The notes under the pieces were generated by a model, which saw only the letters and a list, made by a program, of their open reading frames with translations, did no database searches and was not told the DNA's origin. This document shows positions 1 through 64,000 of a stretch of 64,000 nucleotides of DNA, in pieces (within the stretch, counting starts at the first letter, position 1; the number at the start of each line of letters is the position of its first letter). Source of the DNA: Parietichytrium sp. I65-24A (lineage: Eukaryota > Sar > Bigyra > Thraustochytrida > Thraustochytriidae); the NCBI GenBank assembly GCA_012862575.1, contig BLSF01000036.1, positions 186,001-250,000 of the forward strand, written 5' to 3'. The position numbers and the translations under genes are program-made.

Positions 1-204
1 ATGGATCATAGACGCGGGTTTGCAAAGGAATACGACGAACGTGCCATCATTCTCTGGAGTTCAATCTCTCGCGCGACGAAAGGAATCCTTCGTCTTCCTA
101 AAGAGGACCAAGAAAGTTCGCGGGTGTTTGTACCGGTACAGTGGCCAGATCCTCAGAATTCAGAACAGATACCGTCGACAAAAAAAGTGATTCTATTTTA
201 TTAA
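1..204 (+). CDS. Possible 3' end of an unknown ORF (left edge)
   Basis: An open frame runs from the first base of the window to a stop at 202-204 and encodes about 67 residues. The ATG at base 1 coincides with the window edge, so the frame may continue upstream. The peptide is charged and contains no domain I recognise. The downstream DNA is AT-rich and repetitive. It could be the tail of a real gene or a chance frame; little supports it beyond openness. Confidence 0.2.
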   Translation: MDHRRGFAKEYDERAIILWSSISRATKGILRLPKEDQESSRVFVPVQWPDPQNSEQIPSTKKVILFY

Positions 205-975
205 CAATTGTTTATTTATTGACGCGTATCAACCAAGAACTTCGGGTTGGCTGGATTTATCGAGCTGAGCGCCGGTAGTACGAAGCAAGCAGTGCCACTC
301 TGAAAAGAAGACCGACAAGGTGCCAAAGCGTCAACTCCATTACCGAAGTTGAAACCTGAGGTTGATCGCCCACCACGGGTAGAGGAGAAAATACCACAAT
401 CAGGAAGAAAAACCATTTCAAAGTATTCATTCTGACCGCGCTGCTCTTCTTTCTCTAAACTTTTCTCTTTTTTCTTTCGGGGTTCCTCGTGCTCACTGGT
501 GATTAGGGGTCTGCTGCCCGTCAAAAAAACACTGATTAGGGGTCTACTGCCCGTAAAAAAAAACATTCTTGTTCGGTGTCGTTTTCGGATGCCCATTCCA
601 AACTGGTATTTGCTTGTAAATCGCAAAAATTTGGCAGCTAGTTAAAGCTCGGCTACATTCACCTACGGTACCTTCGGTGCTAAATTTGAATTTTGAATTC
701 GAAAATCATTGAGCAGTATCTACTGTTTTTGGTAAAAACTACAATTCAGGTGAATTTGAGGGCAATCTGTTGTTCCAACTCGAACCATCTCGAACCGCGG
801 TATAGGCCCCCCCTCGGTTACCACAGTTGTAATCACCATTCGAAGAGAGTCTTGTGCGCCATGGAGCTTGAAATAATCACCGCGGTATAGCCCCCCCCCT
901 CCTTCAGAAAGTTCGGTCAGAGCTTTGGGTAGGCTGATTCGGACACCTCAAGCTCCTTGTGCGTGGTGGTTGCAA
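205..975. other. Non-coding, repeat-bearing spacer
   Basis: No convincing gene. The stretch holds a 33-nt direct tandem duplication (500-565), two copies of a motif ending in a long C-run (about 795-813 and 879-899), and one copy of a 40-nt segment (831-870) repeated at 974-1015. The open frame on the minus strand here is short, lacks known motifs and reads through low-complexity DNA. Confidence 0.5.
500..565. repeat. 33-nt tandem duplication
   Basis: Two adjacent 33-nt copies (500-532 and 533-565) share the core GATTAGGGGTCTRCTGCCCGT followed by an A-run. They differ at only a few positions, so the duplication looks fairly recent. It lies in non-coding DNA. Confidence 0.8.
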
Positions 976-1015
976 TCACCATTCGAAGCGAGTCTTGTGC
1001 GCGGCATGGAGCTTG
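831..1015. repeat. Dispersed direct repeat, about 40 nt, two copies
   Basis: Copy A (831-870) and copy B (974-1015) share AATCACCATTCGAAG and then GAGTCTTGTGCG...ATGGAGCTTG, with a single substitution and a 2-nt length difference. Copy B overlaps the 3' end of the minus-strand helical ORF at 976-1876, so copy A is a displaced duplicate of that ORF's C-terminal codons. A second short motif (ACCGCGGTATAG plus a C-run) is also duplicated nearby, at about 795 and 879. Confidence 0.8.
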
Positions 1016-1876
1016 GGATAGTCAGCTTCAAGTCGAGCAATTGAGCTCTTGGCAGTCTTGAGCTCATTGGACTTGCGGCGCAGCAATGATTTGACGGTGT
1101 TGTGAACCTGCTCAAGAGCTTGGTGAACGTCAGTACATTCTTCTTCTTCTTCTTCTTCAATCTGGGACGATGCCACCACCGCGTCCTCATGCTGGAGGGT
1201 AAAGAGGTCTTCGATGATTACTGCTGCTGCTGCTGCTGGCTGATCGAAACGAACGCGCTTATCATTTGCCGCCGCTGCTTTGGACTCTTCTTCTTCTTCC
1301 TCTCCTTCTTCGTCGTTGTCGTCCAAGGAAGAGAGTAGTTACGAAGTGGACTTTTTCCTCTTCTTCTTTGGTGGCGTGCCGCTTTTCGTTAATGCCCAGT
1401 TTTCGAGCTGAGGCTGAACGTTGACTTGACAGAGCGTAAAGACCATCTGCAACATGTGTGAGTTTGTGAGCGCATCTCGAAGAGCGCTATCGACTGCGGG
1501 AACCTCGGGAAACGTTGGGAGCATGTTGATCTGAACGGCAAACGAAGTCAGTACATTCAGAACGCTAAACATCGCGTTGGTAGCGCGGGTGTGAAGAATT
1601 GCTTTCACCAAGCTGGGACGATGCTCGTCGCCATCACCGTGATAATTGGTTTCAAAGGTTTGCTCAAGCATCTTGGTGACAAAGTCTCTGAACGAGAGGT
1701 TCTTGTCCTGCGGGCAGATGTTGATACTCGTCTCCATCTTTTCAACGTAGCGGAGCACCTGACGTTGGTCGCAAAGTGCCTTGCATCGCTCTTGCGCTGA
1801 CTTGCTCGACGTTGTTGCAAAGTACGCGCTTATTGCCTTGAGCGTATTGGCTATGGAGGTCTTTGTGAGGCTCGAA
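976..1876 (-). pseudogene. Interrupted ORF: helical domain plus acidic coiled-coil tail
   Basis: On the minus strand a frame of about 300 codons is open with about one interruption. Its first part (about 180 residues) reads as a mostly helical domain without recognisable motifs and ends in a basic PKKKRKK cluster resembling a nuclear localisation signal. The rest has runs of glutamate, alanine-rich stretches and a heptad-like segment that could form a coiled coil. There is no ATG at the 5' end of the open stretch, and a polyglutamine-coding CAG run lies just upstream in another frame. It could be a decayed gene, an exon of a gene whose introns I cannot place, or part of a mobile element shared with the nuclease-like frame that diverges from it. 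I do not recognise the family. Confidence 0.35.
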
Positions 1877-2126
1877 CGGGTGGTGCCATGGTTTCGCTAT
1901 TGCTGCTGCTGCTGCTGCAGTTTGGGGTCTGCTGAAAAGGGAGGGAGGTCGTCCGTTGGTTCATGCCTTCGTCCCTTTTTTTTTGGAGGGTTGTTTTGCG
2001 TCCCATGTAAGAAGAGTCTTGCCCGCTTATTCTTTCGCTTATACCGATCTCCCGTCCTTGATCTTCGAGGAGAATCGGCGCAACGAGCGCGGCGGAGGTT
2101 GTAAGGGATGCTTACTTTTCTTGTGA

Positions 2127-3326
2127 CACGAATATTCTCATCATCGACCCATCGACATCACCGAGTTTCATCAACTGAAAAAGTCGGTCAACCAGCACAG
2201 CAGTCGAAAATACCAAGAGTTTTTCAGCAATGCCGTGGTCTGCACACAACTTGGGATGAACGGATCGACTTACTCATTGGGCGAACAGTCGCTGCACGAC
2301 GGAGCGCTCGACCTTACATCCATCTCGGAAGGACAGCAAGCAGGGTCTCTCCCGGTTCAGTTCAAGTCCACCACAGCGCTTGCAACCAAGCATGTGGCAA
2401 GAAACAAGTACCCTGGCGCGCTGGTGTTTTTTTCACTCGTGGTCGCACGGCAAAGACACAACTTGGTGCGAACTTTTTGTTATCCGGGGACGCTGTTGTT
2501 GGAGGCACCGAGCACGGAACTGCGCTTGGTTGAATGCCGCGAAGACCTCGTTGCATGCATCAAGGAATGGACAACCCAGGGCTAGCTACAGGCTCGGCAG
2601 AAGATGCAGGCATGCAATGTTTTGTTTAGTAGCGAGAATGTGGATGGCGACCTTTCGGAAAAGCAGGTGGTGGACTTGCTCAACCGAGGATGTCAAGCAC
2701 GTGAACAATCAGCGCTGCGTGAAGACGCACTATTTCATCGATCACGAGTAAGTCACCTGCCGTTTGACGCGCTCTGCTCCAAGTCTGGCAAATCAGTTCA
2801 AATCAAGAGCTTATGGTTGTATGAGGGTGGTGGTGAGTGTGTTGATGCGTTCCTTCAACGCGTGACCAAGCAAGGGACGCGACCATCCAGTACTGTTAGA
2901 AGTTACGATCGCATGCGGACGCATCGGATGATTCACCTTGTGTTGCATGCTGCGTTCGAGCTGAATAAACAAGGATTCACATTGCAAATTTCCCAACGCG
3001 CGGATGTGGATTTGGTGGTGTCCTCCACGCGTTGCCGTGTCGCCTCGCTGCTGAGCTTTACCAGCGAACTTACAAAAACGACGCCAGTTACCAAACCAAC
3101 TAACGAAACGACCCCTCTAAATTCGTCCGTACGCAGCTCCACATCCACCAATCCTCAGTTGCAAACAAAACCAAAACATAATGCCTTCCGAAACTTCCGA
3201 ATCCCGAGACGGCGACTGAAGCGGGCAAACAAACTCTTTTGCTTTTCGACGTGCCTCCAAACGGGGGCTCCATGCGGCAGGTGCTCCCATTTCTTTTTTT
3301 CCCCTGAGTACTCAGTACTGTGCTAA
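2127..3326 (+). pseudogene. Broken ORF with two PD-(D/E)XK nuclease-like domains
   Basis: One plus-strand frame is open over about 1.2 kb with about one interruption. The upstream half has a helix containing a glutamate, then a strand with DGALDL, a short loop and VQFKST. This order (acidic helix, D, Q/E-x-K) is typical of the PD-(D/E)XK restriction-endonuclease-like fold, and a hydrophobic strand (ALVFFSLVV) follows where the next core strand is expected. The second half repeats the pattern with LPFDAL and then VQIKS. Its C-terminal part is Thr/Ser/Lys-rich. No target-specific or transposase domain is visible. It diverges from the helical ORF at 976-1876, so both may be relics of one element or locus. 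The nuclease reading is an inference from short motifs. Confidence 0.35.
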
Positions 3327-4412
3327 TACTATCTCATACTGCCCAGTACTCAGCACTCTCTACTCACTCGAACAGTATCAATCCCTTTCTCAGTTTATGT
3401 ATGTTTATGTCTCGTTCGCCTGAACCCTGAACACCCTGAACTCCCTGAACCCTGACTGAGCTAAAGACGCTGATAGCAGTAGCGGCATCTGTGGCATCGC
3501 ATGAATGAATGAACTGAGAAATGCGACTTCTTTTTCTCTTTTTGCACTTTCCAATAAACTCCGATTTCCGGATTCAGCACCACTCGCTACCCACTAGCTA
3601 CTCCACATCTATAGCAATTGTACCACTAGCGCTCATCTAGTGTGCTCTGACTGTCAGTGATGATCAGTGACGCCAAGAAAGCTTCCAACGCTTCGCGCAT
3701 CTTCGCGCCCAGCTACTGCGACTGGTAGTGCTATCGATAGCCTCACGGATTTCGAGCCGGCATCAGAGGAGTCTTTGTGGCACAGTTAGGTACCGGTAAT
3801 CCAAGAACCAAGATGGTGATCCGTCCTAGGTAGCTTAACAAAACTCAGTACCGGTACCGGTGTGGGCCACACGCTATGGGAAGAAAGAAAATGTGGAAGT
3901 TGGAAAGAAAGAGAAAGAGAAAGAGAGAGGAGAAAAGGAAGAAGAAAAAGAATCTGAAACTGTTTCTGAATCATGATGAATCCTGAAAAATCGAATCAAT
4001 TCTTTTTATTAACAGTAAAAAACAAAAAACAAATTCCTGACTTGTGCAAAGACAAGACAATGCTGCAGGGCTCGCAGGGAGTGAGAGATTTGAGAAATTT
4101 GAGAGAGAAGAGAGGAAGAAGGAGGACCGCGCGGAAGAAACACATCTCGATCTCGCACATGCTCGCACGGCCACTACGTTGGTTCACGGTTCAGCTGAGC
4201 TCAGCCAAAAGACTAATAATCAAAACATGACCAAAACATGACCAAAGGTAAGAAAAGACAAAAGAGAGGAAGTTGCGATCGCAGTAGCCTAGGGGAGCGA
4301 CATGATATGTATGATATGAGGTATAGAAGAAGGGAGCGAAGAAGTGCTGGCAAGTGGATCGATCCAAGTCTCGCTCATCACGGTCGCTCACTGCACTCAC
4401 TCACTCGCTCTC

Positions 4413-4445
<33 letters not shown>

Positions 4446-4676
4446 ACCTGCCTGCCTGTGTGCCTGTGTGCTTGTGTGCTTGTGTGCCTGTCAGTTCGAG
4501 GCGCAAAGGTCGAAACACGGAGTTCCGTCGTGGAAACGGTGGAGAGTGCGGCGCAGGGAGCTTCGAAGCTTGGGAGCTTGGGAGCTTGGAAGCAAGCGCG
4601 AGGTGGGAAAAAGTCGAGTCGCCGCCGGCGGAGCTGGGAGTGGGAATATCTCCCGGAAGCAGGGGTTTGAAACGAG
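3327..4676. other. Spacer with simple repeats upstream of the 4677 gene
   Basis: No gene seen. The first part has scattered ACTCAGTACT-type short repeats. A purine-rich GA tract lies at about 3893-3955, followed by an AT-rich segment. A pyrimidine/TG tract (4411-4492) lies about 190 nt before the next start codon. Several overlapping open frames here are products of the simple repeats. Confidence 0.5.
4411..4492. repeat. TCTG/CTGTGTGC microsatellite tract
   Basis: About seven TCTG units are followed by CCTG and TGTGCCTG/TGTGCTTG units. The tract lies in the putative promoter of the gene starting at 4677. Confidence 0.9.
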
Positions 4677-5207
4677 ATGAAGCTGTTTCGAAAGTCGTCT
4701 AGAAGCAAGAAGAGCGAGAAGGAATGGGAGCACGATGGGTTTTCGCCAAAAGGAGGATGGTCGAATGAGAATGATGGGAACACGGCGAACTGGTGGAATG
4801 CCCCTCAGCCGCCCGCAGTTGCAACGAAAGAGAGTTTGCACAAGCAAGAGGTCCGAAGCACATTGTTTCCGGGGTATCAATCGCCAAGCTCTCAGCACTT
4901 TACGCAGCCCGGGGGGTACAGCCAGCCGCCAGCTTTTTCTGCAGTGCAAGCCTTCGCTGGCGAGGAGTTGGGGGACTCGGACGATGAGTCCATGGAGCGC
5001 ACAAAGAGCGGCAAGCTGCGATTCCGTTTTAAGACGTCGTCATCGAAAAAAAACTTGAAGCTTGCAGATGAGAAGCCTGAGACTGTACAGCCAAATGGCG
5101 GTCAGCTATTGGAGAAGAAGAAGTCGTTCAGCAAGAAGAAGAGCCGCAAGGCCAAAGCAGCTGGCTGCGACTCGGACGAGGACTTATCTCCGCTCGTCGC
5201 ATTCTAA
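4677..5207 (+). CDS. Basic, low-complexity protein of unknown function (176 aa)
   Basis: The ATG at 4677 opens an uninterrupted frame ending at 5207. The N-terminus is strongly basic (RKSSRSKKSEKE). It is followed by a Trp-, Pro- and Gln-containing segment, an acidic patch (GDSDDES), a second basic patch rich in Ser/Lys, and a C-terminus ending DSDEDLSPLVAF. The charge blocks and SP/SD sites suggest a largely disordered, phosphorylated protein, possibly nuclear. There is no signal peptide, membrane segment or known domain. The upstream TCTG tract and a clean ATG after purine-rich sequence support expression. Codon use resembles the neighbouring real genes. I do not recognise the family. Confidence 0.6.
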   Translation: MKLFRKSSRSKKSEKEWEHDGFSPKGGWSNENDGNTANWWNAPQPPAVATKESLHKQEVRSTLFPGYQSPSSQHFTQPGGYSQPPAFSAVQAFAGEELGDSDDESMERTKSGKLRFRFKTSSSKKNLKLADEKPETVQPNGGQLLEKKKSFSKKKSRKAKAAGCDSDEDLSPLVAF

Positions 5208-6024
5208 CTTCGACATCCACCTCTCCCGCCATCGCGTGTTACCATACCACTACCATATCGACGTAGCCCAGCGCGCAAGCAGGTCACGGCTCTCTTCGCG
5301 CTCAGCACCATCTCCCTTCGCGAGACGTGTATCCTACCATCCACATCCAATGAACCATTTTCTTTCCCACCCTTCCTGGCCGCCTTTCCACTCCCTCGCC
5401 AACCCTTAACAGAAAGCACCAACGCGATCAGCCAAACCAGGAGAGCGACCGTGTTGTTGCGCACAGGGACAATCCAGCGAACTCTTCTCCGTCCACAATG
5501 TATCACAATGTCAACCATCCACAATCCCTCTCGTCCATGATCTAATAATATACACATCCATCGCGGGCCGTCCAAGCCTACCCTTCTTCTAGCTCAACAG
5601 CTATGCGTGTCCGTTCAACTGCACTCCGACTCGCACTTGGACTTAGACATGGCGACTCGCATATTGGCTGTTTGACTGTGAACTAATACGCGAACGCCAA
5701 CTCCACTGGTCGATCTCGAACGAACGGACAGCGGGCGAACAGTGGGCACTGGTGCGTGGTGCGTGGTGCGTGGTACGTGGCATCTCGTCAACGCTGCTGC
5801 CAAGTAGCGCTGCTCAGCGCAGGCCGACACTGTCTCACGCTGCCAGCTAGTTGGGCATCTGCGGCCACCAGACCGAACCTCACTCCCGATCCAGGTCACG
5901 ATCACGATCTCGATCTCAATCTCGATCTCGATCTTGACGCGAGCATTGGCCTAGCCAGCGGCGCCCAATCGACGCGCCGAACAGCGCAGCCGCGAGACCA
6001 CGCGAGTGGAGGAGAAGGTAGGCG
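5208..6024. other. Spacer between the 4677 and 6025 genes
   Basis: No gene seen. It holds GTGCGTG repeats at about 5753-5780 and a GATCTC-type hexamer tract (5897-5935) 90 nt before the ankyrin gene. The open frames are short and lack motifs. Confidence 0.5.
5897..5935. repeat. ATCTCG hexamer microsatellite
   Basis: About six imperfect copies of a GATCTC/ATCTCA hexamer in the upstream region of the ankyrin-repeat gene. Confidence 0.85.
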
Positions 6025-7203
6025 ATGACGGTGGACAGCGGGAGGATCCTGTCGCTGGACAATGGCGATGCGCTAGTGGCGGAACTCCGCGGACGTCCTC
6101 GTTCAGCGGCGAGCGCGAGCCTTCGCGCAGCGTGTCTAGGAGGTCGCGCGGATCTGGCGTCTGCAGCGCTGTCTATCGGCGCGGACGCTCTCGAATCGGA
6201 CGCGAGCGGACGGTTGGCGCTGCACTGCGCGGCCGAGGGCGGCGCTTTGGCTTGCGTTGCTGCGGTGGTCGCTGCCGCGGACCCCGCAAGGGTGCGCGTA
6301 GCAGCCTGCATACGAGACGACCGCGGACTCTCGCCGCTGCACTTGGCCTGTGCGAGGCCGGACATGCTGCGAGAGATTGCGACCGCCGCAGCATGGCTAC
6401 CAAAGTCCGGGCCAGAAGTGAACAATGAGAATGCGAACGGAGCGGACGCGGTGTGGCGGACGCGAGGGCTCTTGCGCCACGCGGCCGCAAGCGGTGAGGA
6501 GGGCTTTCGAGTGCTTTGCGAACTAGCAAGTCTGGATTTAGCGGACGGCGAAATACTCGATGAACGTGGAGCAAGGGGCAAGACAGCGCTCATCGAGGCG
6601 TGCGAAAAGGGGTTCCTGGAGACATGCAAGACACTCGTGAGCGCTGGCGCAAACCCCGCTGCCGTGGACGACGATTCACAGAACGCTCTGCACTGGGCTT
6701 GTTTTCTGGGACATGACGAAATTAAGGATTGGCTGCTGGCGCTGGACTGTGGCCCGGAGCTGGAGGCTGCGCGGGATGTGGACGACAAAGTCCCTTTTGA
6801 CTATCTGATGGACGAAGAAGATGATGAAGATGAGGATGATTTTGATGATGGTCAAGGCGAAGAGGATGGCGGCAGCGACGGGATGGTGCATTATTGCGAC
6901 GACGAGAGCGATTCGCAACAGCAAAAGGGCGGGGCGGACGACTCTCTACACGAACAAGCCCTCGAGGAGCTGATTCAGGAAAGTCAACAGCTATTTGGTT
7001 CACCTGGAGACGACCCAGCTAGTCCGACGCAACTTAGTGCGCAGCCTCCGCAGCCACCGGGCAGTCGGGAGAAAGACATGGGCAACGAGGACTACGAAAG
7101 TGGCGACACAGTCAGGTGGAAAAAAGACAGAGTCGACCTTGATAGTGCAATCGAGGAAGAGCTTCGCGCGTTGCACAGTCTTGGTGAGGCAGCTGGGCTC
7201 TGA
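6025..7203 (+). CDS. Ankyrin-repeat protein with acidic C-terminal tail (392 aa)
   Basis: The frame starts at the ATG at 6025. Ankyrin-type repeats occupy roughly residues 30-260. Clear units include LALHCAAEGGALACVAAVV, LSPLHLACARPDML, KTALIEACEKGFLETCKTLVSAGANP and NALHWACFLGHDEIKDWLL. After the repeats comes an acidic run (about residues 265-290, nearly all D/E), then a Gln/Pro/Ser-rich linker and a short helical C-terminus ending in LHSLGEAAGL. Ankyrin repeats mediate protein-protein binding; no catalytic domain is present, so the partner is unknown. It converges on the secreted hydrolase gene with about 170 bp between stops. The GC-rich codon use produces long antisense frames that are not real. 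Confidence 0.85.
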   Translation: MTVDSGRILSLDNGDALVAELRGRPRSAASASLRAACLGGRADLASAALSIGADALESDASGRLALHCAAEGGALACVAAVVAAADPARVRVAACIRDDRGLSPLHLACARPDMLREIATAAAWLPKSGPEVNNENANGADAVWRTRGLLRHAAASGEEGFRVLCELASLDLADGEILDERGARGKTALIEACEKGFLETCKTLVSAGANPAAVDDDSQNALHWACFLGHDEIKDWLLALDCGPELEAARDVDDKVPFDYLMDEEDDEDEDDFDDGQGEEDGGSDGMVHYCDDESDSQQQKGGADDSLHEQALEELIQESQQLFGSPGDDPASPTQLSAQPPQPPGSREKDMGNEDYESGDTVRWKKDRVDLDSAIEEELRALHSLGEAAGL

Positions 7204-7376
7204 TGAGTCTTAATAGCTTGACGCATTTCCACCAAGGAGTAGTTTGTTGCACTGGACTCGGAACTTGTAATTTAAAAAGGAAGCGCAATCAATTCTTTTA
7301 TATTTATAATATATATAGATATATATTGCGATGGTCTGTGATAAAAATTGGGAGGCACTCACTTTTCGTGCAGCAC

Positions 7377-9539
7377 TCAGCCAAACCTCTGAAGCTGTAC
7401 TTTTTTGGCGATCACGGAAATGAGCGGTGTAGATCCGGGAAGACTTTGCTTGCGAAAGTTTGTTGGCCACGTGTTGACGCAGCTAATAGCATCGTTCATT
7501 GCGGTGTACAAGCTTCCGTCAAAGTCGCGGCGATTCACAAGCAAGGCGTAGCTCAATCCATTTGACCCACGAACGAGTGCCGTGAGCGTTCCAGGAAGCG
7601 AGCCGCCGTGCCACATGGTGTATGCAGTCTGACTGACTGGCTTGACTCTGAACCCGAAGCCATACCAATCCTTGTCCCCATTTTGGTACGCTGGGGACTT
7701 GGATGTGAGCTGGTCAAACGAAGACTGCCAGAGCAAACACTCCTGGTCGTTCACTCCAGCCACCGTGGAGTTGCAGTCTGGCTGCTCCATTGCGCGGACC
7801 ATTTGCATCAGCTGTTGCGCTGAGCTCACCCAAGCGCCATGGGCGTCCATCGCCTCAATGTACCAGCCACCATATGGATTGGACACTTGCTCGTCAACAG
7901 ACGGAAAGACGCTCGTAGACAAACCTTCGCACTCTGGGCACTCGTACTCGGTCTCATAGTCAGGAATGTCCTTGTATTGCGTGTGGCCCTGGTACATTTC
8001 GCCTCGATTGACGCCAGCAGGGTCAAGGACCAATTCGCGCACTGCGGTCTCGTATGGCTTGCCGGTGAGCTTTTCGATAACTTGGCCAAGAATGCAATAC
8101 CCAAAGTTCGAGTATGCGTACTTATCCCCTGGCTTGAAGTCCAAGTCGAAGCCAAACATGTAGTAGATAACGTGACGGCAGGAGGATGGCCCCGGCACCT
8201 TCAGCTTGGTTGCGATAGTGGCACTGCGAAACATTGGATCAAAGCTCGCATCGCGGTCCCAGCCCCCAGTGTGTGTGAGTAGGTGGCGGATAGTGATGTC
8301 GTACAAACGACTGTCCTTGATCGGGATCCCGGACCACGGGTTGTCGCTCATATACTTGAGAATGCCATTACTTCCAAACACTTTGTCGCTGAAGGACAGC
8401 TTGTTCTGTTGAGCGAGTCGCTGAATTGCGAGTGAGGTGACTGGCTTACTGACACTCGCAAGTCGAAATGGGGTATACGGCATGACTTTGTCCACTTCTA
8501 CCTTCATGCCAACGTCAGGAACCCGAACTCCACTCACATCGCGGAGCCCATAGCCTTGACTGTACAGGAGTCGTCCGTTCGACATCACGGCCGCGCTAGC
8601 TCCCTTGATTTTATTCGTTTTCATGAACGTAGTGATGACTTGATCAAAGCACTGAGTCTCTGCGTAGGTGTTTCCATTTGCCGCAGGTTTGGCAACGTTT
8701 TCCCCGCTCTTCTCGATAAGCAGAATCCACCTTGTTGAGCTCCCAACCTTGTAGGCATCAATGACTGTTGGGACATAACCGAGAGGAATGTAATAATCCA
8801 GTTTGTCTTGAAACGTGCTGGTGGAGAGATCGTGAAAGGCGACGTAAGATGGGCCGGACTTTTTCACCCAAATCGCGGAAAACTGAGAGCTAGAGCCAAC
8901 GGAGCCGCCGCTCACATGGACAAGGCGGTAACCCAGCTTCTTTTTGGCGGAGAATTGTGCCTGATACTGAGCAGATGTCATGGAATGCGCGGCTGTCCAA
9001 GCGCTAGAGACCGTGGACTTTCTCATGATACTGGCGTATCGCTCGGTGCCAGACATCTGGTACGTCGAAATGGTCTCCAAGTCATACCCTTTTGGAACAT
9101 AAGCGTCAAAGGTGGCCTGGAACTGCGCCGCGCTCTGGCCGTGGCGAGCAACAAAGCTGGGTGGATTGGTGATCTTTTCGAAAATGGCATTGATTCGAGG
9201 TGATCCGTTCACGTCAAAGCCGTCCACAAAGGAAATTGAGTAGCCCTTGTTTCCGACTAAATCGTTCACTTTGCTCTGGTACGTGCTCTCAGTCATCCCA
9301 TTGTAGGCGTACCATGCAGGGCCGGAGGTTTTCTCCCAGATGGAGTTGTACTTGACTGCTCCGCCGCTTTCCTGAAATCCAGTCAATTTCTGTAGCCGAT
9401 AGCCTTTGGAAGTCCATTTGTTGAAGTGCGACTGAAAGTCTCCAGCAGGGATGGAATGCTCCGCATGCCAGATTGCGCCGAGAGCTGAGATGGCCTGCGT
9501 CGTCAGGACTGCCCATGCCAACAGAAGTGCTTTTGCCAT
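7377..9539 (-). CDS. Secreted serine hydrolase: BTRD1-type repeats plus class C beta-lactamase-like domain (720 aa)
   Basis: I start at the ATG at 9539. The frame extends further upstream, but this Met begins a typical signal peptide (MAKALLLAWAVLTTQAISALG). The first 270 residues are five tandem units of about 50 residues with the pattern W/H...F...KGY.L......G....Y.SI..K. This resembles bacterial tandem repeat domain 1 (BTRD1), found in fungal polyglycine hydrolases and bacterial homologues. The C-terminal part is a penicillin-binding/class C beta-lactamase fold: SVSK (SxxK nucleophile motif, near residue 362), YSN (YxN, near 473) and HGG (near 642). The family includes serine peptidases, esterases and beta-lactamases. 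The product is probably an extracellular hydrolase; the substrate is unknown. The architecture suggests lateral origin from bacteria or exchange with fungi. Confidence 0.88.
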   Translation of the reverse strand: MAKALLLAWAVLTTQAISALGAIWHAEHSIPAGDFQSHFNKWTSKGYRLQKLTGFQESGGAVKYNSIWEKTSGPAWYAYNGMTESTYQSKVNDLVGNKGYSISFVDGFDVNGSPRINAIFEKITNPPSFVARHGQSAAQFQATFDAYVPKGYDLETISTYQMSGTERYASIMRKSTVSSAWTAAHSMTSAQYQAQFSAKKKLGYRLVHVSGGSVGSSSQFSAIWVKKSGPSYVAFHDLSTSTFQDKLDYYIPLGYVPTVIDAYKVGSSTRWILLIEKSGENVAKPAANGNTYAETQCFDQVITTFMKTNKIKGASAAVMSNGRLLYSQGYGLRDVSGVRVPDVGMKVEVDKVMPYTPFRLASVSKPVTSLAIQRLAQQNKLSFSDKVFGSNGILKYMSDNPWSGIPIKDSRLYDITIRHLLTHTGGWDRDASFDPMFRSATIATKLKVPGPSSCRHVIYYMFGFDLDFKPGDKYAYSNFGYCILGQVIEKLTGKPYETAVRELVLDPAGVNRGEMYQGHTQYKDIPDYETEYECPECEGLSTSVFPSVDEQVSNPYGGWYIEAMDAHGAWVSSAQQLMQMVRAMEQPDCNSTVAGVNDQECLLWQSSFDQLTSKSPAYQNGDKDWYGFGFRVKPVSQTAYTMWHGGSLPGTLTALVRGSNGLSYALLVNRRDFDGSLYTAMNDAISCVNTWPTNFRKQSLPGSTPLISVIAKKVQLQRFG

Positions 9540-12293
9540 TGTCTCGTGATGAGCCACGGGAACTCTTGCCTTTCTTTTCCAAGGCAGGACACTCTTTGAT
9601 TGATGCTTGTTCTGATTGTTGTGTTGTTTTGGTGTTTTAGTGTTTTGGTGTTTGATGATTGCTTTGCATTTGAGTCTTGCCTTCCCGAGGGAGCGAAAAT
9701 GCTCTAGTCCCGGTCCCTTGCCCACGATGTACCCTGGAAACAACACTCTGGGCCCAAAACAGTTGCGAGTGGACTTTCCCTACTTGCAACTGAGAAGTGA
9801 AAGCCTTCAGTCACGCCGTTCTCTCAGTGGAAATCAAGCGACTTGTGACAGCAATGCCAACAATTTTAAAGACGATTCACTGTCAAGTTTGCTGCCACCA
9901 GCAAAGACAACAGGTGTCCACAGTCAAACTCTCCAGCTCTAGAGCTAGACTCGCTGTAATTGTGCGGTCAATGGGCAAATGTGCACTTTTTTGCCTCTAA
10001 ATTCGTGTGAGCAAAAGTCTCGGCCTGAACTTAAAAGTAGTGCAATTGCCACAAATATGAGATTGGTTCCACTTCTTCTTGCGTCAAGCCGAAGTAGTTC
10101 AGCGGCGTACAATACTGAGTGTGTTGAGTAGTGCACTGATTGCGAGTGTACAATACGTGTGCAAACTTGCTCTCGTAAGCTGGTTCACAGTTTTGCAGCT
10201 TTACAGCTCAGATTTCTTGTACCAAAAATAACTGTTTTTTCCGAGGCACCATGCATACATGACCTTCTCTCCTTCTCTTCGCCTCTACAACTCTACTAGC
10301 GAATGGACTAGCCCGAGCGCATTCACTGTTTCCTATCCCAAATCGCTAATGCACTGGTACCATCGATGGCCCAGCCCAACTCGCGCTGAACCCTTCAGTA
10401 GCTAGCTAGTGCTATTTGCCAGTAACTGTTTTCTACATGTGTGGCACGAAATTGAACATTGGCTCATGTATCTAGTAGAGTTAGCTAACAGCTTGCTCTA
10501 TAGTTTAGTGCACTAGATTTCAGGTGGTATATACTACCATATAGTGGAAAAGCATAGGGTGTGTGGAATGTGGTAGAAGCCAGGTTAAGGGGCTCTCGTT
10601 ATAAAACCAGTAGACCAGAGGAAACTGTGGCTGAAGAAGCTCCCCGTGGTACTACCCTAATAATAGTAGTTGGACATTTACAAAGTTAACATGAACTAAC
10701 TTACTGTTATTGTGTGTAATGTACACGTACGCAGTGGCAGTGGCACAGGAACTAGTAAACGGTTAGTTCATTGACAGAGTGATCAGCCTGAGTAAGGATA
10801 TGGATGGCTAGGTAAAAATCGTAGGGCACGAGCCCAGCTGGCTCTTCTCAAATTTGGAGTTTCCAGCAACGACCACTGACCACTTGGCAGATCTTCTGCA
10901 CCCCACCTTCCGATAGGGTTTGTTTACGCTCTCACTTCGTGGCTTCACTTGGATCTGCTGAAGATCAGCGAATTTTGGAGGCGGTGTTTCGTTCGGTCCA
11001 CGGAATACCAAGGTATGGCCGTGTCCGTGGAGTCTTGCAATGTACTGCTGCGCGCGCCACGGGGCCATCGAGACAGCGCTAAATGACCAAAAAACTGGAG
11101 AGAAATTGGAGCGTTGGTCTAGTTGGTCTCGCCTTGATCATCATTCTCTCATGCTTTTTTGAAAGTCATACGTTTTGAGCAATCCGAGAATGTTCTCGCT
11201 TGGCACGGTGGTGGTTATCTACTATTATTTCCAATAAAACGGCGGCGCTGTCGCTCCTCGGCTAGAATATGTTCGAAATTCGAAAGAAGTGAGCACATCT
11301 TTGCACCTCGTCGTTGTCTTCTGCTGTGGACGTATTTGCTCATCGGCTGGCAACAAATGGTTGGCTATCTCATATTTGCCAATCAGGTCGAGTCTGAAAC
11401 TCTATTTCGCGTCAAATGCGCATGTGATCAAGCCAAGGCAAACTTGGCCATTTGGTTCGCAGAACAAAACAGGCTGGTTCAGAGTTGATTTTTTACGGCT
11501 CTTTGTTTGCAAGAAACCTTGCCATCATGTCAGCGCGGATGGTCGCAACGATTGCCTCAAATAGTCTAGAAATCGCTGATCAAGGTGCGAGAAAATGGGC
11601 GATTCTGCAGACTCAGGAGAGCTGCCAAGCTCGATTACTGAAGAACTCTGCCTCTCGAGAATTAGACAGTGTTACAACTAGTCCCGCCCGGCGTTCTTCT
11701 GAGCAACTTTTCGTTGTTGACTCTTTTTGGCCAGCTCTGTTTCGGACCCTTGTCCCCATTTGCAATAATTGCCAAAGCCTGCGTTCTCGCTTCGGGAAAC
11801 TTGCAAGCTGGCACATAACATGTCCCTGGGGGACATTGGCGTCCTGCGCAACTTGAACCTAGAACCGAACAATGGTCCTTCGCCGAAGCAGATGGCAATT
11901 TCGAGCCTCATGGACGGGGGGGGGTGGCTTCCACCAAAATCTATACATACATCTTTATGGACAGAATTCTGAACTGCAAGATCAGCTGTGATCGAGAGAG
12001 TCACGGTTTCCCACTTCAGCTGAGTCCGGACCAAGTACCGGTACCTCTGTGACGATTCAAAACGAACCGCAAAAGGAAAAAGCCAAAACGACTCAACTTG
12101 AACACACCTTCCATGGCTGTGTGCGTAAAGATTGCGTACAAGTACTTAGCGGGGGCTTGTCTTCATGTAGGGTTCATTCCCTCATTCGTTTTTCGCAACT
12201 GGAAGAAGAATGAGAAAAGAAGAATGAGATAAGAAGAGGATCGATCATAAGAGTACTCAAAAGTGTCCTCGCAGGGCTCGCGTGTGAGACGCG
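9540..12293. other. Large gene-free spacer (2.75 kb)
   Basis: No supported gene on either strand. The open frames are short, overlap in several frames and contain no motifs. An ATG-rich AT segment runs at about 10.2-10.75 kb. I looked for tRNA B-boxes (GGTTCGANTCC) and found none that fold with an A-box. The spacer separates two divergent genes (hydrolase and ankyrin), so promoters must lie at both ends, but no specific site is recognisable. Confidence 0.5.
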
Positions 12294-13232
12294 ATGGTGT
12301 CCTCGAGAGAGCTAGGCCTGCGGCTGCGGCAGGCGGCGAGAGACAATCTGAACAAAAACGCTGATCGGGTATACCGGCCACAGAAGAGAGGGCCGGCGGA
12401 ACGGGGCGCAGTCCTGGCTGGTGCAGAGTTGCTGGCGGGGAAGGTGGAAGCGGCACAGCAGAGCCTGGGCGATGATGGGTTCGACGAGGTGACTAGGCCC
12501 CTGGAGGAGAGAGAGATTGATGGGAAAATGTATGCGATGGTTGTGCTTAGTAAGACGGTTTTCGAAGAAGCCCTAGACTTTGCTGCCGACGATGAAGGAG
12601 GGGAGGAACAGTTGGTGTTCAAGCCGGTTTGCGCGGTGGAGCTCTCCACCGGGAACGTGTTTGGCTTGACAGCTGATGACCGACCTAACATGGATGAAGG
12701 CATCAGGGCGAACGTTCTCGACGAGCAATCCTTGTCAAATTGCATCAACAGCAAAAGCGGCACATTGAACCTCTTTGGCGGCACTGTGGCTGACCTGATC
12801 TTCTCAGTTCAGGTTGACGTGGATATCCCCAATGAGTTTGGGGAAACTGCTCTCATGCAAGCGGCTCAATGCGGCCATGTGGATCTGTGCCAATGGCTGA
12901 TCAACGTTGGGAAAGCCGATGTTAATCTTGCGTCCAAAAGTGGCGCAACCTCACTCATGCTCGCTGCCGCATCTGCCTCCAAAAACCACGAAAAAATAGC
13001 GCGCATTTTGGTTGAAGATGCAAAAGCCAACGTCGACCATCAGAACAAGTTCGGAGCCACATCTCTGCATGTTGCAGCTTTCAAAGGCTCTTTAGATATG
13101 TGTCAACTGCTGCTTGAGCTTGGCGCCAACGCAGATCTCAAAGACAATAAAGGCAAAACGGCCGCGGATTACACTCACGAGGGATCGTGTTTCGAGTACA
13201 ACGAGGAGCTGGAAACACTCTTGAACAAATGA
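12294..13232 (+). CDS. Ankyrin-repeat protein (312 aa)
   Basis: The ATG at 12294 begins a charged, helical N-terminal half (residues 1-170) with no family I recognise, including an acidic GDDGFDE...DDEGGEEQ region. Residues about 180-305 are ankyrin repeats: FGETALMQAAQCGHVDLCQWLINVGKADVN, GATSLMLAAASASKNHEKIARILVEDAKANVD, FGATSLHVAAFKGSLDMCQLLLELGANADL, then a capping unit KTAADYTHEGSC. It is not obviously a paralogue of the ankyrin gene at 6025: the repeat sequences differ and it lacks the acidic tail. It probably acts as a cytosolic adaptor. The partner is unknown. Confidence 0.85.
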   Translation: MVSSRELGLRLRQAARDNLNKNADRVYRPQKRGPAERGAVLAGAELLAGKVEAAQQSLGDDGFDEVTRPLEEREIDGKMYAMVVLSKTVFEEALDFAADDEGGEEQLVFKPVCAVELSTGNVFGLTADDRPNMDEGIRANVLDEQSLSNCINSKSGTLNLFGGTVADLIFSVQVDVDIPNEFGETALMQAAQCGHVDLCQWLINVGKADVNLASKSGATSLMLAAASASKNHEKIARILVEDAKANVDHQNKFGATSLHVAAFKGSLDMCQLLLELGANADLKDNKGKTAADYTHEGSCFEYNEELETLLNK

Positions 13233-16200
13233 AGGGTGGCTAGGTTTTCTCTGAAGAGCCAAAAGTTGTGTTTTTTCTACTTTCGAGCTAGTGCCGGTAA
13301 ACACCTTTGCTTATCTGACATCCTCTGACGCTGCAAGCACCTTTACCTGTGCCTGCGCGCTGGCGACTCGACCATCGAGAGTATCGAGAGAGATCATTCT
13401 GATGCACATCGCCACAATCTTGAGCACCTGAACAGCTCAACCCAGAATGTTCTTCTGACAGTGAATATCCCTTTTCCTCATTCTATTCGTAACAGTCAAT
13501 ACCCCGCTTTCATTTGTGTTGAGTGATCTCTGTAGCACGACCGTTGGTGTTTTTTTTTTTGCCGCCGTGGAGCAACCGATCATCAGTCTTTGGGCCAGGG
13601 AGCCTGGAGCATTTCAGGAACATTGCGAAACGTTTTCTGGCGAGTGCGTTCTCACAGTCAGTCAAAGAACATGTCAAAATTAATCAAAGATAGTCTCAAT
13701 TCAACGAATGTCAACGACCCACCTAGTCCAACCCTGAGAAATTCGGTAGCGTCACGAGTGGCTGGCTCACGATGTGTCACTCATTGGCAGCACGAATGAA
13801 AAGCAATCTCCGAGCACCCACAAAGCTTCCATCGTTTCACCTTCAGACTCGCCTTGCGGATGCGAAGAATGAGCACTCGCAGCCAGACTGATATCGAAAT
13901 TCGTAAGAGACGCGCACGTCGCCGCAGCAGGGCAGCAGGTTTGGGGCGCACATGCCTCAGGTGTGCCTCGTTCCACGCGCCGATGCGAAGGGATACGGCT
14001 TACTACACCTCTACGCGCCTACCGTAATTATACCACCACAGCTTTGAGCTGACCCTGGCTGACAACTGGACCACGTTCCTCAGCGCAAAGGTGTGTGCGA
14101 TCGAAGCGGAGTCCATTGGTGGCAGTGGAGCATCGCTTCAGTCAGAGCAATCTGCGCATCGCAGATTTGCAAGCGGTCTCCAAGGTCTCCGCGGTGTGGT
14201 TGTGTGGTGCAGTGGAGTCAACAAGCCTCTTTTCATATTTTCATATGGTGGATGGAAACGTTTCCTCGTTTTCTCATCATCGCAATCCAGTCGTTCACAC
14301 TTTCGCGCAAGGCTTTCACTTTTGTCACGACCGACGAGCTAGAGTAGCTACTGCTGCAGTAGCGAGTGTACAAGTAGCGAGGCTCGCAAGTTGCGGGGTG
14401 ACGAAGTGGACGGATTATCTCTGATTTCGCAAGTCGCAGTCAGAATGTTCCTGCCGCCATGTGCCGCAGGCGGGATATGGCGGGATGGAGGGAGAGTGGG
14501 ATGGAGGAAACGAGGGAGTGTGGGAACAGACAATGTTCAAAAGTCACATGACAGAAGTGTGCGATTGCTCTTCGCTCGGTCAAATGCGAGTCTTTGCGCC
14601 GGGTGAGTCCTACAGGCTACGGTGAAACCTGCGGAAGTGTGCGACGACTTGCTCATTTGCAGGGCAGGTCTAGCATGTCTACGAACTCCGCAAACCGGCG
14701 CAACGCTAGCAACCGTGACGCTACGCAACGGAACGCTAGTTAACAAGCGCCGTTTTGCGGAAAGTTTTCCCGACGTAGGAAAGCAAAAGCATCAGCTCAA
14801 GGAGCTGATCCCGCATCCAGAGTATCGCCGCTGCCGAGTACCGCACTAGAAGTGGGAGAGGGAGGGAGGGAGGGCATCGTCACGGTACGTGATTTTTTTG
14901 AAAAGTTTGCTCAGAGTCAACAAGACTCGAGGCTGACTTTTGCTTTACAGTCAATCAAAATCAAAAGAGTCAAAAGAGGACGCTGGTTGGATGGCGGCGG
15001 CTCCTCGTCACGGTGATTCTTGTTTCACCCGCTGTCTCGTCTCGTTGAGACACACGCCTGGACGTCATCACCGTCAAGCGAATTCAGCCTTCTATACTTG
15101 CTTGGCTGCTAGCTCCTAGAGTTGGAGTCGAGAAGAGCCAGGCTTCCTCAACAGTCTCAACAGCACGAATACGCGTACACTCGCGACCGGCTTGCTTTCA
15201 GAACGTTCAGAATTCAGATGGCAACGGCGTATCTCCCATTTACAGGATTCAGAATTTCAGTTTCGTAGTCGGCGCACTACACTCGACGTACCCGAAATTT
15301 CCGGAAGCTCGGCCAACTGTCTCCTCCGTCACTCAAGCAAGCCCTTGCTAAGTTCTTATTATTATTCATAGCTAAGGGAGAAGGCAAGTGTGCCAGGGCA
15401 CAAGGAAGGCGCCTTACGAATCTCACGAAGCGGCTTACTGCGCTGGCAACATCTGGCAACGAAGAAGTCGCCAGAGCCACGTGGTCAAAGCATTAGGTTC
15501 TCAGGCCGACCAGCTACTCGCGCAGACACTAGTTACTGCGCGATGTTTCTTCACTTCTATTTTTATTTACGCTTTTCATTCTCAGAATTCAGAATATTCT
15601 TGCCGATCTGATAACAAGTCGAGACAGGGTCGACAGAGTTTACTCAAGTAGCATTGATCAAGAACATTTTTTTCACCTTGATTCTGAACATTGATCGAAA
15701 AACTGCAAGCTATAAAGGTTGCATCGTTGCGTACAGTTTGTTGAGAATGTCGAGATGGTTCCTCGTTCACTCGCGTTCGCTCGCAATCACTCCCCAAGCG
15801 TCAACGGTGACAACCTGTCGCTCTTCTACATCTTCTACGCGCATCTAACGCTGGTGAGTTCGCACGAATGCGCAAGTGTGCGCCGCCTCCTTCCCTTTTC
15901 CGCCGTTCCCTCAGCCGTAGCGATGAATAGGACGCCTTTAAGGCCTTCTGGTGGTGACCGTCACCACATTTCCCCGAGAGGCTCTGGCGAGGCTCATTCC
16001 GCCTTTCTCGGCTACACAAAGAGTTAGATAGTCAGTAATGCCAGCCGGTTTCCCCGACGCGGCGGTGGACGTGTGACGTTGCCGAGGTAAAGACGATTAG
16101 ACGAATCCCGTAGGACCTGTACGCGCGCTATGGGATCGATGGAGCGAAATGAGTTGAAAATCGGAAGGAAACGATTGCGCGACTAACAGCACAGGTGGGC

Positions 16201-17089
16201 CAGAGGTGTAAATGACTGGCGGCTACCGGTCCAGCTAGCCGCCGGTTAGCTCGCGGAAACTTTCGGAAGAACGTCGTAGAATCAAAGATGGAAGGATGGA
16301 AACAATGGTAACTCTGAAAGCGGTGGTGGCAACGAAATGGCGCATCTTATGGATTACGCTATCTGCATGATAGAACCCTGCCAGTGCTTGCACTGCGCAG
16401 ATGGCTTGCGTGAAAAGTGTGGAAAGTTCAAACCCCAAATTGGGAAACGTGACTGACAGTCTCCGAAATTAGGACGCACGTTTCGGCCACGATTTCATTG
16501 TGTTCAACAATCAATCAAAAAATTTGTTGATTTTTTGATTAAGAGTGTCAGTAGTGGCGTCGAGGAGGAAGTGCGTGCGAAACGATTGGCTGTTTGTTGC
16601 ACGTCGATCGTGTTCTGACTCTGAATTCTGTGAGAAACAAAAAGCCGCGAGTGCAGTGCTTCGAGTCTCTCACATTGTTACCTTGTTTCACAAAGTCGAG
16701 TCATTGACGCACTCGGCACGCACAACGTAGGCAAAGCGTAAGGGGTGGTGCGGGTGAGCCCGAGTTGTACCTTACGTTCACGGAGGAGACTGCAAAACGA
16801 GGCGTAGAACACGTGTTGAAGCCGCACACCCTTGGCAGTTTCCTGTGCTGATTGTGACACTGTGACAGTGAATTACACAAAATTGTGCTAGACCCGGATT
16901 CCAGCAAAATACAGGTCCCAGCTCTCCTTGTGGTTGGCTAGGAATTGGTGCGGTAGTGGTGGTTGTGTGAGTGTGAGGTTGTTGCAGGGACTCACGTGAT
17001 TGAGTGCCAGGCAAACCCCGAATTCCATCAGGACGGACGGACAGCTGCCGAGGGTTTCACTGTCAAAGCAAAAGTCAAAATTTCGCACA
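13233..17089. other. Large gene-free spacer (3.86 kb)
   Basis: I see no supported gene. Open frames here are under about 110 codons, several overlap in different frames, and none carries a recognisable motif or clean start context. Sequence texture is uneven, with an A/T-rich palindromic-like CAATCAAAAAATTTGTTGATTTTTTGATT segment near 16508-16540. No tRNA, rRNA or transposon signature was found. A non-coding RNA or an unrecognised gene with several introns cannot be excluded. Confidence 0.45.
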
Positions 17090-17527
17090 ATGAGCTTCGG
17101 AGAGATTCTGCTGGCGCTCAACCCGCTGAGACGGAAGAAGAAGCTCCGCAGAAGCAAGTCCAGCAAGGCTGGCCATGTGCATAGCGTGCCGAGAGCCACC
17201 ATGCTCGCGCACTCGCACGAGAAGGACAAGGTGCGCCACAGCATGATGCAGCATTACTCCAAGCTTTTGGACACCAAAGCAAAGTCTGTTGACACCCCGG
17301 AAGCATCGCACATTCTCACCCCGGAGCGCCCAAGAGAGGAAGGAACCTACTTGGCCAAGTTGTGGGACAACTTGTACGCGCAGCCCTCCGCTGATCATCG
17401 CGAGATTCCGCTGACCAGGTGGCAGCGCCCAAGCGAGTCGGTTCTCGCCAAGGATGTCCGCGACAGACTTCGCCATGGCGAGGCTCCGCGTGACATTCTG
17501 GAGAGGATGCACGAGTTTGGGCTTTGA
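17090..17527 (+). CDS. Small basic protein of unknown function (145 aa)
   Basis: I start at the ATG at 17090; upstream in-frame codons contain only a non-ATG start. The N-terminus (MSFGEILLALNPLRRKKKLRRSKSSK) is a short hydrophobic helix followed by a strongly basic cluster that could serve as a nuclear signal or membrane/nucleic-acid contact. The middle has helical, charged sequence. The C-terminus contains RWQRPSESVLAKDVRDRLRHGEAPRDILERMHEFGL, with a Trp-Arg-Pro motif and an amphipathic helix. It converges on the CEP164-like gene with 276 bp between stops. I do not recognise a family. Confidence 0.6.
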   Translation: MSFGEILLALNPLRRKKKLRRSKSSKAGHVHSVPRATMLAHSHEKDKVRHSMMQHYSKLLDTKAKSVDTPEASHILTPERPREEGTYLAKLWDNLYAQPSADHREIPLTRWQRPSESVLAKDVRDRLRHGEAPRDILERMHEFGL

Positions 17528-17803
17528 GCACCAGGTGCTTTTCAATTTTGCAATTCGTTAGCTCTTTTCGTTTTTTTTTCGCCTTTGGCTGCTGTAGGCG
17601 AGCCTGCACCCCCGACTCTGACCTCATGTTGGAGTCCATGGCCAATATTGTACACAGATAGAGATAGATTGAAAAAAGAAACCCTTTACTTATTTGTCAA
17701 CACAATAATTTCACGAGCTGCACCTTTCCCAGAGCGATGTTGAGCTGGATCGACAGTCAAACGAGCTAGTCTAGCTAAAGAATGTTTACCCGCTTTGCAA
17801 TGA

Positions 17804-20800
17804 CTACGGAGCAGAAGCAGTCATGGCCACGTGCCTGGTCAGCTGTTCACACGTCTCCTGGCGATCTTGCACGGCCTGCTTCAAATCGCGCTTTTCCTCT
17901 CTCAGCTGTGACACCTGCTCCTCTTTCGGTTCTGATATCCAGCACAATAAACCAAGCAATTTGGCGAGCTCGAGCTTTCCAACCATCCGCAACCCGTTTT
18001 TGTCAAAGAGTTCCTCAATTGAAGGTTTTGAAAAACTTTGCCGTGATTTTGGTGTGCGGCCAAGGCCATCTACCTTGGGGCACGCTTGCTCCAAACACTG
18101 CCAAAACGACTCTCGCAACGACTGCAGCCACGACTCTTCCTCCACGACTGCTCGTCTGACACAGCGTAACGGAGCAGTCTTGGAAAGCCACCAGTCCGGA
18201 AGTTCATACATTGTCGATTGGCTGCTGAAATCGTACCAGAACAAATCTCCATCGTCATCTTGAAATGTCACCAAACACTCCGAGTAAAGGTCGGCATAGT
18301 CCTCACCGCTTACTCCAACTTCACGCTCCGCTTGAATTAAAAGCGCGAAAAATGGATCAAACGGGTGGTACCGTACTGCTTGGAAAGTGTTGCTGTTGGC
18401 AAAGAACGGCTCTCTGGTAAACTCGTCTGCGCACAAACGCCATCCGTCAGGAAGATGAGCAACCGCTGCTGCTTTGACGATCCAGGCAAGGTGCCCTTCC
18501 GTGGCAAGGTCAATCCCGAAATAGTGTGAGAGCTCCACAATGTGCTCTGGCATCAGACTTCTTGACTCCAGGTCATATGCAACCTCACCACAAGCGTACG
18601 TCCCTGTTGAAATATCTCTTTCAACCCACCAAATTGGCCGGATCTTTTCGTCAGCAAAAAATCGATATCCGAAATTGATGCCATCGTCCTCGAAATCCTC
18701 CTTGCAAGCGTCACCCCCTTCTTCTTCATCATCGCTTTCATGGCCTCTTTTGTCCAGCGGCGTTGCCTCGGCTGCGTCGTTCAACGCCCCAACAGGTTGA
18801 ATACGATTAGCTTTTCTTCCAAGAGCGGAAGACGGCCTCATGCGCCCTTTTTCTTTTCGAGGGGTACTACCCGTCAACTCGGCTACTCCACCAATCGCGC
18901 TTCGAGCTACATTTCTCAAAATTGAAAGCTCCATCTTGCCGTTGCGCGAGGCTGATTCCTCGCCGCGGTTTAGATGCATGGCACTTTGGGGGCGTGCCTT
19001 TTGCATGTTTTTCTTTCTCTGATTTCTTTTTCGTTGCTGTTCCTGGGCTTTAAGACTAATTTGCTCGTTCTCTCGATGACGTTTCTCCTGTTTCAAACGC
19101 TCAAACATTTTGCGGAAGAATGGATCTAGTGGGTGTTCCCATTGTGTTGTGTGAAGGGGGTCGCCTGCTTTCCAGTAGTAAAAGTCGCCCCGGCCAGTTG
19201 CGCTTGTGTCCCGTGCTTGGCGCCACCCTTTGGGAAGCGGGGCGTACAAGCACTCCTCAGCAACCCACAGCCACTCTTCATCTCTGTCCGGGTCCATTCC
19301 CAAATAAATTGCAAAATCAAGAATATCCTGTTCAACCGGGCCGAGCCGTCTGGCGACCCTTTTCGACTCGGACCTTTTCCTGATCGCGTCGGAGAGCGCA
19401 GTCTCTGCAACCTTGATCTCACCAGCATCGTCGCCAATGTAATACCCATCAAGGTGGTCAAAACCTTCGTCTACATTCTCCTCGTCGTCGTAATCAGGTA
19501 TGTCTACTTCGCTGTACGGCGCTCCTTCATCTTCCAATCGAGCGAAATCCTCTTGCCCAGACTCCTCTAGGCCGAGGTCGCCACACTCGGGCTCTAAGAT
19601 TGCATGATGGTTGTCTTGCCACTCCGCGTCGTTCCAATACCCAGCATCGGCTTGGTTTGTTCCATGAGCCACTGCATCTTCCTGGCCATGGTCTGCAGGT
19701 TCGTCCTCCGCCTCGACCCAGTCTTCCAAGTGCAACTCGCCTACCTTATTATTTTGAGACTTGCTTTCGGTGTGTGCGTGGAGTGGGATTTCTTGCGCGT
19801 CAGCATCTTCATGTTCCAACACTTTAGACTCAGGGCTAGACGCCTTGTTGTTTTCGGGGATCTCAATGGATAAAAGTTCCCTCTTCTTCTTTTTGTCTTT
19901 TTTCTTGGACTTGGACACTTTCTTCTTGTGCTCTACCTCCACTGGAGCCGCAAGTTCGCCAGCATCAGCTTGCGCAGTCCATGAACTAGACCCGATAAAT
20001 GAGAGCCTCTTCACGTCGAACGAGTTTCTCGAACCCGTTGCATCAAATCGCTGTGCGACGCGGCCGAGCGCTTCCCCGTTCAACCCTCTCTCCCCCTCGG
20101 AGACCCCAAGATCGACCATTGCTCGTTTGAACTCGACCAAGGAGCTGCATTCTTTTAGTGCGCGCTTGAGTGATTTTTTCATTTCCTTCTCACTTGTAAA
20201 AAGTGAACCAAGCCTTTCGCTTAGCTTTGGCGCAACATCGAGCCCAAAATACAAGTCAGTCAGGAACCCTGCAAAATCGCTGTACGTCAATGGGAGTCCG
20301 TAGTTCACTTGTCTTAGCAAACTCAACCCCTGCTCTAACGTGAAATCGCTCCACCCAAGCCTTTGATGGGCAAATGCGACGATGTTTTCTGCACTTGCTT
20401 CTTTCTTGGAGGGTGGCAAGCCGTTCTCACATGCTGCAAGCAAGTCGCGGTGCATGCTTCTAATTGATTTCGACTTTGCTTTCATCTCTTTACGAAGGCA
20501 ATATCGAAAACGCTCTGCATCAATCCAGTCACTGCATTCGGGGCGCAGGGCAAACAGAAACTGCAAGCAATTCACCTTGTCATGCTCCTTCGACGAATGC
20601 CTCTCCGCTACTACCTTGCTTTGCTGCTTGTCGAGAGAAAAATACTCCTCTAGACAATTGCAAAAGTCAACTTTTGAAGCATAACCAAAGTCTTCGACCC
20701 GCGCGCCCCCTGCGTCCATAGCTTCATCAAACGCGCTTCGCCACTCCACATTCATGGTTGTGTACTCCTTCACCTTATCCTGGACCATGCCAAAGACCAA

Positions 20801-22014
20801 ATCGTATGACAATTCGGTTCCCTCTTCTCGCCCCTCGTCTTTCCCGTCTGTTGTGATGATATCCAAAACCTCGTCAGTGTCTTCCTGTTGCTTCTTCTCT
20901 GCTATATCATCGAACCACTCGGCTGAACCGGACGGACTTGGGGTTTGTGGCGGGTTCTTGCTAGTCTCTGTGTCGTCTAGCTGTTCTTTGCTCTTCTCTT
21001 CTTCCTGTGTTTTGCTCTCCTCGAGTTTTACAACCTCTCCGCGGCCAGGTCGAAGTCTCCTGGGCACTTTGCGCCTCGGATCCTTCAAGGATGATATCGC
21101 TTCCTCAAAGCGATTCCCATCATCTTCGTGAGATTCCAATGTTGGCGATCTGTTTGCCTCCACACCAACACCTTTAACACTATCCTTGTAATCGTACTTC
21201 TTGTCCAAAATAGCGTCAAGCCCAAGGAGCGCGCGATCGACTGCTTCATCGCCGTCCCTCTCCTGTTCGGCTTCATTCTCCTTGGATTCAGCCACTACTG
21301 TCCGTCTTGGCAAATTCTGCCGTCGCGAGTTTGGCGAGCGGCGAGTAGAAGGGCTTGAACCCACCCCATTCCCCTCGTCCGCTTCCTTCGCATCTCGCTC
21401 CCGAGGAAATGGAGATTTGGGCGATGAAGATTTGGGCGACTTCGTGGAGCCGAGATTCCCTAAAGTATGCGGACTACTTGGGCTTGTCCAGGACCTCAGC
21501 TGTCGCGCCTGTGCTCCAGGAGAAATTGGAGACTTGGGAGAAGTGATCAAGTCCAAAAAATCCGTGTTCTGTGGCTGAGGCGAAGTAGTCGGGGAATGCA
21601 GCCTCGACAAGCCCGATGTTGCAAGGGCACTGTGGGGTGAGCCGGGAGACATTGGACTCTTCGGGCTCGAAAGCCCAAGAACGCCATCTGCCTCTAATCG
21701 CTTTCCCCAGCCTGCAACAGAGCTTCCCCCTAGTTTCCTGAGGTTGGGGGAAGTTCCGCCGTCCCACTCGCCATCATCCTCGCCTGCCACATTCGGGCCT
21801 CCATTTCCAGTTGGAGAATTTTCCTCAATCTTGCGCCTGTGCGATATCAATACGAGTTAGCCCCGGCCCCAACCAGCAGCAAAGTTTCCTTCCCCTTTGC
21901 CACGACCCTGCGCGCAACATGTGCAACTTACATCACCAGACGCGCCCCACTCTTGCTCAGCGCCGATCCTCTCGACCTTGCGGGATTTATTGACAGCGGT
22001 GGTGGTGGCACCAT
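17804..22014 (-). CDS. CEP164-like WW-domain protein, two exons (1371 aa)
   Basis: My model joins exon 1 (22014-21932) to exon 2 (21836-17804) across a 95-nt GTAAGT...CACAG intron. It gives an N-terminus MVPPPPLSINPARSRG in frame with the long ORF, which otherwise has no ATG. Residues up to about 200 are disordered and full of SPKSP-type proline-directed phosphorylation sites. A long acidic, coiled region follows. Near 870-950 is the CEP164 signature: helical ILDFAIYLGMDPDRDEEWLWVAEECLYAPLPKGW plus a WW domain ending QWEHPLDPFF. A second, degenerate copy lies near 1115-1175, with the second Trp replaced by Tyr (RYHP), and a third WW-like strand pair near 1230. CEP164 is a distal-appendage protein needed for ciliogenesis. 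Here the WW modules are C-terminal, whereas in animal CEP164 the WW domain is N-terminal, so orthology is likely but not certain. Confidence 0.75.
21837..21931 (-). other. Inferred spliceosomal intron (95 nt) in the CEP164-like gene
   Basis: Donor GTAAGT at 21931-21926, a CTAAC branch-point-like motif about 25 nt before the 3' end, and acceptor CACAG ending at 21837. Phase 2. Splicing connects a proline-rich ATG-initiated exon to the long frame, and the split codon reads ATG. Reading into the intron gives an immediate TAA. Confidence 0.75.
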
Positions 22015-22593
22015 CTCTCTTGTCGCGCCAGACATCCTTGTCCCCAGCTCTCGCTCTGCGCAACCTTACTGTGTCTTCCGGGTTATGCAGCACGTACTTT
22101 ACGACAACGCTGACATAGCCTGGGTTGCTTTTCACATTTCTGTTTGTGTTTTTTTTGGTTGTTGGTTGCCGGGCTTCTTGTTACTCTTGTGTGCCCGTGG
22201 TGGACGTGTACTGAGTACACTACACATACATAGCATGAGAACTACACGACCAGCTAGAGCAGTTTCAGGGTTGTAACGGTTGGATTAGGTATTGACTCGG
22301 ACTCGAACGAGTGTCAATGCATGCACAGCCATGCACATCTACATTCGATACGATGTTTTGTTTCTGGGCTAGCTATATTTTGTTATATTATTATGCAAAT
22401 AAAAAGAGGATTGTTCTTCTGCGAGAGAAGCGCTTGGGCATTTGCTGAACAAAAACATACCGAATAGAAACTATTGGGGCCTTCAAGCGCGTTCCGTACA
22501 TGCTCAGGGTTTTGAGTTGCCGTTCTGTCGTTATTCAGGAACCCGCAAAAGTCGACAAAGCGGGAGTTCATAACAAGGGAGCTCAAGTGGAGT
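22015..22593. other. Spacer between the CEP164-like and glycosyltransferase genes
   Basis: Both flanking genes lie on the minus strand, so this holds the promoter of the CEP164-like gene and the 3' flank of the glycosyltransferase. No gene seen. A nested inverted repeat lies at 22291-22318. Confidence 0.5.
22291..22318. repeat. Nested inverted repeat (hairpin)
   Basis: ATTGAC (22291-22296) pairs with GTCAAT (22313-22318), and ACTCG (22301-22305) pairs with CGAGT (22308-22312), with a 4-nt bulge and a 2-nt loop. It lies about 280 nt upstream of the CEP164-like start codon. It could be a palindromic protein-binding site or chance. Confidence 0.6.
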
Positions 22594-23658
22594 TCAAGTT
22601 TCCGGCTTCCAAAGGCCGAGACGTTTGAACCTTAGCAATTTCTCTTCGTGTCCAACCACATAGTTGTTGTGGTATATTATGACTTCATCGCGGTGTTCAA
22701 TTACATCTGCTCGCATATAGCTAATCCCGTTGCTAAAATAATTGCTTGTCAGCTTTCCATGGCGAACCTCACTATTGTAAAGCACCTTGTGAAACACGGG
22801 CTGATTGGTTTGTGGCTTCGCAGTCAGCACGGCTTCCCAAGCCTCCATGAGAGCAATCGTCCTCGTGTTGCTCTTAATCCACAGAAACCCGGTGCAGTAG
22901 TAGGTATTGTCGCCCCTGACGCCATCAGACGGTCCCAACAAATCGTAATCATTCTCTTCACACATCTTATCCAAAAATGGAAAAGGGTTCTTGAGCCATA
23001 CCGCATCGGTATCCGAATACAATACATCCACACCACTGCGCAGGACTTGGAGGATAAGCGAAGGGCGCTCGGAGACCATTCGCTTGTACTTTGCCGTGTT
23101 GAAATCGAGGCTCTCACCAGAATCTTGCAACCCGCTTCTAATTACATAAATCTGAGGATCGTTGAGGTCGGTCAACAGTTTGTAAGCCCCATCATCCTCT
23201 GCAACAATGACCACCATCACATCTTCGATACCATCTTCTTTAAAAAATGCATACCAATTTTTGAAAAAATCGAAAAAGGCTGCATTCATTGTCAGCAAGA
23301 TCGCTCGGTCGGCGCGATATTTGTCGCCGTGTGGAAGTACAAACTCATCTCTCCTCTCTGGAACAGCAGGCTCCTCCACCTCCTCCAGATCATCATCTTC
23401 CGTGGCGTCAAGTTTTGCCAGCTCCTCGTTAAAGGCGTCCGCTTCCGCTTCCGCATCTTGCTCATCCGCCAATCTACTCTGCCCATCATACTTGCCAACA
23501 TCTACACTCTCGTCATCCCCCAGCACCACCAACTCCCCCAGCTCCGTGGGTGCATCTAAAGTCACTGGGCCGCCATTGCCTAGGAACACATAGTTGCAAA
23601 TCATCACCAACAACACCAGCCCCGCCCCGACCAGCGCTCCAATTTTCCGGTGCTCCAT
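22594..23658 (-). CDS. Type II membrane glycosyltransferase, nucleotide-diphospho-sugar transferase family (354 aa)
   Basis: I chose the ATG at 23658. It gives a short cytosolic MEHRK, then one membrane segment (IGALVGAGLVLLVMICNYVFLG), the type II topology of Golgi/ER glycosyltransferases. An acidic stem follows (about residues 30-110). The catalytic region (about 125-350) has LTMNAAFFDFFKNWYAFFKEDGI, RPSLILQVLRSGVDVLYSDTDAVWLKNPFPFL with a DTD (DxD-type) metal/nucleotide-sugar motif, YYCTGFLWIKSN and a C-terminal histidine-bearing segment. This matches the nucleotide-diphospho-sugar transferase family (PF03407/GT77-like), which includes plant RGXT xylosyltransferases and related arabinosyl/galactosyltransferases. 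The donor sugar and acceptor cannot be told from sequence. It is transcribed divergently from the methyltransferase gene. Confidence 0.82.
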   Translation of the reverse strand: MEHRKIGALVGAGLVLLVMICNYVFLGNGGPVTLDAPTELGELVVLGDDESVDVGKYDGQSRLADEQDAEAEADAFNEELAKLDATEDDDLEEVEEPAVPERRDEFVLPHGDKYRADRAILLTMNAAFFDFFKNWYAFFKEDGIEDVMVVIVAEDDGAYKLLTDLNDPQIYVIRSGLQDSGESLDFNTAKYKRMVSERPSLILQVLRSGVDVLYSDTDAVWLKNPFPFLDKMCEENDYDLLGPSDGVRGDNTYYCTGFLWIKSNTRTIALMEAWEAVLTAKPQTNQPVFHKVLYNSEVRHGKLTSNYFSNGISYMRADVIEHRDEVIIYHNNYVVGHEEKLLRFKRLGLWKPET

Positions 23659-24428
23659 CTTGTCCGCGCGCGCACCTCGTCTCCCGACACCGCGCTGCTT
23701 TCCTTTCTTTTCCGATCCAACCTCTTCTTTCAAACTTCTCTTCTCCCCTTATCCTCTTCTCTCTGTACCGGTACTGACTGTGAGTACCTCTTTACCTCTT
23801 TACCTCTTTACCTTTTCTGAATTCTGCTTTACGCGCACAAGGCCGCACACTTTACATACGCCGGCGGAGTAGCAGAAGAGCAACTCACTGAGTGAGTTAG
23901 GACTACACACCTGTAGACGTGGCGAGAGCTCAGAGCGTGCGTCGAGGGCAAGTCGCGCAGACTTGAATAAAAACGAGCGAGAGAGGTGCAGAGAGACGTT
24001 AACGATACACGAGCCGCCGCTGTGGCCTGAGGTCCGGGATTGCATGCTCGACTCGGACTTGATCAAGATGAATGAATTTGACAACGGGAAACAGATGTTT
24101 TGGAGATTCATCAATCAACTCAAGTGACATACAATTATTCTGTTATACAGCTGGATGAATGCTCTGAATGAATGAATGAATGAAGGAAGGAAGGAAGGAA
24201 GGAAGACATGGATTGTTTCCGAGAATCGTCCGAGTCAGGCACATGTCAAGAGATAGATTTAGGAGTTCGTGCCATTGCTCGGGGGACGGTGGTCAAGGTG
24301 GTCACGGCGACAAACAGCTGGCTGACGACGTGGGGATTGTGAATTGCATACCCCGCGAAATGAGCGGCAGGCTTTGATCCCTGCTCCGCCGAAACCGTCT
24401 TCTGCTTGAAAGCGAAACACGGCGAAAG
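23659..24428. other. Bidirectional promoter region between glycosyltransferase and methyltransferase
   Basis: No gene seen. It contains short TACCTCTTT repeats (about 23784-23816) and an AATG/AAGG tetranucleotide tract (24166-24205). Confidence 0.5.
24166..24205. repeat. AATG then AAGG microsatellite
   Basis: About four AATG units run directly into about five AAGG units, so the tract changed its unit by a point mutation and then expanded. Confidence 0.9.
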
Positions 24429-25587
24429 ATGGCAGACGCTGATATTGATGTCGCAACCGAGGGTACTGGCAGAGATTTTGAGCAGGAAGAGAGTGTTAAA
24501 CCTCAAGAGGGGAAGGAAGATGTGAAAGAAGACGAGGAACTCGGCGCCGTTCCAGTTATCAAGTTGTTACAACGCAGGCAGAGGTCCGTCTTCTTTGACG
24601 AGGGCGCCTTGGCTCTGCAGAGGGAAGAGGAGCAGAAGAGGATCGAACTTGAAAAGGCAGAGCAGAAAAAGAAGAGGAGAGAAGAGAAAAAGAAAGCCAA
24701 AGCAGCTCAGGATGGCGATAGGATCTTGAGGTCTTCAAGCTCGTTACGGAGCCTTCGAGCCGAGTAAGTTTCCTGTGACAAAAAACGTCTTGATCAAGAT
24801 GAAATCACATCAACTCGAATGCTAACCTTGTTTTTCGGCTGGAAGAGGAGAGAAACTGCTTCCATTAGGGTCCAACGGTTTCGTGTCACTTCCTGGCTTT
24901 AAAAAGGAGCTCCCAGATTACTCTGGAGGTGTGAAGTACTGGAACAAGCGCTACATGAGGGACCGAGTTCTAGACCGGCTGGATGCTCTACCAGAGTGCT
25001 TTTGTGCGAACAAGGAGCTGTCGGCTATGTTGAAAGATGAGTTGCAAAGTCGACCTGGGGAAGATGAAGAAAAGCGAGGACTCAAGATTCTGGAGGTAGG
25101 TTGTGGGCTCTCACCGCTCGGTGTTTGGGCGCAGGAGAATATGTCACCTTCCATGGTGCTGTGCACTGATGCAAGCGCCGTCTGTGTAGGGTTCTTGCGG
25201 AAGCGCTACAAGTGCTTTGAGCCCCACCTCCAGTTTCTCCGCGTCAATGCTGTTGACATCGAGGAGGAATTGGAAAGCGAAATGACCCGAGAGTATCTGT
25301 GTGCGCATTTAGGGAATCGAATACCAGAGTTATGCTTTCATCGAATCTTAGACAAAGGATTGTTAGATACACTATTTATGGCACCTGATAATGTGCAGCG
25401 CGTGAGACGCTACATCTTGGCCATAAATAGGCTGCTTTACACAGGTGGATCATTGGTTTTTGTCACGGGAACAGACCCAAAGCACCGGAAAAACTATTTC
25501 GACCCACGGAAGTGGTCTTGGGAATCCAAACCAGTAAAAGACAGGCGGTGCCACTTTGTCATTTGCAGAAAGCTCTCTGGCACCTAA
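24429..25587 (+). CDS. Class I SAM methyltransferase, EEF1AKMT4/METTL13-like, two exons (358 aa)
   Basis: The model joins 24429-24763 to 24846-25587 across an 82-nt GTAAGT...AAG intron (phase 2). The N-terminal 110 residues are acidic and then a Lys/Glu/Arg-rich helix. The catalytic part (about residues 125-355) has YSGGVKYWNKRYMRD, matching the YWdxRY motif of the METTL13/EEF1AKMT4 group, SAM motif I LKILEVGCGLSPLG, LCTDASAVCVGFLRKRY (motif II region) and CFHRILDKGLLDTLFMAPDN, equivalent to the dKGtlDal motif of that group. Known members methylate lysines or the N-terminus of eEF1A. That substrate is an inference here. It converges on the OS-9-like gene with 86 bp between stops. Confidence 0.82.
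24764..24845 (+). other. Inferred spliceosomal intron (82 nt) in the methyltransferase gene
   Basis: Donor GTAAGT, CTAAC motif about 20 nt before the 3' end, and acceptor GGAAG. Phase 2 splicing preserves the frame into the YWNKRY-containing exon. Unspliced RNA would meet TAA in the first codon after the junction. Confidence 0.8.
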
Positions 25588-25673
25588 CCTAAACGCGGGT
25601 GGCGGGAACAATGCCGATATCAACGCCACGCCCGAAAGCGAAGTTGCGGGCTAGGCTAGTAGCGTTGTGGGAC

Positions 25674-26933
25674 CTAAACAGCTTTTGTGGCAGAAGTTGA
25701 AAGCGTTCGCATTGGAACGCAGAACACTTTCTGCACGGTTGACTTTTTCCGAGCAGCGTGTCCATCTTTGAATAGCGGGTGCTGACACAAATGCGGGGTA
25801 TGGACCTTGATGATATAGTTGCATGACGGACTCTCCGTAATGCTCGCGATGTAGGTTGACTGCATTTGGCTAGAGCTTTGGAAAGACTGCTGAGCCGAGT
25901 TGCAGGTGTACTGCACTACAGAGGATCGGTGGACGTCTTTTAGGTCGCATTTGGTTCCCATGGTGTACCTTTGCTCCAAGGTTGAGCGCCCAGTATGCTT
26001 GTCTTTGACCACCACACCCCCCGATGAGGTCTCGCGACTATCAAACTCGCCCAAGGTGAACTCTGTCACGCGCCCGTCTGGCTCCTTGTGAAATTGCCGA
26101 ATCGAGCGCTCATAACAGACCTCGTAAGTCCACCAACTTTCAACTTTGCGAAAGCATTGTCCTGTTTTCGCATAGGATTTTTTTTTTCAGTACAACATAC
26201 AATTCCAACTGTCGACCAAGCCCTTTCCTTTGAACGTACCTTTGAGAGGAGCGAGTAGTTGCATGGCTTGCCACTCTGGGGACGCCTCGCATGCAAGCGG
26301 CGTTCCAACTACGACAGAGTACTTGTGCAAGTCAGTCTCCTCGACCTTAATAAACTCTAGCCCATCAGCTTCGGGGCGGCATTCGAACACTAGCTTGCTC
26401 TCGCGCCCGTTCGTTCCACTCGCGTAGATTTGTTCCCACTTTCCGTCCGCGGATCCATCGGGGCGGTTTGTCTCTACGAATTTTCCCAGGTTGAAACTGA
26501 TCTGCTCCGCTTGACCATCGTAGTGCACCTGCTGAATATCCTCGAACGGACACACCTTGTACGTCCAGTACCCCATCCTCTTCGAAAAGCATTTCCCCTG
26601 CATTCTTTTCAACTGTTCCATCACCACGGACTCTTGTTGCGCATCTCCTTCCGCTCCGGCCTTCGTCTTGCTCTGCTTCTCCTTCTGCTGCTGCTCCTCG
26701 CTCAGCTCCTTGAAACACGCGAACGCCGCTCCGTCTGAAGCCACCATGTCCATCGATATTGCCTCCCTCGCCTCAGGCAGCGCAGCTGCGTCGGTCAAAA
26801 CTTCGACCACGTGAACAACCCCGCGCTCCTTCTCCAAAGGCGACAGCACCACACTCGCCGCGTCGCCTGCGCGCGCCACGCATCCTTGCGCAAGCGACAG
26901 CGCGATCGAAAGCACCACTCCGCCAGCGCGCAT
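25674..26933 (-). CDS. OS-9/Erlectin-like ER lectin with two MRH domains, two exons (393 aa)
   Basis: The ATG at 26933 begins a signal peptide (MRAGGVVLSIALSLAQGCVARA). The model joins 26933-26240 to 26161-25674 across a 78-nt GTACGT...ACAG intron (phase 1). Two mannose-6-phosphate-receptor-homology modules follow: GKCFSKRMGYWTYKVCPFEDIQQVHYDG in exon 1, and KGQCFRKVESWWTYEVCYERSIRQFHKEPDGRVTEFTLG starting exactly at the exon junction. The two copies align residue by residue (C-F-x-K...W-T-Y-x-V-C), which supports the splice site. OS-9 and XTP3-B/Erlectin are ER-lumen lectins that read trimmed mannose on misfolded glycoproteins and pass them to the HRD1 ubiquitin ligase. Two MRH domains resemble Erlectin, and the WWTYEVCY segment is close to OS-9/Yos9. 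The C-terminus ends STSATKAV, without an HDEL-type signal. Confidence 0.85.
26162..26239 (-). other. Inferred spliceosomal intron (78 nt) in the MRH lectin gene
   Basis: Donor GTACGT at 26239-26234 and acceptor ACAG ending at 26162. The length is a multiple of three, but a TGA lies in frame inside it, so retention gives a protein of about 248 residues with only the first MRH domain. A ten-base A-run lies inside. There is no CTAAC motif, unlike the other introns. Confidence 0.78.
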
Positions 26934-27564
26934 TCTGTCTCGTCCTTCCACGCCACTTCCCAGCCCCGCTTTCACGCCCGCAGCGCCCCGGCGAGACCGA
27001 CCTGGAGCCACCCACTAGCCACCACCCACCACACCAGCTATACCTCCGCACACTCGCAGGTCTCACGAGGATGATCAACTCCGCGGATGGACGGATGGAT
27101 CGAGGGATGGATCGGTCAATCGGCCGATCCGAAGCTGGCCTGCGCCTTCCGCAACGCCCAGTCCACCTTTGCGCTCACGGTCGCGGGCCAAGGGTCCCCA
27201 ATGTCCCTCTCTCTATCTCTCTATCTCTATCTCTCTATCTCTCTTTCTCTCTTCTCGTGAGAGTGTTTCGAAGTGGACAGTGTGGACAGTGTGGACAGTG
27301 AGGGACAGAAAAGAGACAACTGAGAAGAGAGAAGAGAGAAGAGAGAAGAGAGCGCGAACTTGTAAAGGCGGAGAAGGAGCGGCAGGCGTGGGTGGATGTT
27401 GGATGTTGGATGTTGGATGTTGGATGTTGGAGGTTGTTTGGTGACTCTGTTGAGTGCGGTTCACGCAGGGTTTGAATAGGGTTCGGAGGCTCGGAGATCT
27501 GTGTCTATCTATCTATCTATCTATCTGTGTTTGTCGGAGGGTCGGCGGGGCGTGGCGGTGAGAG
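26934..27564. other. Bidirectional promoter region rich in microsatellites
   Basis: It separates the divergent MRH lectin and RABL3 genes. No gene seen. Between 27206 and 27528 there are five different simple repeats in succession. Confidence 0.6.
27206..27528. repeat. Cluster of five distinct microsatellites
   Basis: In order: CTCTAT-type pyrimidine tract (27206-27256), a GTGGACAGT unit repeated three times (27272-27301), a GAGAAGA purine tract (27322-27352), GGATGTT heptamer about five times (27392-27434), and TCTA tetramer (27503-27528). All precede the RABL3 start codon at 27565. Confidence 0.9.
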
Positions 27565-28293
27565 ATGCGCACGCGTGCGAGGATAGTGGCAGTGGGGGAC
27601 TCGGGAGTGGGGAAGACGGCGCTGGTGCACAGGCTGTGCTACGGCCGCACGGATGGCGCGCATGAATGGACCGTGGGGTGTAACGTGGAGGTCAAGATGG
27701 TCGCTGCAGCGGGCGCAGGGTTTGCAGAGTCGGAAAGTGCGATAGATGGCTCAGACGCCACGGCGGGCGGCGATACGCCATTTGTGGAGATTCTAGACGT
27801 CGGTTGCCACAATAATCACAAGCTCACGCGACCAATCTATTATAGAAACGTTGATGGCGTCTTACTCGTGTATGATGTGTCCAACTCGAAGAGCTTTGCG
27901 AACTTAAGGAAGTGGATCTCAGAGCTCGCAAAGCACCTCAGACCCCAGGAGTCGTCTTCCGGCCGCCAGAGAAGCTCGTATCAGCGGCCACTACACTGCT
28001 CGGCGCCCAGCACTCCGATGTCTAGTGGGAAACAAATTTGTTCTCTTCCCGTGCTGGTGGTCGGAAACAAGTGCGATTTGGCAAGCCCTGCAAGAGCAAT
28101 GGAGGTCCAGCAGATGGTCGCCAAATCCCTTGGTTTTGACTCTTTAAACACCTCTGCCACCGGAAAATTCGTCGGCGACCTGGATAGAATCGAGCAGTTC
28201 ATCAGGAACGTGATAGAGAGCAAACTGGATAGCGAGGTCAACTACACACCAGTTTGTGGTGATCACATCTCCATTGGTATGTCATTGCCTTGA
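27565..28293 (+). CDS. RABL3: RABL3-like small GTPase (242 aa)
   Basis: The ATG at 27565 is followed at once by the G domain. The P-loop is GDSGVGKT (residues 12-19). The segment EWTVGCNVEV matches the WTVGC motif that marks RABL3 rather than ordinary Rabs. The switch II region reads FVEILDVGCHNNHKLTRPIYYRNVDGVLLVYDVSNSKSFANLRKW, where the usual DxxGQ is replaced by DVGCH, so the catalytic glutamine is missing. NKCD (G4) is present, then TSATGK as the G5 region. The C-terminus (HISIGMSLP) has no prenylation cysteines, as in RABL3. Two insertions (after the effector strand and before G4) add Ser/Gly-rich loops. RABL3 proteins are linked to trafficking and to RAS/GAP43 prenylation in animals. 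The role here is inferred. Confidence 0.82.
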   Translation: MRTRARIVAVGDSGVGKTALVHRLCYGRTDGAHEWTVGCNVEVKMVAAAGAGFAESESAIDGSDATAGGDTPFVEILDVGCHNNHKLTRPIYYRNVDGVLLVYDVSNSKSFANLRKWISELAKHLRPQESSSGRQRSSYQRPLHCSAPSTPMSSGKQICSLPVLVVGNKCDLASPARAMEVQQMVAKSLGFDSLNTSATGKFVGDLDRIEQFIRNVIESKLDSEVNYTPVCGDHISIGMSLP

Positions 28294-28433
28294 GAGCCCG
28301 CCCTCAACTTGAGTATGTACATAATACGTTTCTCGTTTTTAATTGTCAACTCTAGTCTAGAAACAAAAAGCTGACATCACAGCGACTTGTGGTACAAAAT
28401 AGATTATTGACAAGTTTCTACCAACCTTTTTTT

Positions 28434-31400
28434 TTAAGACAGTAAGTTTGCAAGGGACGCCCAAGCCGAAGTCACCTGAGGGCGTTGCTGCTGCTGCTGC
28501 TGCTGCGACGACAGCTGCACTCGGTTCTGATGCTGGCCATTGGCGCTCGGATACTGTTGTTGTTGTTGTTGTTGTTGAGGGAAATACGGCACCTGCTGAA
28601 ACCCGTCCTTTGGAGCCATGTGGTGACCATTTGGCCCATGCGCATGCAAACCATTCGCTTGCTGTCGCCCATTGACGTACCCCGCAAAATCTCGGTCGCG
28701 TTGTGCATCCCTCTGGGCAAACGCTGCCTCAAACTCTAACACCTTTTCTTGCGTTCTCTGGACAAGTCCGCGCTGATACTCGTTCAGCTCGATTCGGAGC
28801 TTGATGTTTTCTTGCAACAAGCCCACGAGCAGAGTCGTCGGATCGTTGATCTTGGATGTTGCAGGCTCCGGGGAGGAGATCGGCGACGCCTGCATCTTCG
28901 CGCTAAGTGGAGTGAACGACTCCCTACCATAACGCTGCCCTAGCGCATTCACTTCCATGAGCACCTTCGCAAGGAGATCATCTGAGTCCTCGACTGCTGC
29001 AAGCGGATTCTCAAAATAAGGATCACCTTCAACTTTTGCCTCTTGATCGAAATTGGGTGGTTTGGAATCTTTACTGACCTCCTGTTTTTTGCGCATCAGC
29101 GTATCCGCACTGGAGGCCTGTGATTGCTCCCAAAGCTTTGCGATGCGAGAAACGATCTCGGGGCTCACTTGAGGAAGACCTTCTGACAACGTCGAAATAG
29201 GTCGCGGCAACTTGGACCCAGCAAGTCCCTTCATTTCATTCAGCTCAAGTTCAAGCTCTACCACCTCCCGCTTCCAAAGGGGAGCATTTCTCGCGTTAGG
29301 AGCAAGAGTAAGCCGCGAACGATACCACTTAATGAGACGCATCAACTTATCTTCCCTAGATACCTCCTCCTTCCCAGATTCCTCGGTTGGCTCCAACGCG
29401 AGAGGCTTTGGGGTGCTGCTATAATTATTCGGTGGCATCGTTGCAGCCGGTGCTTGCCTAGGTGATTGCGGAGGCGTGTGGATGGTGAGCTGAGGTGGAG
29501 GAGCTAAGAGCTCCCCGGACTCTCTTGCAGAAACCAGCTTCGGCGGGTGATCTTTCTTGAGGCTTTGACTTTGGAAATGTGGTTGTTCAAGTACATCTGA
29601 ACTGGCAGGCTTGGCTCCCACATGCCGTGAAGAATTTTCTTGAAAAGCAGTACTTTGCTTGTCGTTGCTAAGTGGCTCTGGAGATGGGGGACGCAGTATG
29701 ACCGGGTCTAAATTGACAGATCGAGCCAGCGCGGCATAATCTGTTGCACTAAATGCACTCGCGGGAGGCCCTGCTTCTACTGAGGACTGCAAGGCGGCGT
29801 GTAAGGCCGGGGACGAGGATCTGCTGTCCGGTCCTTCACTTTCTTCGTCATCATCGTTGTAGTCTTTCTCTGACAACGCGACAGGCATTTCTTCTTCGCG
29901 ATCGAGCGACTGCGACCTGGGCATCTGGGCCCCTCTTGAAGTCCCTGCTCCGGGTTCTGCGGACTGAACACTATCTTCAAACAAATTGTCCTGAGATATG
30001 CCTCTTGTGAGAGCATCTATAGCAAGAGCTGCGTCAGGTCCCGACAAATAGGACTCGAAAATTTGTCGCCCTGTCAGATCGTCCATCAAGGTCTCCATCA
30101 ACACTTTGAAATTTTCTTGATCTGTCTCCTTCAGCCTCATCAAGGAACCGCCGCGCCCAGCCTGTCCTGTCACATTCCGGAGGCTAGCCACTAGCAGAGG
30201 CCCAAATATTTTGCTCGCTTCCATCAAAGATATGGATTTACCGACTACACTTTTCACCAAAGCCAGTAGCTCCTGGAGCACATACTGGCCTTCAACCGGC
30301 ATCGACCTCAACAAGCTAGATGCGGCGGCAGTCGCAGACGGTGAGAACGACGGGTCCAAGCCCAATCCGCGCTGGCGTTCGATGGCAGTGACGAAATTTT
30401 CGTAGCCGCTATCTCCAATAAGTCCTGGAGACAGACCCAACAGAGTGCGGGCAAGTACATCAGACACAATGTCCGCTGTACAACCTTTAAGGCTCGGACG
30501 ACAGGACTGGTCAGCTCTAATAAGCTTCAACTCTAACTGCTGCGACTCCTCCCTCTCCTCAATGTCTAACGGAAGAAAGAGTTTCATGTGTCGGATATGG
30601 GGAAAAGACATTAAATACCAGGAGCACTGGAGAATTGTAACCAGCGCCACACAGTGCTGCTTCGCCCAAGCTGCTTTGCGATCTCCCGGACTCATCGAAC
30701 CCAGAGCGTCGTAGGCATTACGATCGAAACCCGTTGCAGAACGTCGAGGAGAAGCTGTGGCTCCCAAGTCGCGGAGCTTGGTTGATCCATGCTCGTCCAG
30801 ATCCCCGAGGCTAATAGTGGCTCTGCGCCCGACTTCGCTACCAACATCTCTCTTCGATTTCAACTTCATCGACGAGAACGGATTCAGTCGACTAACAAGC
30901 TTTTTCGACGAGGAATTCGCACCTGTGCTCCTGAAACTCCTCCCTGACGAAGACTTGAGGCTCTCTTGATCAGCATCTTCCACGTCCACCGACTGGAAAG
31001 TATCGTGCACGTCACCAGCGAGTCTGCATAGCCCGGATGTGAGCGCTGTGAGCGACAACGTTGTAATCGCACCTTGCAAGATTGCTTCCTCTCTATTCGT
31101 TTGTGTGTAAATATACAATCCATCGGAAACAGGTCTCAGGTCTTCCGTAACCAGGTCTAAACCCCTCAGCACAAAGCCAAACTTGTAAAGCTTGTCTTTG
31201 ACATTTTCGAGCCTACGCAGCTCCACCCTTGTCCCGGTAAGGACATACTGGGCAACCTGATCTGACCCGCTTCTGGATGCAAAGCACCTCAGAGCGCAAT
31301 ACCCTCTGTCATCCACGCCTGGCTGAATCCACGTCTGCCTTTTCCCGCTGCGCTTCTTGGTGCCGCGCCAGCATGCCGCACGTATACCGCTGCCCAGAGC

Positions 31401-31448
31401 TCGACGCAGTGCGAAAGGCGTCACTGTCTCTGCTGTCCTAGCCTCCAT
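28434..31448 (-). CDS. RhoGAP-like protein with N-terminal PH-like region (1004 aa)
   Basis: I start at the ATG at 31448, six codons inside the open frame. Residues about 35-135 have strand/helix spacing and a basic SGKRQTW start that recall a PH domain. A RhoGAP-like half domain lies near 320-440: DVLARTLLGLSPGLIGDSGYENFVTAIER, LLRSMPVEGQYVLQELLALVKSVV and SLMEASKIFGPLLV correspond to the conserved LLK..L.PLI, LP..N...L..L and NLA..FGPtLl blocks. GLCRLAGD at about 139-146 resembles the arginine-finger GIFRVSG, but about 170 residues separate it from the rest, more than usual. The middle is disordered and Ser/Pro-rich. A coiled coil with NPTTLLVGLLQENIKLRIELNEYQRGL follows, and the end is Gln-rich. 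It is probably a Rho-family GTPase regulator. GAP activity is uncertain. Confidence 0.65.
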   Translation of the reverse strand: MEARTAETVTPFALRRALGSGIRAACWRGTKKRSGKRQTWIQPGVDDRGYCALRCFASRSGSDQVAQYVLTGTRVELRRLENVKDKLYKFGFVLRGLDLVTEDLRPVSDGLYIYTQTNREEAILQGAITTLSLTALTSGLCRLAGDVHDTFQSVDVEDADQESLKSSSGRSFRSTGANSSSKKLVSRLNPFSSMKLKSKRDVGSEVGRRATISLGDLDEHGSTKLRDLGATASPRRSATGFDRNAYDALGSMSPGDRKAAWAKQHCVALVTILQCSWYLMSFPHIRHMKLFLPLDIEEREESQQLELKLIRADQSCRPSLKGCTADIVSDVLARTLLGLSPGLIGDSGYENFVTAIERQRGLGLDPSFSPSATAAASSLLRSMPVEGQYVLQELLALVKSVVGKSISLMEASKIFGPLLVASLRNVTGQAGRGGSLMRLKETDQENFKVLMETLMDDLTGRQIFESYLSGPDAALAIDALTRGISQDNLFEDSVQSAEPGAGTSRGAQMPRSQSLDREEEMPVALSEKDYNDDDEESEGPDSRSSSPALHAALQSSVEAGPPASAFSATDYAALARSVNLDPVILRPPSPEPLSNDKQSTAFQENSSRHVGAKPASSDVLEQPHFQSQSLKKDHPPKLVSARESGELLAPPPQLTIHTPPQSPRQAPAATMPPNNYSSTPKPLALEPTEESGKEEVSREDKLMRLIKWYRSRLTLAPNARNAPLWKREVVELELELNEMKGLAGSKLPRPISTLSEGLPQVSPEIVSRIAKLWEQSQASSADTLMRKKQEVSKDSKPPNFDQEAKVEGDPYFENPLAAVEDSDDLLAKVLMEVNALGQRYGRESFTPLSAKMQASPISSPEPATSKINDPTTLLVGLLQENIKLRIELNEYQRGLVQRTQEKVLEFEAAFAQRDAQRDRDFAGYVNGRQQANGLHAHGPNGHHMAPKDGFQQVPYFPQQQQQQQQYPSANGQHQNRVQLSSQQQQQQQRPQVTSAWASLANLLS

Positions 31449-31589
31449 CCTCACGGACTCCTCCACACCTGCGCGGCCTTCGCTCCCCTACCCCGCTTTG
31501 CACTTTCGGCGGGTGCCCGTCTGCCCCCACTCGCATACAACAACAACTCAAGCCCTCCGAGGACCAACGAAAGTCGGCTACTCACAGTC

Positions 31590-31683
31590 AAACACAACAA
31601 CACAACAACTCAATAACACAATAACACGCACGAACGGTCGTGGCCACAACAACAGCGACAACAGTCACAACAGTCACAACAAG
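31590..31683. repeat. CAACA-rich low-complexity tract
   Basis: Imperfect CAACA, AATAACAC and ACAGTCACA units in the 5' flank of the RhoGAP-like gene, 140-235 nt upstream of its start codon. Confidence 0.8.
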
Positions 31684-31836
31684 CAGTCTCTTGCAGTCTT
31701 TCGCAGCGAGACGCTGCCCCAGCCAAGCCGTTCCACCCTCTCTGTCGCCCCTAAATCCTCTTACCTGAGAGGACGTTCTGGGCCTGTCGCCGTTTTCGAA
31801 GAGAGGTTCCAAGTCACTGCGCTCTTGTTGTTCTTG

Positions 31837-31899
31837 TTGATTGAGATTGATTGATTGATTGATGGATTGTATTGATTGTAACTTATTGATTGATTGATG
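31837..31899. repeat. GATT tetranucleotide tract
   Basis: Two blocks of GATT/TGAT units interrupted by GATGGATTGTATTGATTGTAAC. It is a typical microsatellite in non-coding DNA. Confidence 0.85.
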
Positions 31900-31954
31900 T
31901 GACACACTCACGTCTCTACTCGCTTATGTAGTAGTAGGTAACCGTTCAGCACGG

Positions 31955-31987
31955 CGAGGTGGGTTCTTTGGAAGAGAACCCGCCTCG
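31955..31987. repeat. Perfect-length 13-bp hairpin with 7-nt loop
   Basis: CGAGGTGGGTTCT (31955-31967) pairs with AGAACCCGCCTCG (31975-31987) with one T-G wobble, and the loop is TTGGAAG. It is about 500 nt upstream of the RhoGAP-like start codon, in non-coding DNA. Confidence 0.75.
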
Positions 31988-33349
31988 GGGAGCTCGGGAG
32001 GTTCGGGTTCCAGCAACTACTGCAAATGGTGATACGACACCGCTCAATCAATGAAGACAGCCGTTTCACTCATTCGACAATGATTTACCAGCAAAGGAAG
32101 GGAAATTGTGGAGACTAACAAGTGTCGGCTGGCTTAGCAGACCATGGTTTCACTTTTATTTCTGAATTCTGCTATTTTGGATCACTGGCCAGCGGTGCCA
32201 GCGCGGCACTGTAGGTACTTGGTCACTGTCAACATAAGCTTATGTCAACATCTGTCAAACCAAACTTCAGAGTGCCGAGAACGAAGTGCACTTAGCCAGC
32301 GATCCGAAATGCAGCTCTTGATAGATCAATCTAGCGAAAATCGTCTAAAAACGACCAAAACGTCAACACCATGCCACCACTGGCAGAGCTTTAATTAGCT
32401 GCCAAAATCGTTGGCGCGTTGTCTTTGTTCAATGAAGACAGATTTAGGCCAGCATCCACTTTGATCTCATTGTTCAATGAAAGAGTGACGGCTGGAAACT
32501 GGCGGGACGGGACGCTCTGACAGCTCTGACTATCTGACTATCTCTGACTTCCGAAAGCTCTTAGCTCTTGCATGCACGTTCGCTTGGCCCCTCTGTGACG
32601 AAAAATAGCGAAACTCTCTCGTCACATATGATCCTTCGTTACGATTGCTCCTTATAGTAGCACACGGTGTGCACTCTCGCGTGGCGAGCTCTACCGTACC
32701 ATTATCCGACTTCTAGCACCATCAACTCCGTAGCGCCCATAAGGCTCGCGCTCCGACTCGTATGCTTTGGTAGCCAACTCATACACCAACAGGGTTTAAG
32801 TCTCCCGTAACAGTCGCTAGGCGCTTTAGTACGGCCAAAGAGTGTGATTAGTTACCGGACTAATACTCAGTACTCAGTACTACCAAGCACACCACGCATG
32901 GCCCACCAGATGTGTACTACTAACTAGAGCACCATGAACACTACCTCACTGAATAATTGAGCAGTAGCAATCCGGTGTTGCAAACTTCGATATACTTTGT
33001 GAGCCATTGGAGCAGGCGTAGGCAGGTCTAAGCCTTTCCGCTAGACGGTGGTAGACCAATGCAAAACTTTGTTCTCAAACAGTGAATGAATGCTCTGATG
33101 TATTCTGATGTGACATGATGTGACAGTGAATTCTCAACTTGTGAATTCTGTTCTGAAAAAAGGTGACAGTGAAAGTAGTGAAAGTGCGAAGTGCAAAACA
33201 GTGCTCTCCCAAGCCCGCGCAAGAACGGTGGCGCAAGCAGCTGGAGTAAGCTGGAGTGATTTCGGCGTTACCGGGACAGGTCTGAGGTTGCGTGGCGTCG
33301 CTGGGCCAGCGCCGTGTAGGACTGCAGCGGCTGCAGAAAGCCCAGTGAA

Positions 33350-36300
33350 ATGCGGCACACGAAAGGCGCCAAAGAGAGGGCGTCATACAGAGGACGGGAC
33401 GAGAGCCGGAGCGCGAGCCCGACGCGGCGTTCAAGACCTGCGAGCCAGAGGATGAGTGCGGGGCTGTCGGATAGCGAGGTTGATAGACAGAGGCAGAGCC
33501 AGAGGCAGAGTCAAAGTAGGCCGGAAAGAGCGAGCCTCCAAAGACAAAGCCAGAGACAGAGCTTGAATAGACAAGACAGAGCGAGCATGCAGAGACAAAG
33601 CCAGAGACAGAGCTTGAATAGACAAGACAGAGCGAGCATGCAGAGACAAAGTCAAGGGCAAGGGCAGAGACAGAGCCAGATGGCATCCGTATTGTCAGAG
33701 CGCAGAGTGTATGACCAAGGGCCTGGTACAAGAGCAAGTATCGGGTTTCACGAGTGGAAAAGGTCTTCGTTGGAAGCAGCTTTAAAGCACGCTGGAGTAG
33801 ACGTTCCCAAGCACGCTTCGCATGAGGACTTGGTAGCGCTTGCGCGGAACAGATTTGACGGAGACGCCCGGAGATCGCTTCCTGTCAATAGTCATGGCTA
33901 CAAGGTCAGGTACACGTCGCGTCGAACGGGTGTGCGATACGTGGAAGCGCCTCCACTTTCGGAGCCGCGGGAGAGGCCCAGCAGCGTTCCACATGATAGT
34001 TTTCTATACTTTCGAGAAAACCCTGTTCTCGCCGAAGCTGGTGGCAGGGAGATCCTCGGCTCGACTCCTCCGCCGTCAAGCTTCCGCTCGATGCAGTCTC
34101 TTCTTGAAGACGAAGAATCTGGTGTGCGTCCGTCTCTAATGGAGCTGGACAACGAGGACGACCTGATGGAGCGCAGGCAGCTTCGGCTTGAACGGGCCAT
34201 GCACGAGGAGTTTCTCAAACCGTCCATCCGTAAGGCAAAGGAGTATGCAAATGACCACCATCCGCGTATGAGGAGCGGAAAGCCTTATCCCCTCTGCGGA
34301 ACCTCAACTGGGCGCCATTGTCTTCGCTTTGGGCCATGCGGGGAATACATTTGCGGTCCTCGCGACTCAGATTTCGCGAGATTTGGCCCTGGAGTAGTGC
34401 TATACTTTAAGTGGCTCAAATGGCTGTCTTGGGTGTTTGCCTGCTTGAGCATGATTGTCTCTCCTCAGCTATTTTTCAACCTCACATCCTACACAGGAAA
34501 CTTGTGGACCGGGATAGGACTTTTGGAGGCGACTGAGCTATCTAGCATTTCCGAAAATGGTTTGAACCGCACTTATGTATCTTCGATCGTGGTCGGTGGC
34601 TTTCAAGTCGTCAACCCCTTCCTTGACTGTAACGAAGAATGCCTTCTGAACAGGGAAAATCTTGCCTATCTTTATTCGTACACAAACATCGGCGTTGCTG
34701 GGTTTTTTATTATCGCCGTAGGATACTTGGCGTTGTTCGAGCAACTTGAAGAGCATCGAATCTCCAATTCCTCGGTTTCTGTGGATGAGTACACTGTGCA
34801 GTTGGTGAAGACTCCTCCGGGATGCGGAGAGGGCTCAATCAAGCGGTTTTTCTCAGAGGTCACTGGCGAGCCTGTCATGGAGGTGAACATAGCCAACAAC
34901 GACGGCAAATTGATATCTCACTACATGAAACGAGGAAGGATCATCCACAAACTGTGGAAAGCTGCGTCCCGAGTGTATTTGCTGAGAGAGGCCAAAGCTA
35001 AAGCGGAAGCGGCCGCTGTTGGCGCTTTGATGGACCAGCGTCGTAAGTCATTGCAGCGCGCGAAACGCATCTCAGAGCGTCACTCGAGGCCACGATCAGG
35101 AGGAAACAGACAAAGTCAAGATGGTCGAATTTCGGTCCGCGTTGATCCAATGACCAGTTCAGACGAGGAAGTGACTCCGCGGCAACACAGATCGCTGCCT
35201 CAGCCACCCCAACGCCAGCAAAAGAAACAGAGGCCTAAATCACTTGAGGAGGTAGAGACTCCTGAACAGCGCACCTCTCTTAGGGTAAGTAGCCGAGACA
35301 GTCGCCGAATCGTGGTCAGCCGAGACGGCAGGACGAGGCCGCGATCTGGGCCTCAGGACTTACAGCAAAATCAACGCCCGCAATCTCGCCGTTACAGTCT
35401 TGTGTTGTCAATGGTACAATTCAGAGATGCTGTCGAAACAACTGCTGAAAAGGTGGGTCTGGTGGAGTCTAAACTTGGGCGCGCTGTTGCTCAGTACGAT
35501 CACCTATACGCTCAATTCGAGAACTTCAACGAACGACACCGCAGAATCCAGGCTGGTACCACTGCAAAGTCGGCGTTCATTACCTTCGAGTCTCAAATTG
35601 GCTATTTGCGATGTCTGGACATCTTTGCAGATGGGAGCGATCTCAAATTCCAGGGTATGCCCGTGGAGATCCGGCCTGCACCGCCTCCAAGCACAATTGT
35701 GTGGGAGAATTTTGATTACTCGCGGTGCAGCAAAATCTCAAGACGGATGTTGACCACGTTCTTCGCGCTTCTGGTGGTGTGCTTTTCCATTGTCTTGACA
35801 TACTCTGGCACCGTCACAAGGCAGGTGCTCAAGAACGAAATTGCCCAGTCCAAGTGTATTTTACCGTTCAATGTGTCAAGCATTGAGGATTTGGGCTATC
35901 TGTATGACGAGAAGGCCAAGGAGGTTCCTAAAAACCAAACCCTGCTTGACTACATTGAGGACATGTACTTGGAGTGTGCATGTGGTCTGGTGACATACAG
36001 TCAGGCCGCCTCTGCGGCCATAGATCCGAACAACCCTTGCTTCGACTTTTGGGTTGACAAGGCGCCATTCTTTGGGTATACCTTCATCATCACTGCTGGC
36101 ATTGCTTTCACAAACTATGCAATCCGTGTTATTCTTATTCGCCTTGCAGAGTTTGAAAAGCATCAGTCCCTCGTTGCGATGGAGCTCAGTTTGTCGTTTC
36201 GAGTCTTCATCATGGTGCTTCTCAACACCGGGCTAGTCGTGTTCCTGGTCAACTTTGACTTTACCGTCTTTGGTTTGGACCAGTTCAGCGCGCTAAAAAT

Positions 36301-37225
36301 CACGGGCTACTCGGACTTTGTTCCAAACTGGTTCTCGGATGTTGGTCTCCAAATCATCCTGATCATGATTGCAAACGTATTTGCTCCACACCTCTTCCTC
36401 ATTGGCGAATACTGTCTTGTTCGCTGTTACAAGAGGAACCGGCGATGCAAGCGCCCATCTTCTCAACGCGAGCTCAACGAGTGGTACACTGGCCCGTTGT
36501 TCCGCATCAACTACCGCGTTGCTCACAACCTTATGACATTGTTTGTCACAATGACATTTGGACCAGGTATTCCAATCCTCTACCCGATCGCTGCCCTCAG
36601 CTTTGCGGCATACTATTGGGTTGACAAGTACATGCTCATTCGCTATTACCAAAACCCTCCGCGTTACGATGCACGCTTGGCCAACCAGTCTACAAGGACG
36701 ATGCTCTTTTCTGTCCTTCTGAATCTGGCGGCTTCGGTGTGGATGTATAGCTCCCCGGGACTATTCTGGTACGCTGAAACAACGGATGAGGACGATGGCG
36801 GTGTCTTTGGCAACGCTTTCGACATTATCTTTAATGGATCGCAAGGTGAAGCGATACAGGCGGTCAGGACCAGGCTCACGCTGCCATTCCTTTTTGCGCC
36901 GATACTATTCTTTGTCATCTACGCTTTGGTGTTACTCTTGTCTAGAGCGTTCAAGCGTGTGGAGCGGCTTTTGCTCAAGCTTGTGAATATCTTGTTCTGC
37001 GGTCTAATCTCCTTTTTCAGCGTTCTGACGGTGTACATCCACCCCTCTCTGTACGTCGCACGCAAGAGAGGACTGCTTCGTGGGCTGGACTCGTACTCGA
37101 TTCTTCGGAATCCGACGTACTCCAACGCATTCGGAATCGACGAAAACTTTGCAAAGCGACATCGCACGGTTCAATCCATGCAAAATCTCACTGTGGACCA
37201 GCTTCCGACTTTGCCGGTCGTCTAA
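33350..37225 (+). CDS. Large polytopic membrane protein, OSCA/TMEM63-like (1291 aa)
   Basis: The ATG at 33350 opens a frame whose first 120 residues are Arg/Ser/Gln-rich, including a 51-nt tandem duplication that encodes repeated QRQSQRQSLNRQDRASM units. A second in-frame ATG at 33452 is also possible. A cytosolic segment with CGEYICGPRDSDFARFGPGVVLYFKW leads into two membrane spans. A long charged cytosolic loop follows with an RNA-recognition-like strand (SAFITFESQIGYLRCL), as in OSCA/CSC1 channels. About seven further spans then include TFGPGIPILYPIAALSFAAYYWVDKYMLIRYYQNPP, similar to the OSCA/CSC1/TMEM63 seven-helix region. These proteins are mechanosensitive or osmosensitive cation channels, or scramblases. 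TMC-type channels are the main alternative. The substrate and gating are inferred only. Confidence 0.7.
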   Translation: MRHTKGAKERASYRGRDESRSASPTRRSRPASQRMSAGLSDSEVDRQRQSQRQSQSRPERASLQRQSQRQSLNRQDRASMQRQSQRQSLNRQDRASMQRQSQGQGQRQSQMASVLSERRVYDQGPGTRASIGFHEWKRSSLEAALKHAGVDVPKHASHEDLVALARNRFDGDARRSLPVNSHGYKVRYTSRRTGVRYVEAPPLSEPRERPSSVPHDSFLYFRENPVLAEAGGREILGSTPPPSSFRSMQSLLEDEESGVRPSLMELDNEDDLMERRQLRLERAMHEEFLKPSIRKAKEYANDHHPRMRSGKPYPLCGTSTGRHCLRFGPCGEYICGPRDSDFARFGPGVVLYFKWLKWLSWVFACLSMIVSPQLFFNLTSYTGNLWTGIGLLEATELSSISENGLNRTYVSSIVVGGFQVVNPFLDCNEECLLNRENLAYLYSYTNIGVAGFFIIAVGYLALFEQLEEHRISNSSVSVDEYTVQLVKTPPGCGEGSIKRFFSEVTGEPVMEVNIANNDGKLISHYMKRGRIIHKLWKAASRVYLLREAKAKAEAAAVGALMDQRRKSLQRAKRISERHSRPRSGGNRQSQDGRISVRVDPMTSSDEEVTPRQHRSLPQPPQRQQKKQRPKSLEEVETPEQRTSLRVSSRDSRRIVVSRDGRTRPRSGPQDLQQNQRPQSRRYSLVLSMVQFRDAVETTAEKVGLVESKLGRAVAQYDHLYAQFENFNERHRRIQAGTTAKSAFITFESQIGYLRCLDIFADGSDLKFQGMPVEIRPAPPPSTIVWENFDYSRCSKISRRMLTTFFALLVVCFSIVLTYSGTVTRQVLKNEIAQSKCILPFNVSSIEDLGYLYDEKAKEVPKNQTLLDYIEDMYLECACGLVTYSQAASAAIDPNNPCFDFWVDKAPFFGYTFIITAGIAFTNYAIRVILIRLAEFEKHQSLVAMELSLSFRVFIMVLLNTGLVVFLVNFDFTVFGLDQFSALKITGYSDFVPNWFSDVGLQIILIMIANVFAPHLFLIGEYCLVRCYKRNRRCKRPSSQRELNEWYTGPLFRINYRVAHNLMTLFVTMTFGPGIPILYPIAALSFAAYYWVDKYMLIRYYQNPPRYDARLANQSTRTMLFSVLLNLAASVWMYSSPGLFWYAETTDEDDGGVFGNAFDIIFNGSQGEAIQAVRTRLTLPFLFAPILFFVIYALVLLLSRAFKRVERLLLKLVNILFCGLISFFSVLTVYIHPSLYVARKRGLLRGLDSYSILRNPTYSNAFGIDENFAKRHRTVQSMQNLTVDQLPTLPVV
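33540..33641 (+). repeat. 51-nt in-frame tandem duplication in a coding region
   Basis: Two 51-nt copies (33540-33590 and 33591-33641) differ at one base and encode 17-residue QRQSQRQSLNRQDRASM-type units. A partial, degenerate third copy follows to about 33680. The unit length is a multiple of three, so the copy number can change without breaking the protein. Confidence 0.9.
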
Positions 37226-38147
37226 GCGCAGGTTCTGTCAGTACCCCTTGAACACTACGTTATCTTCTTTTCTTGTCATTCATTTGTCATTTCTAAGTTC
37301 ACCAATAAGAAAAATAGACTTTGAACATTGTCATATTTCACAAGTCCGCGGGCTCTCTTTTGTCGCACGCAGATGGCACCAGTCCGGACTTTCGAGGTTC
37401 GACGGAGCGTTGTCCGTCATCCTCCTTTAATTAGCCCTGGACACGCACAGAGCACTGCAAAATGCACCACACGCGCCAGAGCTTTGCGTTTCGTTCCCTT
37501 TTATGTTCTGCACTTTTACTTTTCTTGTCCTTCTTTTCATTGAATTTTTAATGAAACAATTCCTTTTCCTTTTTCTTTTTTCATGCGCCCGCATATCGTT
37601 GCCATCGTTGCCATCGTCAACATCTGTTCTGCTTTTCTTCGGTCCTTCCATGTCCTTCCCCTGCCAGTTTTGCTTTTCTGTGTCATTCATTCATGAAAAT
37701 TTGCTTACTCAGCGCATACGCTATTTAGTAGCGCCAGGACTAGCCGACCTAATTCAACGAGTTTTTACGCCAATTTTGAAGTCGCTCTCTTATATCAGCT
37801 ACTATAAATTCTATTCTAGCCCTAGCTAGAGCATTTGAACTTTTCCCGCGGACTAACTGGAGAATCATCTAAAGTCCTCCCTAAGTCTCGCTGTGTCTCA
37901 CGACGCCAATTACCCCAAGCAGTAGTACACCTAGTACACCAATTCAAACAAACGCTCAGGAAAAAAAAAAAAAGAAGGGATCCCATCCTACAGTTTGTCC
38001 TATCCGTCCCATACCCTTCTCCAACCAAACTCGACTCGTACTCGTGACTGTAGTCCATCCTAGGTCACGCAGTGGCGTGAGTGGCGTGGTTGTTGTGGGG
38101 GAGGGGACGCGAGGACACGAGGACACTCGTGACATCGCAAAATCGCG
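37226..38147. other. Spacer between the OSCA-like and Rad60-like genes
   Basis: No gene seen. The first 500 nt is T-rich 3' flank. A poly-A run of 13 lies near 37962-37974. The last 100 nt, rich in GAGGACAC-like units, is the likely 5' leader of the Rad60-like gene. Confidence 0.5.
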
Positions 38148-39080
38148 ATGAGCGACGAATCGGAGAGCGAGGACATATGGGAGACACGCCGGCGGGGCAT
38201 CAAGCCGATCGACCAGAACGTACTGCTGGGCATCTCGGCGCCGCGGCGCAGGAAGGCGCAGATGTCCACGGCCGAACTCGACGATTCTCCCACCAAACTG
38301 CGCAAGGGCGCTGCGAATGGTAACGGTAACGGTAATGCGAAGGCGAAAGCGAAAGCGAAAGCTAAGCGGCGCGAGTCGGAGAGCAGTGGTTGGAGTAGCG
38401 CGAGCAGCAGCAGTAGTAGCAGCGAGAGCGAGGATGGGACTGCGCAGGGGAGGAAGGCGGTCGGGCGACGGAAATGGGCGTCGAAAGAAGTGAATTTCAG
38501 TACACCGAAGGAAGATGTGGACGCGGTGAGCGTGTCGTCCGACGAGAATGAAGAGGATCTGGAGGTGGACTCGGCTTCTGTAATGAATGACCCAAGTATG
38601 GTTCGTCTGATGGAATTGAAGAGCATGTTCGTTGTGCAACACGTGGAACCCATCGAGACGCTTGACACGAAGCATTCTGATTACGAATCTCCGATTTCTT
38701 CCAGCACTCCGACGCATGTCGAGCCAGAAACTCAGGAGACCTCCGAAGACATTTACCAAAAATATATAAATGCTGGCCTCCAGCAGAGTATGCACGAATC
38801 GGCCATTGCCAAAAAGGAAGGGACCTCTGATGCTTCTGACCCAGGCGTCATCGTCAAATTTCGCCCACATCCATCTCTTCAAGTCGAGACCTTCGAAAGA
38901 AGAATCAAGCTCAAAGACTCTTTCAAAAAGCCTTTTGAGATTATCTGTGAAAAGTATCTCGGCGGCGTTGCGCGCAATCAAGTAAGTTTTATCTTAGACG
39001 GCGAAGATCTCCCCGACGGTACAACACCCGAGGATGAGGATCTCGAAGACGGGGTCATTATTGATATCAAACGTCTTTGA
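38148..39080 (+). CDS. Rad60/Esc2/NIP45-family protein with one SUMO-like domain (310 aa)
   Basis: The ATG at 38148 starts an acidic then basic disordered N-terminus (SDESESEDIWETRRRG, later repeated KAKAKAKAK and a polyserine run). A helical segment near residues 150-215 carries EDIYQKYINAGLQQS. The C-terminal 80 residues (about 228-310) form a ubiquitin-like beta-grasp: VIVKFRPHPSLQVETFERRIKLKDSFKKPFEIICEKYLGG...VSFILDGEDLPDGTTPEDEDLEDGVIIDIKRL. LDGxxL...TPxdexxeDgdxIdv is the usual SUMO/Rad60 ending, without a processable GG. Rad60, Esc2 and NIP45 use such domains to bind the SUMO E2 enzyme in genome stability. Yeast and animal members usually have two such domains; here only one is visible. 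It converges on NOT1. Confidence 0.78.
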   Translation: MSDESESEDIWETRRRGIKPIDQNVLLGISAPRRRKAQMSTAELDDSPTKLRKGAANGNGNGNAKAKAKAKAKRRESESSGWSSASSSSSSSESEDGTAQGRKAVGRRKWASKEVNFSTPKEDVDAVSVSSDENEEDLEVDSASVMNDPSMVRLMELKSMFVVQHVEPIETLDTKHSDYESPISSSTPTHVEPETQETSEDIYQKYINAGLQQSMHESAIAKKEGTSDASDPGVIVKFRPHPSLQVETFERRIKLKDSFKKPFEIICEKYLGGVARNQVSFILDGEDLPDGTTPEDEDLEDGVIIDIKRL

Positions 39081-39709
39081 GAGCACACCTTCCAAACACT
39101 GCAATTTTTATAAACCAAACACCCTCTGCCTGAACTCGTCGGAAATATATGTACAACAGAAGTACCCAAACAACAGAATGTCTGTCTATTCACCCATTTT
39201 CTCTCAGATCGATGTGCAAAGAAATTGTCTCCGCATGGCACTTGCCTGGCCACAAAAAGTATGGACAACCTCTTTTTCTCCTCCAAAACTGGATCAGAGT
39301 TGCCAATGCAGCAAATATAACGACAAGGTGAAAGGAACGCTTTGATGGAAAAAGAAGAGCTGCCATGATTTGGTGATTGACTGTGTCTACGGCGGCCGAA
39401 GCTGCGGACACTGCCACTCGTCTTGCCGAGGTAAATTGCAAATGCGGAGGGTCAACCTGTCGCAAGTTCCGCGGACACACGTCGGCTTGTAGCATAGAAG
39501 AAAGATTGGAGGAAATTTCCTGTGTTTCGTATTATAATTGGCTAATTAAAAATCGGTTCAAAACCATTTTCAAGTTGTGTGCGACTCGTCGGACCCATTT
39601 CCTTCAATCTCATCATGTCATTACCTCCTTTCATCAATACAGTACTGCCAGCGAGATGGGCTCGCAGCACTGTCATCTATCCCAGCAGAGTCAAAATTAT
39701 AAATGTAAT
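39081..39709. other. Convergent 3' flanks of the Rad60-like and NOT1 genes
   Basis: No gene seen; it is expected to hold two 3' untranslated regions and their polyadenylation sites, but no signal is convincing. Confidence 0.5.
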
Positions 39710-41387
39710 CTATGTGGCGCCTTGCGTCAACGGAGTGGAACCAGTGTCACCAGCCACGCCTTGACCAGAGTTTCCCACACTCATGCAAGAACGAGCCACG
39801 GACTCAAAGAGGCGATGAATCTCCGGGGCGCACTCCATAAACGAATACTCCCAGAATTTGTACTGCTGATTTTTGATGAGCTCAATAAACGTGATCAACA
39901 AGCCCCATGGATGAGGACGATGTACGATCAGTCGCTCCAACAAGACCCTGGTAATCTGCTCCCTCACAAGATCACTCTCAGTTTCCTGGAAAAGGTACAG
40001 CAGCAGGCAGCTAAAGAAGTGTGTATGGCTGCTTGGAAAGCGGAGCTGGTTCGCTATGCCATTCAGGCACAAATACCGACCTTCCGGATCCATGTCATTA
40101 ATAATATGCTCAAACAACCCCAATGCACTCAGTGACTTGGACTGCGTCAACAATTGCATAAGCGTCAGATTCGCGTTTTGTGGCTGGGCGCGAAGGCTTT
40201 TCAGTTGCCCCACAGCATGCACGCCAGTCGCATACATGAGCGCGTTAATGAGTGGGATATTATGTTCAGTCTTTCCGGCAGCATCAGTTAAAATCAAACG
40301 GTCCTTTAAGTCAGCCAAGAATTTGACCGGCTGGCCGTTGCTTAAATAGCCCTCCAAATCGGCCTTCAAATCAAATTCTGCAAGGGCGCTTTGAAAGTTG
40401 GACAGCACGTTCGGTGGCGTTTGAGCTTCCACAAATGAGTCCAGTCTCAACACCGCAGGGAGCTGCATAGAGCGAGGGAAAGCCGAAAGAATCAGATTCC
40501 TTAGCTGAATACACGATGGGGGAATTGCATCGCAAAAGGACAGGTGGAAGGCGCACAGGAACTCCGGGAAATCATGTAAGAGTACAAGAAGAACGCGAAG
40601 AGTACCCTTGTAGAGCAGTCTGATGGGGGGCGAAAGCTGTATATCCTTCAAGAATGGGTACAAGAAGCTCAACACATCCACCACCAGCGTTTCGTAATTG
40701 AACCAAGCCTTCGTGTCGCTACCACGCAAAAGCTTGGGCATGAAAGACTTGTGCGAAATCAGCTCCAGCCAGGCAAAAGAAAACCCTGGCACCATGCGTG
40801 GCTGTATGCGATGATATGCATCCGCAAACACAGCCAACATCGCAAGAATGTGATCCTCGCCAAGTCCTTCAGCCTCAATGGACTCGACAAGATCAACCTG
40901 CAAATTAAGAAAGAGACGGAAGTAAGGTCGCTGATCCAATCCCGCGTCTACCCCCCTCTGTCTTCGCAGCACAAACTCTCTGCACAGCACACCTGAAATT
41001 ACTTCGAGCACCATCGAAACTAAAGATGTTCGAGCGCGAACTTCTGCATACTTTACCAGAAGGACCACAAGCTTGGAGAAGGCGTCGATTGCGATGAAGG
41101 AGACAGACTTGCGCCCAGGGCTCCTTTGCGGGGAATTTGTGACATTCTGAGTAAGAGAAGACTCCACACAAAGCTCAGTCGTGATGCGAAAGAACCTCAT
41201 CGCATTTTCGTCGCCGTTTAGAGCACCTTGCTGTTGCAGGAGACTCAGATATGGCCTATGGGCCGATTCATGCGAGGCACCATCGGGTAAAGAGCAAATT
41301 TGAATCCATTTTTGCAAAAGTTGTAGCACCTGCTGTCGCATTCCTGCCGGATCGTTCGATCGGAGAAACAGGCCTGGCACCATTTGT

Positions 41388-41429
<42 letters not shown>

Positions 41430-44400
41430 GATTGTTGCTTTTGTTGCTGACCAAGAGGCTGCTGTTGAAAATCGCTGGTGGCGATCATCTTCACGTTCTC
41501 CAACAGCTGCTGAAGGCCAGAGCCGTCAGGCCCACCTGTCTTGCTCCTCAGCATGACAATCTTCTGGAGAGCATCAAGCGTGCCCAACAGCTCGGGGACG
41601 AGAACACTACGGCTTACAAGAACGCAATCTTGGATAATGTCCATAGCGAATGAAATTGCTGGGTTCTGCCTGGTGTCTACCAACTTTGCAAGGAAAGTAT
41701 CGAATTCCTGCATGATGACTAACTTGTTGCGAATCAAGCCGCAAGTAGCTGCGCGATTCAGTACGTGCTCTGGCGGAGCATTGATTACCCACTCAGTCAA
41801 GTTGCTCTTAAACATCACCTGGTCCTTCATGAACTCACGGAGTATGTTCAAAACTGACAGCTGGATCTCAAGGTTAAGTTTGTCATTTGGCCTGATTTCA
41901 TAAAGCCTCTTGAAGCACTGCTGCACAATGTACATCGCCGCATCCTCTCGATCACGAGACACGGTTGCCGAACCAACACTTCGCATCTCCCGAAGTAAAT
42001 TGACAATCTCATGGTCCCTTGGAAGGCGCGAGAGCGAAGAAAGGGCTCCAGGGTTTTGCGCTGCGAGTTCCTGGACGGATCTGTCCAGCTGCTGGAGGCA
42101 AGAAATCCATTGTTGCTTGGCTTGATTTCCGGTCATTGTCGCATTTGTCGGCGACTCAGACCGCATGACACCAGGCTTTCCGGAAGCTCCAGGTAGTCCC
42201 GCTGCGTTTCCACTAGCGAGCTGGGCGGGTGCGCCGCCCAAATTCTTGAGACCTGATGAAACTGAAGCTCCTGGAGCAACAGCATTTGCTGCGGAAGCCC
42301 GGTTGGGCGGCACAATTGGCTGGCGCGGGCTTCTCTGAAAAGCTTCGTAGATCAAAAGCTGGTGAGGCTGAAGTCCGCTAGGGTTCGCAGAAGGGCGAAG
42401 GTGATCTGGAAGTCCGTTGGGATAGCTACTCCCAGTCTGAAATATGGACATGTCAAAATATGGCTGCCCGTGCTTCTCTCGCGATTCTTTGCGAACCATG
42501 AGCGCCCCTTCAATCTGTTCGTCAATATCTCTCATCGCCTTTTCAGTGGCTGCTTTTTCAATCAGCATACAACCAAGCTCCAGATTCTCGGAAGCGCAGA
42601 CTTGAACAACTTGCTCGACTAGGCTTTGATCTTCTCTGGCCGTCACCTGTGTGAGCAGGGATCTGAGGTGGTTACCAATTGAGACGCGAAGTGGCTCTTT
42701 GCAAGTGACAAGCGCCAGAGCGCCCGCGAGATTGGATACCATCAAGTGCGCAGCTTTGCGCATTTTCTTCTCGTCAGGCTCCATGGCAAAGTCCTTCGTA
42801 ACCATCTCCTTCGCAGTGATGCAAGCGATGGTTACGGAACGCTCCACAACAGGCTGGATGATTTCTCGGATCGCACGGTCCACAGCGACTGGTACCACGC
42901 GGCGCAACGAAGAATTCTGCGAGAACAATTGCAGGCCCTGATTCACGTGCACGTACGCTGCCAGATTTGGAATGACAGTCTGCTCAGGAATGTCTGCGAT
43001 CTTCCCTTCTCCTTCACGGCCCTTCTGAGCACGTTGCTGTTGCGAAACGTCCATAGATGGTCCTTGGCTCTGCATTCCGGATTGTTGCATTCCGAGTCCT
43101 GGTGAGGACGGTGTTGGAAGACGCTTGGCAGGCTCTGGAGTCTTGAAGTTGAAATCAGGATTTCCTTCGAGACGAGGCTTCCTCCTTGTGCGAAGCAAAC
43201 TTGAGGGCGGTATTGCCTTCAAATCAATGTTCAAAGACTTGCAGAGAACCTCAATCTCAAATTTGAGATTGAGCTTGAGTTCTTCCAGATGGTACAGCTC
43301 CGCGAGAGCGCTGAGAATACCCATCAGCCAGGGGTTGTTTGGCGTGAATACCGTTGTGCTCTTCGTTCCGTCCAAAACCTTCGCAACAAACGGCACAACG
43401 GCGATAAGCCACCCGCGCTCATAACCGTCAAAGAGCAGATTTTTGAGGTCCACCTCTCGATGCAACAGGGGTTTGTTTTTGGCAAGCGTCAGCCTTCCGA
43501 GCCAGGAGCCGAAATTTTTCAGTAACGATCGCTCGGAAGTGGACGACACAATATCACTGCTCTTCAACAACTTCTTTACAGTGTAGAGCGTGCGGTATCG
43601 AACATGCTTGAGCAATTCAGGTTGATCAAGCTGGTCGAGGAAACCCATGTACACACCGTGGAAATTCGGCTGAGTGCTTACCCTCTTGGCGACTAAATAG
43701 TACGCTACCCACTCGAAATTCTCAGGTTTGACCAGATCTTTTGCCTGGGCAACCTTCTCGTCCATATTTCTCTGAGTGAGATTGTTGATGACGAAAGTGA
43801 TCTTGTCCTCTACTTCGCTATTTGGAGGTTCGACAACGTCACCCACATCCTCACCCACAGAGATGAGTTCGTCGAGACGGGCATAGAAAGAGGAGTTGGG
43901 CTCCGTAGATCGCTCGCTGCTTCGAAGAGGAAAAGCCTCGCTCGGACCTAAAGGTGGTGTGGTAAAGCCCGACTCTATTTTGGGACCCGGATTTGGTACT
44001 TTTGCTGCAACGCTGGTGGTGACATCAGTTGATGGGAACGAAAACGAAGTTGGAAGACTCAACTTCGTTTCGAGCTCTCGAACGAGCTCCGGGTAGCGGT
44101 CCTTTAGGTGAGGTATTTTCACCACTTGCGCAGCTGTCTGGGGCCACTCCAACAGCCTCTCCTTAAACAAGTCCAGTGCAAACATTCCGAACCGAAACAT
44201 TGGTGAGGTGACAGGTTTCCTTAACGCTTCCAGAACATAACGCAGAGCAATGCCGAGAGCCATGCTGGAGAGTAACTGGTGCTGAATCAGCGAACCAAAT
44301 AGCACCCCGGTGATCTGCAACTCCTTGTCAGGATACTTGTGCAAGAACCTGTATTCATCTAATAGGTTGTGCGCCATGCAGTTGAAGATGTCCTGTTCCA

Positions 44401-46729
44401 GCTGATTTTCAGAGTTGCGCAAATTTTTGAGCATCTCCACGATTTCGGCAGTCGTCTTTTGCGACTTGTAGATCGTCTGGAGATATACGTTTGCTTGATG
44501 CTCAACATATTCAGCGTTAGAAGACCCTCCCTCCGTTGTACTCTCATTAGCGTTGCCACTGCCCTCAGCACCGCCAAGGCTAGGGTCTCCCGAGTTTGCC
44601 AAGGTGGTCGACTGCTGCTGCCCAGCCGCGCCAGGAGCTAGCTGCATCAGCCTCATGATGACCTGGTTGGCTTCGTTCACAAACTCTGCCGGAAGAAGGC
44701 CGCGGCTTTGCATCATGGTTTTGAGGCATTTGAAGAACGCCTGAACTTCCTCGGGCATGAGCGCCAGGCCAGCGTTTGGTTGATGTTGAGGATTTGTCTT
44801 CAGCTGCAAAATAATTAAAAGAGACCGAGCAAAGTTCTGCAGCGCCGCAGTGCCCTGCTGCTGGGAGGTCTGCAGCATCTCAAAGAGCCAGCGCTCGAGA
44901 TTCAAAACTGGAGGATCGCGGCGAGAAGCGAAACATGCGGCGTCGTAGACGAGCCGCGGCATAGGCAAGGACAACAACTTGTTAATCCCATCGTCTTGTT
45001 GCCGTGCGATATCCACAATGAACGGTAGAAACTTGGCATCTCGGGCATACATGGCCACCAAGGCCCGAAGGAGAACATAATGATTGATTTCCCACACTTG
45101 CTTGACAGTCGCAAGCTTTGGGGCGAGAGGTTCTTGCCGTTCGCTAATGCTGAGCAAAAACTTTGGCAGCAGCACTGCATACATTTCTTCGCGGAGAGTA
45201 TCATATGGAGACTCGACTAGGAGCAGCCCAAGAAGAAGAACCTCTGGGAATCTTCCTAGAGCATCCTCAAACAAGATTTTGACATGGTGGTAAAACCCGC
45301 GCCCTGCGAACGCATCCAGAGTCGACACAACGTCAAGTGACTCCCACGCACCGTTCGGGCTCGTGTTGACCCCTCTAGAGACAGAGATGGAAGGCCGGGA
45401 GGCCGAGAATGTGGAAAAAGTCACATCCTCCGGAGGGGAGTTGATTGCGTGGAACAAAATTGCCATCTGGGCACTCTTGTTTGACAACAGCCTCCCCGGT
45501 TCTGCAGAAGTGTCGAGCAGCTGGATTCCTTGAATACATTTGCCGTTTTCAAGCAGTTTGTGAGCTTTCACGATAAGCGCAAAACCAGAGCGGTCGAGGT
45601 TCTCTAGAGAGAGATCCACGCTGTCGTCTAGAAGGTGTTTAATGACAACCTGTCCGCTCAAAGGGCCAGGATGCAACTCCTTCGCCACCTGAATAAACAC
45701 GGGAATATTCCAGCCAGTCGCTGCTGACGACGATGAATTGGCGAGTCCAGAGCTTGTGTCAGAGAGAGACAGCTTTCCAAACTCGAGCTGTAGACTGGAG
45801 GTCGCTCCAAGGGCACCACCGGTGCTCTTTTTCAAGAACTTCGTATTGGTGCGTGCCATCATGGCCAACACGTGAGCGACATCCGCAGACGAAAGCTTGG
45901 CTTGCCTGCTTTTGAGCAACTCGCTAAGTACTCCACGAAGCGTATCCGCGCTGGCAGTGCAAGACGGTCCAAAATCTTCCAAAAAGTCGTTCACCGCGAG
46001 TTCCATGGAGATTTCTGCGCAACCAAGCCGCACCGACTCAGTCTGTGGCAGCGAGCCCTCTAAAAGGTCTACGCACAGCGAGTCGGCAAGACAGAGAGGT
46101 GCGACCTGCACCGAACCAAATGCCGTTGGGAAAGCCGCCTCCAAGGTAATCATGCAGCTAGACCCCAGGTCCTGATCCGCCCCAAAGACGAAGTGATTCT
46201 TGAGCAGCCAGACCACTTCGCTGATCGTGTCAGCATCTACGTCCTTGTCAGTAGAATCCACCAGGCCAAATACAACCGAGGCCAGAAATTTGCCCCCTTC
46301 TTCTGCCACACCTTTTTCCGAGCTCTGCGACAATCCCCCGGCCGCCGCCAGCAGCTGGGAAGTGCCCAGCTTGAGCTTCTTGCGACACGTCAGCTCCAGC
46401 TGGTCCGCGCTAAGCGCCTCGGGCTGTTTGCCATCTCCATTTGGGCTATTCTCCAAACTCACAGCACCATGAATCGCGCGACGCATCGCAGCTCCGAACC
46501 CAGAACGGTTCTCGCGCCAGAGTTTTCCTGCCAGCTCCGCCGCTAGCTGCATCCGCAAATCATTGCCCTGACCCTGCAGCAAGCACGAGAGACAGAACAC
46601 GGCGGCGTCCTGGCCGTACTGCGCCACCAGCGCTCTCACCTCACTGGCGCTGGCATCAAAGTTCTTCTTCGAGAGCGCTTCGCACAGAAACTGCAGCTCC
46701 CAGAATACGGGCGAAGCAAAGTAACCCAT
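39710..46729 (-). CDS. CNOT1: CCR4-NOT complex scaffold NOT1 (CNOT1), 2339 aa
   Basis: I start at the ATG at 46729 (MGYFASPVFWELQFLCEALSKKNFD); upstream in-frame codons lack ATG. The length and domain order match NOT1. HEAT-type N-terminal helices come first. Near 770-865 is DIFNCMAHNLLDEYRFLHKYPDKELQITGVLFGSLI, the region that binds tristetraprolin in animals. The MIF4G domain that docks CAF1 is near 965-1195 (ITFVINNLTQRNMDEKVAQAKDLV). The CN9BD/DUF3819 region is near 1280-1430 (IREIIQPVVERSVTIACITAKEMVTKDFAMEPDE). The C-terminal NOT1 superfamily homology domain ([38 protein letters not shown]) is near 2040-2330. NOT1 holds the deadenylases CAF1/CCR4 and NOT2/3/9 in the cytoplasmic mRNA-decay complex. 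A polyglutamine run lies near residue 1760, between CN9BD and the C-terminal domain. It is unbroken by introns. Confidence 0.95.
41383..41450 (-). repeat. Polyglutamine-coding CAG/CAA tract in NOT1
   Basis: On the coding strand a mix of CAA and CAG codons gives about 15 consecutive glutamines plus flanking Q-rich residues. The codon mix suggests old, stabilised expansion. Confidence 0.9.
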
Positions 46730-47987
46730 CGCTGCCCCGCCGTGTCCTCGCAGAAAACAAAAGACGGGAACCAAACCACGAGATCTCCCTCGACAACCTG
46801 CCTCACAGTCCTTTACTCAAAATACACAATCTCTTAATCTCTACCGTCGCAGAAACACAAACTGCTCCTCTTTCTCTTCTCTCTCTCTCTCTCTCTTCTT
46901 CCTCTTCCGACCCTTCCTTCTCCTTTCTAGTCCGCCTTCCTCTCGCTCTCTCGCGCGCGCGGCTGCCGCAGAGTAGAAGTGGCTAGTCGTGCGGTAGCGT
47001 ATCCTCTGGGTGCGCGGATGAGTCGCCCGGTACGCGGTACGCGGTACGCGCGGCCGTTGGTTGCGGGAACGTTCCGCACCGCTGAATAACAACCCGCGCG
47101 CCGCTCACTTGTTCGGCACTCACGCTGCTGCCTTCTTTCCCTGCTGTCCTCGCTCGCTACTCTTATTGATACGATTCCTCGCTAACACTGCCCGCGGACA
47201 CCTGCCCGCCTTCCCTGCTAAGTAACTGCTGGGGCAGATCCTTACTCCTTGCTTAGCCAAAGACTACTGCATCTACTACCGACCTAACTTTTTTCCTCCC
47301 TTCCTTTCTCGTCTTCCTTGCCTTTCCTTTTTCCTTTCTCCTTTTCTTTCTCACAAGATCTTAGATGCATAGCGACGGCTACTGCAGTGGTAAGACGAGG
47401 AAGATCAGCTGCTGCTGACACGTCTGACACGTGGGAGTACTTAGCGCATTCGTTAAGACCGTCCTGGAATGAGTGGGGAATATGAGGGAATGAATATATG
47501 AGCGAATAGGGATGAATAGGGGAAGGAACCAGGAACCACGAGGCTGGTTGTAGGACTTAAAGAATAGGATTTTGTTCTCTCGAGTTCTGGACCTGGTATC
47601 TCTGCGATTTCTGTGATACTGAAAAAGAGAACTCAAGTTACATGTTCGGATTTGAGCAGAAACCGAATGCTTCATCAAGTTTTGGAATGAAGACCTAGCA
47701 AACTGAAGGCAACGAGGGAACAGTGTATCACAAATCAAGTAAGGCTTCCTACCTCAAGAGCGCTAGCTAGCGTACTTCAAATATAGAAGGAACCAAACTT
47801 CCGAAACTCTTGTTGCGGCAAGCAAACGCAAGCCAGCAGGTTTGCCAATTTGCCCCGCCCCCAAATACAAGGCTTGCTGAGATTAAAGCTGTCTGTTGTT
47901 GGTTTATAATATAAGCAAGATCGTCTTCCAACTTCAAACTTTCGCCAACGTTGACAGAATGGGCAAAAAGTCTACGGAATGGGACAA
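46730..47987. other. Spacer between the NOT1 and SulP genes
   Basis: Both genes are on the minus strand, so this holds the NOT1 promoter and the 3' flank of the transporter. A (CT)n-rich tract (about 46858-46930) and a GGTACGC triple repeat (47029-47050) lie just upstream of NOT1. No gene seen. Confidence 0.5.
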
Positions 47988-50900
47988 TCAATTTTCGTCT
48001 GGGAAAACAGCGTGATGGAAGTCCTTGCTGCCAGATGTCTGCTTACCTCGCTTGTTGGAGTTGTTCATTGGCACAACTGAATTCGAACCGCGCACCTTGA
48101 ACGACTGCATGGTCCCTTTGGTCGCGGAGTTTATCATATTTGTAACTTCATGAATGGCATTCTGTGCCATCTGTTTGGTTTCGGCTAATGTGTTCGAAAA
48201 GCTATCTACATGCTGCTCTTTGGCGATGGAATTGATGTATCCAAAAGCCTCGGAAGCCTCCACCTCGCAGCGATGAACCGCAGAAATAGTCTCAATCCAG
48301 CTTCGAAATGACACATACCCCTCTTCATCCGTGTCAGCCTCGAAGATCATTTCCTCGCAAGCTTCCAAGGAGATGTTATAACCCAGCTGCTTCCGCCACA
48401 GACTTTGAATGCTCTCGGGGCGAATGCCAATGTTTCTTGTGGCTAATATGTCCCATCGGTCTTTCGTGGAGAGGTGTTCCCCCCCAATAATGTCGTTCTC
48501 TCCCGCGAAAACATCTGCACCAGCCTCATCTGCGCATAAAATTGCTCTAAAAGTCCGTTCCACATCAGATTGCAGCCGTTCGCGTTTGATAGCAAGGGCA
48601 ATAATGGAGATAAACCCTGAAAAAGACACAACAGATTTGGGAAAATCGTTCGGGTCAAGACGCCAGTCACGAAATAAGGCGTTAATTGAAAGCGAGCTTG
48701 CCCGGATTCCAGCATCGCGCAAGAGCTTAACTAATCCTTCCATAGTAAGCACTTCAATCATTTCGCAGGGGGCATCATCTTCACCTGAACGGAGCGGTAC
48801 AGGTATGCTCTCTTTGTACATGTTCCACACCTCTCGACAGCACTCTCGAATGGGAACCGTAATAGGGTAGAACGACAGCATGTTAACAATGTTCAAAAAA
48901 TCGCTGCAACTCACTTGTGACTCGTCTCTCATAGACGAGGTCGAGCTGTTTCGGGCAATCAAGTCGTTGTCCACAAAGTTTACTGCAGCGGGTTTGCGGG
49001 TTTCACCAAGACCTTGCGGTAGGAGGCCAATGACAGACCCGCCACCATTGACCTTTGAATCTACGCTGGTCGTGGCGTTATTGGAGACGTTGGAGGGAAA
49101 TGCGACGGACGTGATACTGGCTCGAAGCTTGTGCAGAGAAACACCCATCATTCCCAGCATGCTGTTTCTTCGTGGCGGTACGCTTGGTCTTTGCGCCCCT
49201 TTCAAGGCATCAAAGTGCTCACGATTTTGCTGAAAGATAACCCAGAATGGGTGGGTTTCAGCAAATATACTGCGCAACGAATTGAGCGAAATTTTGAGCG
49301 CCACAAGAGTTTCCGAGAGAACAGTTACGGTTGCAGCGCGCTCTTGGTCGGTGGAATAGAAGGCAAGCTCCCCAAGCGTGAAACCGGCCTCTTTCCCACA
49401 TGTCGAGCGAGTAGTAACTTCCGACTCGGAACCTCTCGGCTTACTAAGAGACACCTCCCCGTTGATAACTAGAAGCAAGTAGTCGCCAAAACTTCCGTGG
49501 TGCCATATGGTGACTCCTTGCTGGTACTCAACCACTTCGCACTCTGAGGCAACCCGAGCCAACATGAAACTGTCCGTTTTCGAGAGGTTTTGGAACAAGC
49601 TGAGAGTGCTCAGGGCAAGATAGCGCTTTCCAAAAGGAGCGCGCTGTTGAGTAGCGAGTACAGAATCCAACTTCTTCAGCATGCTGTCGGCAATGAAAGA
49701 TCCGCTGGAAGCATACCTTTTGAATGCTCGACGTTCCAGCTCAAGTCGCTTGGGGTGCCTACTTGGAACTACCTTAGAAATGTCATCCAGCTTCAGTTGA
49801 ATCACAATACACTTTGCGCCATACCCCTCCGTGCTGTACGCTAGCTTTGCGTTGGTACCCGGGGGCAGAAAAATTAGCTCTTCGCCAATTAACGCAGGTC
49901 CTGCATCGGAACTCGACTTCAGGACCTTGTGTCCACTGCTGTATGTCAGTTTCATGGTACCTTCAATCACAAGAAACACTTCGGAAGCCTTCTCGCCTGC
50001 CTTTCTAACTACATCCAGGTGGTTATACACATGCAAGGTCCCCTTGCTTGCGAGCTGTTCAATTGCACCGCGAACGTTCATCTCCAACTCCTGGAAAGCA
50101 GGCACAAGACTTAAGTTTGACCGGACGATTGAAAAAAGTTGCGCGCGTGGGATGATGGTCTGATCGATAGTTTTACAGCCTTCCGGAATCTGCGACACCG
50201 GTACTCGGGCTTTCGTGAGGTCCAGCGACGAGCCGCGCCGGTCCGTCGTCACCCAAAGCTTGTTTTCTAAGAGAGCCCTCGCCTCATGAGTAGTCATGTA
50301 ATGACCAACATCTTCCAGTAAAGATCGAAGGTCTGAGGCATTCAGACTTCCTTGGCCGCTCGGATCACGTGCTTTGAAACATATTCGACAATCCATTTCC
50401 TCCTTGCGGCTCAAGCGCAGGACGCCCTTATTCTCACTTTTTGGGTCCCCAATCGGGTCCACTTCCGTATGATTGATTACCTCCATGGGACTGCCAGGCA
50501 GAACAGATTGGCTATGACTCTTCTCAAGCTGCCCATTGTGCCTTCTAGTTTGATGCCCGCGAAAGTTGTGACTGGAAACGTAGCCATGACTGCGATCGTA
50601 TCGAACTGCCATAGCCCAGCACACTGCGGAGCATTCTTCAAGGGCGAAGAATCCGACATTCGCATCGCTGACCTCCATTTTGTCGTCATGCCTCAAGGTA
50701 TCCCGAAGTGCGTTGGCTTTCTCACTCGTTGCCAATTTTAAAATTGCACTGATGAGCGAGACATCCACGTCTCGAGGCTCCTGTCGCTTGACCTCGCCAA
50801 CCACTTGGGCTTTTCGTTTGAGCTTCATTGACTCTGTGGTTTTCTTGCCGCTCAGGTCGAGCCCCTTGACTGCCTTGTTGCTGCCAAAACTTCGGTTTGA

Positions 50901-53492
50901 GCTCTCCATACTCATCGCGCCCTTCCCACTCCCTGTGCGAAAAGACCGGAGAGAGCTCTCCATTGGAAATTCTTTGAGCGAGCCCGACTCCCGCGACATG
51001 AGAGAGTCGCGACGGACCGATCCTCCGGCAGCTCGCCCAAATAGGTCCAAGTCGATGACCTCGCGCTCCAAAGTCATGTTCTTGCGAAAGTAGTTGTTAA
51101 GAATACTTTTTTGCAAAGCAATAAAGATATCCGAACGCTGATTTTGCAGCTGTTGCAGTGAGGTTTGGGAAATCCCCAAAAGAATGGTGTTGGAGGTGTC
51201 TGCAACGATTTTAAAGGCGCTCGAGGCGGTCATGAAGAGCGCACACTCGTTGATGTACGCTCCTCTAGTGTACGAGCAAAATTTTCTCAAGATCCCACCA
51301 GCATCTGAGTAGTGAGCTGAGCACTTGCCCTGTTGAACGATGTACATAATTCGAATAGGGTCCCCAGGTAGGCACACTACATCCCCCTTCGCAAGGTTTG
51401 TGCGACTGATGTTGTGGAGGACTTCATGACCCAATCCTATTTCTGATATGATCTCCTCTAGAGCGTCGTGTTTGACTTTATTCTTCGCTACCTCATGGTA
51501 TTTCGTCACGGCTGGAAACTCGAACCATCGACTGCGAACCAAGAATGCCCACTCAAGAAGCTGCTCTTCCACCCACTCCACGGCAAAATCCATGGTATCG
51601 AACACATCGGTGATCTTGTCGTAAATCTTCTCACGGAGAAAGAATCGAATGATTTTTTCCTCCACACCGGCGAGCACAACCATTACGTTCCGCTTTTTGA
51701 AGTAGTTGACAACCTCTCCGAAAACAAGAATTCCGCTGTAATCTATACCGTAGACATGAGACCAATCCACGATAACGTACGCCAATCTACCCGCGGAGTT
51801 CAATTGCTCTTGCTCTTTCATAACCGTTTTGCAGAGATCAAGCATTTGTCCCGCGGAGCCAAAAAAAATGAAGTTTTGCAACTGAATTACTGCGAAACGA
51901 CGCGAAAGGTGAAGAAGCTTCTTGCTCTCTGAAGTGCTTCGCACAACGTTGGATTCATAATCACATCCTTGTATGTACGCTCTGATCACCGTCAATTTGC
52001 CATAATTAAAGACAAAAAAGAGGGAAGAGAGCAGCAAGCCCACAGTGACTGCCATCAAGAGACTTGTAAAGGCGTGGACAATAAAGATTGCCCAGATCGT
52101 GAAGTACTCTTCCTTTGACACTCGCAGCCTCGACCTGACTAAATTTTCGTGAAAGAACCCAACTCCTGCGTAGAGCACGAGACCTGCCAAATAAAACCTG
52201 GGCAGAAAATTAATCAGAGGAAACCCCCAGAAGTACAGAATACCTGCAAAGAATACACACATGACCGTCGGAAGTCTTGTGGTTTGATCTTGGGTCACAC
52301 TATAATTTAAAAGCGTGAATTTTGTCTGCGAGTAGCTCGGCACGCCAGAGAGAGTGATGGCGCTAGCTAAACAGGCTTGCCCTGCAACTTTCAGTTCCTG
52401 GTCAAAACCAAAGTCAATACCTGTCCCTTTCTTGCTCCCTGCAAGCTTGAGCAGGTAATCAACGACCACTACAATCATCATTGGTGGCAACTCGATCGTA
52501 GAGCGCCACCACGCACCAAAATTCACGTTCTGAAAAGAAATTGTATCATATACCCCCCTGGGGCGTGAAGAACTGAACTCTTGAAAGAACCAACCACCTT
52601 TGCAGCTGGCCTCGTTCTCTACGTCAAGACATTGCACACGAGCATCTTCCAGTGAGGTACCGTGTATTGCCAACGAAATGTAGAAGACTATCAGCGGGAA
52701 CGAGAGGAAAAAAACCATGATAGTTGCTGGAGGAGCCACGTGCAAGCCCTTTGCAACGGGGAGTCCAAGCCCAATGGGTAAAGAAGGTAGAATGAGCTTC
52801 CAAAAAGTCACCGTATTTATGTGACTGATGAAAATCTCACCAACAGCAAGGCTGATTGCCGCTTTGAGGATCTTGTACCCAATACATGCCAGGAAACCAT
52901 ATAAGATGCTTGCTGGAACGTACTGAATTAGTCTGCTCATGCGGAACACCACGAGCAAATTGAACACAAGGCCAATGAGTAGCGTAGAGACTGTGATTGC
53001 AAACAATATTGTTGGAACCACCTCTTCTCGACTTATTGCAGATTCGCCGTTGACCTTAAAGTTATAGATCGCTTGAGCCATGTAATGAAGAAATAGAGCT
53101 GGGTTGATGTCAGGTGCTGCCACGGAAGGCGGGCAATTGGAAAAGCACGCGTACAATAATGAGCCGATCACCACCGACAATAGGTGCATCTCGAGCCCCA
53201 TGGGCAAATAGGAACTCAGTACCAGCCCATGGTCTGCTGTGGTGGGGGAGTCCTCAAACACAATAATTGCAAATACGCAGCAAAACACGAACACCAACAA
53301 CCCGTTCATGAAGCCGGAGATAATGTGTATGGCAAGATTCGAGTGCGTACATTCTCGCCGCACAAGCTCCTTGAAAATATCAATTGATCCCCTTTTCTGA
53401 TGCTTCTTTAGGTCGACCGAGGTCATCGACCTCGCAAGTCCGCCTTTTATGGCTACGCTCGAAACCGAACCTTGGCCTTGGCGATTCTTCAT
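47988..53492 (-). CDS. SulP-family transporter with STAS, three cNMP-binding-like and two EF-hand-like segments (1834 aa)
   Basis: I start at the ATG at 53492; the frame upstream lacks ATG. Residues about 50-500 are a SulP (SLC26) transporter core with many membrane spans and a STAS domain near 560-640 (LAYVIVDWSHVYGIDYSGILVFGEVVNYFKKRNVMVVLAGVEEKIIRFF). The closest known relatives are the fungal vacuolar YGR125W/Vsb1 type, which has a cyclic-nucleotide-binding-like domain. Here three cNMP-like beta rolls are visible: near 690-790 (LAKGDVVCLPGDPIRIMYIVQQG), near 1130-1235 (VVRKAGEKASEVFLVIEGTMKL) and near 1300-1420 (GVTIWHHGSFGDYLLLVINGEVSL...GELAFYSTDQERAATVTV). An EF-hand-like loop sits near 1035 (KARDPSGQGSLNASDL) and another near 1715 (FEADTDEEGYVSFRSW). 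The substrate is probably an anion or a basic amino acid; calcium/cNMP control is inferred. Confidence 0.82.
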   Translation of the reverse strand: MKNRQGQGSVSSVAIKGGLARSMTSVDLKKHQKRGSIDIFKELVRRECTHSNLAIHIISGFMNGLLVFVFCCVFAIIVFEDSPTTADHGLVLSSYLPMGLEMHLLSVVIGSLLYACFSNCPPSVAAPDINPALFLHYMAQAIYNFKVNGESAISREEVVPTILFAITVSTLLIGLVFNLLVVFRMSRLIQYVPASILYGFLACIGYKILKAAISLAVGEIFISHINTVTFWKLILPSLPIGLGLPVAKGLHVAPPATIMVFFLSFPLIVFYISLAIHGTSLEDARVQCLDVENEASCKGGWFFQEFSSSRPRGVYDTISFQNVNFGAWWRSTIELPPMMIVVVVDYLLKLAGSKKGTGIDFGFDQELKVAGQACLASAITLSGVPSYSQTKFTLLNYSVTQDQTTRLPTVMCVFFAGILYFWGFPLINFLPRFYLAGLVLYAGVGFFHENLVRSRLRVSKEEYFTIWAIFIVHAFTSLLMAVTVGLLLSSLFFVFNYGKLTVIRAYIQGCDYESNVVRSTSESKKLLHLSRRFAVIQLQNFIFFGSAGQMLDLCKTVMKEQEQLNSAGRLAYVIVDWSHVYGIDYSGILVFGEVVNYFKKRNVMVVLAGVEEKIIRFFLREKIYDKITDVFDTMDFAVEWVEEQLLEWAFLVRSRWFEFPAVTKYHEVAKNKVKHDALEEIISEIGLGHEVLHNISRTNLAKGDVVCLPGDPIRIMYIVQQGKCSAHYSDAGGILRKFCSYTRGAYINECALFMTASSAFKIVADTSNTILLGISQTSLQQLQNQRSDIFIALQKSILNNYFRKNMTLEREVIDLDLFGRAAGGSVRRDSLMSRESGSLKEFPMESSLRSFRTGSGKGAMSMESSNRSFGSNKAVKGLDLSGKKTTESMKLKRKAQVVGEVKRQEPRDVDVSLISAILKLATSEKANALRDTLRHDDKMEVSDANVGFFALEECSAVCWAMAVRYDRSHGYVSSHNFRGHQTRRHNGQLEKSHSQSVLPGSPMEVINHTEVDPIGDPKSENKGVLRLSRKEEMDCRICFKARDPSGQGSLNASDLRSLLEDVGHYMTTHEARALLENKLWVTTDRRGSSLDLTKARVPVSQIPEGCKTIDQTIIPRAQLFSIVRSNLSLVPAFQELEMNVRGAIEQLASKGTLHVYNHLDVVRKAGEKASEVFLVIEGTMKLTYSSGHKVLKSSSDAGPALIGEELIFLPPGTNAKLAYSTEGYGAKCIVIQLKLDDISKVVPSRHPKRLELERRAFKRYASSGSFIADSMLKKLDSVLATQQRAPFGKRYLALSTLSLFQNLSKTDSFMLARVASECEVVEYQQGVTIWHHGSFGDYLLLVINGEVSLSKPRGSESEVTTRSTCGKEAGFTLGELAFYSTDQERAATVTVLSETLVALKISLNSLRSIFAETHPFWVIFQQNREHFDALKGAQRPSVPPRRNSMLGMMGVSLHKLRASITSVAFPSNVSNNATTSVDSKVNGGGSVIGLLPQGLGETRKPAAVNFVDNDLIARNSSTSSMRDESQVSCSDFLNIVNMLSFYPITVPIRECCREVWNMYKESIPVPLRSGEDDAPCEMIEVLTMEGLVKLLRDAGIRASSLSINALFRDWRLDPNDFPKSVVSFSGFISIIALAIKRERLQSDVERTFRAILCADEAGADVFAGENDIIGGEHLSTKDRWDILATRNIGIRPESIQSLWRKQLGYNISLEACEEMIFEADTDEEGYVSFRSWIETISAVHRCEVEASEAFGYINSIAKEQHVDSFSNTLAETKQMAQNAIHEVTNMINSATKGTMQSFKVRGSNSVVPMNNSNKRGKQTSGSKDFHHAVFPDEN

Positions 53493-56400
53493 GGCCCTGG
53501 AAAGATGTGGCTCGTCCAACTGGACGACTACGATCTTTTCTCAACAACTGATGTGCACTCCGTCCACCTTGGCTCGCGGCTCCTCGCGACTCCTCGCCTG
53601 TAGCCAGGCTCCTTTGATCCTTCCCCGCAAGGTCAATAATTTGGGCACACACTCTCGCGTAACGCTCGTTCTCCTCGGCACTGCTGCAGCACAGCTTTTC
53701 CCTGCTTGCGCCCACAACGTGCTCTTGCAGACTGGAAGGCCCGCTCACTGCGTGCTGTGATGTTGGTGCAGCTCCACTGTGACCCTTCGGCAAAGACTAG
53801 ACGACTGGTTCATCCAACGTGAGAAGCTCTAAGCGCGTTTCAGAACGAGGTTGATCGAGCTCCAACGCGGCCGGTTTCCCACTCTCACAGATCTCACAGT
53901 CTGCTCTGGCTCTGGCTCTGGCTCTGCTCTCCTTTTCAAGTTCAACTAGCTAGCTAGTTCAACAAAGTTCAAGTTCAACAAGTTGTGCTCGTTTTGAACG
54001 GTCAGTTCGTCAGTTCCGCCAACATTGTAAGCGTTGAAGCACGCTGCTACTATCTATTGCTATCTCATGCTAGCGCGACCTCTTCTCACCGCACCTGGTA
54101 ACACCTGGTACTGCGTACTTACTTGTACTTGTACTTATACTTGCAATGCCCACACCACTTCCAGACTCTACCAGCCGGCATAGTAATGGATCAGGCTGTT
54201 GGTAAGCCATGGTAAGCATTGGTAAGCCGGAGAGCCTAAAATGTGTATTAGTTTTAGTAAGTAGGTTAGGAATACTTGCTGACCAGCGGTCATAAATAGG
54301 ACTGGGAACTGTTAAGGGCAGTAGAATGCCGTAGATCTGAACTCTGTTATACTCTGTTCTGACACGACAATCATTGACTGTGATTCGTCACGGTAGCTCT
54401 GAGGGCAACCGATTCTAAGAGATCAAGAAGGGAAAATTCAGACCAGCAAGAATAGGAGAAGCACTGCAGATCGTGATTGCAGCGATTTCAAGAGCGGGGA
54501 TGGTCCCTCTGGAGGACGAAAAGCTATGTTAGGCACATGACCGCCCACGGTGGTCGTTATCGTTGGTGGCACTCAGTAGCGCAAATGTCGGAAATGAGCT
54601 TTTGTGAAATGCAACCCGAGATTCGCCGAATCGAGGAAGGGCAACAACGCCAACGTCCATTTCTCTAAATTTGAGAAGCTAAAACTGTTGTCGTGAAGGA
54701 CATGATGACCTCAACTATTTCCTCAGCACCTTGCCGCCAACTGTGGTTTAGGCGAGTGACTGCGCTGCGGATGGATGGATAACTGCTTTGCTCTGTAAGT
54801 GGACAGTGTGGCGATCGATCTGCCATTCCAGCTTGCAAGCATTTCCAAGCAAAACAATTGGAGTCACGGTTTCGCACGTGTATTTCTCCAGCAACGCTCT
54901 GCATCACACATCAATCAACGTGCCTCGGTCAATCTGATGGTAAAATTGTAAGAACTGATCAGGAAGTTGTGACACATAATGCTTGAATGGAGTGCATTGA
55001 CGGAAGACTCGAGCATGCTGCCGTGGCTGGCAGAAAACAACCCGCATGGCCTTCAGGACTCTGGAGCTTGAGCAACGTCCAGATATTCTCAAAATCAACA
55101 CTCGGGCTGTTTCACCACAATGAAGAGTGATACGGAAAAGTAGTCTCTATTATCCCGAGACCTCTCGCGATGAATGCTCGAGCGCAGTCAAGGCTGTTTG
55201 AGATCTCAATTGATCGCGGAAAGACGAGATGTGCTTGAATCGCCTTCATGGAGAAGAAACACAAAAGTTTACGACTTCTGTAGTCCTGTGCATGTACGTC
55301 TCTCCTTGGAAGCAGCGATTTTAAAATCTAATTTCGTTGTTTTCGCTGTAACTCTGGCGACTCTGTTTCAAATCAATGAAAAACGTTCCAAGTGCACAAT
55401 TTACTCGAATCTATTCTGAGCTCGAGCCACAGCGAAGCGGTGATAAGCTTACACATTTTCTATCAAGCACCTTGAGACCCAAACACAAATCCCGAAACGG
55501 TAAATTCGGCAGCTGCAGACAGACGACATTGGTTCGCTTCAAAAGACATTGATGCTTCTTCACAGAAGCGCTAGTCAGTTCAGCCCTTCCAGGCATCCCT
55601 TGGGACAGCTGCCAGGTCCGTCAGGAAAGGATTTTTGAAATTTGGCCGTTGTGTGTGGGAGGGGCCAAGTCACTGTTACGGTCTTCGCGTTCACCGAGTT
55701 CAAGTTGGCGCTTCCTCGTCTTCCCCGACCACTTCTTAAAGAGTTCATTGACTCTGAGTAACGTCTGCGTGCCAGTACAGTATGGAGTTAGCCAGGTCAA
55801 TAGGGCTCGTACAGTACTAACATTGTATGACTTCTGTTAGTATTGTTGAAGTTTGAAAGAAATTCTGATGACGTAAGCAGGTTACCGTTGTATTGCAGGT
55901 CAACTTGAACTTGAACCTGGCAACTTGAATTTGACAGATGCAAGCTGAACTTGTATTATGGTGATTGAGTCTTCAACTTTGAACTTGTGTTGTCCAGAAA
56001 GTCAGAGATCGAAATAATCAAACCATTCACTGGCAATCATTGAACATGAATCCATTCGTGCCATGCAGATTCTCAGCGTCTCTTTTCGCACTGTTTGGAT
56101 CGGGGAAGGGAGTATTGCAGCTCAGGTTTTCATCACGCGCATCAATCGCATGGAGCTGTATGAGGGCGAGTGCTCGGAGCTCTGATCGATCAACCAATCG
56201 CTCCATCACTCGGTGAAAGAAATGGCTGCAGCAATCAAGAAGAGGCGGGTTGCTAAGCAATGGGCTTGATTGCCTTGAGGCGGATTTTTCAACCCTCCTT
56301 ACGTCAGTTTCCCCCTCCTTCAACATCGATTCTCCACCCCCCTTTCCACCCCCCCCTTCTCTGGCATGCCGAAAACCATATGCCACCGGTAGCTTCAGTG

Positions 56401-57156
56401 CGGACTGTCACCCCCATGCGCCAATGCGCCCAATCGCATTAATATTCAAGTCATGTGCGAAAGGCAAAGCTTGGCGAGAGACTGCGAAGAAAGAACAGTT
56501 TGGGAGTTCTGCCAGCTAGCTTCCATATCCGCAGGGACAAATGAAGAGCCCAGACTTGTCTTTCTTCCCCACCTGCCAACCTTTGGCGCCAAAAGAAGAC
56601 CGGCAGTGTTTGTCGCTGGACGGGCAGGCACATCTCGCATATGCCGGCATATGCGTGCGAGTGATGATGAGTGATGAATGATGTAGTAACTATTGTATTG
56701 CAGTGTGCAGGCGAAAATCGCCTTTGGGCGGTGGCATCGAGGTGAAAATGGCCGTTGTAATCATTCTGACCGTGATGATTAAAGTTCTCGCCAAAGAGGA
56801 GCTAGAGCACGCCTCGCTCGCGCGTGTAGGCCAGGGACCCCTGGTAGCGAGAAGACTTAGTTGACCTCACTCACTCACCAAGGCAAGTTGAGTGAATTCC
56901 ATAGTGAATGGCCCGGAAAATACATCCATCTCTCTTTCGATCGTCGCATTCAACTCGGAGGAAAGGCAGGCAACAAGAGGCAGGCAGGGGGAGAGGCAGA
57001 GACGCGAGCAAGCGGATCGTGCGAAGGCCACACGGCGCAAGCAGCACTTGATTTCGCCTGGGAGGTAGAGCGACTTGACTTGGAAGGTCCGTCCGTCCGC
57101 ATGCTTTGAGAAGCGAGGGTTTTCAATCATAGTCAATCAGGGATATCATCAAGACG
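53493..57156. other. Large divergent spacer (3.66 kb)
   Basis: It lies between the SulP transporter (minus) and the MYB gene (plus). No gene with motifs is seen, although an open stretch overlaps the first codons of the transporter on the minus strand in another frame and lacks an ATG. It contains a GGCTCT tract (53902-53930), short GTTCAA/AACTTG reiterations (about 53936-53990 and 55900-55990), and a C-rich run near 56335-56360. No tRNA found. Confidence 0.45.
53902..53930. repeat. GCTCTG hexamer microsatellite
   Basis: Four to five imperfect copies of GCTCTG in the upstream region of the SulP transporter gene. Confidence 0.85.
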
Positions 57157-59313
57157 ATGCAGCGCCGCACAATGCTGCAGACAGAGGTCTCGCCACGAAG
57201 GCAGGTGAGCAAGAGGGATCAGCCAGCGTCGCCGGCTGGGTTCTCGCCTGCAGCCCTCGCCAGCACCGGATATGCGTTTGGTACAGGCTTGAAAAGGCAA
57301 AATGTGCAGCAGTCCCCTCTGCACCGAAATTCGACACCTTATCACGAGGTGCTCAAGCAAGAAGTGGCGCGACAGATGAAGACTGGCAACACTCCAACTA
57401 GTAGAGCCATGTACATGAAGAACATGGCGGAGTCTGAGAACGTTCAGCAACAGCGCAGCGGGAGCACTCCAAAGCATGCTCCGATGAGCAAGCGCGACAT
57501 TGAGTTGGAGATGAAGAGTTGTTCGGATAATCCGGCGGTCTCAACTTTGAGCATCCCGTCCACTCAATACCACCAGGACGGGCGACAGTCGGGGCTGAAA
57601 CACACCAACCCCAACCCATCATTGAATTCGGTGAAGCTTGACGACGATGATGTGAGCAGTGGCGGTCGCTGGACTCGAGAGGAAGACGCAAAACTTCGCC
57701 AAGGTGTGAATGCTATTGGAGCGACCAAGTGGAAGCGTATCAGCGAGGAGTTTCTTGGCGGAAAGCGCTCTGACGTGCAGTGCCTTCACCGCTGGCAAAA
57801 GGTATTGCGCCCGGGGCTTGTGAAAGGCCCGTGGACCGAAGAAGAAGACAATATGATCCGATCCTGCATCGAGCGAAAAGTCACCAAGTGGTCCGAGATT
57901 GCCGAGCGGATTCCAGGTCGTATTGGAAAGCAATGCCGAGAGAGGTGGTTCAATCATCTGGACCCATCTATTGACCATTCTGTATGGACCGAGGACGAAG
58001 AGAAAGTTCTTGTGGCTGCCCAGGCCAAATTCGGGAATCGCTGGTGCGAAATTGCTAAACTGCTCCCTGGACGCCCCGAAAATGCGGTGAAGAATAGGTG
58101 GAACTCTGCCATTCGCCGTAAGTGGCAGCTCAAACTCGGCCTCCCAGTCACTGATAACAAGGGTAAGCCCGTGGATCCGCAGCCTAATAAGGTCCCAAAT
58201 CCGCTTCCACTTCCAGCGCTGGTCCCGGTGGTGAAAGCAAGAGAGATGCAGCCTCCTTCACTTCATACAAGCAGCATGATGCCGGAGATGCCCAGGGCAA
58301 GAGACCAGCAAGGCAAGAACGCTGCTCAGGGACAGCAGCACGCAAATGTCCCCCAAATTGACACTAGCGCTGCGCACCTTGGAGTTCCGAACCTCATGAC
58401 GCCGCTTGGTCTTGGCCTGGGAGCAGGGTCTATGGACCAAATGCCTGATCTTGGCATGGGGCTCCATATGGGTGGCATGGGGATGGCGTCTATGCACGAT
58501 TCAAGCACCGCTGGGTTCGACGAGTCTATGTACAAGCCAGTTCAGCAGCAGCAGACGCTCAATGGGGAGAAGAGAGGCAAAGGCCGAGCTACGGGTGCGG
58601 CCAGAAAGCCTCGCCAACCAAAGAGTGCTCCAAAAGAGCCAAAGCCTCGCAAGAGCAGCAAGGCGAACGGCAAAAAGGCCGGAATATCTCTCGACCAGCA
58701 ACATCTTCCGCACCACCATCAAGTTCCGGGACCGCTGGACTTCTCAATGGGCGGAAATTCACACGGAATGCAGTCTCCTTCAAGAGAATTTGCCTGGGAA
58801 TTTGGAATGGATCAAAACTTTGACTTTAGCGGCTCCGATATCCTAGGACTCGAAACGGATCTCCTTCTCTCCGGAAATGGCGGGGCGTTTGGAATGCCTT
58901 CCACAAGGCACAGCACGCAGCCGTCTTACCCGCAGAGTAACATGTTCTTCATGAAGCCCCAACAGTCTCATGGCTCTGGTCATTTTAATGCCCTCCCGAG
59001 AAACATGGGATTCATGACCCCTGGTGGAGCTTTCGGCCGAGGGCAACAACATCAAGTCCCGTTCTCTCCAGTTGGTCCTATGTCTTCGTGGGACAATTTT
59101 CAGCCGATGGAGCTTGACCGTAATTTGGCTTCGCTTACGCTGTCGATGTTGGACAACGATTTCGACCTCGGGGTCAATATGGGAGGCCCCAAAACCGACG
59201 ACAGTGTCGGCTTGAACTGGAATCAACCGATGTTTAATTCACCATTTTCGCCCACCAATCTCGGAGGCAATTCCGGGCTCCAATCGCAGCACCGTCAGCA
59301 TCCTCATGCATAA
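57157..59313 (+). CDS. Three-repeat (R1R2R3) MYB transcription factor (718 aa)
   Basis: The ATG at 57157 precedes about 165 residues of Gln/Ser/Lys-rich sequence. Three MYB repeats follow: R1 near 169-220 (RWTREEDAKLRQGVNAIGATKWKRISEEF), R2 near 221-273 (VKGPWTEEEDNMIRSCIERKVTKWSEIAERIPGRIGKQCRERWFNHLDP), R3 near 274-325 (HSVWTEDEEKVLVAAQAKFGNRWCEIAKLLPGRPENAVKNRWNSAIRRK). The regular tryptophans and the KQCRERW and NAVKNRWN recognition helices show DNA-binding competence. The order and linkers fit the 3R-MYB class, which in animals and plants controls cell-cycle (G2/M) genes. The remaining 390 residues are low complexity (Met/Gly, Gln, Pro) with a basic KPRKSSKANGKKAG patch. It diverges from the SulP gene and converges on the acyl-CoA dehydrogenase. 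Confidence 0.92.
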   Translation: MQRRTMLQTEVSPRRQVSKRDQPASPAGFSPAALASTGYAFGTGLKRQNVQQSPLHRNSTPYHEVLKQEVARQMKTGNTPTSRAMYMKNMAESENVQQQRSGSTPKHAPMSKRDIELEMKSCSDNPAVSTLSIPSTQYHQDGRQSGLKHTNPNPSLNSVKLDDDDVSSGGRWTREEDAKLRQGVNAIGATKWKRISEEFLGGKRSDVQCLHRWQKVLRPGLVKGPWTEEEDNMIRSCIERKVTKWSEIAERIPGRIGKQCRERWFNHLDPSIDHSVWTEDEEKVLVAAQAKFGNRWCEIAKLLPGRPENAVKNRWNSAIRRKWQLKLGLPVTDNKGKPVDPQPNKVPNPLPLPALVPVVKAREMQPPSLHTSSMMPEMPRARDQQGKNAAQGQQHANVPQIDTSAAHLGVPNLMTPLGLGLGAGSMDQMPDLGMGLHMGGMGMASMHDSSTAGFDESMYKPVQQQQTLNGEKRGKGRATGAARKPRQPKSAPKEPKPRKSSKANGKKAGISLDQQHLPHHHQVPGPLDFSMGGNSHGMQSPSREFAWEFGMDQNFDFSGSDILGLETDLLLSGNGGAFGMPSTRHSTQPSYPQSNMFFMKPQQSHGSGHFNALPRNMGFMTPGGAFGRGQQHQVPFSPVGPMSSWDNFQPMELDRNLASLTLSMLDNDFDLGVNMGGPKTDDSVGLNWNQPMFNSPFSPTNLGGNSGLQSQHRQHPHA

Positions 59314-59983
59314 TTGATGACGCCTTAAAGTAATGTGCCGTCCTCAGCGGTTCTGTTGCTGACTTTTTCCCGAAGTAGAGATGGAGGAGGTCTGGTCGCA
59401 CTTTGACTATGATGAATGCAGCCTCGTTTCCCTCCTCTCCGCTCTTATCAACCAACCATGGCACCCTGTTCTCCGACTATGCGACTCGCATGAATGCAAG
59501 TTACAGACTTAAACCATTTCACACTGCCTCTCTGGAGAGAGATCCTGACGCTTTTAAAGTAACATTGAAGCGTTTGAAGGATATCTCGATTTCCATTCAT
59601 CCTTGCAATTGAAGTCTGCAACTCCGCGCGAGAAAGCATGCCAGAGTTCTTACCCAGATGTATTCTTTGCTAATAATTGAAAAAGACTTGCTCTTTCTCG
59701 CTTCGCTCTCATAACTTTGCCATCCCCGCTCTTCATTAAATATTTTTGCTTTACTAGCGCTGATAGAGTGACAGGTGAAAGCCATTTTGTCATTGGTGGT
59801 ATGGCCTGCACAAGTTGGGTTAAAGATTAGAAAGAAGCTGGAAGAAATGCTCTTCTTTTTTTACCAATGGTATTTTAAAATGAGAGCAGTACTTCGATAA
59901 AAATATTTGCGTTGCTCGAATGTTGAAGCGTTTGAAACTTTCAACTTGTTACCATGTATAAGCGTAAATGCCGCGAAAGGCGA
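59314..59983. other. Convergent 3' flanks of the MYB and acyl-CoA dehydrogenase genes
   Basis: No gene seen; AT-rich towards the dehydrogenase end. Confidence 0.5.
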
Positions 59984-61261
59984 TTACAATTTGGAGAGCT
60001 TTTTGCCCTCTCTTTCCGCGGCACGAATGGCAAAGTCAAGCAGAATTTCCTCACTTCCACCAGGGATTGCAACGCCACGAACTTCTCTGTAAAGTCTTTC
60101 TACAAGCTTTCCGCGACCCTCTTTGACAATGCCAGAGCCGCCAAAGATCTGAACTGCCTCGCGAGCGCAGTATTCGAAGGTTTTGCTTGCTTGCACCTTG
60201 AGCAGTGCGCATTGAGGCCCCAGCGCACTGTCTGGGACCCCATTTGAGAATTGATAAGCAATGCGCTCAACATGGTCGTGAAGTGATTCAATTTGACGGG
60301 CCATCTCGGCAAGCTTGAAGCGGATGATCTGATGGTCGATCAGGCGTTTTCCGAATGTCTTTCGGGTCATCGCCTCATGCAAAGACTCTTGGTAGCATAG
60401 ACGCGCGGACCGCACGGTTCCAGCAGCGATCACAAAGCGTTCGTGATTGAAGTTCACAGTTAGGTACTCAAAGCCTCGGCCTTCCTCTCCAATGAGGTTC
60501 TCAATTGGAACCTTGACGTCATCCAGGTCAACTGCACAGGTGTTGTGAGTATTGTCAAACTGAGTCTCCATTTTGCGGACCTTAATTCCTGGCATGTTTT
60601 TGTCGAGGAGAATGCAGCTCAAGCCTCCAGCCCCTGGACCTCCGGTGCGAACGAGGCAGGTCCAATAGTCAGCAATCAAACTTCCGGTGATCCACTTCTT
60701 CTGGCCGTTGACAATGTAGTGGTCGCCCTTACGAACTGCTGTCGTGCGGATGTTTGCAACATCGCTTCCCGCCCAGGGCTCAGAAATCATCAGGGAGCAG
60801 TTCTTCTTTCCGACAATAACGTCTCTCACGACTTTGTCCTTGATGTAGTCAGACCCATATCGAATGATTGGTGGCAGGGCCATGCTGTTGATAGACATTT
60901 GTCCCAGAGCGCCTCCGCCTCCAACCCTGGAAAGTTCGTCCCAAAGGATCAGCTCATGAAATGAATCAAAATCGTCAGGGCGGGTTCCACCGTACTCCTT
61001 CGGGTACAGCACCCCCTGAATCCCGGCCTCATAAGCCTTCTTGTGTAGCTCTACGGGGTAGTGCTGCTTTTTGGCAAGCCAGTCATCCATGTAAGGCTTG
61101 ATCTCCTTCTCCACGAAGTCGCGCACGACCTTCCTGAACTTGACATGCGACTCTTTGTAATACGGGCTCGGGTATCCCTGGTACCACGCCGGCTCGCAGA
61201 AGGTGAACTGGTCACCGAACGGCTCGATCGCCGCATTTTTCACAGTCTTTGACTTGATCAT
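59984..61261 (-). CDS. Acyl-CoA dehydrogenase, peroxisomal (PTS1), 425 aa
   Basis: The ATG at 61261 starts a single-frame acyl-CoA dehydrogenase. The N-terminal helical domain comes first, then MISEPWAGSDVANIRTTAVRKGDHYIVNGQKKWIT (the FAD/substrate beta-domain signature), FNHERFVIAAGTVRSARLCYQESLHEAMTRKTFGKRLIDHQIIRFKLAEM and VQIFGGSGIVKEGRGKLVERLYREVRGVAIPGGSEEI. In medium-chain enzymes the catalytic base is the Glu of YEGT; here that segment reads IPGGSEEI, so the base is absent there. The Glu of NHER could serve instead, as in isovaleryl- and long-chain-CoA dehydrogenases. The protein ends KKLSKL, a C-terminal SKL peroxisomal targeting signal. It probably acts in peroxisomal fatty-acid or branched acyl-CoA oxidation, with chain-length preference unknown. 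Confidence 0.9.
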   Translation of the reverse strand: MIKSKTVKNAAIEPFGDQFTFCEPAWYQGYPSPYYKESHVKFRKVVRDFVEKEIKPYMDDWLAKKQHYPVELHKKAYEAGIQGVLYPKEYGGTRPDDFDSFHELILWDELSRVGGGGALGQMSINSMALPPIIRYGSDYIKDKVVRDVIVGKKNCSLMISEPWAGSDVANIRTTAVRKGDHYIVNGQKKWITGSLIADYWTCLVRTGGPGAGGLSCILLDKNMPGIKVRKMETQFDNTHNTCAVDLDDVKVPIENLIGEEGRGFEYLTVNFNHERFVIAAGTVRSARLCYQESLHEAMTRKTFGKRLIDHQIIRFKLAEMARQIESLHDHVERIAYQFSNGVPDSALGPQCALLKVQASKTFEYCAREAVQIFGGSGIVKEGRGKLVERLYREVRGVAIPGGSEEILLDFAIRAAEREGKKLSKL

Positions 61262-62063
61262 CTTGCTTCCTTCGCCCGCGACCTTCTCTCCGCTGCGCGT
61301 TCAAATCTCTGCCGTTCCTTGCTCTTCCACGTTTGCTGACTGCGACGACCTGTGTTCCAACATCTATCTCCCCAACTGAGGTCTCCTTGCATGCTTACTT
61401 GGCTGGGCTTATTCGCACTCACAAAGTACTCTCGCGTGTAGGCCCCGAACTAGAAGACCTTCCTTCGTTTGTATCTTTCGCCCACTTCGTTGCTCAAGTT
61501 GGACTACTATTTGTGTAAAAGGAGAAATTGAGCTTTCTCCATTTTATTTGATTCATCTCAAGGTCAATCAATCAATCAATCAAACAAACAAACAATCAAC
61601 CAAGAACAGTTGCAGTCAAGGTTGAATTCTGCACTCTCAGCCAACTCCAACACACTCTCTCACTGTCAAGGCACAACGCATGATTGCTCCAACTTGGTCC
61701 TACCGTGGCGATTTCTTTGCACTGACAGAGAGAGTGAGTGTATGTATTATGGTGAGCACCCACCGGCCCACCCACTCTCACTCATTCACCTTGAATCAAA
61801 GGTTTTCTTGACTCTGAACGTACTGTTAGTGTCGGACCGTGATCGCTCTCCTGTCGGACTTGCACGGAAGTAACGGAGCGCATTTTTACAAAATCCAACT
61901 CTCCGCGAGTAGTATCCTCTTACCGGCACACTGACAGTTGCGATTACCAATTTTGTTATCAATAATAGTAATGCTATTGCCATCGGACTGACGAAGCTTC
62001 ACGAACACTAGTCGAGAACTGCGTTATGGTGCCATTCATTTCGATCACCTCTGATCACCTCTG

Positions 62064-62101
62064 TGTGCATACATGTGCATACATGTGCATACTGTGCATA
62101 C
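62064..62101. repeat. TGTGCATACA decamer repeat
   Basis: Three to four direct copies of a TGTGCATACA unit with one shortened copy. It is non-coding. Confidence 0.85.
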
Positions 62102-62251
62102 CACACTTGTGCGAGGACAGCCGGAGCCCGTACGCATGCAACGCATAATCTCGCTAGGAACTTCTTAAGTGAAGCATAGCTAATATTAAAGGAGCTGTGC
62201 TCTGAGAAGTTTATTCGCTCCGTCGTCTGGAAGACTTGTTGCGACACAGAA

Positions 62252-62276
62252 GGACAGACAGACAGACAGACAGACA
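62252..62276. repeat. GACA tetranucleotide microsatellite
   Basis: Six uninterrupted GACA units about 150 nt upstream of the ICT1-like start codon. Confidence 0.9.
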
Positions 62277-62422
62277 TCTATCGCAAGTTGAGACGTGGAC
62301 GTGGGTGACAACAGTGGTGGAATTGTGGAATTGCTGGAATGTTGTAAACTTCAAATGTGAAAGAGCGTAAGAGAGAAAGAGCGTAACTCGAATTTTGGAG
62401 GAAGAGACGTCTACAGAACGCG

Positions 62423-62958
62423 ATGCTTCACAACTGGCGCACCTTCGGGGCGAGGTGGCTCAGCGGAGTGGCAAAACGTTACACGGTGCCAGAGTCGCGG
62501 CTGGAGGTGAAGGCAGTGCGGTCCTCCGGCCCTGGCGGACAGCATGTGAACAAGACCTCCAGCTGCATACAAGTGCGGGTGTCTGTTCGAACTGCGGACT
62601 GGTAAGTTGTCGATGTTTGAACACCGCGTGCAGATTAGGCATTTTCGGAACTGTCCTAACTGAAGGTGGATGCAGGCTGCCGGAAGATGTTCGGGAAAGG
62701 CTGCTAGAGCAGCAGAAGAATAGGATCAACAAAGATGGGGAGCTTGTGGTGATAGCGCAGGAAGAAAGGTCTCAAATTCAAAACAAGAAATTAGCTATCT
62801 CCAAGCTTCAGAGCATGGTAGATGACGCTGCTGTGGAGCCGAAGGAGAGAGAGATGTGGGAGGGTCTCGGCGAAGAGACCAAAGTGAAAAGAAAGGAGCA
62901 GAAGAGACAGCGCGCAAAGATAAAATCTTTGCGACGTGTCAAATATGATGATTTTTAG
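62423..62958 (+). CDS. MRPL58: ICT1/MRPL58-type peptidyl-tRNA hydrolase (GGQ protein), two exons (153 aa)
   Basis: The model joins 62423-62601 to 62676-62958 across a 74-nt GTAAGT...GCAG intron (phase 2). The N-terminus ([20 protein letters not shown]) is basic and amphipathic, fitting a mitochondrial presequence. The GGQ domain reads [29 protein letters not shown]. After the splice, [38 protein letters not shown] aligns with the aEWip..vr..i......NrinkxGElvv...xxRsQ..N segment of ICT1. The C-terminus is the Lys/Arg-rich tail ([19 protein letters not shown]) used by ICT1 and YaeJ/ArfB to bind the empty mRNA channel. It rescues stalled mitochondrial ribosomes without codon recognition. Length is slightly below the animal protein. 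Confidence 0.9.
62602..62675 (+). other. Inferred spliceosomal intron (74 nt) in the ICT1 gene
   Basis: Donor GTAAGT, CTAAC motif 19 nt before the 3' end, and acceptor GCAG. Phase 2; the split codon encodes Trp at a position conserved in ICT1. Retention gives TAA immediately after the junction. Confidence 0.88.
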
Positions 62959-63290
62959 AGCGCGAGCTTGTATTTGATAGGGACGTCGGCAGCAAGCTCA
63001 GTAGAGAGTTTGCTCTTGTGCCCCATATCTCTTAGTATCACAGAGCGTTGTTATTTCTTTTAGTGTAAAAGTTAACGTCCTGAGAAAACGAATTTGGCAG
63101 CAAATCCCGTTCGAAGACGTGTCCCTCGCGCGTGAAGTAAGATCTATTCCACCAATCGCAAACAAAGCGCCGTCATAACGTTTAACAAACAGCAGTGAAG
63201 GAGTAAAACCCTGAAAACTAGAAAAGGGAGACAGCGGAAAATTCAGCTTTCAAATACAGGACAAAAGTACTTGAAGGTTCAGTTGAGAGG
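62959..63290. other. Convergent 3' flanks of the ICT1 and DRC4 genes
   Basis: 332 nt without a gene; expected to contain both 3' untranslated regions. Confidence 0.5.
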
Positions 63291-64000
63291 TTACATAGCA
63301 AAGCTTGGCATTTGCAGGGGTCTGGTTTCAAACCCCAATTCTTCCACAGGAATGCCATATTCGGCGAGTTTTTCCTCGTACGACTGCAACATTTTGTTGT
63401 GCAAGTCAATAGCAGAAGCGATGGTCTTGGAAAGATCACGGATCGCTTGGTTTTTGCCTTCAACGATATCATCCACATTTCTTTGCACCTTGCCCAAGAC
63501 TGCCGGGTCAAGATTGAATTGCTGCAGGATCTCGTTCAAATATCCGTCTGTTTTCTCGATCTCTTGGTTCAGCAAGCTGGCCTTCTTTTCGAGCAGAAGA
63601 TTCTTAAATCCGGTCTTTTGCTGAACGTCAAATACACTCTGCTGCAACTTATCGTGCAGTTCCTGCCTCTCGTTATCAAGGATTTCGAAGCGCTGCGAGA
63701 GAATTTCATGCTCCCAATTGACAGCTTTAAGTTGGTCTTCAACCACTCCCAAGTCACCCTTGGCCGACTCCAAGTTACTTTTAATCACCTCGTACTCTTG
63801 CAATTCAGCGCGCAGAGATTCCACATCCTTGAGAGCTTTCTTGAGCGGCTCGGACATCCTCTTGTTCTCTTGGGCTATCTCAAACATTAGTTTCTCATCG
63901 GCGGACTCCTTCTTCTTCATCTCGGCCACTTCCTCCTTGAGTGACTTGATGAGGTCCAAGTTGTTGTGCGTAATATCGTTGTAGTAATTTTTAATCTCGC
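63291..64000 (-). CDS. GAS8: DRC4/GAS8 (nexin-dynein regulatory complex subunit), 3' part
   Basis: The frame ends at 63291 and is open to the right edge, so the N-terminal half is outside the window. The visible 236 residues are nearly all coiled coil and match GAS8 segment by segment: NYYNDITHNNLDLIKSLKEEVAEMKKKE, NWEHEILSQRFEILDNERQELHDKL, VQQKTGFKNLLLEKKASLLNQEIEKTDGYLNEILQQFNLDP and YEEKLAEYGIPVEELGF. DRC4 is a core coiled-coil subunit of the nexin-dynein regulatory complex that links outer doublet microtubules and controls dynein in motile cilia. Its presence implies a motile flagellated stage. Confidence 0.95.
   Translation of the reverse strand, partial: EIKNYYNDITHNNLDLIKSLKEEVAEMKKKESADEKLMFEIAQENKRMSEPLKKALKDVESLRAELQEYEVIKSNLESAKGDLGVVEDQLKAVNWEHEILSQRFEILDNERQELHDKLQQSVFDVQQKTGFKNLLLEKKASLLNQEIEKTDGYLNEILQQFNLDPAVLGKVQRNVDDIVEGKNQAIRDLSKTIASAIDLHNKMLQSYEEKLAEYGIPVEELGFETRPLQMPSFAM

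Follow-up and report, generated by a model that had tools for sequence, protein, structure and literature searches.

A thraustochytrid SulP-STAS transporter with three cyclic nucleotide-binding-like domains and calmodulin-like segments in a single open reading frame

A single open frame on the minus strand of the window (i.e. the entire 64,000-nucleotide stretch of DNA analysed here) was found to encode a 1834-aa protein in which a SulP membrane domain and a STAS domain are joined to three cyclic nucleotide-binding-like domains (designated CNBD1 to CNBD3) and two EF-hand-like segments. This arrangement had been proposed in a sequence-only reading and was confirmed by the open frame and by Pfam; the number and positions of the domains, then called by eye, were correct, CNBD2 and the EF-hands being the weak calls. 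We consider it probable that the protein is a SulP-STAS-CNBD transporter with a structural CNBD1, a degenerate CNBD2, a CNBD3 that acts as sensor and a calmodulin-like tail whose calcium binding is doubtful. It extends a known type of transporter in an unusual way and is no new kind of machine. The features of the gene are as follows, with the supporting evidence in brackets.

47988..53492, minus strand: whole ORF, 1834 aa, single open frame (frame reading, codon bias)
51978..53330, minus strand: membrane domain, residues about 55-505, with Pfam Sulfate_transp at 97-468 (Pfam, alignment)
51585..51899, minus strand: STAS domain, residues 532-636 (Pfam)
51555..51605, minus strand: STAS-to-CNBD linker VFDTMDFAVEWVEEQLL, residues 630-646 (alignment with four bacterial proteins)
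51138..51398, minus strand: CNBD1, residues 699-785, cassette without Gly and Arg (Pfam, CNBD profile)
50118..50405, minus strand: calmodulin-like segment 1, residues about 1030-1125, loop DPSGQGSLNASD at 1043-1054 (Pfam, calmodulin alignment)
49764..50099, minus strand: CNBD2, residues about 1132-1243 (Pfam 1159-1213, sub-threshold), Gly-Glu present, no Arg (Pfam, profile, model)
49257..49595, minus strand: CNBD3, residues about 1300-1412 (Pfam 1321-1412), cassette GELAFYSTDQERAAT at 1374-1388 (Pfam, profile)
48255..48752, minus strand: calmodulin-like tail, residues 1581-1746, last loop DTDEEGYVSFRS at 1720-1731 (calmodulin alignment, paralogue tail)

The frame runs on the minus strand from the ATG at position 53492 to the stop at position 47988 and comprises 1834 codons with zero internal stops. 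The codon bias of six other long ORFs of the window is also present in this frame, although the signal is weak: in a scan of 90 segments of 40 codons, 6 of the 90 scored slightly below 0, and in five another frame tied or won, two of these five corresponding to residues 941-1000. It appears very improbable that two adjoining genes are here read as one ORF, or that an in-frame intron or an assembly error joins them. Such a split is suggested by the long low-complexity linkers (residues about 815-1030 and 1420-1570) and by the weaker frame signal at residues 941-1000, but is opposed by the run of 1834 codons without a stop and by a paralogue on another contig (C51), in which a single 1666-aa open frame contains both chain ends. 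By eye, the DNA encoding residues ~892-1032 revealed no strong GTGAGT/GTAAGT-type intron borders; such borders flank the introns that were read by eye in the SulP gene of contig C27. Assembly fusion and a split gene were rejected on the basis of the C51 paralogue, whose head and tail are homologous to those of the window protein. Because an uninterrupted frame of this paralogue links a calmodulin-like tail to SulP, STAS and one CNBD, an assembly artefact can be discounted for the base architecture. The concern of a fusion through assembly error, raised with the original proposal, is thereby answered for both ends of the chain, but the paralogue is silent on CNBD2 and CNBD3, which are absent there.

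The gene adjoins a CCR4-NOT scaffold (CNOT1) gene, which encodes 2354 aa in one open frame (39713-46774, minus strand). This neighbour and the C27 introns mark the genome as that of a eukaryote. The window also encodes a 1291-aa protein with a PHM7_cyt domain, as in OSCA/TMEM63-type channels (33350-37222, plus strand), and a 789-aa protein with a Pfam Beta-lactamase domain and five BTRD1 repeat stretches (7380-9746, minus strand).

The membrane domain matched Sulfate_transp (PF00916) with 41.9 bits (curated cut-off 23.2), and the STAS domain (PF01740), located C-terminal to it, scored 41.1 bits (cut-off 22.6), both of which place the protein in the SLC26/SulP family. When the window protein was aligned with four plain SulPs from its own genome, its Phe70 fell in a TM1 column that holds Gln, Gln, Lys and Glu in the plain proteins, its Phe74 in a Tyr column, and its Phe392 (adjoining Lys391) in a TM10 column with Arg in two of the four plain SulPs and Gly and Gln in the other two. 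PMC13160679 equates the SLC26 Gln of TM1 with Asp-223 of the yeast transporter Vsb1. Through the plain SulPs, Vsb1 itself lying outside the alignment, Asp-223 and Tyr-227 of Vsb1 would correspond to Phe70 and Phe74, so that the position of Asp-223 appears to hold Phe rather than an acidic residue. Asp128, within APDINP, lies near the start of TM3 and is at most a candidate counterpart of Glu-278, the carboxylate at the TM3 start of Vsb1. Since the TM1 acid of Vsb1 seems to be absent, the window protein is not called a cationic amino-acid transporter.

In total, 11 Sulfate_transp matches in nine places were identified in the genome, including the window gene, with the genes on contigs C8 and C27 matching twice. 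The nearest relative of the window gene, on contig C51 (P0002, L007:1986-6983, minus strand), is the 1666-aa single open frame referred to above, and resembles the window protein in its SulP-STAS-CNBD1 portion and its calmodulin-like tail. The two proteins share 35% identity over a 582-column membrane/STAS segment, and two-sequence comparison gave E-values of 2e-108 and 3e-25 for SulP-STAS-CNBD1 and 3e-11 for the tail; a search of the genome with the tail (residues 1581-1746) matched C51 at E 2.8e-4. The paralogue differs in possessing a single cNMP stretch (Pfam) and two large inserts (about 78 and 128 residues) that lie within and behind the STAS domain. When searched against its own genome, the CNBD2/CNBD3 region matched only itself at E 0.001, and the function of the pair is consequently without a conservation argument; judged by these comparisons, CNBD2 and CNBD3 are a feature of the window gene itself, absent from the C51 paralogue. 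Among the other SulP genes, that on C45 (899 aa) and the scanned part of that on C27 each showed one cNMP match and no EF match by Pfam. Scans of viral_contigs and genome_contigs with the full two-row alignment (A1) retrieved no relatives. The second-messenger repertoire of this genome (G000) is large, with at least 121 cNMP_binding matches, at least 149 matches to EF-hand pairs (from scoring 150 of 461 candidates) and at least 29 cyclase-domain matches.

A full-length Pfam scan of the window protein reported three PF00027 (cNMP_binding) stretches. When the protein was scanned in pieces, CNBD1 (4.5e-10; 39.8 bits against a cut-off of 27.5) and CNBD3 (1.9e-10) scored above the cut-off, and CNBD2 (0.0035) was the sole CNBD of the three to fall short. 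Comparison by hhalign with a CNBD profile, built from the best 19 of at least 121 PF00027 matches in the genome, gave probabilities of 96 for CNBD1, 97 for CNBD3 and 63 for CNBD2. The best structure model of CNBD2 reached a pLDDT of 64 and a pTM of 0.60 (the other four models ranged from pLDDT 59 down to 38), the underlying alignment consisting of CNBD1 and CNBD3 and the model hence being partly circular; a single-sequence model of residues 650-1420 was rejected at a pLDDT of 32. All 50 PDB matches listed for the CNBD2 model belonged to CNBD or CRP-type proteins, the query TM-scores being low (0.35-0.50). The moderate-confidence model of CNBD2 therefore resembles CNBDs, which constitutes support for the fold and not proof.

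The 19 genome CNBDs, which as high scorers are biased towards canonical sites, carry the Gly-Glu of the phosphate-binding cassette in 18 cases and the Arg in 17. Within the window protein, only CNBD3 has a complete cassette, GELAFYSTDQERAAT, with both Gly-Glu and Arg. CNBD1 (NECALFMTASSAFK) displays Asn-Glu with neither Gly nor Arg, the cassette of the C51 paralogue (NEDALFVEYPLSHT) likewise lacks Gly and Arg, and CNBD2 (GEELIFLPPGTNAK) has kept Gly-Glu and lost the Arg. As for the other two SulP-CNBD genes, the C45 cassette has Gly-Asp and Arg and that of C27 has neither element. The cassette pattern was drafted after the sequences had been seen and, at a rate of 0.01 per shuffle, is no independent test. 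The Arg of the CNBD3 cassette is followed by Ala, the residue of cAMP-type sites. One of the three CNBDs, CNBD3, thus looks ligand-competent from its sequence, a complete cassette falling short of proof of binding.

Pfam EF-hand matches were obtained at residues 1033-1076 and 1694-1730, both below the cut-off. Aligned with calmodulin of the same genome, the two regions scored 63 and 70, whereas their shuffles averaged 28 and 31 (z 7.3 and 8.1); none of 500 shuffles reached either score, and three other stretches of the window protein gave z values of 1.4, -0.5 and 0.1, which identifies both regions as members of the calmodulin superfamily. Furthermore, the tail of the C51 paralogue aligned with calmodulin over almost its full length (z 11.3), even though Pfam reported no EF-hand in that protein at E 10. 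The loops themselves are imperfect. Neither DPSGQGSLNASD nor DTDEEGYVSFRS fits the strict EF consensus, and neither loop is a canonical EF-hand, one having Gln at loop position 5 and the other Ser at position 12. The loop at 1043-1054 has Asp, Ser, Gly, Leu and Asp at positions 1, 3, 6, 8 and 12, and the last loop of the C51 paralogue (DMTGNGGVSYDD) ends in Asp, whereas that of the window protein ends in Ser. Both window loops fit a looser pattern, which was drafted after the sequences had been seen and, with 0.05 per shuffle, offers no independent test. Calcium binding by these loops is accordingly graded as doubtful from their residues. When segment 1 was compared with the stretch preceding the paralogue tail, 7 of 500 shuffles reached the score, and the unrelated stretch 1131-1290 performed about equally in the same comparison (8 of 500); because the result is borderline and matched by an unrelated stretch, homology of segment 1 to that stretch of the paralogue is not claimed, and an insertion of CNBD2 and CNBD3 between two calmodulin lobes is no more than a candidate history.

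In the reading that we favour, the protein would be a eukaryotic SulP-STAS-CNBD member of the SLC26/SulP family, probably homodimeric and with cytosolic C-terminal modules. CNBD1, directly after the STAS domain, would serve as a ligand-free structural coupler of the tail to STAS, by analogy with the RmlC-like domain of Vsb1. CNBD2 and CNBD3 would form a tandem pair, in which CNBD2 is the degenerate partner and CNBD3 binds cyclic nucleotide, plausibly as a cAMP-type sensor, and the presence of at least 29 nucleotide cyclase domain matches in the genome was counted in favour of this role. Nucleotide binding at CNBD3 would alter how the tail is coupled to STAS and to the transport core, and the calmodulin-like tail would have a mainly structural role or would weakly bind a divalent ion or a partner.

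The sequence-only reading had suggested a transporter gated by both cyclic nucleotides and calcium. This is only partly supported and is weakened by the residues: the cassette is complete in CNBD3 alone, CNBD1 and CNBD2 both lacking the Arg, and neither EF loop is strict. That transport is under dual control, by cyclic nucleotide (CNBD3 and perhaps others) and by calcium through the EF loops, is considered unlikely. The complete CNBD3 cassette, the relationship of both EF regions to calmodulin, the retention of Asp 1, Ser 3, Gly 6, Leu 8 and Asp 12 in loop 1043-1054 and of Asp at 12 in DMTGNGGVSYDD of the C51 paralogue all speak for it; yet no loop is strict (Gln at 5; Ser at 12), the EF Pfam scores are all sub-threshold, with none in the C51 paralogue, and the cassette Arg is absent from two of the three CNBDs. 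A more specific two-messenger SulP, in which cyclic nucleotide would act via CNBD3 (with CNBD2 as its degenerate partner), a divalent ion via the calmodulin-like segments that flank CNBD2/CNBD3, and gating would pass through CNBD1 and STAS, is regarded as improbable. At the other extreme, all C-terminal modules might be ligand-free scaffolds for dimerization, trafficking or partner binding. The loss of the CNBD1 cassette residues in both the window protein and the C51 paralogue, the worn EF loops and the Vsb1 precedent, as argued in PMC13160679, are all consistent with such scaffolds, but CNBD3 has kept a whole cassette despite its diverged chain, and this reading is rated rather unlikely.

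Among the titles listed from the open-access literature, none described a SulP that combines several CNBDs with EF-hands, which is a weak absence, and relatives of the same architecture may well exist among eukaryotic proteins. If CNBD3 binds cyclic nucleotide, a SulP carrier would be under direct second-messenger control. The sperm NHE (SLC9C1), in which a carrier is joined to a CNBD, is a comparable case. Moreover, the window gene and the C51 paralogue offer a naturally occurring comparison between a gene that has the extra CNBDs and one that lacks them, and raise the question of why CNBDs are fused to SulPs in both bacteria and eukaryotes.

The SulP-STAS-CNBD base architecture is, on domain composition, not new but already bacterial. 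A tblastn search against plasmids returned seven records, the first of the five matches listed, from a cyanobacterium, covering query residues 92-815, through CNBD1; a scan of genome_contigs with the membrane-domain alignment (A7) returned eight bacterial loci, two of which (L042 and L043) were read, and the same alignment found no relatives in viral_contigs. Sulfate_transp, STAS and cNMP_binding were present in all four bacterial proteins scanned, which were drawn from these 15 records or loci (Acaryochloris, Gloeothece, Herbaspirillum and a Desulfobacteraceae MAG). These four resemble the window protein in domain order, a similar STAS-CNBD linker, an FFGS/FFGT motif and their side of the tree. 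Unlike it, they comprise 737-753 aa as scanned, with one cNMP match and no EF-hand match at E 0.01. By eye, both Gly-Glu and Arg are present in the Gloeothece and Herbaspirillum cassettes, the Arg is missing in Acaryochloris and the Gly-Glu in the Desulfobacteraceae protein. On Acaryochloris plasmid pMB03 (L050 1372-5070, plus strand), two annotated SulP genes lie in tandem, the first encoding a SulP-STAS-CNBD protein.

The seven SulP-STAS-CNBD rows of an 11-row membrane-region tree were separated from four plain SulPs by a branch with support of 100/99, and the window protein paired with the C51 paralogue at 100/99; the four plain rows had been trimmed to the Pfam domain, the branches of C54, C42 and C45 are long and the make-up of the Herbaspirillum row deviates. 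This grouping, and the location of CNBD1 (residues 699-785) directly after STAS, assign the window protein to the SulP-STAS-CNBD group. The CNBD2-CNBD3 pair resembles PKA-R and PKG in having two CNBDs in tandem, with a cAMP-type cassette in one; in contrast to these, the pair of the window protein is carried on a transporter, and its CNBD2 site is degenerate. Pfam identified no kinase domain in the window protein.

Vsb1 is assumed here to group with the SulP-STAS-CNBD proteins. According to PMC13160679, it is a yeast vacuolar SulP transporter that has STAS and, at its C terminus, a single RmlC-like domain; this domain is essential for activity, nucleotide binding being judged unlikely and its role unclear. 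Domain terms had no match in the first Vsb1 paper (PMC7440668). Vsb1 thus shares with the window protein the succession of SulP, STAS and a beta-roll domain, but the passages considered in PMC13160679 describe one C-terminal domain and mention no EF-hands, as against three CNBDs and EF-like segments. The contrast originally drawn with the single domain of fungal Vsb1 is therefore a fair one, but the SulP-STAS-CNBD base on which the window protein is built is also found in bacteria.
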